Shown here: piece by piece, positions 1 through 43,135 of the stretch
Layout: each line of letters opens with the position of its first letter
Position numbering within the stretch: position 1 is the first letter of the stretch
Origin: Paracoccaceae bacterium
GTDB taxonomy: Bacteria > Pseudomonadota > Alphaproteobacteria > Rhodobacterales > Rhodobacteraceae
Assembly (NCBI GenBank): GCA_023260655.1
Contig: JALQUU010000020.1
Location: 1-43,135 of the forward strand
DNA length: 43,135 nucleotides
Direction of reading: 5' to 3'
The notes under the pieces: model-generated
Told to the model about the DNA's origin: nothing
Seen by the model: the letters and a program-made list of their open reading frames with translations, nothing else
Databases searched by the model: none
Made by a program: the position numbers and the translations under genes

Positions 1-142
1 TGCGCTGATCAACGGTCATTTCGTCTGCAGCACCCTCAGTGTACTGCACGCCAAAGCGGGCGTAGCCCTTCATTGCGATTTCAGCGGAAGCGGCGCCTGC
101 AAATGCTACCAGAGCAGACGTAGCGAGAAGAACTTTTTTCAT
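1..142 (-). CDS. Porin, N-terminal fragment (runs off the window)
   Basis: Only the first 47 codons are present; the gene continues beyond base 1. The protein begins with a typical Sec signal peptide (MKKVLLATSALVAFAGAASA) whose cleavage would leave a mature start EIAMKGYARFGVQY. A short acidic/aromatic first beta strand of this kind is characteristic of general porins of Rhodobacter and Roseobacter relatives, which form trimeric 16-stranded outer-membrane channels. The start is supported by a purine-rich ribosome site (GAGGGA) 5-10 bases upstream on the minus strand. The porin assignment rests on the signal peptide and first strand only; another outer-membrane beta-barrel is possible. Confidence 0.75.
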   Translation of the reverse strand, partial: MKKVLLATSALVAFAGAASAEIAMKGYARFGVQYTEGAADEMTVDQR

Positions 143-416
143 CTTGTTTCCCTCGGAGTTTCTATTCATGCGCCCCAAAACGGGGAATCCGCATTGGGTA
201 TGATGTTTTCTCGCCTCTCAAACGGATCTTGGCAAGCGCACCGCGGACAGCAGTCGGAATGTGGCTGGATATGGTGCAGGTTTGCCACAGTCTATCTTCG
301 CCGCCGTGCCCGTGCCAATCGTTGTACATTACGCCTTCTTAACCTTCTGCATAAGTTTCTTGCCCATAGTCGTGCCCTCCGGTAGGACGGTAAACGAGCA
401 GCTGCTGGGACGAACC
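143..416. other. Intergenic region between divergent porin and DUF3576 genes
   Basis: About 274 bases separate the porin start (-) from the lipoprotein start (+), so promoters for both directions should lie here. A small hairpin, CCCC-AAAAC-GGGG at 173-185, falls in what would be the 5' leader of the porin message. I could not identify a convincing -35/-10 pair on either strand. Open frames across this stretch look non-coding, with no ribosome site and no recognisable product. Confidence 0.5.
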
Positions 417-929
417 ATGACCTTTACGCGCGTACCAAAGATATGTGTCACCCTGACTGCCTTTGCCGCTCTTGCCGCTTGCGGTGGTCGCTCGGAAGGC
501 TCCAACGATCGGTTTATTCCGGGCGATGCAAAGGCCTATATGGAGCGCTCAGACGTTGGCAATCCAATTGAAAAAACAGATCGGAACAATTCGATCTGGG
601 ACGTTTTCAAGAAAACGAGCAGCGATACCGAAGTTGCGGTCAACAAATACCTCTGGAGCGCGTCACTCGAAGTCCTGAACTTCCTGCCGATCCAGTTGGT
701 TGATCCCTTCTCCGGCGTTATCGTCACGGGCTACGGCACCCCGCCCGACGGTAACCGCGCCTATCGCGCAACGATTTACGTGAAAGATCCCGCGCTTGAT
801 GCCCGCTCGCTCGTGGTTGCAATGCAAACGCGCGGCGGTGGTTCGGTCGCTGCAGGCACCCAGCGCGCCATCGAAGACGCCATTCTGAGCCGCGCCCGCC
901 AGCTTCGGATCGCAGACAAGAAACTCTGA
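417..929 (+). CDS. DUF3576 family lipoprotein
   Basis: A 170-residue protein of unknown function. It starts with a lipoprotein signal: a hydrophobic segment followed by lipobox LAAC with the lipidated Cys at residue 22, so the mature protein should be anchored in a membrane facing the periplasm. The rest fits DUF3576 proteins, which alphaproteobacteria often encode beside leuS, lptE and holA, as here (convergent with that operon). The frame stays open upstream to 261, but start 417 is chosen because it puts the signal sequence at the N-terminus. No catalytic motif is visible. The family recognition is from memory of the sequence and the neighbourhood. Confidence 0.8.
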   Translation: MTFTRVPKICVTLTAFAALAACGGRSEGSNDRFIPGDAKAYMERSDVGNPIEKTDRNNSIWDVFKKTSSDTEVAVNKYLWSASLEVLNFLPIQLVDPFSGVIVTGYGTPPDGNRAYRATIYVKDPALDARSLVVAMQTRGGGSVAAGTQRAIEDAILSRARQLRIADKKL

Positions 930-948
930 TCTGGTCTGAACCGCAAAA

Positions 949-973
949 AGCCCCGCCAAGCGGGGCTTTTTTA
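949..973. terminator. Bidirectional rho-independent terminator
   Basis: The stem AGCCCCGC / GCGGGGCT has a 3-base loop at 949-967. It is preceded by a run of A and followed by a run of T, so it can terminate both the DUF3576 gene (+) and the leuS-lptE-holA operon (-). The holA stop codon at 971-973 lies within the T run, so the hairpin begins immediately after holA. Confidence 0.9.
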
Positions 974-1993
974 TTTGCGTGTCATCGCGAGGCGGATGAG
1001 CAACCGCTCCACCAAAGCCATTGCCGGAGCGGTCTGGCCAGCCGAACGCAAAGCAAGATCGGTTTCGAGGATCTGGGTCAGCGCATTTTCCAGCGCCCCC
1101 GCCCCCCATTCCTTGGCCTGCCGGATCATCCGGTCGCGCCGCGGCCCGAAAACCGGCGGTCGCATCCGCTGGAACCCCGCCATCGGCCCTTCCGGATCGG
1201 CAGCCCCGGCATGCAACGCCCGAAAATGCCGCGCCACCATGATAAGAAGCGTCACAGGTGCCACGCCCTGCGCACTCAAACGCTGCAACAGCGGTCCCAA
1301 AGCCCGCGAATTGCGCTCGGCAACCGCATGAAGCGCTTCGTCAATCTCGGTATCCACCGTGGCCGGAGCCACCGCTTCAATATCCGCCGCCAAAATCGGC
1401 GCGGGATCGTTCAGCTTATAGAGGGCGAGTTTTTCAATCGTCTGTCGGAAATCCCCCGGCGAAAGCTCGCGCCCCAAAGCCAGCAAATCGTTCATCACAT
1501 CCGGCGGAGCCTCTTTCAGTCCGGCCCGCGCCAATTCCGCCGCAATCGACTCGCGCGTCGGCGGGTCATCGTAAAGCGCCGCCGCCGCAGCCACCCGATG
1601 CCCCTCGAAAAGCTTTCTCAGCTTGGAAGAGGCCTTCAACTCCCCTGCCGTTGCGATGATCTGAGCATCGCCCTCGCGCCATTCCGAAAGGGCAATCGCC
1701 ATCACATCGGTCAAACCATCCGTCGCATCTTCCACGAAAACAGCGCGCGGGCCGGGAAAAAACGAGATCGCCTTGACCGCATCCAGAAGCGCCGCGCCAT
1801 CTTTCCGCAAATCCGAAGCCGGAAGCCGCGTCAGGCGCATTTCCTCTTCGCCTTTCGGCCCGAGGATATTGGCGAGGATTTCCTGCCGCTTCATTGCCAC
1901 GCGCATCGGATCGGCCCCGAAGATCAACACCGCCGGAACCGAAGGATCAGGGCGCGCGAAAAGCTTCGCGGCGGCGGGTCCGTTCAGTTTCAT
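971..1993 (-). CDS. holA: DNA polymerase III subunit delta
   Basis: A 340-residue protein, the usual length for the delta subunit of the clamp-loader complex, which opens the beta sliding clamp during DNA replication. The N-terminal part (residues about 20-140) has the divergent AAA+ layout of HolA, including the phrase VLIFGADP in the degenerate nucleotide-binding region. The C-terminal third is helical, consistent with the collar domain. Its ATG overlaps the lptE stop codon by four bases (ATGA), implying translational coupling. It is the last gene of leuS-lptE-holA, ending at the terminator at 949-973. The lptE-holA pairing is conserved in many proteobacteria. Confidence 0.92.
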   Translation of the reverse strand: MKLNGPAAAKLFARPDPSVPAVLIFGADPMRVAMKRQEILANILGPKGEEEMRLTRLPASDLRKDGAALLDAVKAISFFPGPRAVFVEDATDGLTDVMAIALSEWREGDAQIIATAGELKASSKLRKLFEGHRVAAAAALYDDPPTRESIAAELARAGLKEAPPDVMNDLLALGRELSPGDFRQTIEKLALYKLNDPAPILAADIEAVAPATVDTEIDEALHAVAERNSRALGPLLQRLSAQGVAPVTLLIMVARHFRALHAGAADPEGPMAGFQRMRPPVFGPRRDRMIRQAKEWGAGALENALTQILETDLALRSAGQTAPAMALVERLLIRLAMTRK

Positions 1994-2478
1994 GCCGGAA
2001 CGCGCGGGGAAAGCGCCAGAAGTTGCACGATGATCTGGTCTGCCAGCATCGTGGCCAGCCGTTCGCGCGCATCACGCGTTGCCGCGAGCGTCGCAACCGT
2101 CGATCCCGTCGTCGAATAGCCTGCGAAATTACTGGCCGTATCGCTGCCCAGAACCGCCCCCGTCGCCAGATCACGCAGTGCCCAAGTGGCTTCACCCACC
2201 ACATTATAGCGTTCGGTCACGTTGGCCGAGGTCAGCGCCAGCCGCTCTTCGGTAAAATCGAGGCTGTAAGACAGGCCAAACCGCGCCGCATCGCCCTGGC
2301 CTAACCGCTCTTCGATCCGGCGGGTGAGCAAATAGCTGTCGCGCGTATCGGGCGTATCCACCACAATCGCAACCAACAGCTTTTGCCCGCCGCCATTCGG
2401 CCCGTAGGCGGGCGTGAAACCGCAGCCCGCGAGGGCTACGGCACTAAGTAGAAACGTGCGTCTGTTAGACGACCACAT
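1990..2478 (-). CDS. lptE: LPS-assembly lipoprotein LptE
   Basis: A 162-residue lipoprotein. LptE is the outer-membrane plug of the LptD translocon that inserts lipopolysaccharide into the outer leaflet. The start at 2478 gives a signal sequence with an arginine pair ([15 protein letters not shown]) and lipobox LAGC with Cys19; a longer frame from 2523 would bury this signal. The mature start GFTPAYG is typical of LptE proteins (the G-C-G-F-x-P pattern). The gene begins 14 bases inside the 3' end of leuS and its stop overlaps the holA start, so the three genes are tightly packed. Sequence similarity in this family is low; the call rests on lipobox, G-F-x-P and position. Confidence 0.87.
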
Positions 2479-5032
2479 TGACGATCCGCCCCGGCACAAC
2501 GATAACTTTCTTTGGCGTCGCACCTTCCAGTGCTTTCACCACAGCATCGTTCGAGAGCGCGAGCTTTTCAACCTCGGCCGGGGGCATATCGGCAGGAACC
2601 ACGATTTCCGCTTTCCGTTTGCCGTTGATCTGAATGGGCAGCGTCAGGCTTTCATCCTTCAGCATTGCCGGATCGGCCTTCGGCCACGATGCCGCCGCAC
2701 AAAGCCCTTCACCGCCCAGAAGCGCCCAAAGCTCTTCCGCGATATGCGGCGTCATCGGTGCCATCAACTGCGCCAAAGTGCGCGCCGCCACCTTACGTGC
2801 CGTGCCACCGGCCTGCGTTTTCTGCAGCGTATTGGTTAACGCATAGAGCTTCGCGATAGACGCGTTGAAACCGAAGCTCTCAAGCCCTTTCGTCACATCG
2901 TCGATGGTCTTGTGCATCGCGCGGAGCAACTCGTCATCGCCCGCCGCCGTGCCGTCCGCCATCTCGGCGATTTCCGCACAAATACGGAACACGCGCGCGA
3001 GGTGCTTCGCGGTGGCATCCGCACCAGCGGCCGTCCATTCCACATCACGCTCGGGCGGGCTGTCGGAAAGCACAAACCACCGCGCGGTATCCGCGCCATA
3101 GCCCGTCACGATCGACACCGGGTCCACCACGTTCTTCTTGGACTTCGACATCTTCGCCGAAGGAATGATCTCGAGCTTCTCGCCCGTCGCCTTCACCGTC
3201 TGGGTTTCACGATCAATGTCTTCCGGCAGGTGATACACAGGGCGGCCATTCGCATCGCGCGTCTGGTAAATCTCGTGCGTCACCATCCCTTGCGTGAAGA
3301 GCGCATTGAACGGCTCGCGCGCTTTCTCGGGCAGGTGCCCCGTAAGGTGCATCGCGCGGGCAAAGAAACGCGAATAGAGAAGGTGCAAAATCGCGTGCTC
3401 GATGCCGCCGATATACTGGTCGACGTTCATCCAGTATTCCGCATCCGCTGCCACGGTTGGCGTATCGGCATGGGGCGAGGTGAAGCGCGCGAAATACCAC
3501 GAGGAATCCACGAAGGTATCCATCGTATCGGTTTCCCGCTTCGAGGCCGCACCGCAATTCGGGCAAGCGCAATCACGCCACGTCGGGTGGCGGTCAAGCG
3601 GGTTCCCGGGCACATCGAAGGTCACGTCATCGGGCAAGCGAACCGGAAGGTTCTCTTTCTTCTCCGGCACCACGCCGCAAGTCTCGCAATGCACCACCGG
3701 AATCGGGCAGCCCCAATAGCGCTGGCGCGAAAGGCCCCAGTCACGCAGGCGGAACTTGGTCACGCCTTGGCCCACACCGCGCGCCTCACAGAAATCAATA
3801 GCCGCATCCACGGCTTCGTTTCCGTTCTGCACTTCGGCACCGGCAAACCCACGAATATAGCGCACCGCATCGGTTTTCGGCGGCACGAAAGCGGTCTTGC
3901 CGTTCTCGGCTCGGGTATGGCCCTCTTCGCCAACCGCAGGCACGAACACATCCTGCACCGGCAGGCCGTATTTGCGGGCGAAATCGATATCGCGCTGGTC
4001 ATGCGCAGGGCAGCCGAAAATCGCGCCCGTGCCGTAATCCATCAGAATGAAGTTCGCGATCCAGACCGGAAGTTCCCAATCCGGATTGAACGGATGGCGC
4101 ACCTTGAGGCCCGTGTCGAAGCCAAGCTTCTCGGCGGTTTCAATCGCTTCTTCCGTCGTGCCGCCCTTACGCGCTTCCGCACAGAACTCGGCCACCTTCG
4201 GGTCCTGCCGCTCCAGCGCCTTCGCCAAGGGGTGATCCGGCGAAATCCCCACGAAAGACGCGCCCATCAGCGTGTCGGGCCGCGTGGTATACACCTCGAT
4301 CCGGTCAAACCCATGCGCCTCTTCGGTCATGCCGAAGGCGAACTGCAACCCGCGCGATTTGCCGATCCAGTTCGCCTGCATTAGCTTCACTTTCGCAGGC
4401 CAGTTGTCGAGCCCGTCAAGCGCCGACAAAAGATCGTCCGACATATCGGAAATCTTGAAGAACCACTGCGTCAGCTCGCGGCGTTCCACATCCGCACCCG
4501 AGCGCCAGCCCTTGCCGTCAATCACCTGCTCGTTGGCAAGCACGGTCATATCCACCGGATCCCAGTTCACCACGGCGTTCTTGCGGTAAACGAGGCCCTT
4601 ATCCAGCATGTCGAGGAAAAGCGCCTGCTGCTGGCCGTAATACTCGGGGTCGCAAGTTGCAAACTCGCGCGACCAGTCAATCGACAGGCCCAAAGGCTTC
4701 ATCTGCCCGCGCATGTCCGCGATATTGCCGTAGGTCCAGTCCTTCGGATGCCCGCCCGAGGCCATCGCCGCGTTTTCCGCAGGCATCCCGAACGCATCCC
4801 ACCCCATCGGGTGCAGCACGTTGAAACCGTTGGCGATCTTGTAACGCGCGATCACGTCACCCATCGTGTAGTTCCGCACGTGGCCCATGTGGATGCGGCC
4901 CGACGGATAGGGGAACATCTCCAGCACGTAATACTTCGGCTTGTCGGCAGAACGGGTGGCGCGGAACAATCCGACCTCATCCCAGGCTGTTTGCCATTTT
5001 GCTTCGATTTCGGCGGCGGAATAGCGCGACAT
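2465..5032 (-). CDS. leuS: Leucyl-tRNA synthetase
   Basis: An 855-residue class Ia aminoacyl-tRNA synthetase that charges tRNA-Leu with leucine. Visible hallmarks are the HIGH-type motif HMGH (residues 48-51, in [15 protein letters not shown]) and KMSKS near residue 625. Between them lies the large CP1 editing domain, which includes a TTRPDT motif used to hydrolyse mischarged tRNA. A CxxC...CxNC pattern around residues 445-495 fits the zinc-binding insert of bacterial LeuS. The start has a GGGGA site nine bases upstream. It is the first gene of the leuS-lptE-holA operon and diverges from the glycosyltransferase at 5172. Confidence 0.98.
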
Positions 5033-5171
5033 GGGCAGTGATCCCCTTTGGTTTGCGCGGTGTGATATTGCCTTCCCGCGCTCGGGTCCAGACAGTCCAC
5101 AGGCGAAATCGGCCTATGGGCAGCAGGTTTTCGCGCTGTATAAGGTGAAAAACAGTGGGTACAGGCGTTTC

Positions 5172-6428
5172 ATGAACATTCTTTTTATCCATCAGAACTT
5201 TCCGGGGCAGTTCAAACACCTCGCCCCCGCTCTGGTGCAAGCCGGCCACCGCTGTGTCTCGCTCACGCTCCGCGTGAAAGAACCGCAGATTTGGAACGGT
5301 GTTCAGCTGATTCCCTATGCGATCAAACGCCCCCAAGGCAAAGGCGTACACCCTTGGCTCGTCGATACCGAAACCAAGGTGATCCACGCCGAAGCCTGCT
5401 GGCGCGCCGCCCTCGATCTGAAAGCCAAAGGCTTCACCCCCGATCTCATCGTCGGCCATCACGGCTGGGGCGAGCCGATGTTCCTGCGCGATGTCTGGCC
5501 CAATGCCCGCATCGGTCTTTACTGCGAACTTTATCACCGCACCGATGACGGCCACATGGGCTTCGACCCCGAATTCCAGCCCGTCGTCACCCCCGACCAG
5601 TTCCTCCGCATCCGGATGAAGAACCTCAACAACCTGATGCACCTGCCCCTCCTCGACGCGGGCATCAGCCCCACCCATTTCCAGGCCGATACCTTCCCCG
5701 CCCCCTTCCGCGAGAAAATCAGCGTCATCCATGACGGTATCGACACCGATATGGTGAAAGCCAACCTCGATGTTCGCTTCGCCACCGAAACCCGCGAACT
5801 CACGCGCCAAGACGAGGTCATCACCTTCGTCAACCGCAACCTCGAACCCTACCGCGGCTACCACGTCTTCATGCGCGCCCTGCCGCGCCTCCTCAAGGAA
5901 CGCCCCAAGGCCGAAGTGCTGATCGTCGGCGGCGACGAGGTGAGCTACGGTGCCAAACCGCCGGGCGACAAAAGCTGGAAACAGATCTTCATCGACGAAG
6001 TCCGCGGCCAGATCTCCGACGCCGACTGGGCCCGCGTCCATTTCCTCGGTCGCATCCCCTACGACCGCTTCCTCGCACTCCTGCAAATCTCGCGGGTGCA
6101 CGTCTATCTTACTTATCCCTTCGTGCTCTCGTGGTCCTTCCTCGAAGCCATGGCCTCCGAGGCCGCCATCGTCGCCTCCGACACCGCCCCGGTGCGCGAA
6201 GCCATCACCGATGGCAAAACCGGCCTCCTCGTCGATTTCTTCAACCGCGACGCGCTGGTCGAAAAAATCTGCGCCACGCTGGAAGATGCCGAACTCCGCA
6301 AGGAAATGGGCCGCGCCGCGCGCGAACATGTGGTCAAAACCTACGACCTCAAACGCCACTGCCTGCCCGCGCAGATGCAATGGATCGAAAACCTCGCCCG
6401 CCTCGAACCCGGCAAAGCCTCGGACTAA
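5172..6428 (+). CDS. Glycosyltransferase family 4 protein
   Basis: A 418-residue GT-B fold glycosyltransferase. The N-terminus MNILFIHQNFPGQF is the first strand and glycine-rich loop of the acceptor domain; the donor-sugar domain runs from about residue 215 (FVNRNLEPYRG) to 390. The family 4 signature region is present as PFVLSWSFLEAMASE, but the first Glu of the usual E-x7-E motif is Phe here, a variant I associate with a subgroup of these enzymes. The start at 5172 is chosen because the upstream part of the frame (from 5031) overlaps the leuS start and has no family resemblance. Sugar donor, acceptor and product (polysaccharide, glycolipid or compatible solute) cannot be told from sequence. 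It stands alone, not in a polysaccharide cluster. Confidence 0.88.
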   Translation: MNILFIHQNFPGQFKHLAPALVQAGHRCVSLTLRVKEPQIWNGVQLIPYAIKRPQGKGVHPWLVDTETKVIHAEACWRAALDLKAKGFTPDLIVGHHGWGEPMFLRDVWPNARIGLYCELYHRTDDGHMGFDPEFQPVVTPDQFLRIRMKNLNNLMHLPLLDAGISPTHFQADTFPAPFREKISVIHDGIDTDMVKANLDVRFATETRELTRQDEVITFVNRNLEPYRGYHVFMRALPRLLKERPKAEVLIVGGDEVSYGAKPPGDKSWKQIFIDEVRGQISDADWARVHFLGRIPYDRFLALLQISRVHVYLTYPFVLSWSFLEAMASEAAIVASDTAPVREAITDGKTGLLVDFFNRDALVEKICATLEDAELRKEMGRAAREHVVKTYDLKRHCLPAQMQWIENLARLEPGKASD

Positions 6429-6531
6429 CCGGATGATCCCGATGTTCCGTCAGGTTCTTCGTGCAAGGCCGCGCGCTTTTTGCTCTACCTACCCCGAACG
6501 CCAGAAAATTGGCTGAACAGGGAGTGGGACC

Positions 6532-7116
6532 ATGTATGAAGTGATCGGAAACGTCCAAAGCCGCGCCTTCCGCGTATTGTGGATGCTGGAAGAAATCGGC
6601 GAAGCCTATACGCATCTGAACGTCAAACCGCATTCGGAAGAAGCGCGCGCCGCCAATCCCTCGGGCAAGATCCCCGCGCTGCGCGTCGATGGTGAAACGC
6701 TGACCGACAGTTCTGCCATCCTCACCTATCTCGCCGACAAACACGGCCAACTCACCTTCCCCGCAGGCACCATCGAGCGCGCCAAGCAAGACAGCCTCAC
6801 CTATATGGTGCTCGACGAGTTGGACGCCGTCCTCTGGACCGCCGCCCGCCACTCCTTCATCCTCCCCGAAGACAAACGCGTCTCGGGTGTCAAGGAGAGC
6901 CTCAACTGGGAATTCCAGCGCAACATCAAGCGCCTGTCCGAGTGCCTGCAAGGCCCCTACCTGATGGGCGAAACCTTCACCATCGCCGACATCATCGCCA
7001 CCCATTGCCTCAACTGGGCCTATGCGGCGAAATTCCCGATCGAAGACGAAAAGCTCCTCGCCTACGCAAAATCCATGCGCAACCGCGACGCGTTCAAGCG
7101 CGCAGCGGGCAAGTAA
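6532..7116 (+). CDS. Glutathione S-transferase family protein
   Basis: A 194-residue cytosolic GST. Residues 1-75 form the thioredoxin-like domain that binds glutathione; the signature NPSGKIPAL (cis-Pro) is followed by LTDSSAIL, whose Asp-Ser contacts the gamma-glutamyl group. Residues 85-190 form the helical domain, with the conserved FTIADI motif of the N-capping box (S/T-x-x-D). A strong ribosome site (GGGAG) lies seven bases before the ATG. No partner gene indicates a substrate, so conjugation, peroxidase or disulfide-reduction roles are all open. The upstream 100 bases show no clear promoter. Confidence 0.9.
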   Translation: MYEVIGNVQSRAFRVLWMLEEIGEAYTHLNVKPHSEEARAANPSGKIPALRVDGETLTDSSAILTYLADKHGQLTFPAGTIERAKQDSLTYMVLDELDAVLWTAARHSFILPEDKRVSGVKESLNWEFQRNIKRLSECLQGPYLMGETFTIADIIATHCLNWAYAAKFPIEDEKLLAYAKSMRNRDAFKRAAGK

Positions 7117-7140
7117 CACCTTTCCCAAGCGCCGCGCTTT

Positions 7141-7175
7141 CCCCGCCGTTGGATGCCTCCGGCGGGGATATTTTT
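7141..7175 (+). terminator. Hairpin with T run after the GST gene
   Basis: CCCCGCC at 7141-7147 pairs with GGCGGGG at 7161-7167 and is followed by ATATTTTT. It lies 24 bases after the GST stop and can act as a terminator. Its 3' half belongs to the short dispersed repeat at 7154-7182. Confidence 0.6.
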
Positions 7176-7182
7176 GAAATCG
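7154..7182 (-). repeat. Short dispersed repeat, family 2, copy 1
   Basis: Read on the minus strand this 29-base stretch matches 14861-14889 at 27 of 29 positions; the only differences are two adjacent bases. The core is AATATCCCCGCCGGAGGC. It lies between the GST gene and the convergent dehydrogenase gene. Confidence 0.75.
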
Positions 7183-7199
7183 AGATGATACTTTTCCGC

Positions 7200-7247
7200 T
7201 TTCATATTGGCGGAAATATCCCGGAGGTCTGGGGGCAGAGCCCCCAG
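7200..7247 (-). repeat. Hairpin repeat, family 1, copy 1
   Basis: Read on the minus strand, an 8-bp stem (CTGGGGGC / GCCCCCAG, loop TCT) is followed by ACCTCCGGGATATTT and CCGCCAATATGAAA. It matches 43 of 48 positions of the copy at 9725-9772, which has the opposite orientation. The stem begins three bases after the stop codon of the dehydrogenase gene that ends at 7250, so it may also end transcription of that gene. Confidence 0.85.
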
Positions 7248-7249
7248 TC

Positions 7250-9697
7250 TTAGCTCCGCGTCTTGGCGCTCTCCGGATCATAGAGCGGTTTCGATGACGC
7301 CGTCACCGCAACCCGGCGGCCCGCGACATCGACCGACCAGTCGGATGCGAGGAGCGCGTCAAGGGTTTCGCCCTTGCACGGCACATATCCCAAGCCGACA
7401 GCGCCCCCCAACCAATGCCCGTAGGCGCCTGAGGAAAGGTGGCCCACGATTTTGCCGTTCCGCAGGATCGGCTCGTTATGGTAGAACATCGCCTCCGGAT
7501 CCTTGGCCAGGAATTGCAGGAGGCGCTTTTCGAGGCCTTGTTCCTTCTTGCGAAGCACCGCGTCGCGGCCGATGAAGTCGGGCTTTTTCAAGCCCACAGC
7601 AAAGCCGAGGCCCGCTTCCAGCACATGGTCTTCGCAGGTGATATCATGGCCGAAGTGGCGGTAGGCTTTCTCGGAGCGGGCGCAGTCCATCATATGCATA
7701 CCGCCAAGCTTGAGGCCCATGCTCTGGCCCGCTTCCCACAGCGTGTCGAAGGCATGCAGCGCCATGTCGGAGCCCACATAAAGCTCCCAGCCAAGCTCGC
7801 CCACGTAAGAAACGCGGTGAGCCCGGGCGAGGCCGAGGCCGAGTTCGATGTCACGCGCTTGGCCAAAGGGGTGGGTGGCCGTCGAGAAATCGTCGGGGCT
7901 GACAAGCGCCATCAAGTGGCGCGCTTTCGGGCCCATGACGGCCAGCGTGCCTTCTGCGGAAGTGATATCTGTCACCACCACATGGCGCTCGCCGATATGG
8001 CGCTGTAGGTAGGTCTGATCCGCAAGCCGCGTGGCCGCCGGTGTGACCACCAGATAGGCGGTTTCGGACATCCGTGTAACCGTCACATCCGCCTCAATGC
8101 CGCCGCGTTTATTCAGGAACTGGGTGTAGACGATCCGCCCCGGTTCCACATCCATCTCGGCACCGCAGACATGGTTCAGGAAAGCGCAGGCATCGCGGCC
8201 TTCGACGCGGAGTTTACCGAAGGAGGACATGTCGTACATCACCACGCCCGTGCGTAGCGCATGCACTTCTTCGCGGGTATTCTCGAACCACGACTGTTTG
8301 AACCAGCTTGATTGGTAGGAGGTGTCCTGCCCCGGTTTGGCGTACCAGTTGGCGCGTTCCCAGCCGGAAAGTTCACCGAAAACTGCGCCATTGGCCGCGA
8401 GGCGATCATGGAAAGGCGTGCGCCGTACGCCACGGGCCGTGGCCTTCTGGCGGTAGGGGAAGTGATCGGCGTAAAGAAGCCCCAGCGTTTCCGACACGCG
8501 TTCTTGCAAGTAGCGGCGGTTCTTCTGGAAGGATTGGGCGCGCGCGATATCGACATCGCCCAAATCGAAGGGCTTCTCGCCGTCTTCCATCCATTGCGCC
8601 AGCGCCATGCCGGCGCCTCCCGCCGATTGGATGCCGATAGAGTTGAAACCAGCTGCCACCCAGACATTTTCCATGCCCGGCGCCTGACCCAGAAGATAGG
8701 CGTTATCCGGTGTGAAGCTTTCAGGGCCGTTGAAGAAGGTGTGGATCCCCGCCTCGCCGAGCATCGGCATGCGGTGGATGGCCTTTTCGAGAATCGGTTC
8801 GAAATGGTCGAAATCTTCGGGGATCTGGTCGAACTCGAAATCCTCGGAGATGCCCTTCATCCCCCAAGGCTTCGATTTCGGCTCGAAAGCCCCAAGCATC
8901 ATCTTGCCCGCATCTTCCTTGTAATAGGCGCATTCATCCGGCACGCGGAGCACCGGAAGCTGGCTCAGGCCCGCGATCGGTTCGGAAACGATGTAGAAGT
9001 GCTCGCAGGCATGGAGCGGCACGGTGGTGCCCAGCATGACGCCCAGATCACGCCCCCACATACCGCCGCAATTGACGACGTTCTCGCAGGCGATCTCGCC
9101 GTGGGAGCCGTCTTCGGCCTGCCATTTGACGCCCGTGATACGGTCTCCCTGCCGGGTAACTCCCGTAACCTTCGTGCGTTCGGCCACCACGGCACCGCGC
9201 ATCGTGGCGCCTTTCGCCATGGCGCGGGCGATGTTGCCGGGATCGCCCTGACCATCCGTGGGAAGCCAGACACCGCCCGTGACGCCATCGATGTTGAGAT
9301 GCGGGTAGCGCGACTTGATCTCGGTGGGCGAAAGCTCTTCCACCGGCACCCCGAAAGCCCGCGCCATAGCCGCGTTGCGGCGCAGCTCTTCGAGGCGTTC
9401 AGCGGTCAAAGCCGCCGAAATAGAGCCGACTTGGCGGAAACCTGTGGCCACACCCGTTTCGGCTTCGAGGCCCGTGTAAAGCTCGGCCGAGTAATGCGCG
9501 AGCTTGGTCATATTGGCCGAGGCGCGCAGCTGGCCGATCAGGCCTGCCGCGTGCCACGTGGTGCCGGAGGTGAGTTGCTTGCGTTCGAGCAGCACCACGT
9601 CTTTCCAGCCGAGCTTGGTGAGGTGGTAGGCCACGGAGCAGCCGACAACGCCGCCTCCGATGATGACGACGCGGGCAGTGCTGGGGATCTTTGACAT
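7250..9697 (-). CDS. FAD-dependent oxidoreductase / GcvT fusion (dimethylglycine/sarcosine dehydrogenase family)
   Basis: An 815-residue two-part enzyme. Residues 1-370 are a DAO-type FAD domain: dinucleotide-binding GGGVVG at 14-19, Glu38 for ribose binding, and TTWHAAG with His49, the position that carries covalently bound FAD in DMGDH and SARDH. The middle (about 375-430) matches the linker FAO_M domain. The C-terminal half (about 430-800) is GcvT-like and in this family binds tetrahydrofolate, capturing the formaldehyde released from N-methyl groups as 5,10-methylene-THF. The start at 9697 places the FAD motif at the N-terminus; the longer frame to 9943 runs through a repeat. A 76-base gap holding a hairpin repeat separates it from the methyltransferase upstream. 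Substrate (dimethylglycine, sarcosine or another N-methyl amine) is inferred from the family. Confidence 0.88.
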
Positions 9698-9724
9698 GGC
9701 GGCGGTCTCTTGGGTTGGCGTGGG

Positions 9725-9772
9725 CCGGGGGCTCTGCCCCCGGACCCCCGGGATATTTGGGCCAATATGAAA
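9725..9772 (+). repeat. Hairpin repeat, family 1, copy 2
   Basis: The stem CCGGGGGC / GCCCCCGG with loop TCT (9725-9743) is followed by ACCCCCGGGATATTTGGGCC and AATATGAAA. It sits in the 76-base gap between the methyltransferase stop (9774) and the dehydrogenase start (9697). It is the inverted counterpart of 7200-7247. The outermost-but-one stem pair is C-G here and T-A in copy 1, so pairing is kept although both bases changed. Confidence 0.85.
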
Positions 9773-9773
9773 T

Positions 9774-10670
9774 TCAGACGATGGTATGACCTGCCGCACG
9801 GATGCGGCGGGCGAGGGCTTCGATATGGGCGGGGCTGACTTCACAGCAGCCGCCCACGATGGTGGCGCCCTGACCGATCCAGCCCATGGCGAAATCGGCA
9901 TAGTCTTCGGGGCCGAGATCCTTGCGGGCTTCGAGGGCGTCAACTGTGGGCGCAGCTTTCAGGAATTCCGCGCTGATCTTGGTGAAGCCATTTGCATAGG
10001 CACCGAAGGGCAGGCCGAAAGAGGCGAGGATTGGCAGGCCAGCGGCGATGGCTTCGGGGCGCGAGCAGTTGAGGAGCACGGCTTCCGGTGCGAGGAGTTT
10101 CAGGAGAGGTGCCAGACCGGAGAGCGCTTCGCCCGAACGAAGGCGCGTGCCATCCTCGTCATCGACCGTGACCGACAGCCATGTGGGGAGGCCAGAGGCG
10201 AGCGCCGCGATGAGCGCGCCTTCGGCTTGGGCAAGACCTGCGACGGTTTCGATAAGGAGAAGATCGACCTTCCCCTTCATCTCAGCGATCACCTCGGCAA
10301 AGAGCGGCACTGCTTCGGCCGGGTCGGTGGCGAGATCGGGGCGGTAGGAGGCGCCGAGCGGGCCTAAGGCACCTGCTACACGGCCCGAACCATGCGCTTT
10401 GCGCGCGGCATCGGCCTCGTCGAGCGCGGTGGCGATCAGGCTCTCAATGCGGTCTTCGATTCCGTTCCGCACCAACCTGTCGCGGTGCAACGCATAGGTG
10501 TTGGCGGTGGCGATAGTGGCACCCGCCTTGAAGTGATCAAGGTGCACCGTGCGCACCACTTCGGGCGCTTCCATCATCACCGAGGTGGACCAGAGATTGG
10601 TTGGCGGCTTGCCGTAGCGGGTGACGATTTCCTGGCCCACAGAACCGTCGAGGAGGGTGATCTCGGTCAT
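9774..10670 (-). CDS. Homocysteine S-methyltransferase family protein (betaine-homocysteine type candidate)
   Basis: A 298-residue zinc-dependent TIM-barrel methyltransferase. The zinc ligands of the family are visible: Cys202 in LLNCSRPE and the pair Cys275-Cys276 in VGGCCEVSP. The N-terminal LLDGSVGQE is the usual first strand and loop. Members move a methyl group from betaine, S-methylmethionine or similar donors to homocysteine, giving methionine. The gene starts inside the stop codon of the upstream dehydrogenase (ATGA overlap), so the two are co-translated. That context favours a glycine betaine donor, whose product dimethylglycine would feed the neighbouring enzymes, but an S-methylmethionine enzyme cannot be excluded. 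Confidence 0.85.
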
Positions 10671-13108
10671 GCGCGGATCCTTTCATTGGCCGCGTCCCAG
10701 ACAGGGCCATCGCCCATCACGCTTGCCTTCACACGTTCACCATAAATCTCGACTTCGAGCGTCTGGCCTACCTGAGCCAGATCGCTACGGATCATCGCGA
10801 GCGAGAGCGAGGCGTTCACGCGGTGCCCCCAATAGCCCGAGGTGGTTTCACCAACGATCTGGCCTTCGTGCCAGATCGTCGACATGTAAGGCGCATCGCA
10901 ATCGCGCGCCTCCACCTTGAGCACCGTGAAGCGCTTCTTCGGGCCGCGCGCCTTTTCGGCTTCGAGCGCGGCTTTACCGGGGAATTCCTTCGACCAGTCG
11001 ATGAAGCGCTCAAGGCCCGATTCAAGGAGCGTGTAATCCGTCGAAAGATCGCCTTTCCACGCCCGATAGGCCTTCTCGATCCGGAGGCTGTTGAGCGCCC
11101 ACATTCCCACGAGTTTCACACCCGCTTCACGCAGCGCATCCCAGATCGCGGGCGCATCTGCCGGGGACATATGGATTTCCCAGCCCAACTCGCCTGCGAA
11201 AGACACGCGCACCAGCGTTACCGCACGGCCCAAGAGCGTGACGCCCTCCAGCACCGACAGCCACGAGCGGGACAATTCGGCATCCGTGAGCGGCGCGAGG
11301 ATCTCGCGCGCTTTCGGGCCGGTTACGATCAAGCATTCCACCTGATCGGAGTGGTCCGACACGGTGATCCCCTCGGGCGCCTTGCGAGAAAGCACCTCGC
11401 CATCATGCCACTGCGCCACACCAGCGGTGATGAGGCCCACTTCTTCATCCGAATGCACCATCACGGTCATCTCGGTCAGCACACGGCCACGGCTATCGGG
11501 GAAATAGCACAGCCCGATCCGCCCCGGCTTCGGCAGGCGCGACGCGGTGAGGCTATCGACATAGGCCTTCGCCCCTTGCCCCGACACTTTGAGCCGCGTG
11601 AAGCCCGGAATAGCGATCATCCCGCAGGTATCGCGGACGGCGGCGCATTCCTCGGCCACGCGGGGTGCCCACGGGCCTTGGCGCTCCCACGTCTGGGTTG
11701 CTTCCCACGAGGTGTCGTCGCCTTTGGCCGCATACCAGTTGGGGCGTTCCCAACCGTTATAGGCCCCGAATTGCGCGCCTGCGTCTTGGAAGCGGGAATG
11801 CAGCGCCGAGAGGCGGCGATCCTTGCCCGCGGGCCAGCGCGCATGCGGGAAGTGCATCGCGTATTCATGGCCGTAGACTTCCATACCGGTCTCGATGCAG
11901 TAATCGCGGTCGGTGTATCCGGTGTAGCGGCGCGGGTCACAGGCCCACATATCCCATTCGGTCTGGCCTTCGGTGATCCACTCCGCCAGCACCTTGCCCG
12001 CACCGCCCGCCTGCGCGATGCCGAAGGTGAACACGCACGCCTCGAAAGCGTTCGGCACACCCGGCATCGGGCCGATCAGCGGCAAACCATCGGGCGCATA
12101 GGGGATCGGGCCGTTGATCACCTTCGAAACGCCCGCCTTGCCCAGAAGCGGCACGCGCGCCAGCGCATCCTCGATATACCACTCAAGCCGCTCCAGATCG
12201 TCGGGATAGAGCTGGAACGAGAAGTCCTCCGGCATCGGATCGTTAGGCTGCACCCAATGCGCCTTACAGTTCCGCTCATAGGGGCCGAGGTTAAAGCCGT
12301 TCTTCTCCTGACGGAGGTAATAGGAACTATCGACGTCGCGCAGAAGCGGCAGCTTATGTCCCAATGATGCCGACCAGTCGCGCACCTCGTCCACTTCTTC
12401 GAACAGAAGATACTGGTGGCTCATCACCATCATCGGCACGGTCCGCCCACCATAGGGCTTGAACCACTCGCCCACGCGCTGGGCGTAATAGCCGCCCGCG
12501 TTCACCACGTATTCGCAGCGGATATCGCCCTGATCGGTGTGCACGATCCACTCGCCATTCTCGCGGCTTACCCCCGTGGCGGGGCAGAAGCGCAGGATCG
12601 TCGCCCCCATCTGCCGCGCACCTTTGGCCAAGGCCTGCGTCAGCTGCGCGGGGTCAATATCGCCATCGTTCGGGTCATAAAGCGCGCCCGCCAGATCATG
12701 CGTTTCGAGGAAGGGATACCGCCCCTTGATCTCGTCCACGCCCAGAATGTCGATATCCATCCCCTGATAGCGCCCCATCCCCTTGGCGCGCTGGAATTCC
12801 TGCATCCGCTCCTTGGAATGCGCGAGCCGGATCGACCCTGTTACGTGGTAATTCATCGGATAATCGACTTCCGCCGCCAATCCGCGATAAAGCTCCGTCG
12901 AATAGCGCTGCATGTTCATGATCGACCACGAGGTCGAGAACGTCGGCACGTTACCCGCCGCATGCCACGTCGAGCCGGCAGTCAGCTCGTTCTTCTCCAG
13001 AAGCACGCAATCGGTCCAGCCAGCCTTGGCCAGATGATAGAGCGATGAAACACCAACCGCCCCGCCCCCAATAATCACCACCCGCGCCGTTGTCGGAAAC
13101 TCGGCCAT
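10667..13108 (-). CDS. Second FAD-dependent oxidoreductase / GcvT fusion (dimethylglycine/sarcosine dehydrogenase family)
   Basis: An 813-residue paralogue of the enzyme at 7250-9697 with the same architecture: FAD motif GGGAVG (14-19), STWHAAG with His49 as the expected covalent FAD site, a linker domain around 375-430, and a GcvT-like folate domain to the C-terminus ending in a GCV_T_C barrel. The first 50 residues of the two are nearly superimposable, but the later parts differ clearly, so this is not a recent duplication and different substrates are likely. A GGGAG ribosome site precedes the ATG. It lies 12 bases downstream of the LysE-type gene and overlaps the methyltransferase by four bases, placing it in the middle of the operon. 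Confidence 0.88.
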   Translation of the reverse strand: MAEFPTTARVVIIGGGAVGVSSLYHLAKAGWTDCVLLEKNELTAGSTWHAAGNVPTFSTSWSIMNMQRYSTELYRGLAAEVDYPMNYHVTGSIRLAHSKERMQEFQRAKGMGRYQGMDIDILGVDEIKGRYPFLETHDLAGALYDPNDGDIDPAQLTQALAKGARQMGATILRFCPATGVSRENGEWIVHTDQGDIRCEYVVNAGGYYAQRVGEWFKPYGGRTVPMMVMSHQYLLFEEVDEVRDWSASLGHKLPLLRDVDSSYYLRQEKNGFNLGPYERNCKAHWVQPNDPMPEDFSFQLYPDDLERLEWYIEDALARVPLLGKAGVSKVINGPIPYAPDGLPLIGPMPGVPNAFEACVFTFGIAQAGGAGKVLAEWITEGQTEWDMWACDPRRYTGYTDRDYCIETGMEVYGHEYAMHFPHARWPAGKDRRLSALHSRFQDAGAQFGAYNGWERPNWYAAKGDDTSWEATQTWERQGPWAPRVAEECAAVRDTCGMIAIPGFTRLKVSGQGAKAYVDSLTASRLPKPGRIGLCYFPDSRGRVLTEMTVMVHSDEEVGLITAGVAQWHDGEVLSRKAPEGITVSDHSDQVECLIVTGPKAREILAPLTDAELSRSWLSVLEGVTLLGRAVTLVRVSFAGELGWEIHMSPADAPAIWDALREAGVKLVGMWALNSLRIEKAYRAWKGDLSTDYTLLESGLERFIDWSKEFPGKAALEAEKARGPKKRFTVLKVEARDCDAPYMSTIWHEGQIVGETTSGYWGHRVNASLSLAMIRSDLAQVGQTLEVEIYGERVKASVMGDGPVWDAANERIRA

Positions 13109-13120
13109 GACTTCTCTCCC

Positions 13121-13741
13121 TCAGTCGAAAACGATACGGGCCGCAAGCCCGCCGAAAATCACCGCAGAAATGCGGTTCAGAAGCCGGGCTTTCGCGGCTA
13201 GAACGCCGCCGAAAATCCCCGCCAGAGCGCCGTAAGCGCCCGTGATAAAAAAGCCCGTCACGATGAAGATCGCGCCAAGCACCAGCGTTTGCTGCCAAAC
13301 CGGCCCCGCACCGGGGGTCAGGAACTGCGGCAGGAACGCCATGATAAAGATCGCCACCTTCGGATTGAGCGCGTTGGTGACAAACCCTTTACGGATCGCG
13401 CGCAGCGCCGATCCGGTGCCCTTGCCCGCCTCCGGCGGCGGCGCGTTCCAGGCTTGCACCGCCAACCACAGAAGGTAAGCCGCCCCCGCATAGCGGATCG
13501 CGTCCATCGCATGGGGCACCGCCATAAGCGCGGCAGATAACCCAACTGTCGCCAGCCCCACATGCAGAACAGAGCCCAAAGCCACCCCGCCCGAAGCCGC
13601 CACACCCGCACGCCATCCGCCCGAAAGCCCGCAGGCCGTGGCAAACATCACATCCGCGCCGGGTGTCAGGTTGAGCACAATCCCCGCCGCCATGAAGGCA
13701 AGGATCGTCGCGGGGTCCATGGCAAAAAGCGTCTCTAACAT
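13121..13741 (-). CDS. LysE/RhtB family translocator
   Basis: A 206-residue inner-membrane protein with about six hydrophobic segments. It has the family signature NLTPGADVMF near residue 24 and the mid-protein motif KGFVTNALNPKVAIFIMAFLPQF. LysE/RhtB permeases export amino acids and related small molecules, driven by the proton gradient. It sits ten bases downstream of the regulator and twelve bases upstream of the dehydrogenase, so it probably belongs to the same transcript. Context suggests export of an amino acid (for example glycine, sarcosine or methionine) made by the cluster; substrate choice is inference. Confidence 0.9.
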   Translation of the reverse strand: MLETLFAMDPATILAFMAAGIVLNLTPGADVMFATACGLSGGWRAGVAASGGVALGSVLHVGLATVGLSAALMAVPHAMDAIRYAGAAYLLWLAVQAWNAPPPEAGKGTGSALRAIRKGFVTNALNPKVAIFIMAFLPQFLTPGAGPVWQQTLVLGAIFIVTGFFITGAYGALAGIFGGVLAAKARLLNRISAVIFGGLAARIVFD

Positions 13742-13751
13742 AGCGGAACTC

Positions 13752-14315
13752 TCAGTAAACAGGCGGGGCGATCACCCAGATCACCACAGCAGGAACGTCA
13801 TGCGGATTGGCCCAGTCATAAGGCTCGCCCTTGATGCGGAAACTGTCGCCCTCGCCCACGGAAAACCACGTGCCATTGATGGCCACATCAAGCCGCCCAG
13901 ACACCACATAGCCCACTTCCTGCGTCGGCCTCTGCTGCGGGCCGTTGAGCCGCGAACCCGGGGCGAAAGTGGAATGCACCACTTCAAAATGATCGGTCAG
14001 ATCGGGCGAAAGCAACTCCTCGACGAGCCCCGCCACACGGCTCCCCAAAGGCCGCCGCATACCCGCCCGCACCACACGCCCCTCTTCTTCCACAGGGGCC
14101 CGCGCCTTGCCGAAAAGCATCGAGATCGGCACGCCCAGCGCCTTGGCCATCGCCCGCAGATCGGCAATCGACGGCTGGGAAAGGTCGCGCTCCACTTGAC
14201 TGACCCAGCCCACCGAGCGGCCCAGCGCTTCCGCCAATGCTTGCAACGTCAGCCCGCGCGCCCGGCGCAAGGCGCGCAGGTCGGCTCCTAAAGAAGCGGG
14301 GGGTTCGTGGCGCAT
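13752..14315 (-). CDS. XRE-family regulator with C-terminal cupin domain
   Basis: A 187-residue transcription factor. Residues about 8-66 form a helix-turn-helix of the XRE type (LGADLRALRRARGLTLQALA ... SVGWVSQVERDLSQPS). Residues about 110-180 form a cupin barrel, which in this family binds a small effector (RPTQEVGYVVSGRLDVAING). HTH-cupin proteins commonly control amine, amino-acid or osmolyte catabolism genes next to them. It heads the operon that continues into the LysE exporter and the demethylation enzymes. Two perfect inverted repeats lie just upstream (14322-14362 and 14363-14393) and are good candidates for its own operators. Confidence 0.9.
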   Translation of the reverse strand: MRHEPPASLGADLRALRRARGLTLQALAEALGRSVGWVSQVERDLSQPSIADLRAMAKALGVPISMLFGKARAPVEEEGRVVRAGMRRPLGSRVAGLVEELLSPDLTDHFEVVHSTFAPGSRLNGPQQRPTQEVGYVVSGRLDVAINGTWFSVGEGDSFRIKGEPYDWANPHDVPAVVIWVIAPPVY

Positions 14316-14321
14316 AGCGAC

Positions 14322-14362
14322 TCGCGTGAAAAATCCGTCTCGAATTTCACACTCTCACGCGA
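14322..14362. promoter_or_regulatory. Inverted repeat, candidate operator 1 of the XRE-cupin gene
   Basis: TCGCGTGA at 14322-14329 is the exact inverse of TCACGCGA at 14355-14362, separated by 25 bases. It lies 7 bases upstream of the XRE-cupin start. It abuts a second inverted repeat with no base between them. Confidence 0.55.
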
Positions 14363-14393
14363 CTCATGAAAAATCAAATAAAATTTTCATGAG
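14363..14393. promoter_or_regulatory. Inverted repeat, candidate operator 2
   Basis: CTCATGAAAA at 14363-14372 is the exact inverse of TTTTCATGAG at 14384-14393, with an AT-only-but-one 11-base spacer. AT-rich spacing and position 48-78 bases before the XRE-cupin start fit a promoter-operator region. It could also serve the divergent DCC gene at 14465. Confidence 0.55.
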
Positions 14394-14464
14394 CCGATCA
14401 TCCAAACCCGCGCTCCACCCGTATGAAGAAACACCGCCAAAAATCCGCCCGGAACAGCACGCCC

Positions 14465-14869
14465 ATGACCGCTCCCGAACCAACACAACTCACCGTTTAT
14501 TTTGACGGAGCCTGCCCGCTCTGCCGCTCCGAAATCGGTCTCTATTCCAGGTGTAATGGCGCTGAAGCAATCCACTTCGTCGATGTCTCGGACGCAACCC
14601 AAGCTTTAGGCCACAACCTCACCCGCCCCGACGCCCTCCGCCGCTTCCACGTCCGCCTCTCCGATGGAACACTCGTCTCCGGAGCCGCTGGCTTCACGGC
14701 CCTCTGGGCACACCTGCCCGGCTGGCGCTGGCTCGCCCACGCAGCCAAACTCCCCAGAATAGAGCCGCTTCTCGAACGGCTTTACCGCGGCTTCCTAGTG
14801 ATCCGGCCCACACTCTCCCGGCTCGCGGCACGCGCGTCAAAGGCACCGCCGAACCGCTCTCGATTTTGA
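14465..14869 (+). CDS. DCC-family thiol-disulfide protein (DUF393)
   Basis: A 134-residue protein with the family signature D-G-x-C-P-x-C near the N-terminus: YFDGACPLCRSE with Asp14, Cys17 and Cys20. The paired cysteines resemble a thioredoxin-type redox site, and the family is named for the Asp-Cys-Cys motif; physiological substrates are unknown. The C-terminal half is rich in Trp, Leu and Arg (GWRWLAHAAKLP), usual for the group. The start at 14465 is chosen by position of the motif; an in-frame ATG at 14423 is also possible and neither has a strong ribosome site. The last two codons and the stop fall inside a dispersed repeat (14861-14889). Confidence 0.82.
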   Translation: MTAPEPTQLTVYFDGACPLCRSEIGLYSRCNGAEAIHFVDVSDATQALGHNLTRPDALRRFHVRLSDGTLVSGAAGFTALWAHLPGWRWLAHAAKLPRIEPLLERLYRGFLVIRPTLSRLAARASKAPPNRSRF

Positions 14870-14889
14870 AAATATCCCCGCCGGAGGCA
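14861..14889 (+). repeat. Short dispersed repeat, family 2, copy 2
   Basis: This copy matches the inverse of 7154-7182 at 27 of 29 positions. It overlaps the last codons of the DCC gene and is followed by a small hairpin (CGCC-GAA-GGCG) that runs to the end of the convergent SDHAF4-like gene. Confidence 0.75.
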
Positions 14890-14903
14890 CGCCGAAGGCG
14901 TTC

Positions 14904-15107
14904 TCAAAAGTCGACGGCAATGCCCTTCTTTTCCCAGTCGCCATAGCGCACAGGCTCCGGCCCGTCGCGGCCCCCAAGCTCGGTGGGCATCTCCATCGCT
15001 TTCGCTTGGCGACGGCGCTCCTCGGCTTCGGCAAGGGCGCGCAAAGCCGCAGGCGGCAAGTCGCGCTTCGGCTCGTCTGCGGTATCGGCTGTGACGTCGT
15101 CTGTCAT
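14904..15107 (-). CDS. DUF1674 / SDHAF4-like protein
   Basis: A 67-residue soluble protein. The N-terminal half is acidic and then helical and charged (AEAEERRRQAK); the C-terminus PVRYGDWEKKGIAVDF is the hallmark of DUF1674, the bacterial relatives of SDHAF4. SDHAF4 binds the flavinylated catalytic subunit of succinate dehydrogenase and aids assembly of complex II in mitochondria; a like role in alphaproteobacteria is expected from homology. The start at 15107 is selected because the upstream frame to 15263 overlaps the divergent rsmB gene. It is a single gene with convergent DCC and divergent rsmB neighbours. Confidence 0.88.
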   Translation of the reverse strand: MTDDVTADTADEPKRDLPPAALRALAEAEERRRQAKAMEMPTELGGRDGPEPVRYGDWEKKGIAVDF

Positions 15108-15163
15108 GGCATTCCTTCCCGGCTTTGGTCCTGATATACGCCCCTCGTCATAAGGAGCAAGCC

Positions 15164-16423
15164 ATGCCCGCCCCCAAATCCGCCTCCGAAACACCCCGCA
15201 TGGCCGCCGCGCGCCTCTTGGGCGCAGTTCTGGGCGACGGGCGGATGCTCTCAGAAGAACCACTCGGCAGCCTCGCCGCCCCCGACCGCGCCCGCGCGCA
15301 ACGGCTCGCCTCTGAAACCCTCCGCAACCTCTCCCGCGCCGATCACGTGCTCGCCGCTTTCTTGCGCAAACCCCCGCCCCTTGCGGTGCAAAACGTGCTC
15401 CGCATCGCCACGGTCGAGCTTTGTTCGGGCGGTGATGCCCATGGCGTCGTCAACGATGCCGTCAACCGGATCGCGCGGATGAAGAACGGGCAGGCGCTCA
15501 AGGGGCTGGCCAACGCGGTGCTGCGCAAGGTTGCCACCGAAGGCACTGTACTCTGGGCCGAAGGGCCCCATGCCTATCTGGCCGACTGGATCCGCAAACC
15601 CTTGCTCGCCGCATGGGGCAAGGAAGCCGTCCGCGCCATGGAAACCACCTTCAGCGCCACACCGCCTCTCGATCTCACTGCCAAAACCGATCCCGCCGCC
15701 CTCGCAACCTCACTCGGCGGCCAGCTTCTGCCCACAGGCTCCGTCCGCCTCCCCGCAGGCCAACAAGTCTCTACTCTGCCCGGATTCGAGACGGGTGCCT
15801 TCTGGGTGCAGGACGCCGCCGCCGCCCTCCCCGCCCGCCTCCTCGCCCCACAAAAAGGCGAACGCGTGCTGGACATCTGCGCCGCCCCCGGTGGGAAAAC
15901 CATGCAACTCGCCACGATGGGTGCCGATGTCACCGCGCTCGATATCTCCCCCCGCCGCATGGAACGCGTCCGCGAAAACCTCGCGCGCACCGACCTCACT
16001 GCCCGACTCTTCACGGGCGACGCGCTTGATCATCAAGGCCAGTATAACGCGATCCTCCTCGACGCGCCCTGCTCCGCCACAGGCACGCTGCGCCGCCACC
16101 CCGATCTGCCCCATGTCCGCGCGCCCGAAGCCATCGCCGATCTCGCCGCGCTCCAGTCGCAACTGATCGACCACGCGCTCACCCTCCTTGCCCCCGGCGG
16201 GCGCCTCGTCTTCTGCACCTGCTCGCTCATGCCCAAGGAAGGCGAAGCCCAAGCCCGCGCCATGCTCACCCGCCACCCTTCGCTCAAAGTGGACCGTCCC
16301 GCGCTCGAAGGCGTGCCCGCCGAGTGGATCACCCAAGAAGGCGGCCTTCGTACCCGCCCCGACTATTGGCCCGATCAGGGCGGCCTCGATGGCTTCTACA
16401 TGATCCGCGTCACACGCCCCTGA
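15164..16423 (+). CDS. rsmB: 16S rRNA (cytosine-C5) methyltransferase RsmB/NOP family
   Basis: A 419-residue enzyme that methylates a cytosine of 16S rRNA with S-adenosylmethionine. Residues 1-140 are a NusB-like RNA-binding domain (ARLLGAVLGDGRML ... VNDAVNRIAR). The methyltransferase domain follows: motif I LDICAAPGGKT, motif IV LDAPCSATG with Cys303, and motif VI FCTCSLMPKEGE with Cys351/Cys353; one of each cysteine pair forms the transient link to the base. A strong AAGGAG ribosome site nine bases upstream fixes the start at 15164. It leads the rsmB-heparinase-purH gene order often seen in Rhodobacterales. The exact target base is assigned by family only. Confidence 0.92.
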   Translation: MPAPKSASETPRMAAARLLGAVLGDGRMLSEEPLGSLAAPDRARAQRLASETLRNLSRADHVLAAFLRKPPPLAVQNVLRIATVELCSGGDAHGVVNDAVNRIARMKNGQALKGLANAVLRKVATEGTVLWAEGPHAYLADWIRKPLLAAWGKEAVRAMETTFSATPPLDLTAKTDPAALATSLGGQLLPTGSVRLPAGQQVSTLPGFETGAFWVQDAAAALPARLLAPQKGERVLDICAAPGGKTMQLATMGADVTALDISPRRMERVRENLARTDLTARLFTGDALDHQGQYNAILLDAPCSATGTLRRHPDLPHVRAPEAIADLAALQSQLIDHALTLLAPGGRLVFCTCSLMPKEGEAQARAMLTRHPSLKVDRPALEGVPAEWITQEGGLRTRPDYWPDQGGLDGFYMIRVTRP

Positions 16424-16524
16424 GGCGAACCACGCATCCAAGGTCAATCTGGCGGTGACAGCTTCACCCCCGCTCGCTATCATGGCCCGAAGAACACCCG
16501 TTAGAGGGTGCAGAAGGCCGGCAG

Positions 16525-18258
16525 ATGACCGAACCCTTGGCTCTTATGGCTCCGGGCCCAAAATGGCGCGATCGCTTCGCTGCCCGTTCGGCTGCGCGCA
16601 AACCAGCCGCCTCCGGTTTCGTCAGCCAACCCGAACCGCGCGGCGTCGGCCTCTTCGCCCGTGGGCGTCAGTTGATGGCCGGAAACTATCTCTTCGCAGG
16701 CCACCTCATCGAAGCGCCCGATCACTCGCTCTGGGAAATCACCCCGACCGACGCCAATTACGCCGCCGAAATACACGGTTTCGCATGGCTCGACGATCTG
16801 GCCGCCGTCAACGACGCAGGCACCCGCGCCAAGGCGCAGGCCTGGGCCTGGGAATGGATCGCCAAACACTGCCGCGGCTCCGGCCCCGGCTGGACACCCG
16901 ACCTCACAGGCCGCCGCGTCTTGCGGTGGATCACCCACGCCCTGATGCTCCTGCGCGGTCAGGAAAAACCCGCCGCCGAACAATTCTACCGCTGCCTCTC
17001 GACCCAAGCGCATTTCCTCGCCAAACGCTGGCCTGCCGCTTCACCGGGCCTGCCGCGTTTCGAAGCGCTCACAGGCCTCCTTTACGCAGGCCTCTTGCTA
17101 CAAGGCATGGAAAGCCTCGCATGGCCCGCCGCTGATGCCTTGGCCCGCGAATGCAATACCCTCATCGACAAGGATGGCGGCATTCCCACCCGCAATCCCG
17201 AAGAGCTGCTTGAGGTTTTCACGCTCCTCACTTGGGCCGTCGCCATCCTCACCGAAACAGGCCACACGCCGCCCGATTCCCTCGTCGCCGCGATTGACCG
17301 GATCACCCCAACCCTCCGCACGCTTCGCCACTCGGATGGCGGCCTCGCGCGCTTCCATGGCGGCGGGCGCGGCGTTGAAGGCCGGCTCGACGCAGCCCTC
17401 GCCGCCGCCAATGTCAAAACCCGCCACTCCGATGGCCTCTCGATGGGTTACGCACGCCTGTCGTCTGGCCGCACCTCGATCATCGTTGATGCGTCACCGC
17501 CCCCGTCGGGCCGCGCTTCGATTTCGGCCCACGCCTCCACACTGGCGTTCGAACTCACCTCTGGCCGCCGCCCGCTCGTCGTCAACTGCGGCTCGGGTGC
17601 CTCTTTCGGCCCCGAATGGCGGCAAGCAGGCCGCGCCACGCCCTCGCATTCCACGCTTTGCCTCGCAGGCCTCTCCTCGGCGCGCTTGGGCAGCGGCGGC
17701 AAATCCGACTGGCTCACCGATGCACCCCGCAACGTACCGATACACATCAGCCAAGCCCCCGATGGGTTGCGCTTCGAAGGCGGGCATGATGGCTGGCTCG
17801 CCTCGCACGGCCTCACCCACGCCCGCACGCTCGATCTCACCTTCGATGGTCGCGGCCTCGCGGGCGAAGACCTCCTCCTCGCGCTCGAAGACCCCGACAA
17901 AGAACGCTTCGACCGCGCCATGACCGCCGTCAACCTGCAAGGCATCGGTTTCGACATCCGCTTCCACCTCCACCCCGAGGTTGATGCCAACCTCGACATG
18001 CGCGGCGCTGCCATCGGACTTGCCTTAAAATCAGGCGAACTCTGGGTCTTCCACCACGATGGCCATGCCAAATTGAGCCTCGAACCCTCCGTTTATCTAG
18101 AAAAAGGCCGCCTGCGACCGCGTGCCACCAAACAGGTGGTTCTATCTGGCCGCGCAATGGACTATGCGACCCGCATCCGGTGGTCGCTCTCCAAGGCACG
18201 GGACACTCCTTTGTCCATCCGTGACGTGACCCCGGACGACCGCGACCTGACCATCTGA
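16525..18258 (+). CDS. Heparinase II/III family protein
   Basis: A 577-residue protein. Residues about 60-290 form an alpha-helical (alpha/alpha toroid) region with repeated Trp- and Leu-rich helices; residues about 310-560 form the beta-rich heparinase II/III C-terminal domain ([10 protein letters not shown] ... [14 protein letters not shown] ... [12 protein letters not shown]). Family members are polysaccharide lyases acting on uronic-acid polymers, but this chromosomal version is conserved between rsmB and purH in Rhodobacterales, with no sugar-uptake genes, so an envelope or exopolysaccharide role is possible. I see no Sec signal peptide. The start is uncertain: an in-frame ATG at 16546 is an alternative. 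Confidence 0.87.
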
Positions 18259-18284
18259 CAACGGCACCTGCCCGGGGGACCTCG

Positions 18285-19868
<1,584 letters not shown>

Positions 19869-19883
19869 TTGACGCGAGGGAAT

Positions 19884-19920
19884 GGGGAGGAAACGCCGTT
19901 TTCTCCCCTATTTCTATTTA
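19884..19920 (+). terminator. Rho-independent terminator after purH
   Basis: GGGGAGGAAAC (19884-19894) pairs with GTTTTCTCCCC (19898-19908) through 11 pairs, one of them G-U, around a three-base loop. A T-rich tail (TATTTCTATTTA) follows, 15 bases after the purH stop. The tail forms the start of the 25-bp tandem repeat. Confidence 0.88.
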
Positions 19921-19960
19921 TAGTGGTGAAACTAGTTTCTATTTATAGTGGTGAAACTAG
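19911..19960 (+). repeat. Perfect 25-bp tandem duplication between purH and lspA
   Basis: Two identical 25-base units, 19911-19935 and 19936-19960, begin TTTCTATTTATAGTGG and end GAAACTAG. The junction creates a perfect 12-bp palindrome GAAACTAGTTTC (19928-19939). ACTAGTTTC at 19931-19939 also pairs with GAAACTAGT at 19953-19961. The first unit overlaps the purH terminator tail; each unit has a TATAGT hexamer that could act as a -10 element for lspA. Confidence 0.95.
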
Positions 19961-20060
19961 TTGCAACTCGCGCGCGGTTTGGCTGGAAAAGATGCATCTG
20001 CGCGCCTAATACGTTTGGGTAGACCCTGCCTCAAGACGGGGCTGCGTGGAGACGGCAGGC

Positions 20061-20531
20061 ATGCGATTGGTATTCTGGACAGGCTTCTGGATCTTCCTGC
20101 TGGATCAGGCATCCAAATATCTGGTCGTGCACATCCTCAATCTACGCCAACTGGGCGAGATCGACGTTCTCCCGCCCCTCCTCAATCTCCGCATGGCGTG
20201 GAACTACGGCATCAACTTCGGCCTCTTCGCCCAGAACGGTGACCTCACCCGCTGGGTGCTCGTCGTTGTCGCCCTCGCGATTTCCGCCGCCGTGGTCTGG
20301 TGGGTCATCAACGATCCACCCGGAACCATCGGCAAGATCGCCGCAGGCTTCCTCATCGGCGGTGCCCTCGGCAACGTGATCGACCGCCTCCTCTACGGTG
20401 CCGTGGCCGATTTCCTGAACATGTCCTGCTGCGGCATCGACAACCCCTATGCTTTCAACGTCGCCGATATCGCCATCTTCATCGGCGCTTTCGGGCTTGT
20501 GCTCTTTACGGGTGGTAAAAAGCCTGCGTGA
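20061..20531 (+). CDS. lspA: Lipoprotein signal peptidase (signal peptidase II)
   Basis: A 156-residue inner-membrane aspartyl protease that removes signal peptides from diacylglyceryl-modified prolipoproteins. Four hydrophobic segments are visible (about 3-20, 56-76, 84-102, 131-148). The two catalytic Asp residues lie in GNVIDR and FNVADI, and the conserved NYGINFGL loop is present in place of the more usual N-x-G-x-A-F. Start 20061 (ATG, with GGAG nine bases upstream) is preferred over an in-frame GTG at 20046. It precedes a lipoprotein gene. It probably has its own promoter within or after the tandem repeat, because a strong terminator closes purH. Confidence 0.94.
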   Translation: MRLVFWTGFWIFLLDQASKYLVVHILNLRQLGEIDVLPPLLNLRMAWNYGINFGLFAQNGDLTRWVLVVVALAISAAVVWWVINDPPGTIGKIAAGFLIGGALGNVIDRLLYGAVADFLNMSCCGIDNPYAFNVADIAIFIGAFGLVLFTGGKKPA

Positions 20532-20586
20532 CCTCGCCATCAGGATGGTCTAGAAAGCGGGCAGTGGTGGAATGAGGGAGCACCGA

Positions 20587-21102
20587 ATGCGGCGTGCTGT
20601 GATCCTGTTGAGTCTTCTGGCCCTCGCGGCTTGCGGCAAAGACCGTGACATTACCCTGAAGGACATCCGCACCTTCTCGGGCGGCCCCGATGAATTCCTC
20701 GTCCTGCCCTCGAAGCCGCTCGAACAGCCTAAAAACTTCGTCGAATTGCCCGCGCCCACACCCGGTGGCACCAACCTCACCGATGTGAACCCCCGTGGTG
20801 ATGCCGTCGCCGCTCTCGGCGGCCGCGCCTCCGCGCTGGAACCGAACGGCGTCTCCTCCGCTGATGCGGCGCTTGTGAAATACGCGTCGCGCAACGGCGT
20901 GCCCGCCGATATCCGCACCACGCTGGCGTCCGAGGACGAAGACTTCCGTCGCGCCAAGTCGCGCTTCACCAAAATCCGCCTTGTCCGCGTCGATCGCTAC
21001 AACGAAGCCTACCGCCGCCAAGCGCTTTCGCCCTATCCGGAGCTTGAGCGCTGGCGCAACGCGGGCCTCCCCACGCCTTCGGCGCCGCCTTTGACGCGCT
21101 AA
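20587..21102 (+). CDS. DUF3035 lipoprotein (possible BamF-like)
   Basis: A 171-residue lipoprotein with lipobox LAAC and Cys16. The mature part starts with a charged segment and then GGPDEFLVLPSKPLEQP, the core of DUF3035; the C-terminus is Pro/Arg-rich (YPELERWRNAGLPTPSAPP). Some genome annotations call this family a BAM-complex subunit (BamF) after Caulobacter work; I cannot confirm that for this protein. The start at 20587 is chosen over 20572 because GGGAG lies six bases before it. It lies 55 bases downstream of lspA, probably in one operon. Confidence 0.82.
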   Translation: MRRAVILLSLLALAACGKDRDITLKDIRTFSGGPDEFLVLPSKPLEQPKNFVELPAPTPGGTNLTDVNPRGDAVAALGGRASALEPNGVSSADAALVKYASRNGVPADIRTTLASEDEDFRRAKSRFTKIRLVRVDRYNEAYRRQALSPYPELERWRNAGLPTPSAPPLTR

Positions 21103-21103
21103 A

Positions 21104-21205
21104 GCATTTCGAGAAAAAGTTGATAGGTTTTTTGGTTAAGAAATGCGCCAAACCATAAGCTTAAAGCGTTTCTGCCGTTTCAACACTAAAGCGAAACGCT
21201 TTAAG
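21104..21205. repeat. Two adjacent palindromic elements before the M16 genes
   Basis: Element 1: GCATTTC pairs with GAAATGC about 30 bases on, with an inner A-run/T-run pairing (about 21106-21147). Element 2: CTTAAAGCGTTTC at 21160-21172 is the exact inverse of GAAACGCTTTAAG at 21193-21205 (13 bp, 20-base loop). Both share an AAAGC(A/G)TTTC motif, so they look like related intergenic palindromes. Neither has a following T run, so they are unlikely to be ordinary terminators. Confidence 0.8.
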
Positions 21206-21287
21206 GCCTCACAACACCGTCATTTCTCCGCACTCCGGTTGAACCAGAGCCGGATGATCGTATCTTCGCGTCAGAGGAGACCTATCC

Positions 21288-22613
21288 ATGCGTTTGTTTG
21301 CCTTCCTTCTGGCCACCATCCTGCCCGTCGCCGCCACCGCTGACGAGCGCGTCACCGATTTCACCCTCGATAACGGTCTGGACGTGGTGGTGATCGAAGA
21401 TCACCGCGCCCCCGTCGCCGTTCACATGCTCTGGTATCGCTCCGGCTCCGCCGACGAGCCCTTGGGCCAGTCCGGCGTCGCGCATTTCCTCGAACACCTG
21501 CTCTTCAAGGCCACGGATACGCTGGAGGCAGGTGAATTCTCCGCCACCGTCGCCCGCAACGGCGGCGAGGATAACGCCTTCACCAGCTACGACTACACCG
21601 CCTACTACCAACGCATCGCCGCCGACCGTCTCGACCTCATAGTGCAGATGGAAGCCGACCGGATGCGCAACATCCACCTCACCGAGGAAGATATCACCAC
21701 CGAACGCCAAGTGATCCTCGAAGAGCGCGCCCAGCGCACCGACAACAACCCCCGCTCGCTCTTCGGCGAGCAGATGAACGCCGCGCAATATCTCAACCAC
21801 CGCTACGGCGTGCCGATCATCGGCTGGCGCAACGAGATGGAAACCCTCGACCGCGAGGATGCGCTTTCCTTCTACAAATCCCACTACGCTCCGAACAATG
21901 CGATCCTCGTCGTCGCGGGCGATGTCACCCCAGATGAAGTCCGCGCTCTGGCCGAAAAGCACTACGCCCCGATCCCGGCCGAGCCCACGCTCCCGCCCCG
22001 CTTCCGCGCCGAGGAACCCGTCCAGAACGCCGAGCGCCGCGTGATCTACCGCGACCCCCGCGTCGCCCAGCCCTATGTCAACCGCAGCTACCTCGCCCCC
22101 GAACGCGACGCAGGCGCACAAGAAAAAGCCGCCGCCCTCACCGTTCTCGCGGAAATCCTCGGTGGCGGGCAAACCTCGGTATTCTCCGAGAAGCTCCAGT
22201 TCGACACCCAAACAGCCGTCTACACAGGTGCGTTCTACTCCGGCACCTCGCTTGACCGCACCACCTTCGATGTGGTCGTGGTGCCCGCCGAAGGCATCAC
22301 GCTCGAAGCTGCCGAAGCCGCGATGGACAAGGTCTTGGCCGATTTCCTCACCGAAGGCGTGAACCCCGAGCAACTCGACCGCATCAAGATGCAGCTCCGC
22401 GCCGCCGAGATTTACGCCCGCGACGATGTCGAAGCCGCCGCCAACCGCTATGGCCGCGCCCTCACCTCCAGCCTCACCATCGCCGATGTGCAGGCTTGGC
22501 CCGAGGTGCTCCAAGCCGTCACCGCCGCGGATGTCATGGCCGCCGCCCGCGAGGTGCTCAACCGCCGCCAATCCGTCACCGGCTGGCTCATGTCCGAGGA
22601 GGCCACCCAATGA
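21288..22613 (+). CDS. M16 zinc peptidase, catalytic subunit
   Basis: A 441-residue periplasmic metalloprotease. A signal peptide (MRLFAFLLATILPVAATA) is followed by an M16 domain with the inverted zinc motif H-x-x-E-H complete at residues 66-70 (HFLEHLLF). The distal Glu is probably in the EDNAFTSYDYTAYYQ stretch. A second M16 domain covers about residues 180-430. It resembles the beta subunit of mitochondrial processing peptidase and PqqL/YmxG-type proteases. The next gene overlaps its stop by four bases and encodes a non-catalytic partner, so the active form is probably a heterodimer. A GAGGAG site precedes the ATG. Confidence 0.93.
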   Translation: MRLFAFLLATILPVAATADERVTDFTLDNGLDVVVIEDHRAPVAVHMLWYRSGSADEPLGQSGVAHFLEHLLFKATDTLEAGEFSATVARNGGEDNAFTSYDYTAYYQRIAADRLDLIVQMEADRMRNIHLTEEDITTERQVILEERAQRTDNNPRSLFGEQMNAAQYLNHRYGVPIIGWRNEMETLDREDALSFYKSHYAPNNAILVVAGDVTPDEVRALAEKHYAPIPAEPTLPPRFRAEEPVQNAERRVIYRDPRVAQPYVNRSYLAPERDAGAQEKAAALTVLAEILGGGQTSVFSEKLQFDTQTAVYTGAFYSGTSLDRTTFDVVVVPAEGITLEAAEAAMDKVLADFLTEGVNPEQLDRIKMQLRAAEIYARDDVEAAANRYGRALTSSLTIADVQAWPEVLQAVTAADVMAAAREVLNRRQSVTGWLMSEEATQ

Positions 22614-23920
22614 TCCGCGCCCTGTTCGCCCTCGCCACCGCCCTCACGCTGGCCACGCCCCTCCGCGCTGAAGTTGCCATTCAGGAAATCACCACACCGG
22701 GCGGCATCAACGCTTGGCTTGTGGAAGAGCACTCGATCCCCTTCACCGCCCTTGAAATCCGCTTCCAAGGCGGTGGCTCCCTCGATCTTCCCGGCAAACG
22801 CGGGGCCACGAACCTGATGGTCGGTCTCTTGGAAGAGGGCGCAGGCGATCTCGATGCCCGCGCCTTCACCAAGGCCAAGGAAAGCCTCGCCGCCGATCTC
22901 TCCTACGCGATCACCGACGATACTGTCGCCGTCTCCGCCCGCTTCCTCACCGAAAACCGTTCCGAGGCCATCGCGCTCCTCCGCCAATCCCTCGTCGCCC
23001 CGCGCTTCGATGCCGAAGCCATCGAACGCGTCCGCGCCCAAGTCCTCACGGGCCTCCGCCAAGACGAGAAAGACCCCCGCTCTCTCGCCGCCCGCGCCTT
23101 CGATGCAATGGCCTTCGCAGGCCACCCCTATGCCTCCACCCATGAAGGCACCATCGAAAGCGTGTCCGCCCTCACGCGCGACGATCTCCTCACCGCCCAT
23201 CAAGGCGCTTTGGCCCGCGATAGGCTCTATGTCGGCGCGGTCGGCGACATTACCCCCGCCGATCTCTGCGCTCTCCTTGATGAGCTTTTCGCAGGCCTCC
23301 CCGCTACAGGCGCGGCCCTGCCCGAACCGATCACCCCCGCCTTCCCGGGTGGCATCCACCTCACCGAATTCGACACGCCCCAATCCGTGATCCTCTTCGG
23401 CCAACCCGGCATTGATCGCGACGACCCCGACTTCTTCGCCGCCTTCGTCCTCGATCACATCTTGGGCGGCGGCGGGTTCGAAAGCCGCCTCATGCAGGAA
23501 GTCCGCGAGAAACGCGGCCTCACCTATGGCGTCTACTCCTACCTCGCGGACCGCGATCTGGCCTTCTGGTGGGGCGGCTCGCTCAACTCCCAGAACGAAC
23601 GCGCCGCCGAAGCCATCGAAGTCATCCGCACCGAATGGCAGAAGATGCGCGATGAAGGCGTCACCGAGGCCGAACTCAACGACGCCAGAACCTACCTCAC
23701 CGGCGCCTATCCCCTCCGCTTCGACGGCAACGGCCCCATCGCCTCCATCCTCGTCGGCATGCAGATGCAAGGCCTCCCCACCAGCTACATCACCGAGCGC
23801 AATTCCAAGGTGAACGCCGTCACCCTGGACGACGTCAAACGCGTCGCCACCAGCCTGATGAGCCCCGAGAACCTCACCTTCATCGTTGTCGGCAAACCGG
23901 CAGGCCTTCCGGCGAACTGA
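22610..23920 (+). CDS. M16 peptidase-like protein, non-catalytic subunit
   Basis: A 436-residue M16 homologue with signal peptide (MIRALFALATALTLATPLRA). Where the partner has HFLEH, this protein has NLMVG (residues 68-72), so it cannot bind zinc there. It keeps the C-terminal RGLTYGVYSYL motif, whose Arg and Tyr contact substrate in M16 enzymes. This division of labour matches MPP alpha/beta. Its ATG overlaps the previous stop (ATGA), so the subunits should be made in equal amounts. Substrate unknown. A longer frame from 22496 is rejected because it lacks the signal peptide at its start. A strong terminator follows at 23935. Confidence 0.92.
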   Translation: MIRALFALATALTLATPLRAEVAIQEITTPGGINAWLVEEHSIPFTALEIRFQGGGSLDLPGKRGATNLMVGLLEEGAGDLDARAFTKAKESLAADLSYAITDDTVAVSARFLTENRSEAIALLRQSLVAPRFDAEAIERVRAQVLTGLRQDEKDPRSLAARAFDAMAFAGHPYASTHEGTIESVSALTRDDLLTAHQGALARDRLYVGAVGDITPADLCALLDELFAGLPATGAALPEPITPAFPGGIHLTEFDTPQSVILFGQPGIDRDDPDFFAAFVLDHILGGGGFESRLMQEVREKRGLTYGVYSYLADRDLAFWWGGSLNSQNERAAEAIEVIRTEWQKMRDEGVTEAELNDARTYLTGAYPLRFDGNGPIASILVGMQMQGLPTSYITERNSKVNAVTLDDVKRVATSLMSPENLTFIVVGKPAGLPAN

Positions 23921-23934
23921 AGCTCCACAATCAC

Positions 23935-23966
23935 AAAAAGGCGCGGCCACCCCCGCGCTTTTTTTC
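23935..23966 (+). terminator. Rho-independent terminator after the M16 pair
   Basis: GCGCGG (23941-23946) pairs with CCGCGC (23953-23958) over a 6-base loop, flanked by AAAAAG before and eight T after, which extend the stem. It lies 15 bases beyond the stop codon. Confidence 0.9.
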
Positions 23967-24035
23967 TTGCCCGATGCTTCCGCTCCTCGTGAGTGCCCAA
24001 ATGTCCACCCAGTGCATCTGCGGGTCCTCGCCAAA

Positions 24036-24072
24036 TTGACATTTCCATTGTCATTTTGACATGTATAATGTC
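24036..24072 (+). promoter_or_regulatory. Candidate promoter and MarR operator
   Basis: Two short inverted repeats lie side by side: TGACA-TTTCCAT-TGTCA (24037-24053) and GACAT-GTATA-ATGTC (24058-24072). A consensus TTGACA is at 24036 and TATAAT at 24064-24069, but their spacing (22) is too long for a simple sigma-70 pair. The second palindrome covers the TATAAT. If TATAAT is the -10 element, transcription would start near 24076, the A of the chosen start codon. Confidence 0.6.
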
Positions 24073-24075
24073 GAT

Positions 24076-24516
24076 ATGAAAGCAGAACACCTTCACAGCC
24101 TAGTCTGGATGTCACGCCCCCTGATGCAGGCCGCAGAGGCCTGTGTAGAAGCGGGTTTGCAAGGAACCGAACTCACCGTTCGCATGCGCGCCGTGCTGGA
24201 AATTCTCCAGCGGCACGGTGAGCAGACCGTCCCGGAAATCGCAGCCCGGCTCGAAATCAAACGCCAATACGTCCAGTTGATGGTGAACGAGACCCTCTCG
24301 GGCGGTTTCGTCGAACAACGCCCCAACCCGCGCCACAGCCGCTCACCGCTCATATCCCTCACGGATCGGGGCCGGGAGCTGATTGAGGGCATCGTCTCCA
24401 AGGAACTAGCTGTGATGAAAACGATCGGGGCTGACCTCGATGCCGAAGACATCGAGACCGCGCTGAAAGTGGTGCGCGCCGTCACCGGAAAACTGAAAAA
24501 CCTCGCGGGAGATTAA
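24076..24516 (+). CDS. MarR-type winged-helix regulator
   Basis: A 146-residue DNA-binding protein. Residues about 30-100 carry a winged helix: ILQRHGEQTVPEIAARLEIKRQYVQLMVN is the helix-turn-helix and SPLISLTDRGRELI the wing and following helix, a pattern typical of MarR. The rest is helical and should dimerise. No ribosome site is seen before either ATG (24061 or 24076); 24076 is favoured because the family N-terminus (MKAEHLHSLVWMSRPL) starts there and the message may be leaderless. Its stop TAA shares one base with the start of the hydrolase gene that follows, so it probably represses its own operon. Ligand unknown. Confidence 0.86.
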   Translation: MKAEHLHSLVWMSRPLMQAAEACVEAGLQGTELTVRMRAVLEILQRHGEQTVPEIAARLEIKRQYVQLMVNETLSGGFVEQRPNPRHSRSPLISLTDRGRELIEGIVSKELAVMKTIGADLDAEDIETALKVVRAVTGKLKNLAGD

Positions 24517-25142
24517 TGATGATCTTGGGGTACACAGCGGCCATTGCAGGCCTTCTCGGGCTTCTCTGGCTGGTCACTGGAGTGCGGAAAATCGGCGCGG
24601 TCAGCCGTGGGAATACGATTGGCAAGGAACAGCAGAACGAAGCGCTCCTGCTCATCGACCTTCAGACCATCTTCTGGGATCATGGCCCCTATTCCGAGCC
24701 AGCCAAGCAATCCGCCAAGGTCGCAATCCTGCGCGAAGTCGACACGGCAAAGGCGCAAGGCCACCCCGTTATCGCGGTCCGTCAGGAATGGTCGATCCCT
24801 TCAACCAAGGCCGTCGCACGGCTGGCGATGAAAGGGCAAGCGCTTGCAGGCAGCGCTGGCACCGAGATTGCCCAGCCTTTCGCGGGCGTGGCCGATCAGG
24901 TTCTTACCAAGCGCGTGCAGGATGCCTTTGAAACAGGTGAACTGGATGCGCTGCTAACCAAGCTCGGGGTTGGAAAGCTGCGCATCATGGGGCTGGACCT
25001 GAACTACTGCGTGTTGAAAACGGCCATGGCCGCGCGCAACCGTGGCTACGAAACCGTAGTCGTGAAAGACGCAACCCTGTCTTCTACCCCGAGCGACCGA
25101 GCCGAAAAGCTGATGGCTGAAGTTGGCGTGGGGCTGGCCTAA
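24516..25142 (+). CDS. Isochorismatase-family cysteine hydrolase with N-terminal membrane segment
   Basis: A 208-residue protein. Residues 2-22 are a hydrophobic helix (ILGYTAAIAGLLGLLWLV), unusual for this generally soluble family, so it may be membrane-anchored. From residue 42 the isochorismatase-like fold follows with an Asp-Lys-Cys triad: Asp48 (LLIDLQ), Lys132 (VLTKRVQDAF) and Cys165 (GLDLNYCVLKTA). Members cleave isochorismate, nicotinamide, ureas or other amides; nothing here identifies the substrate. It is co-translated with the MarR gene, suggesting a small ligand-induced unit. The M2 start (24519) is equally possible. Confidence 0.86.
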   Translation: MMILGYTAAIAGLLGLLWLVTGVRKIGAVSRGNTIGKEQQNEALLLIDLQTIFWDHGPYSEPAKQSAKVAILREVDTAKAQGHPVIAVRQEWSIPSTKAVARLAMKGQALAGSAGTEIAQPFAGVADQVLTKRVQDAFETGELDALLTKLGVGKLRIMGLDLNYCVLKTAMAARNRGYETVVVKDATLSSTPSDRAEKLMAEVGVGLA

Positions 25143-25275
25143 GCAGGCGTTGCTGTCCGGCTCAGACCGACAACTCCCATTCGCTTAACCGAACCACCGC
25201 CTACCCAACGTCATGACGCAAGCCATACGCTTGCCATACGCAATCCATACGCTTCGGGAACGGGGTTTTTCGCCG
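25143..25275. other. Convergent intergenic region with three phased CATACGC repeats
   Basis: The gap lies between the hydrolase (+) and yggS (-). CATACGC occurs at 25224, 25235 and 25246, exactly 11 bases apart, with related flanks (GCCATACGCTT, GCCATACGCAA, TCCATACGCTT). I see no terminator hairpin with a T run in this gap. Confidence 0.8.
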
Positions 25276-25935
25276 TTAAGCGTGCGGCGCGGTCCGTTCA
25301 CCAAAGATCGCCGAACCCACGCGAATATGCGTCGCCCCGAGGCCGATGGCCGTCTCGAAATCGCTGCTCATCCCCATCGAAAGCCCGTCAATTCCGTTCC
25401 GCTCCGCGATCTTCCGCAAGAGCGCGAAATGCAACGAAGGCTCCTCCTCCACAGGCGGGATGCACATCAGCCCCTTCACGGGCAGATCGAGCTTCCGCAC
25501 CATCTCGATGAACCCATCCGACTCCCGCGGCAACACCCCCGCCTTCTGATCCTCTTCGCCCGTATTCACCTGAATAAACAGGCCCGGGCACTTCCCCATC
25601 TCCTGCGCCAAGCGGGCAATTGTGGTGGCCAGTTTCTCACGGTCAAGCGTTTGAATCGTATCGAACAATTCCATCGCCGCCCGCGCCTTGTTGGTTTGCA
25701 GCGGCCCGATCAGGTGCAAGTCGACCTTCCCGAACTTCTCCTGAAACGCAGGCCATTTGCCTTCCGCCTCCTGCACGCGGTTCTCCCCGAACACGCGGTG
25801 CCCTGCCTGCAGCACTTCTTCCACTCGCTCCAGCGGCTGCACCTTGGAAACGGCGATCAGCGTCACGCTTTCCCGCGCCCGCCCAACCCGCTCGCAAGCC
25901 GCCTGAACCCGTGCTTCGATCTCGATCAGCCCCAT
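25276..25935 (-). CDS. yggS: YggS/PROSC family pyridoxal phosphate homeostasis protein
   Basis: A 219-residue PLP-binding protein with a TIM-barrel fold like the N-domain of alanine racemase but no second domain. The PLP lysine is Lys31 in TLIAVSKVQP; other family phrases are FGENRVQEAEGKW, HLIGPLQTNKA, VNTGEE and GMSSDFETAIGLGATHIRVGSAIFG. It buffers PLP and affects amino-acid balance in E. coli; no enzymatic turnover is known. It lies 16 bases downstream of the crotonase-like gene and is the last of three minus-strand genes. Confidence 0.95.
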   Translation of the reverse strand: MGLIEIEARVQAACERVGRARESVTLIAVSKVQPLERVEEVLQAGHRVFGENRVQEAEGKWPAFQEKFGKVDLHLIGPLQTNKARAAMELFDTIQTLDREKLATTIARLAQEMGKCPGLFIQVNTGEEDQKAGVLPRESDGFIEMVRKLDLPVKGLMCIPPVEEEPSLHFALLRKIAERNGIDGLSMGMSSDFETAIGLGATHIRVGSAIFGERTAPHA

Positions 25936-25951
25936 GGCCCACCCCCTCTAT

Positions 25952-26560
25952 TCAGCGGCACAACGCCTTGATTCCACGCGTAATCTCCGGCCGTGCGGCC
26001 AAAGTATCCGCAGCTAATGCCCGCGCCACATCCATCAAATGTTCTGGTTCGACAATCCGGTCAATCAAGCCCCAAGCCAAGGCTTCCGCCGCCTCGATCT
26101 TCTGCCCGCCCATCAGGATCATCTTCGCCCGCGACGGCCCAATGAGCGCCGCCATCCGTCCCGGATCGGACGGCTGCGGCAGGTAGCCAAGCTTCATCAC
26201 CGGATAGAAGAATTTGGCACTCGGCACCGCAATCCGGATATCGCAAGCCAAGGCCATCCCGTTCGCACCACCCGCCAAAGTGCCATTCAACGCCGCAATC
26301 GTCAGTCCCGGCAACCGCGCAATCGCCCCGGAAAGCCGCTCCCAATCCGGCGATGTGGCCATCCCCGCCTTAGCCGCCTCAAGATCCGCACCCGCCGAGA
26401 AAACCTTTCCTTTACCGGTCAGGATGAAAACTTGAGCCTCCTCGGCACCCTCCGCGATATCCGCCAACTCCGCCAACATCTTCGGCGTTAACGAATTCGC
26501 CTTATCCTGCCGATCAATTGTAACCGTCCAGAGCCCGCCGTCTTTCTCGAGCGTAATCAT
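25952..26560 (-). CDS. Crotonase-fold protein lacking the hydratase glutamates
   Basis: A 202-residue, short crotonase (enoyl-CoA hydratase/isomerase) homologue. The oxyanion-hole phrases SAGADLEAA (about 55-63) and NGTLAGGANGMALACDI (92-108) and the fold are clear. The two glutamates used by hydratases are absent: Gly101 stands where Glu144 of rat crotonase aligns (GGANGM versus GGGCEL), and Val121 where Glu164 aligns (PVMKLG versus PEIKLG). It may therefore be an isomerase, hydrolase or decarboxylase-type member, or a CoA-binding protein without hydratase activity. It overlaps the upstream SDR gene by four bases (ATGA). Alignment positions were made by eye. Confidence 0.87.
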   Translation of the reverse strand: MITLEKDGGLWTVTIDRQDKANSLTPKMLAELADIAEGAEEAQVFILTGKGKVFSAGADLEAAKAGMATSPDWERLSGAIARLPGLTIAALNGTLAGGANGMALACDIRIAVPSAKFFYPVMKLGYLPQPSDPGRMAALIGPSRAKMILMGGQKIEAAEALAWGLIDRIVEPEHLMDVARALAADTLAARPEITRGIKALCR

Positions 26561-27300
26561 TTCAACCCTACCTTCTCGCGGATCACCGGATCACGCAGTG
26601 AAATTTCCTGCCCGAGGTATACATCCGCCTCCGGCCCGCACATCCAGAACAGCGCCTCCGCTGGCCATTCCGGCGGAATATGGTCTTCCCAATTCAGCTT
26701 CGCCACAGGCCCCACACCCGACGCCTTGATCTCGCGTTGCATCTGCGTCGCCACCGTCCCCGGCGATAACCCCATGATCCGGATGCCTTTTTCCGCGTTC
26801 TCCAAATGCGCGCAGCGCGTCAGCATCGCCGCCCCCGCTTTCGAGCTGCAATAGTGGCTCCACCCCTCCAGAGGGTTATGTGCAGCCCCCGAGGAAACGG
26901 TCACAATAGTGCCCTGCCCGCGCTCCAGCATCCCCGGCAAAACCGCCCGCATCCCGTTGTAAACACCGGACAAATTGATCTCGATAGCCTTCACCCACTC
27001 TGCCGGATCGCTCTCCGCCAGAAGGTCCACAGGCTTGATCACACCCGCGTTGTTGATCAGCACATCGACAGGCCCGAACACCTCTTCCACCCGCTCGATG
27101 GCCCGCTCCATGCCCTTCCAATCGGCCACATCCACAGCCTCGGCCGTGGCCGCATCGCCAAGCTCCTCCGCCAGCTCCGCAATCGCCCCGAAGGACCGCG
27201 CCAGAAGCGCCACCTTGGCCCCCGCCGCCACGAACCGTCGCGCCGCCGCCTCCCCGATCCCGCGGCTCGCCCCGGTGATAACAATAACTTTGCCGTCCAT
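26557..27300 (-). CDS. Short-chain dehydrogenase/reductase
   Basis: A 247-residue classical SDR. Cofactor motif TGASRGIG at 10-17 and NNAG at 83-86 are present, with catalytic Ser (VSSGAA, about 136-137), Tyr150 and Lys154 (YCSSK). No acidic residue follows the second strand where NAD-specific enzymes usually have Asp; LLARS suggests NADP(H). Start 27300 is chosen because MDGKVIVITG is the typical N-terminus and GGGGAG lies upstream. It is the first of SDR-crotonase-yggS. The pairing with a crotonase-like protein hints at acyl-CoA or carbonyl metabolism, but substrate is unknown. Confidence 0.92.
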   Translation of the reverse strand: MDGKVIVITGASRGIGEAAARRFVAAGAKVALLARSFGAIAELAEELGDAATAEAVDVADWKGMERAIERVEEVFGPVDVLINNAGVIKPVDLLAESDPAEWVKAIEINLSGVYNGMRAVLPGMLERGQGTIVTVSSGAAHNPLEGWSHYCSSKAGAAMLTRCAHLENAEKGIRIMGLSPGTVATQMQREIKASGVGPVAKLNWEDHIPPEWPAEALFWMCGPEADVYLGQEISLRDPVIREKVGLK

Positions 27301-27407
27301 TCCGGTTCTCCCCACTGTTCGGCCACTCGACAAGGGGATAAACTGCTCCGCAAGCCCGGTCCAGCCGCAAGCGCGCCGCGTAAGTTTCGAAATAGAAAGG
27401 TCTTTCC

Positions 27408-28916
27408 ATGACGTTTGTGAATTTTAAACAGCTTTCCCTGACCGCTCTTCTCCTCGGCTCCGCCCTCCCCGCCGCCGCCGACGTCACCGCCGCCGATGTC
27501 TGGGCAGACTGGAAAGACTACCTCTCAAGCTTCGGCTATTCCGTGTCTGGCACCGAAAACCAGTCCGGCTCCACGCTCACCGTGCGCGATCTGACCATGG
27601 GTATGACCCTTCCTGAAGCTGGCGATTTCAACATCACCATGTCGGAGATTACCTTCACCGAGAAAGGCGATGGTACCGTCGCCGTCACTCTGCCGCAAAC
27701 CATGCCGATGGCGCTTTCGATGAAAACCGAAGCGGGCGATCCCATGTCGATGACCGTCGATTACACCCATTCCGGCCTCAGCATGATCGTCTCCGGCTCC
27801 CCCGCCGACATGACCTATACCTACACCGCCGACACTCTCGGCCTCGCCCTCACCAAACTCGAAAGCGCGGGCCAACCTGTGCCTTACCGCGACGCCCATG
27901 TCGCCTTCTCCGGTCTCGCAGGCCAAGCCCGCCTGATCAACGAGAACGGTACGCGCCACTCGGCCCAAACCTTCGATGCGGCGAAAACCGATTGGAACGT
28001 CGATTTCGACGATCCCAAAACCCAGAAACCCGTCACCGCCAAAGGCATGTTCGAAGGCGCCACCTTCACTGCCACGGCCGCGATCCCCGAAGGCCTGAAC
28101 TGGCAGGATCCCTCCGCTACTATGCCCTCGGGCTTCGCCTTCGACACCACGATCTCCTACCAAGCTGGCTCGAATGCGATGGCCTTCACTGACGAGCAGG
28201 AACGCCCGGTCAAATTCGCCACCTCCTCGCAAGGCGGTGATCTGAAAATGCGGGTCGAAAGCAAAGCCCTCGCCTACTCGGGCTCGGCCAAGAACGCGAC
28301 CATCGACCTTGCAGGCGGCGACATCCCGCTCCCGATCTCGCTCACCATGGAACATTCGGGCTTCAACCTCATGGTGCCCATCGCGAAATCTGAGGAACCC
28401 GGCGATTTCGCCCTAGGCTTCGACCTCACGAATTTCGCGGTTCCCGAATTGCTCTGGGCCATGCTCGATCCCACAGGCCAACTCCCCCATGATCCCGCAA
28501 CGCTCGCGCTCGACGTCACAGGCAAAGCCAAGATCACCGCTGATTTCGCCAATCCCGAAGCCATGGCCTCCGAAGGGGCCCCCGGTGAATTGCACGCGCT
28601 CAGCGTCAACGCCCTCAAACTCCGCCTCGCCGGAGCCGACCTTTCAGGCACAGGCGCCTTCACCTTCGACAACGAGGATCTCGAAAGCTTCGACGGCATG
28701 CCCCGCCCCGAAGGCGCCCTCGACCTCCGCCTCGCCGGTGCCAACACGCTCCTCGACAAACTCGTCGCCATGGGCCTCGTGCCCGAAGATCAGGCCATGG
28801 GTGCACGGATGATGATGGGCCTTTTTGGCAAGATGGAAGGCGAAGACACCCTCACCTCGAAAATCGAAATCACCCCCGAAGGCGCGATCCTCGCCAACGG
28901 CCAGCGCCTGCGCTGA
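27408..28916 (+). CDS. DUF2125 family exported protein
   Basis: A 502-residue protein with a signal peptide (FKQLSLTALLLGSALPAAA-D) and no other membrane segment, so it is expected in the periplasm or outer membrane. The rest is predominantly predicted beta structure with repeated two-residue alternation and many Thr/Ser/Gly, matching DUF2125 proteins of alphaproteobacteria, whose function is unknown. The late phrase FDNEDLESFDGMPRPEGALDL looks like the family's conserved end. An AAAGG site lies seven bases before the ATG. It diverges from the SDR operon across 107 bases and ends at a strong terminator-like repeat. Confidence 0.83.
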   Translation: MTFVNFKQLSLTALLLGSALPAAADVTAADVWADWKDYLSSFGYSVSGTENQSGSTLTVRDLTMGMTLPEAGDFNITMSEITFTEKGDGTVAVTLPQTMPMALSMKTEAGDPMSMTVDYTHSGLSMIVSGSPADMTYTYTADTLGLALTKLESAGQPVPYRDAHVAFSGLAGQARLINENGTRHSAQTFDAAKTDWNVDFDDPKTQKPVTAKGMFEGATFTATAAIPEGLNWQDPSATMPSGFAFDTTISYQAGSNAMAFTDEQERPVKFATSSQGGDLKMRVESKALAYSGSAKNATIDLAGGDIPLPISLTMEHSGFNLMVPIAKSEEPGDFALGFDLTNFAVPELLWAMLDPTGQLPHDPATLALDVTGKAKITADFANPEAMASEGAPGELHALSVNALKLRLAGADLSGTGAFTFDNEDLESFDGMPRPEGALDLRLAGANTLLDKLVAMGLVPEDQAMGARMMMGLFGKMEGEDTLTSKIEITPEGAILANGQRLR

Positions 28917-28922
28917 TACCAT

Positions 28923-28982
28923 TTCGCTTTCGGAAATATCCCGGGGGTGAGGCCGAAGGCCGAGGGGGGCAGCGCCCCCCTC
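28923..28982 (-). repeat. Hairpin repeat, family 1, copy 3
   Basis: Read on the minus strand: a 9-bp stem GAGGGGGGC / GCCCCCCTC (loop GCT), a second small hairpin GGCC-TTC-GGCC, then CCCCCGGGATATTTCCG and AAAGCGAAA. It has the same order of parts as 7200-7247 and 9725-9772 with an insertion after the stem. On the + strand the stem (28962-28982) is followed by TTTT and can terminate the DUF2125 gene. Confidence 0.75.
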
Positions 28983-28986
28983 TTTT
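28962..28986 (+). terminator. Terminator-like stem after the DUF2125 gene
   Basis: A nine-pair GC stem with a three-base loop followed by TTTT lies 45 bases after the stop codon. It overlaps the stop of convergent rppH. It is part of hairpin repeat copy 3. Confidence 0.7.
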
Positions 28987-29470
28987 ACTTCAGAAACGCC
29001 GCGAATTCCGCCAGAACCGCCTCGTAAACCGCGCGTTTGAACGGCACGATCTGACCCGGCAGATCGGCTGGCGCGATCCAGCGCCACGCGCTGAACTCGG
29101 GATGCTCCTGATCGATCTTCACGTCAGCATCCGTCCCCTTGAAGCGCATCAGGAACCACTTCTGCTCCTGCCCACGATAGCGACCCTTCCAGATTTTCGG
29201 CACCAGGTCATGCGGCAGGTCATAGGCCACCCAGCCTTCCGTCTCCGCCACGATCTCCACCAGACCCCGCGAAACTCCCGTCTCTTCTTCCAACTCGCGC
29301 AGCGCCGCCGTGCGCGGGTCCTCGCCCTTGTCGATCCCGCCCTGCGGCATCTGCCACGCGGCCACCTCGCTATCGAGACGTTGTCCCACGAACACCTCGC
29401 CCGCATGGTTCATCAGCATCACGCCTACATTCTGGCGGTATGGCAGGCGCGCGATTTCTTCGGGGGTCAT
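28985..29470 (-). CDS. rppH: RNA pyrophosphohydrolase (Nudix)
   Basis: A 161-residue Nudix hydrolase that removes pyrophosphate from the 5' triphosphate end of mRNA and so starts its decay. The complete Nudix box runs from Gly44 to Val66 ([14 protein letters not shown] then RELEEETGV), with metal ligands in the Glu-rich part. The opening [13 protein letters not shown] and the WQMPQGG phrase are standard for RppH. Start 29470 places [12 protein letters not shown] at the N-terminus; the longer frame to 29545 has no family match. It is downstream of ctpA with an 88-base gap. Confidence 0.95.
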
Positions 29471-29558
29471 GGCAAAGGCTCCTCTGGCTTCGCTTCCGGA
29501 TACGAAAAGGGCCGCGCCGGTGCAATCCCGCGCGGCCCTCGCCAATCTCCTAGAAGGA

Positions 29559-30887
29559 TCACTCCTTCGGCTTCAGCGCCGCCATGCCCTTGAGGATGTC
29601 GATCGCGTAAGCCAGCTGGTAATCCTCGTCGCGCAGCTTCGCGGCCTCTTCGGCGCGGGCGCGATCTTCCTCGATCTGGCGGATCTCGTCTTCCGTCAGG
29701 CTGTCGTTCTTCAGCGTGCCGCGCAGATCGGCTTCCGAGCGCCCTTTCGGCTGCTCCTCCGTCGTGGCCTCGGTGGCAGCGCGCTGCGGCTGCTGCACGA
29801 GGATATCCGGCGTCACCCCGAGGTTCTGGATCGAGCGGCCGGACGGCGTGTAATAGCGCGCCGTGGTCAGGCGCATCGCGCCATCGCCCTTCAGCGGCAT
29901 CACCGTCTGCACCGAGCCTTTGCCGAAGCTCTTCGTGCCGATCACGATCGCGCGGCGATGGTCCTGCAACGCCCCCGCCACGATTTCCGAAGCCGAGGCC
30001 GAACCGCCATTGATGAGCACCACAATCGGCTTGCCGCCCGAAAGGTCGCCTGCCGTCGCGTTGAAGCGCTCGCCTTCGCTAGCGTTCCGTCCGCGCGTCG
30101 AAACGATCTCGCCGCTTTCGAGGAAGGCGTCAGACACCTTGATCGCCTGCGTCAGCAAACCACCGGGGTTGTTGCGCAGATCGAGGATGATCCCGTTCAC
30201 GTTATCCATCCCGCCTGCTTCCTCGGTGGACTTCTTCAAGCCCGCTTCGAGGTTCGGATAGGTCTGGTCGCTGAAGGTCGTGATCCGCAGCACCACCGAT
30301 TTTCCTTCGGTCCGCGCCCGCACGGCGGTCAGCTTGATGGTGTCGCGCACGATGGAAACGTCGAAAGGCTCCGGCGTGCCTTCCCGCGCAATGGTGATCA
30401 CGATCTCGCTGCCTACAGGCCCGCGCATCATGTCCACGGCCTGATCGAGCGTCAGGCCCAACAGCGATTCGCCGTCCACATGGGTAATGAAGTCGCCCGC
30501 CAGAATGCCCGCCTCGTCCGCTGGCGTGCCATCCATCGGCGAAACCACCTTCACGAAACCGTCTTCCTGCGTCACCTCGATGCCAAGGCCACCGAATTCA
30601 CCGCGTGTCTGGCTCCGCATATCCGCTGCCGCATCGGGCGGCATATAGCTCGAATGCGGATCGAGCGAGCTCAACATGCCGTTGATCGCAGCTTCGATCA
30701 GCTTCTTCTCGTCCACCTCTTCCACATATTGCGCGCGAATGCGGTCGAAGATGTCACCGAAGAGATCAAGACGCTCATAAACCGAGACCTTCTGGGTCTC
30801 TTCCGCCAAGAGAGGCCCCGCAACCTGCGTGGTCGCAATCACCCCGGCAATCGTGCCGCTGGCGGCGGCCATGAGGAATTTCTTCAT
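29559..30887 (-). CDS. ctpA: S41 C-terminal processing protease
   Basis: A 442-residue periplasmic serine protease with signal peptide (first 28 residues). A PDZ domain spans about 95-175 (FGGLGIEV ... [12 protein letters not shown]) and the S41 catalytic domain about 185-370. The Ser-Lys dyad is Ser298 (GGSASASE) and Lys323 ([11 protein letters not shown]), with Gln327 completing the site by analogy with B. subtilis CtpB. A charged helical tail (about 380-430) follows. It cleaves C-terminal tails of periplasmic proteins and helps control peptidoglycan hydrolases. Only three bases separate it from the EnvC-like gene, which fits that role. Confidence 0.94.
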
Positions 30888-30890
30888 CCG

Positions 30891-32036
30891 TTATCCATCC
30901 TTCAATTCGCGGAACCATGGCGCCGGATCTTCCGGCACGTTGTCTACTCGCAATTCCATATAGAGCGTTTCCGGCCGCCCGCTTCCAGTGCCTTCCGCAT
31001 TTTGCGGCACAACACTGCCCTCGGCTGTCTCCGCTCCGCCCATCAAACCAAGAGGGCTTCCCTCCGGCAAGACGTCTCCGGTCTCACCATAAACCACGTC
31101 GAGCCCCACAAGCACGAGAAGAATGCCCGGCCCCGGCTCCAGAATGATCACGTTTCCGTAGTCGAGAAGCGGCCCGCGATAGCGGATCGTTCCCGCCGCC
31201 GGGCTCGTCACCAAGGCACGCGGGCGCGCTGCCAAGAGGATACCAGGGCGCTTTACCCCCGCCGCATCCGCCTCGCCCGCGCGTCGCAAAAGCGTGCCCG
31301 CCACTGGCAAGGGCAGTTTCCCGCGCTGGCTTCTCACATCGGGCAGGATCACTTCAGCCTCGTCGACAGCCATCTCGCTCAAACCGCTGGCAAAGCCTTC
31401 GAGCGTTTCGGTGGAGGCAATCAGGATCGCGGTACGCACAGGGTCTTCGGTGAATTTCTTCGGCAAAGGCACGCGATTGGCCACCGCTTGGCTCAGTTCC
31501 GACCGCGCTTCCTGCACGCCCTGCAAACCCTTCCCCAAGGTCTCTGCCGCGCTTTCCTGCAAGGTGCGTAGCGTGTGCACTTCCTCAATTTTTGCCCGCA
31601 ACTCCTGCGCCCGCACGTTCATCGCAGGGGCCACATCGCTCAGGATCATCCCCGCCCGCGCCGTTCCCATCGGCCCGGCGGGGTGCAACAAGGTCGTCGG
31701 CGCTGGCGCACGGCTCATGGATTGCAGCGCGCCCAGAAGCTCCGCCACCTCGCCTTCCCGCGCCTGCAACTCCCGCGTTAAACGCGCCTCGCGCAATGCC
31801 GCTCGCCGCATCCCGTCGCGCAAAGCTTCCAAACCGTTTTCGAAGGCCTGCACTGTCTGCGTCAGCGCCGCGACACGATCCCGCGCACTATCCGCCGCAT
31901 CAAGCGCGCGTGCGGCTTTCTCGATGTCCTGCGAGGCAAGGCGCGCCGCTTCCGCTGCCACAATATCATCCAAGCCCTGAGCAACCGCAGGCGGCGCAAC
32001 CAGCATCAGGCAAAGAAGCGCGGCGCGGAGCGTCAT
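30891..32036 (-). CDS. EnvC-like murein hydrolase activator with degenerate LytM domain
   Basis: A 381-residue periplasmic protein: signal peptide (about 1-20), long coiled coil (about 25-190), linker, and a LytM/M23 domain (about 242-375). In active M23 enzymes zinc is held by H-x3-D and H-x-H; here the matching segments are VKRPGILLAA and LEPGPGILLVLVGL, without any His. It is thus expected to be catalytically dead and to act as an amidase activator like E. coli EnvC. The start at 32036 overlaps the gpmI stop (ATGA). It lies between gpmI and ctpA, a conserved order. A slightly longer start at 32048 is less likely. Confidence 0.88.
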   Translation of the reverse strand: MTLRAALLCLMLVAPPAVAQGLDDIVAAEAARLASQDIEKAARALDAADSARDRVAALTQTVQAFENGLEALRDGMRRAALREARLTRELQAREGEVAELLGALQSMSRAPAPTTLLHPAGPMGTARAGMILSDVAPAMNVRAQELRAKIEEVHTLRTLQESAAETLGKGLQGVQEARSELSQAVANRVPLPKKFTEDPVRTAILIASTETLEGFASGLSEMAVDEAEVILPDVRSQRGKLPLPVAGTLLRRAGEADAAGVKRPGILLAARPRALVTSPAAGTIRYRGPLLDYGNVIILEPGPGILLVLVGLDVVYGETGDVLPEGSPLGLMGGAETAEGSVVPQNAEGTGSGRPETLYMELRVDNVPEDPAPWFRELKDG

Positions 32037-33556
32037 GCGATCAGGCATTCCCCTGTCATTTCTTGCGGCTTTTCGAGGCCCATCAGATGCAGGATCGTCG
32101 GCGCAAGATCGGCCAAACGCCCGCCATCGCGCAAACGCGCGCCCCCCGGCCCGCCGATCAGCGCCACCGGCACAGGGTTTAGCGTATGCGCCGTATGCGG
32201 CCCGCCATTCACGGGATCGAGCATCAATTCGCAGTTCCCGTGATCCGCTGTCATGATCATCGCCCCGCCCACAGCCTTCAACGCGGGCACCACTTTTGCC
32301 AAGCCGCGATCCACCGCCTCGCAGGCCAGCATCGCCGCTTTCAAATCACCCGTATGCCCCACCATATCGGGGTTCGCGTAATTCACCACGATCAAGTCAT
32401 ACTGCTTCTCGATCGCGCCCACCAAAGCCCCCGTCACCTCGTCGGCTGACATTTCGGGCTGCAAATCATAGGTCGCCAACTTGGGCGAGGGAGCCATGTA
32501 ACGGTCTTCACCCTCTTCCGGCGTTTCCTTGCCGCCGTTGAGGAAGAAAGTCACATGCGGGTATTTCTCGGTTTCGGCCACACGGAACTGGGTTTTGCCG
32601 TGCTTTGCCACCCAAGCGCCCAGCGTGTTGCGGATGTCGCGCGGCGGGAACACCGTTTCCAGCCACGCGTTATGCGCTTCCGAATATTCCACCATGCCCA
32701 AGGTCGCCGCCCATTTCGGGCGCGGACCAACCTCGTAGGCCGCGAATTCCGGCTCCAGAAGCGCCTTCAGCACTTCCCGCGCACGGTCCGCACGGAAGTT
32801 GAGGCAGAAAAGCCCGTCCCCGTCCTTTACGCCCTTAAAAGCGCCCAAAGCCGTTGCCGTAATGAACTCGTCGCTCTCCGATCTCTCGTACGCCGCCGTA
32901 ATCGCCGCATGCGCCGTGGAGGAGTGGTTGCCTTCCCCGCGCAGGATCACGGCAACCGCTTCGGCCACCCGCTCCCAACGGTTATCGCGGTCCATCACGA
33001 AGTAGCGCCCCGTCAGGGTCGCCATCGTCACACCCTCGGACGGCAGTGCCGCGCTCAACTCCTCAAGATACCCGTAAGCCGATTTCGGTGCCACATCGCG
33101 CCCGTCGGTGATCAGGTGCAACGCCACTGGCACACCCGCCGTCACAATCGCCCGCACCGCCGCAATCATATGCGAAAGATGCCCGTGCACCCCGCCGTCA
33201 GACATCACGCCCATCACATGCGCCGTGCCGCCCGAGGCCTTCAGCTTGCCAATGAACCCCGTCAGCGCGTCATTGTGGAAGAACGACCCGTCCTCGATGG
33301 AAAGATCGATCTGCCCCAGATCCATCGCCACCACACGGCCCGCCCCGATATTCGTATGCCCAACCTCCGAATTGCCCATCTGCCCCGTCGGCAGGCCCAC
33401 ATCCGGGCCATGCGTGGTCAGAAGCGAACGCGGGCAGCTTTCCATGATGCTGTCGAAGGTCGGCGTATGGGCCAGAGCCGGCGCATTCGCCGCCCGCTCC
33501 TCGCGGTGTCCCCAACCATCAAGAATACACAGAACAACAGGTTTGGGGGCAGTCAT
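32033..33556 (-). CDS. gpmI: 2,3-bisphosphoglycerate-independent phosphoglycerate mutase
   Basis: A 507-residue manganese-dependent enzyme interconverting 3- and 2-phosphoglycerate in glycolysis and gluconeogenesis. The N-terminal strand VVLCILDGWG carries a metal-binding Asp and GQMGNSEVGH has the nucleophile Ser63. The C-terminal metal sites are seen in NYANPDMVGHTGD and MTADHGNCE. Length is normal. It is followed by envC with a four-base overlap and preceded by rlmH and rsfS, a common alphaproteobacterial arrangement. Confidence 0.97.
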   Translation of the reverse strand: MTAPKPVVLCILDGWGHREERAANAPALAHTPTFDSIMESCPRSLLTTHGPDVGLPTGQMGNSEVGHTNIGAGRVVAMDLGQIDLSIEDGSFFHNDALTGFIGKLKASGGTAHVMGVMSDGGVHGHLSHMIAAVRAIVTAGVPVALHLITDGRDVAPKSAYGYLEELSAALPSEGVTMATLTGRYFVMDRDNRWERVAEAVAVILRGEGNHSSTAHAAITAAYERSESDEFITATALGAFKGVKDGDGLFCLNFRADRAREVLKALLEPEFAAYEVGPRPKWAATLGMVEYSEAHNAWLETVFPPRDIRNTLGAWVAKHGKTQFRVAETEKYPHVTFFLNGGKETPEEGEDRYMAPSPKLATYDLQPEMSADEVTGALVGAIEKQYDLIVVNYANPDMVGHTGDLKAAMLACEAVDRGLAKVVPALKAVGGAMIMTADHGNCELMLDPVNGGPHTAHTLNPVPVALIGGPGGARLRDGGRLADLAPTILHLMGLEKPQEMTGECLIA

Positions 33557-33618
33557 GGCAAAGTCTCCGGCACGGTTTGCGCCCTTCTAAGCGGTATCGC
33601 GCTAAGAAGGAACCACCC

Positions 33619-34089
33619 TCAGGCGCGGTGATACGGCGCGCCTGCAAGGATCGACGCCGCGCGATAGATCTGCTCGGTCAGCATCACCCGCACCATCATA
33701 TGCGGCCAGACCATCTTCCCGAAAGAAATCGAGAAATCCGCCTCGGCCCGCAGGCCCGGATCGATCCCGTCCGCCCCACCAATGACAAACGCCAAGTCCT
33801 GCCGCCCATTATCGCGCCAGCCCGCCAGCTTGTCGGAGAACTCCGGCGACGTCAGCAGCGCTCCGCGCTCATCGAGCGTCACCACCACCGCCCCGCTCGG
33901 AATGGCACGACGCAAGAGGTCGGCCTCCGCCGCCATGCCGCCCTTTTTCGTTTCGACCTCGTGAATCGAAACCGGGCCGAGGCCCAAGGCCCGGCCCGTC
34001 CGGTCGGCACGTGTGATGTAATCGTCGATCAGGCTGGCTTCCGGTGTGCGGGCGTTCAACCGCCCGACCACGCATAAATGCAGCCGCAT
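33619..34089 (-). CDS. rlmH: 23S rRNA (pseudouridine-N3) methyltransferase RlmH
   Basis: A 156-residue SPOUT-class enzyme that methylates pseudouridine 1915 (E. coli numbering) in helix 69 of 23S rRNA on assembled ribosomes. The deep-knot region with FVIGGADGID and the C-terminal LTEQIYRAASILAGAPYHR (binding of SAM and tail into the partner active site) are characteristic. Its ATG overlaps the stop of rsfS by one base (TGATG), so both are probably co-translated. The extended frame to 34140 is rejected because it lies inside rsfS. Confidence 0.96.
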   Translation of the reverse strand: MRLHLCVVGRLNARTPEASLIDDYITRADRTGRALGLGPVSIHEVETKKGGMAAEADLLRRAIPSGAVVVTLDERGALLTSPEFSDKLAGWRDNGRQDLAFVIGGADGIDPGLRAEADFSISFGKMVWPHMMVRVMLTEQIYRAASILAGAPYHRA

Positions 34090-34472
34090 CAGGCTTTCGC
34101 CGGATCCGCGCTTGCCGCGTCGGCCGCAGACGGCATCCACATCTTTTCAAGCTGGTAGAACTCGCGGACTTCCGGGCGGAACACATGCACCACCACATCC
34201 CCGGTGTCGATCAACACCCAGTCGCCGGTTTCCTTGCCTTCGATGCGGCTCAAGCGGCCATAGGCCTGCTTCAGGCGGTCCATCAGCTTTTCCGCGATCG
34301 CACCCACTTGGCGCGAGGAGCGGCCCGAGCAGATCACCATGTAATCGCCGATAGAGGATTTGCCGTGCAGATCGATCTGCACGATGTCCTCAGCCTTGTC
34401 GTCTTCGAGGGAGTTCAGGACAGCGACCAGGAGCTCTTCGCTCGAAATGTCCTTTTCAGTGGGAGAGGTCAT
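34089..34472 (-). CDS. rsfS: Ribosomal silencing factor RsfS
   Basis: A 127-residue protein of the Iojap/RsfS family that binds ribosomal protein uL14 on the 50S subunit and blocks subunit joining when nutrients fall. The core IVQIDLHGKSSIGDYMVI, SGRSSRQVGAIA and DWVLIDTGDVVVHVF motifs are complete; the C-terminal tail is Ala-rich. The start is not certain: ATG at 34472 gives the usual length, while a GTG three codons upstream (34481) has a GGGAG four bases before it. It heads rsfS-rlmH and possibly continues to gpmI. Confidence 0.94.
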   Translation of the reverse strand: MTSPTEKDISSEELLVAVLNSLEDDKAEDIVQIDLHGKSSIGDYMVICSGRSSRQVGAIAEKLMDRLKQAYGRLSRIEGKETGDWVLIDTGDVVVHVFRPEVREFYQLEKMWMPSAADAASADPAKA

Positions 34473-34658
34473 CGTGTGCACGAGGCTCCCGGTGTTTGCG
34501 GCAGTACCGGCCGCGGCAGTTTGCAGAGACAGGACATCGTCCTCCAGGGGTTGCGCGCCGTTTCTCCCCGGCGCCGGGTCTGGCTGCAACGTAGCAGCAC
34601 AGGCGAAACTTTTCAATGAAGCCCGCCTCTGCGCCAGCGCACAGCCATCGTCAAGGGC
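34473..34658. other. Region between the MscS gene and rsfS
   Basis: The 186 bases should contain the rsfS promoter (read on the minus strand) and the end of mscS transcription. I see no strong terminator hairpin and no consensus promoter. The rsfS frame remains open to 34616 but the extra residues have no family match. Confidence 0.45.
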
Positions 34659-35978
34659 TCATTCGGTCTGAATAGCCAGCTTTTCGTTCAAAACACGCAC
34701 TTCGCGCTGCGGGAACGGGATCGAAATGCCGTTTTCCTTGAACGCATCCCAAAGCGAGAGATAGACATTCCCCTTCACATTGGTCAGCCCCTCCACCGGG
34801 TCCCTGATCCAGAAGCGCAGAATGTAATCCACGCTCGAATCCCCGAAACCCGTGATGTGGCACACCGCCGGATGCGAGCGCAGCACGCGATCCACCTTAT
34901 AGGCCGCCTCCACCGCCACCTTCCGCACCAGATGCGGATCATCCGTGTAGGCGCAGCCGAAAAACAGGTCGACCCGCACAAACTCGTTCGAATGCGACCA
35001 GTTCACCACCTGCCCGGTGATCAGGTCTTCGTTCGGAATGAGGTATTCCTTGCCATCCCGCGTCACCACCGAAACATACCGCGCGCCCAGCGCTTCGATC
35101 CACCCGAAGGTCTCGCCCAAGGAAATCACGTCACCGGGCTTGATCGACTTGTCGAGAAGGATGATCACCCCCGAAACAAGATTCGAAACCACCTTCTGCA
35201 GGCCAAAACCAAGGCCCACGCCGATCGCGCCCGAAAGCACCGCCAGCCCCGTCAGATCAAAGCCAACCGCCTTCAACCCGATGAAGAAGGCCGCGCCATA
35301 AAGCACCACCTGCATCACCTTCACGGAAAGCTCGCGCATCGTCGGGCTGATATCTTCGTTCTTGCGGATCCGCGCTGCAGAAGATGTCGAGACGATCCGC
35401 GCCATCGTCAGCAGCAATCCCGTAACGATCAAAGCCTTCAGGATTGCCAGAAGCGACAGCCGGAATTCCCCGAACTCGATTGCCAGCCCATCGAGGAAAG
35501 CCACAGTCTCATCGAGAAATCCGAGGTAATAAAGCGTCGCCCAAGCCGAGAGCCCCCAGATCACTACCTGCCGCAGGAAACGGTTCCGCACGAGTTGCGC
35601 CGCCAAGCGGATGCCAAGCCAAGCCGTGGCAATCGTCGCGGCCAGCACGATCAGATACCGCCGCGACGGGAACTGGTAGAGCGCCGCGAACACCGCCACC
35701 GCGATCCAAAGCAGCGCCACCATCCAGATCAGCGACAACCGTCGACGCACAACGACCAGCGTGCGCAGCTGCCATTTCGGCCGCCCCTCCAACTCGCGCA
35801 TCCAGCCGTCCATCCGCCGCGCGCTTCGCTTCCCAAGAAGCCACGCGAAGGCCATCACCAGGACGATCACCCCGATCTGCGTGAGGCGTGAAGGGTAGGT
35901 CAGTGTTGTCAGGAATTGGCTCAGGGCCGCCCAAAGGGTCGTGAAGCTCTGGATCCACGATTGGAATTCTGCATCCAT
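34659..35978 (-). CDS. MscS-family mechanosensitive ion channel
   Basis: A 439-residue inner-membrane protein. About six hydrophobic segments are visible; the last is the pore helix region GAIGVGLGFGLQKVVSNLVSGVII, the core MscS signature with spaced Gly and Ala. The cytoplasmic beta domain follows (LDKSIKPGDVISLGETFGWIEALG ... IPNEDLI). Such channels release solutes on hypo-osmotic shock. The extra N-terminal helices distinguish it from the three-helix E. coli MscS. A GGAGG site lies close upstream of the ATG, and the palindrome TTTGATCAAA is at 35993-36002. It is a single gene diverging from leuC. Confidence 0.92.
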   Translation of the reverse strand: MDAEFQSWIQSFTTLWAALSQFLTTLTYPSRLTQIGVIVLVMAFAWLLGKRSARRMDGWMRELEGRPKWQLRTLVVVRRRLSLIWMVALLWIAVAVFAALYQFPSRRYLIVLAATIATAWLGIRLAAQLVRNRFLRQVVIWGLSAWATLYYLGFLDETVAFLDGLAIEFGEFRLSLLAILKALIVTGLLLTMARIVSTSSAARIRKNEDISPTMRELSVKVMQVVLYGAAFFIGLKAVGFDLTGLAVLSGAIGVGLGFGLQKVVSNLVSGVIILLDKSIKPGDVISLGETFGWIEALGARYVSVVTRDGKEYLIPNEDLITGQVVNWSHSNEFVRVDLFFGCAYTDDPHLVRKVAVEAAYKVDRVLRSHPAVCHITGFGDSSVDYILRFWIRDPVEGLTNVKGNVYLSLWDAFKENGISIPFPQREVRVLNEKLAIQTE

Positions 35979-36241
35979 TCTGCGCCTCCAATTTTGATCA
36001 AATTAGCCGCTCAAGCGTTTTCTGGCAACCTACCCGCCCTACGGGCAACGCCACACTTGCGAGACTCGGTCCGCCCGTATATTTCCGCGACATGCATATG
36101 GTTTTCGACATCTCGGACCGGTCGCGCCTGCCCTGGCGGTTTTTTGGCGCTACTCACACGATTCTAGCCCGCCTGTGACCCCACAGCGCGCGCTTTAGCG
36201 CATCCATCTGCCATTCCATTCACAACCACCGGAGAGGACCC
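35979..36241. promoter_or_regulatory. Divergent promoter region of mscS and leuC
   Basis: The 263 bases lie between divergent genes. TTTGATCAAA at 35993-36002 is a perfect 10-bp palindrome near the mscS ribosome site. About 40 bases before leuC there is a short GCGC-TTTA-GCGC hairpin. No leucine-rich leader peptide or T-run attenuator is visible before leuC, so regulation by classical leu attenuation is not supported. Confidence 0.5.
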
Positions 36242-37648
36242 ATGTCCCCCAAGACGCTCTACGATAAAATCTGGGACACCCACGTCGCCCATGAATCCGA
36301 AGATGGCACCTGCCTTCTCTACATCGACCGTCACCTCGTCCACGAAGTGACCTCGCCGCAGGCCTTCGAAGGCCTCCGCATGACGGGCCGCAAAGTGCGC
36401 GCCCCGGAAAAGACCATCGCGGTTCCCGATCACAACGTGCCCACCACCCATGGCCGCGAGAACCCCGATCAGATGACCGAAGACAGCCGCATTCAGGTGG
36501 CCGCGCTCGACAAGAACGCGAAGGATTTCGGCATCCACTACTATCCGGTCTCCGACATCCGCCAAGGCATCGTGCACATCGTCGGCCCCGAGCAGGGCTG
36601 GACCCTTCCGGGCATGACCGTCGTCTGCGGCGATAGCCACACGGCAACACATGGTGCCTTCGGCGCTCTCGCCCACGGCATCGGCACCTCCGAAGTGGAG
36701 CACGTTCTGGCCACGCAAACGCTGATCCAGAAGAAGTCGAAGAACATGAAAGTGGAGATCACCGGCAAGCTGAAGCCGGGCGTCACCGCGAAAGACATCA
36801 CCCTCGCTGTGATCGGCGCCACCGGCACCGCTGGCGGCACAGGCTACGTCATCGAATATTGCGGTGAAGCGATCCGCGATCTCTCGATGGAAGGCCGCAT
36901 GACCGTCTGCAACATGGCCATCGAAGGCGGCGCACGCGCCGGCCTCATCGCGCCCGACGAGAAAACCTACGAATACGTCAAGGGCCGCCCGCACGCGCCC
37001 AAAGGCGAACAGTTCGAGGCCGCCCTCGCATGGTGGAAAACCCTCTTCTCCGACGATGACGCCCATTGGGACAAGGTCATCACCCTCAAGGGCGAAGAGA
37101 TCCAGCCCGTCGTCACTTGGGGCACCTCGCCCGAAGACGTGCTGCCGATCACCGCAACCGTTCCGAACCCCGAAGACTTCAAGGGCGGTAAGGTTGAAGC
37201 AGCGAAGCGCTCCATCGAATACATGGGCCTCACCCCCGGCCAGAAGCTCACGGACATCAAGATCGACACCGTGTTCATCGGCTCCTGCACCAACGGCCGC
37301 ATCGAAGACCTGCGTGCCGCTGCAGACATCGTGAAGGGCAAGAAGATCAAGGACGGCATGCGCGCCATGGTCGTTCCCGGCTCGGGCCTCGTTCGTAAGC
37401 AAGCCGAAGAAGAGGGCCTCGCCCAGATCTTCAAGGATGCAGGCTTCGAATGGCGTCTGGCAGGCTGCTCCATGTGCCTCGCCATGAACCCCGACCAGCT
37501 CGCCCCCGGCGAACGCTGCGCCTCCACCTCGAACCGCAACTTCGAAGGCCGCCAAGGCTACAAGGGCCGCACGCACCTCGTGTCCCCCGCCATGGCAGCC
37601 GCTGCGGCGATCACCGGCCACCTCACCGACGTTCGGGAGATGATGTAA
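36242..37648 (+). CDS. leuC: 3-isopropylmalate dehydratase large subunit
   Basis: A 468-residue aconitase-family enzyme subunit that, with LeuD, isomerises 2- to 3-isopropylmalate in leucine synthesis. Three cysteines bind the [4Fe-4S] cluster: Cys349 (GSCTNGR), Cys409 and Cys412 ([13 protein letters not shown]). The substrate motif [16 protein letters not shown] is intact. A GGAGAGG site precedes the ATG at 36242. Its stop TAA shares one base with the leuD start, so the subunits are produced together. Confidence 0.98.
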
Positions 37649-38253
37649 TGGATAAGTTCGAAAAACTCAGCGGCATCGCCGCCCCCATGCCCCTCGTCAA
37701 CATCGACACGGACATGATCATCCCGAAGCAGTTCCTGAAAACGATCCAGCGTTCGGGCCTCGGCAAGAACCTGTTCGACGAGATGCGCTTCGACCGCGAA
37801 GGCAAGGAAATCGCCGATTTCGTGCTGAACAAACCGCAATACCGCGAGGCGCAAATCCTCGTGGCAGGCGACAACTTCGGCTGCGGCTCCTCGCGTGAAC
37901 ACGCACCTTGGGCTCTCCTCGATTTCGGCATCCGCTCGGTGATCTCCAACTCCTTCGCGGACATCTTCTACAACAACTGCTTCAAGAACGGCATTCTGCC
38001 CATCGTTCTTCCCCAAGAAGCCGTCGATGTGCTGATGAAAGACGCCGAGAAAGGCTCCAACGCCCGCATCGAGATCGACCTTGAAAATCAGGTCGTCACC
38101 TCCTCGGACGGCGAAACCTTCTCCTTCGAGATCGACGCCTTCAAAAAGCACTGCCTTCTGAACGGTCTCGATGACATCGGCCTGACCATGGAAAAAGGCT
38201 CCGCGATCGACGCTTTTGAAGCCAAGGCAGCAGCAGCCCGTCCGTGGGTCTGA
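37648..38253 (+). CDS. leuD: 3-isopropylmalate dehydratase small subunit
   Basis: A 201-residue subunit that completes the active site of the LeuCD isomerase. Typical phrases are [30 protein letters not shown] and [15 protein letters not shown]. The start overlaps the leuC stop by one base, with GGGAG upstream. The gene is followed by hairpins at 38265-38285 and 38299-38335, and the third leu gene, leuB, lies about 4 kb further on. Confidence 0.98.
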
Positions 38254-38264
38254 TCTAAAAAAAC

Positions 38265-38290
38265 GAATCCCGCACGCCGGGATTCTACAT
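38265..38290 (+). terminator. Hairpin after leuD
   Basis: GAATCCCG (38265-38272) is the exact inverse of CGGGATTC (38278-38285) with loop CACGC, preceded by seven A and followed by an AT-rich stretch without a long uninterrupted T run. It is probably the leuCD terminator. Confidence 0.7.
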
Positions 38291-38298
38291 AAAATTTT

Positions 38299-38353
38299 AT
38301 GGGCCACTCCGCGCAAAACTGCTGGTGTGGCCCATTTTGTATCCGAAAGGATA
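38299..38353 (+). other. Two further hairpins downstream of leuD
   Basis: ATGGGCCAC (38299-38307) is the exact inverse of GTGGCCCAT (38327-38335), loop 19 bases, then TTTT. Directly after it, TATCC-GAAA-GGATA (38340-38353) forms a stem closed by a GNRA-type tetraloop. The three stems in about 90 bases could be stacked terminators, a processed 3' end or a small structured RNA. Confidence 0.6.
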
Positions 38354-38600
38354 TACCCACTAGGGTTAGTATAAGGCAGATTTTCTGCCAATTTTTCGCG
38401 CCCCGAATGATGCAATCCCGCACCACTCTCTCCACGAAATCGCCCGAAAGTTGCTGTCTACAAAACCTGCCCCTTGAGGACTTTAGCGAAAGAAGGCAGA
38501 AGTTGGGCGAGAATGAGGCACACCGTCAAAATCGGCGGGATCAACGTGGAACAGAAGCACGGCATCGTATCGTGCTCGGCCAGTTTGAAGGGAAAGAGCA
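38354..38600. other. Non-coding stretch before the membrane-protein gene
   Basis: I see no gene here; open frames starting at 38474 have shadow-like composition and run into the next gene out of frame. AGCACG / CGTGCT (38556-38561 and 38571-38576) form a small inverted repeat 25 bases before the GTG start. No promoter is recognised. Confidence 0.5.
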
Positions 38601-39446
38601 GTGATCGGACGCATCGCCAGCGCCTTCGTGCGCGCGTTACTCGTAGCCATTTTGTTGGTTACTCCGGCACTTTTGGTGCCCCACGCTTCTGCGGACACCA
38701 CCCAGATCGTGATGCTTCTCGCCCTCTTGGGCTCCGCTTTCGTTTTCGTCGAATATTCCTCTGCCTACCCCAGCGTGATCGAATTCCGCTACGCGCCGCC
38801 CTTCAACCGCCTGCGCTTCCTCTTCCTGATGCTGGCCGTCATCATGGCTTCGCTGATCATCAGCGGCAGCGGCGGCAACCTCGCCCGCGTCTCCTCTTCC
38901 TTGGGCGCGATGGTCGCGCGGCTTCTGGATTTCCCCTTCTCGCCCGTCCGCCTGATGACCCTCGCCGTCCCCTTCGACGCGCCGGACAGCTTTTATCAAA
39001 GCGTCCGCATCACCGCAGGGCTCGCCTATGGCGTCTCGCTGGTGATGATCCTCGCCTTCGTCATCCTGATCCGCGTTCTGGGCTGGCCCGCCTCAAACGG
39101 CGCCTTCAACGTCTGGCTCAACCTGCCTCTGTTCGACCCCACAGCCGGCGGCGAAGTGATCACCCGCCTCAATCGTGACGCGCGTCTTAACTATTCCTTA
39201 GGCTTCTTGCTGCCATTCCTGACCCCGGCCTTCGCAAAGGCCGCCGTTGGTTTCCTCGACACCAGCGCGCTGCAAAACCCGCAGACCATGATCTGGACGA
39301 TAACGCTATGGGCCTTCTTCCCCGCCATGCTGGTCACCCGCGGCCTCGCCATGACGCGGATTTCCCAGATGATCGAATCGAAGCGCCGCCGCGCCTATGC
39401 CCGCGCCGAAACCGAAGAAGGCGTCGTGCCCGTTACCTCGATGTAA
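38601..39446 (+). CDS. Conserved-type integral membrane protein of unknown function
   Basis: A 281-residue protein that starts with GTG, supported by GAAGGGAAAG upstream. It has about five or six hydrophobic segments (approximately 9-30, 36-53, 71-90, 133-160, 200-222 and 235-252) and a basic, Arg-rich C-terminal tail (ESKRRRAYARAE). I recognise it only as a protein often found downstream of leuD in Rhodobacterales; no domain or catalytic motif is visible. The nuclease-like remnant begins at or before its stop codon, so they probably formed one transcript. Confidence 0.75.
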   Translation: MIGRIASAFVRALLVAILLVTPALLVPHASADTTQIVMLLALLGSAFVFVEYSSAYPSVIEFRYAPPFNRLRFLFLMLAVIMASLIISGSGGNLARVSSSLGAMVARLLDFPFSPVRLMTLAVPFDAPDSFYQSVRITAGLAYGVSLVMILAFVILIRVLGWPASNGAFNVWLNLPLFDPTAGGEVITRLNRDARLNYSLGFLLPFLTPAFAKAAVGFLDTSALQNPQTMIWTITLWAFFPAMLVTRGLAMTRISQMIESKRRRAYARAETEEGVVPVTSM

Positions 39447-40410
39447 TCGCTTTTCTTGCGGCCTTCGCGTTTCTCGCCGGGGCCGCAACTGCCGATCCCT
39501 TCCGCGTCGCCGTCTGGGCCTCCGGCCTCTCCCGCAAAGCCCCCGGTCTCCTCCTGCGCGACATCCGCCGCGATACGCCAGAGATCACCGCCGCCCGCTC
39601 CATCCTGAACACCGCCCAGCCGGATATCCTCCTGCTTCTAGGCCTCGACTATGACGCCCGCCTTGAGGCCCTCACCGCCTTCAACGCGGGTCTCGATACG
39701 CCCTTTCCCCATCTCTTCGCCTTTCCCCGAACTCTGGCGTGCCAACAGGCGTCGATCTCGACGGCGACGGCACCCGCAGTTCCCCGCGGGATGCCCAAGG
39801 CTACGGGCGCTTCGCTGGCCAGAACGGCATGGCGCTGCTCTCACGCTTCCCCATCGCAGCGGCAAACGCGCAAGACTTTACCGAAACCCTCTGGCGCGAT
39901 CTGCCGGATGCCCTACGCCCCGAGGCCGGAGGCAAGGCCTTCCCCTCCGCAGAAGCATGGGCCATCCAGCGCCTCTCTTCCGTGGGCCACTGGGTCGTGC
40001 CCGTCGAAACCCCGCTCGGCTCGATCCAGATCCTCGCAGCCCACCCCACCCCGCCGATCCATGACGGCCCCGAAGACCGCAACGGCAAGCGCAACCACGA
40101 CGAAGCCCGCCTCTGGTCTCTCCTCCTCAACGGCTGGAAAGGCGCGGAAATCGCGCAGCCCATCCTCCTCACAGAAGCCGGGATCGACCCCGCCCGCCCC
40201 GATCACCGCCCCGAAGCCCTGCGCGCTCTCCTCACAGGCCCGCTCCGCGACGTAGGCCCGCCTGATCCCACCGTCACATGGGGCAAAAGCGGCCCCGCCC
40301 GCTCCACGTTCATCGCCACAAGCCCCGCCTTCAAAGCGTTAGCCTCCGGCACCCTTTCAGATCCGGAGGCCAGCCGTCATGCACTCGTCTGGGCCGACAT
40401 CAGCTTCTGA
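39443..40410 (+). pseudogene. Endonuclease/exonuclease/phosphatase family gene with a -1 frame break
   Basis: Two frames together make one EEP-type protein. The 5' part (frame of 39308) reads IAFLAAFAFLAGAATA, a signal-like segment, then FRVAVWASGLSRKAPG and PDILLLLGLDYD. The 3' part (frame of 39739, to 40410) continues GVDLDGDGTRS, GYGRFAGQNGMALLSRFPI and ends HALVWADISF. The frames meet around TTTCCCCGAAC at 39722-39732; one extra base (for example TTTCGCCCGAAC) would give FRPN and restore a continuous protein. In addition no ATG, GTG or TTG lies near the expected start; the nearest in-frame ATG is at 39308 inside the upstream gene. It may be a decayed gene or a sequencing error. Confidence 0.8.
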
Positions 40411-41281
40411 TCCGCCCCTCGAACAAATGCGCCGTGGCCGCCCGTAGCGCCTCGTCCAGAGGCGTCGGCACAAACTCCGGCGCCAGAGCCCGGAACACGC
40501 TCCCATCCAACTGATGCGGCGTGTTCCAGAGGTAACGCATCTCCAGCACGCCTTTCAGCACCGGCATAAACGGGCGCAGAAGGTGGATCTGCCACCACGG
40601 AAACGCCCGCAGCGCAACCTCCCGCCCTGCCACGCGCTCAAGCGCCTTGGCCATCTCTTCCCCAGTCAGGGTGTAGCCGGGATAAAGAACCTCCGTCACA
40701 CCATCATACTTTGCCGGATCCTCCAGAAGCGCCACCGCCACCCGCGCCAGATCCGGCAGATAGGCCCAAGCATGCGGCACATCCCTGCGCCCCGGATAGC
40801 GAAACGCCCCTTTTGCCACCCGCGCCGCCATGAAACGGTCAAACCAGTTCCCCGAAGGCACGGGATCAATGTAATCCCCCGCCCGCAGGATAATCGCCCG
40901 CACCCCTGAGCGTGCATAAGACGCATCAACCTCCGCCCGCAGCCGCCCCAAAGGGTTCGTCGCCCCATGTGGCGTCTCCGCCGCCCAAACCGTGCCAGAC
41001 CCTTCGCCAAAAACATAAACATTCGAAGGAACCAGCGCCAAGGCCCCACTGGCCTTGGCCCCCTCCTGCACCCGCGCATGCAGCGCAGGCATCTGCTCGG
41101 CCCAGAGGTTATACGAAGGCGGGTGCCACCCCATCACGATCACATCCGCACCCTGCGCCACCTGCGTCAGGTCATCCTTACGGCTGGCATGGCGCACCAC
41201 CCATCCCGCATTCGCAAAAGCCGCCGCCGAATGCCGCGCGAAGCGCCCATTGCTACCCAGAACCAGAACCGTCTTACCCAT
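40400..41281 (-). CDS. NAD(P)-binding epimerase/dehydratase-like protein (extended SDR)
   Basis: A 293-residue protein with a Rossmann N-terminus (KTVLVLGSNGRFARHSA) and extended-SDR layout. Mid-protein phrases LVPSNVYVFGEGSG, ETPHGATNPLGRLRAEVD and ILRAGDYIDP match NAD-dependent epimerase-type proteins, but the usual Y-x3-K is not obvious (L-G-R-L-R-A in that area), so catalytic activity is uncertain. Start 41281 is favoured: GGAGG lies five bases before it; ATGs at 41284 and 41293 are alternatives. It diverges from a LysR regulator across 90 bases, the classic arrangement of a regulator and its target. Confidence 0.82.
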   Translation of the reverse strand: MGKTVLVLGSNGRFARHSAAAFANAGWVVRHASRKDDLTQVAQGADVIVMGWHPPSYNLWAEQMPALHARVQEGAKASGALALVPSNVYVFGEGSGTVWAAETPHGATNPLGRLRAEVDASYARSGVRAIILRAGDYIDPVPSGNWFDRFMAARVAKGAFRYPGRRDVPHAWAYLPDLARVAVALLEDPAKYDGVTEVLYPGYTLTGEEMAKALERVAGREVALRAFPWWQIHLLRPFMPVLKGVLEMRYLWNTPHQLDGSVFRALAPEFVPTPLDEALRAATAHLFEGRIRS

Positions 41282-41371
41282 CATCGCCTCCATAAGCTGA
41301 TGGATAAAACCTCTCACATGCGCCATCGCATGCGTATTCCCAATTTTTCACCATATGATATACATATTCGC
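41282..41371. promoter_or_regulatory. SDR/LysR divergent control region
   Basis: CATGCG-CCAT-CGCATG (41317-41332) is an inverted repeat with 6-bp arms. ATATG-ATATA-CATAT (about 41353-41367) has 5-bp arms and contains a T-N11-A pattern as expected for LysR binding, close to the LysR start. The AT-rich half probably holds the promoters. Confidence 0.6.
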
Positions 41372-42265
41372 ATGACTAAACTGCCCGACTGGTCCCTCCT
41401 CCAAAGTTTTCTCGCCGTCGCCGAAACCGGCTCGCTCTCGGCGGCTGCCGAACGACTAGGCCTCACCCAGCCTACGCTCGGCCGTCAGATCAAACGGCTC
41501 GAAGCTGATCTCGGCCTCACGCTCTTCACCCGCGCCGCGCGCGGCCTCCTGCCCACCGAGGCGGCCCAATCGCTCATCCCCCGCGCCCGTGCCATGGCCG
41601 AAGCAGCCCAAGGCCTCTCGCTCGCAGCCGCTGGCCATCAGGAAGGCATCGCAGGCACCGTCCGCCTCACGGCATCAAAAATGGTCACGCTCCATATCCT
41701 GCCGCCCATCCTCGCACGTCTCCTCGCAGAGCACCCCGAACTCCAGATCGAACTGGCCCCTTCTGACACCACCGAAAACCTGCTCTTCCGCGAGGCCGAT
41801 ATCGCCATCCGCATGTATCGCCCCCGCCAACTCGACATCGTCGCGAAACACTTGGGCGATATCCACCTCACCCTCTGCGCCGCCAAAAGCTACCTCGCCG
41901 CCCACGGCGCACCGCAAACCGCCGAAGACTTCGCCAACCACGCCTTCGTCGGCTACGATCACTCCGACGATATCCTCCAAGGCATGCGCGCTGCAGGCTT
42001 CCCCGCCACCCGCGACTGGTTCCGCATCCGCTGCGATGACCAACCCACCTATTGGGAGCTTGTGCGCGCCGGCGCAGGCATCGGCTTCGGCCAGCGCCCG
42101 ATGGTCAACGCTGATCCAACGATGAAAGCGCTCTCCCTTCCGCCCGGTATCACCATCCCCGTTCTCCCCATCTGGCTCGCCACGCCCGAAGCACTCCGCC
42201 ATACCCCCCGCATTTCCCTTGTCTGGCAGCATCTCGCCACCCATCTCGCGCCCTTCGTTTCTTGA
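41372..42265 (+). CDS. LysR-family transcriptional regulator
   Basis: A 297-residue regulator. Residues 1-62 carry the winged HTH (LLQSFLAVAETGSLSAAAE ... TQPTLGRQIKRLEADLG) and residues about 90-290 the periplasmic-binding-protein-like effector domain. The start at 41372 is chosen at the family N-terminus (MTKLPDWSLLQSF); the frame stays open far upstream through the divergent gene but without coding signal. It probably controls the divergent SDR gene and itself. Ligand unknown. It is followed by leuB after 58 bases. Confidence 0.93.
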   Translation: MTKLPDWSLLQSFLAVAETGSLSAAAERLGLTQPTLGRQIKRLEADLGLTLFTRAARGLLPTEAAQSLIPRARAMAEAAQGLSLAAAGHQEGIAGTVRLTASKMVTLHILPPILARLLAEHPELQIELAPSDTTENLLFREADIAIRMYRPRQLDIVAKHLGDIHLTLCAAKSYLAAHGAPQTAEDFANHAFVGYDHSDDILQGMRAAGFPATRDWFRIRCDDQPTYWELVRAGAGIGFGQRPMVNADPTMKALSLPPGITIPVLPIWLATPEALRHTPRISLVWQHLATHLAPFVS

Positions 42266-42323
42266 CCCTTCCTCTCCGTAGCGTTAGGCCAAGGCGACGC
42301 AATTTCCCGCAAGGTATCCAAGC

Positions 42324-43135
42324 ATGTCCAACCCATCGCTCCTCATCCTGCCCGGCGACGGCATCGGCCCCGAAGTCATGGCGGAAGTCCGCAAGATCAT
42401 CGACTGGTTCGGTGCAAAGCGCGGCGTCACCTTCGACGTCTCCGAAGACCTCGTCGGTGGCTGCGCCTACGACAAGCACGGCACACCGCTGCACGATGAC
42501 ACGATGGCCAAAGCTCAAGAAGTCGACGCCGTTCTCCTCGGTGCCGTCGGCGGCCCGAAGTATGACAACCTCGACTTCTCCGTGAAGCCCGAGCGTGGCC
42601 TCCTCCGCCTCCGCAAGGAAATGGACCTCTACGCCAACCTGCGCCCCGCCCAGTGCTTTGACGCACTGGCAGACTTCTCCTCCCTGAAGAAGGATGTGGT
42701 TGCCGGCCTCGACATCATGATCGTCCGCGAACTGACCTCGGGCGTCTACTTCGGCGAGCCGCGCGGCATCTTCAAAGAAGGCAACGAGCGCGTCGGTATC
42801 AACACCCAGCGCTACACCGAATCGGAAATCGAGCGCGTTGCCCGCTCCGCTTTCGAACTGGCCCGCCGTCGCGGCAACAAGGTCTGCTCGATGGAAAAGG
42901 CCAACGTGATGGAATCGGGCGTTCTGTGGCGCGAAGTCGTCCAGAAGATCCACGACACCGAATACCCCGACGTCGAGCTGTCGCACATGTACGCAGACGC
43001 AGGCGCGATGCAGCTCACCCGCTGGCCCAAGCAGTTTGACGTGATCGTCACCGATAACCTCTTCGGCGACCTTCTCTCCGACCTCGCCGCGATGCTCACC
43101 GGCTCGCTCGGCATGCTGCCCTCCGCCTCGCTCGG
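42324..43135 (+). CDS. leuB: 3-isopropylmalate dehydrogenase, 5' part (runs off the window)
   Basis: The first 270 codons are present. LeuB oxidises and decarboxylates 3-isopropylmalate to 2-oxoisocaproate with NAD. The N-terminus [14 protein letters not shown] is the family hallmark; [22 protein letters not shown] and [15 protein letters not shown] bring the substrate-, metal- and nucleotide-binding residues (Lys in EKANV, Asp pair in the last). A weak AAGG ribosome site lies ten bases before the ATG. The gene is separated from leuC-leuD by about 4 kb and four unrelated genes. Confidence 0.97.

Follow-up and report, generated by a model that had tools for sequence, protein, structure and literature searches.

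The window analyzed here, a stretch of 43,135 nucleotides from a Paracoccaceae bacterium (contig C122 of a 2.67-Mb, 265-contig, 77.5%-complete genome), contains two closely similar sequences of 48 bp in inverted orientation that flank exactly one gene, the second dehydrogenase gene of an operon (Table 1). A sequence-only reading had correctly noticed this enclosure and had named a dispersed extragenic repeat, a transcription terminator cassette or the boundaries of a moved gene as possible explanations. Which of these applies, and what could such an element do? We consider it rather probable that both are copies of a 3'-end element specific to Rhodobacteraceae, which acts as intrinsic terminator when read in the sense ending in TATTT (T-sense), with an antisense role for copy 2 and with a downstream box that may be read or may support pausing.

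Table 1. Genes and repeat elements of the locus, with positions in the window.
Feature	Position	Strand	Context and parts	Basis
Copy 1	7200-7247	-	Putative terminator sense on -; just past stop of second dehydrogenase gene (7250-9697, -); stem-loop 7247-7229; distal C-run 7227-7223 with a T in place of one C; core GGGATATTT 7222-7214; box CCAATATGAAA 7210-7200	Sequence; covariance-model score 60.3 bits (copy is in training set); orthologous copy in L017
Copy 2	9725-9772	+	Putative terminator sense on +, antisense to operon; in gap from bhmT-like stop (9774) to start of second dehydrogenase gene (9697); stem-loop 9725-9743; distal C-run 9745-9749; core GGGATATTT 9750-9758; box CCAATATGAAA 9762-9772	Sequence; covariance-model score 62.3 bits (copy is in training set); junction orientation shared with relatives
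Second dehydrogenase gene	7250-9697	-	Enclosed by copies 1 and 2	ORF and translation
bhmT-like gene	9774-10670	-	Precedes second dehydrogenase gene in operon	ORF
Third family copy	28918-28997	-	Core at 28934-28944	Model score 52.2 bits
Sister-type element	about 7141-7189	+	Hairpin 7141-7167; core 7165-7173; box AAATCGAGA 7177-7185	Inverted repeat I2; weak model score 14.3 bits
Second sister-type copy	14854-14908	-	I2 partner arm 14858-14889	Weak model score 18.2 bits, E=0.002

Direct comparison of 7200-7247 (-) with 9725-9772 (+) yields 43 identical positions out of 48, as had been claimed, with differences at repeat positions 13, 14, 26, 31 and 47. Positions 31 and 47 pair with each other, and their T-A in copy 1 and C-G in copy 2 indeed represent a compensatory stem change. 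The repeat finder reports the arms 7200-7245 and 9727-9772 (91% complementary) as the longest inverted repeat of the window, and about 2e-10 chance pairs of this kind are expected there from base composition only, an estimate that leaves out dinucleotide structure and the self-complementarity of the hairpin. With up to three mismatches the 22-mer TTCATATTGGCNNAAATATCCC is found twice in the window versus 0.01 times in shuffled sequences; the short hairpin core at the same tolerance occurs eight times versus 3.85 expected, which is not clearly above chance as 6 of 100 shuffles reach eight. Rfam families gave no match in the window at gathering score. The two copies are not a private pair since the window has a third copy and two copies of a sister type.

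The suggestion of a dispersed extragenic repeat could be confirmed by a covariance model search of the whole genome. Built from 27 short-type copies, which match by construction, the model finds at least 94 matches at E<=0.1 in the own genome; this is a lower bound, with 150 of 1579 first-look candidates scored in a genome that is 77.5% complete. The result is many copies together with covariation and not the few copies without covariation that would have spoken against a selected structure. In the own genome, 117 matches were counted for the 11-base core AAATATCCYSG and 16 (eight per strand) for the exact hairpin core GGGGGCAGAGCCCCC, with none for the reversed control in either case. In a set of 142 genomes from the class, a 12-base core is matched 86 times in the own genome and at most seven times in any other, the sole other family member drawn having three matches. 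Within the family (198 genomes, one per genus) AAATATCCCGGGG is present in 114 genomes with up to 87 matches each (reversed control 3 in total) and its exact form is absent from 84; the sister core AAATACTCCGGGG is found in 88 genomes (reversed control 7 matches) and has no match in the own genome. Literature searches, including exact core strings, returned no description of the element within a coverage that leaves aside most subscription journals, and there the core strings led only to work on Streptococcus pyogenes.

Regarding the position relative to genes, 100 of the 117 core matches of the own genome were classified with codon-model gene calls made in this analysis. Forty-one lie between convergent genes, 23 after a gene of the same sense and six between divergent genes, and 21 have only their box side at a gene end, with the terminator sense pointing into the 3' end of that gene. 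Seven are inside predicted ORFs (several look like chance matches in coding DNA) and two at edges. A retrained gene caller gives 39 convergent, 23 same-sense, 23 box-side-only, 6 divergent, 6 inside ORFs and 2 at edges, of 99. On the hairpin side the median distance from stop codon to core amounts to 49.5 nt in 64 own-genome copies; where a gene end faces the copy, the box frequently starts within a few bases of the stop codon of that gene, and at some gene ends two elements face each other with their tails. Gene calls for genome G343 were unusable and were dropped (13 of 23 copies fell “inside” spurious ORFs). In intergenic regions of at least 45 bp, pooled from 443 kb of the own genome including the window, 400 kb of G345 and 400 kb of G269, the element occurs in 15 of 94 regions between convergent genes, in 23 of 385 tandem regions and in 2 of 162 divergent ones; for convergent versus divergent regions p is 0.0001 in G269, 0.11 in G345 and 0.19 in the own genome, which taken alone gives no significant contrast. 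The top-ranked 8-mer downstream of stop codons is GGATATTT in the own genome as well as in G269, and GGAGTATT in Ruegeria pomeroyi. The own-genome classes and the intergenic counts together support a preference for gene 3' ends, about which the sequence-only reading had asked.

In T-sense the element is composed of Gn-loop-Cn, then either a short linker or another hairpin, the second C-run, GGGATATTT, 2-3 nt and the box of about 10 nt, and GGGATATTT or close variants recur across genera. In the sister type GCCTCCGGCGGGGATATTT comes after a hairpin that varies, and the boxes are of the same kinds. Of 187 elements, 15 could not be parsed for this anatomy. In the own genome the two pairs beside the G-run are Watson-Crick in 27 and 22 of 36 distinct flank pairs (shuffled means 15.3 and 13.9, with 0 and 3 of 2000 shuffles reaching these values), and in other genomes in 43 and 39 of 75 (shuffled 23.3 and 22.8). 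The third pair outwards gives no signal in the own genome (6/36, shuffled mean 6.9) and is not above shuffles in the other genomes either. All 162 cells of the 27-copy alignment pair, and 13 are changed on both sides versus 4.5 in shuffles, all of them at one pair. The earlier assumption that base pairing is under selection is supported by this covariation beyond shuffles together with the double changes.

A further regularity concerns the two C-runs, whose lengths are the same in 45 of 57 copies of the own genome (shuffled mean 17.7; 0/2000), 22 of 24 copies in G343 (7.7; 0/2000), 12 of 12 in G339 (6.2; 1/2000), 8 of 9 in G340 (4.1; 22/2000), 7 of 7 in G345 (2.7; 7/2000) and 25 of 35 in the remaining genomes (8.5; 0/2000). 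The match is above shuffles in five of six genomes; in G269 it is found in 23 of 25 copies and is equalled by shuffles since nearly all runs there are five bases long. In short elements a T stands before the second C-run in 21 of 24 copies with an A before the G-run versus 2 of 40 copies without this A, a coupling whose p-value is not to be taken at face value because the copies share ancestry. It is not seen in the long type.

These features have to be compared with intrinsic terminators, above all the U-poor ones in GC-rich bacteria. Common to both are a GC-rich stem-loop soon past the stop codon and a short U-containing tail. The stem-loop of the element covaries, lies past stop codons and is rare between divergent genes in the pooled sample. 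It differs from known terminators by the recurrent GGGATATTT, by the second C-run that is length-matched to the stem and by a conserved box past the tail. The tail AUAUUU has four U in six nt and is preceded by GGG; the sister type at 7141 is closer to canonical. According to TERMITe (PMC12207403), Streptomyces terminators have 3-4 U in the first 10 nt. The spacing is not canonical since at least about 6 nt separate the end of the strong local stem-loop from GGGATATTT. A terminator scan of positions 1-20000 of the window lists neither copy 1 nor copy 2, and its 21 terminators represent no overall excess over shuffles (19.4). A bidirectional terminator was also taken into account. TERMITe describes upstream A-tracts as marks of bidirectional terminators (PMC12207403). 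In the own genome a U-tract on both sides of the hairpin is not a general feature: U counts in 8 nt average 2.4 on the opposite side of 14 box-side-only copies versus 3.3 in the other two main classes (no background was computed), and an opposite-side U-run is present in single copies, e.g. L119, L140 and L141. The bidirectional form was rejected for this reason.

At the locus itself the gene order on the minus strand is dehydrogenase 1, bhmT-like gene, dehydrogenase 2. The product of 9774-10670 is presumably of the homocysteine methyltransferase type, and a homologue of this gene is adjacent to the dehydrogenase in 56 of 80 loci compared. Within the genome collection, the enclosed gene has its closest relatives in MAGs labelled Rhodobacteraceae or Paracoccus; those listed from plasmids are mostly annotated as FAD-dependent oxidoreductase. 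Leaving aside the 24 loci without adjacent bhmT or ending too soon, 20 of the 56 loci with bhmT directly upstream match the element pattern (a regular expression) in the orientation of copy 2 and none in the opposite one, 16 have room without a match and 20 have less than 60 bp of room. Thus, 20 of the 36 relatives with room carry a junction match, including L057, which resembles chance by eye. Relatives with the gene at this site and no repeats, which had been named as evidence against the repeats, were found in part: this situation applies to 36 of the 56 loci (20 of them with the little room mentioned) and the other 20 match. By eye, L022, L034 and L036 have core and box at the junction and no strong hairpin, and several unmatched junctions with room look degenerate (e.g. 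L056, L059, L064 and Marivita-type loci). Marivita-type junctions (L026, L031, L038, L043, L046 and L047) show the core [TG]GC[AG]TATTT and a purine-rich box near AAAAAGAAGAAGC and, as judged by eye from unfolded sequence, no strong GC hairpin, so core and box may be kept without a hairpin. Downstream of dehydrogenase 2 the 80 loci have a T-sense match only in five, an opposite match only in two, both in two and none in 69, two being too short. From the junction counts compared with these downstream counts, the site of copy 2 appears to be older and copy 1 more restricted.

The view that a transferred gene cassette is bounded by the two copies can hardly be maintained on this basis. Exactly one gene is enclosed by inverted copies, as such a cassette would have it, but in L017, the closest relative, both copies flank the same gene (the contig starts at copy 2, with the bhmT side out of view), junction matches of one orientation are found in diverse genera, and a third copy and sister types lie nearby. 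The moved-gene boundary was consequently rejected on synteny.

Next to copy 1 the convergent genes 6532-7116 (+) and 7250-9697 (-) end in facing elements, one of each type (7141-7247), and core matches that face each other at a distance of 40-60 bp are also present at other places of the own genome. The sister-type element at 7141 has its terminator sense for the plus-strand gene; it is listed by the terminator scan with stem 7146-7165 and its orthologue in L017 carries box AAAGAGAAA.

The box of approximately 10 bp tends to be genome-specific. Mean best box identity is 0.68-0.99 within genomes, 0.50-0.71 between genomes and 0.43 for random sequences, where these comparisons as well as the following counts of box kinds omit elements without GC-rich DNA upstream. 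The within-genome contrast is clear for G343 (0.99), G341 (0.82) and G339 (0.81) and weak for G345 (0.68 versus up to 0.65), and there is none between the own genome and its sister (0.71 in both). The pair G343/G269 reaches 0.88 between genomes. G343 has CCCAAAGAA in 22 of 23 boxes and G339 has AAAGAGAA in 28 and CCAATATGA in seven of 37. The 23 boxes of G340 comprise GCAAGAAGA (11), GCAATGAGA (4), other GCAA forms (2) and six others, and the 93 of the own genome comprise AAAGCGARA (31), CCAATATGA (20), AAAGCAAGA (10), AAATCGAGA (6), AAAGAGAAA (6) and 20 others. Box dialects exist between genomes, with more than one kind in several of them. Hairpin and TATTT tail persist at many loci despite a differing core remainder and box, for instance TTGAGTATTT in Roseovarius and TTGCATATTT in Marivita-type loci. 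G269 and R. pomeroyi each have two cores, GGGATATTT and GGAGTATTT, and a different box goes with each of them (few copies).

At orthologous sites the box is less conserved than the sequence on both sides of it, with the exception of the CCAATATGAA kind. Thirty-four sites were placed and five were dropped (three non-elements or chance core matches, one misplaced at a tRNA, one degenerate). In 19 pairs with G339 that are not of the CCAATATGAA kind, box identity is 77.0% (161/209) with full identity in three pairs, compared to 91.5% in the BLAST flanks, 93.2% in the 14 nt before the core and 88.4% in the 20 nt past the box (gapped); all three pairs of the CCAATATGAA kind have identical boxes. In seven pairs with G340 the values are 50.6% (39/77) for the box, 77.6% for the flanks, 73.5% before the core and 66.9% past the box (gapped), and the G340 box is GCAAGAAGA in all seven, whatever the kind in the own genome. 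Flank identities are raised by BLAST and gapped alignment, and core identity is 100% by construction since the parse required GGATATTT; the base preceding it is not the same in 2 of 29 pairs. As a cause of box likeness, gene conversion of whole elements is disfavoured by the pre-core value (93% versus 77% for the box in G339) and by the different hairpins within one genome. A box that changes faster than its surroundings and still leans to uniformity in the relative's genome would be the expected product of a co-evolving reader; the varied boxes of the own genome could also be due to loosened constraint.

How can these observations be put together? According to the reading we prefer, RNA polymerase would make the GC-rich hairpin, pause with the roughly 9-base stretch GGGAUAUUU in its active site and release the transcript. 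The dehydrogenase operon would end at copy 1. Because of its opposite sense inside the operon, copy 2 is excluded as ordinary sense terminator, and it is more likely to block antisense transcription that would enter the bhmT-like gene and/or to act as intercistronic hairpin. The box past the U-poor tail would be a recognition or pausing element that changes alongside the others of its genome, perhaps tied to a putative factor. T-sense termination is supported by position, covariation and the recurrence of hairpin and TATTT tail across dialects; the terminator type named by the sequence-only reading is supported by position and anatomy, and it is the ending of transcripts itself that we infer. 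The plain version of an intrinsic terminator is opposed by the U-poor, offset tail, by the box-side-only copies and by the hairpin-poor junction copies, and it does not explain the box. The best reading is thus probably a fast, partly concerted downstream box on an element of intrinsic-terminator type. A bolder form would have the box read by a co-evolving factor, with most terminator sites changing dialect together, and the second C-run docking on the G-run of the stem. We regard this combination as speculative and on the whole unlikely. The docking, either as alternative stem or as C+.G-C / U.A-U triple helix, would explain the matching C-run lengths together with the A/T coupling, and the parallel sense of this coupling would be predicted by the triple helix, not by an antiparallel alternative stem.

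Among the other explanations, a REP-like stabiliser of mRNA 3' ends is possible, although we think it doubtful: a hairpin in either orientation would guard the upstream message from 3'-5' exonucleases and termination would not be its main role. It accounts for one-sided copies at gene 3' ends in both orientations (23 versus 21), for a hairpin that can form on either strand and for copy 2 inside an operon; in the 20 relatives with little room and no match the two genes are 12-59 bp apart. However, a pure stabiliser needs neither tail nor box, and T-sense copies begin soon past the stop codon with the asymmetric GGGATATTT or close variants recurring across genera. The element shares with REP/REPIN sequences the many dispersed extragenic hairpins in both orientations near 3' ends. 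REP and REPIN carry a conserved tetranucleotide at the foot of the hairpin, and none was found in the 27-copy alignment; a further difference is that the element is present at the few orthologous sites tested. The same finding weakens the view of a selfish mobile hairpin (REPIN- or MITE-like) spreading by transposition, which is very unlikely. Many dispersed similar copies, some near-identical within one genome, would fit it, but copies of one genome share the core and have different hairpins, and 8 of 8 informative element sites of two relatives carry the element in the own genome. This test (one site degenerate, missed by the regular expression and judged by eye; three in the window) was limited to the window and to own-genome stretches not chosen for elements, as an earlier comparison was biased toward retention because most stretches came from around elements. 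Finally, the box, perhaps with the AT-rich core, could be an uptake watermark similar to the DUS or USS, with the terminator as merely permissive site. Like the DUS dialects of Neisseriaceae it is a short motif with genome-leaning variants, often at terminators, and DUS have been reported with terminators as inverted pairs (PMC3630211). We consider this highly improbable since most occurrences of the box belong to the element: of 14 CCCAAAGA in 400 kb of G269, 10 come after a hairpin with TATTT or TACTT tail, and of 8 full-length box matches in 400 kb of R. pomeroyi, 6 come after a T-rich tail and two lie in genes. Overrepresentation throughout the genome, also in genes, was not observed in these two samples, and about 100 copies in the own genome compare with thousands of DUS (PMC3630211).

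If the box is read by a factor, terminators of a large bacterial family would have a lineage-specific trans-acting partner, which to our knowledge lies outside the textbook picture of intrinsic termination. Shared core and site with the box rewritten at many sites would then represent a natural experiment for finding this partner. Even as ordinary terminators, the elements offer a motif that could help to mark transcript ends in many Rhodobacteraceae genomes; the simple terminator scan missed copies 1 and 2.

Two other repeats were encountered. One, of about 100 bp and beside elements, contains AAACGGC-GAAACGCTT as well as AAAAAGTCTATCA-CTTTTTCTCGAA strings; at one site the own genome has it and the sister genome G339 lacks it, at another site the situation is reversed (L162 vs L345; L372 vs L109), and it can be considered as candidate active MITE. 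The other is the palindrome CGTCATGACG, which is enriched downstream of stop codons in the 443-kb sample of the own genome (18 on both strands, 10 downstream regions) and near which strings such as CAAGCCATACGCTTGCCATACGCA recur, e.g. in the flanks of L150 and L355.
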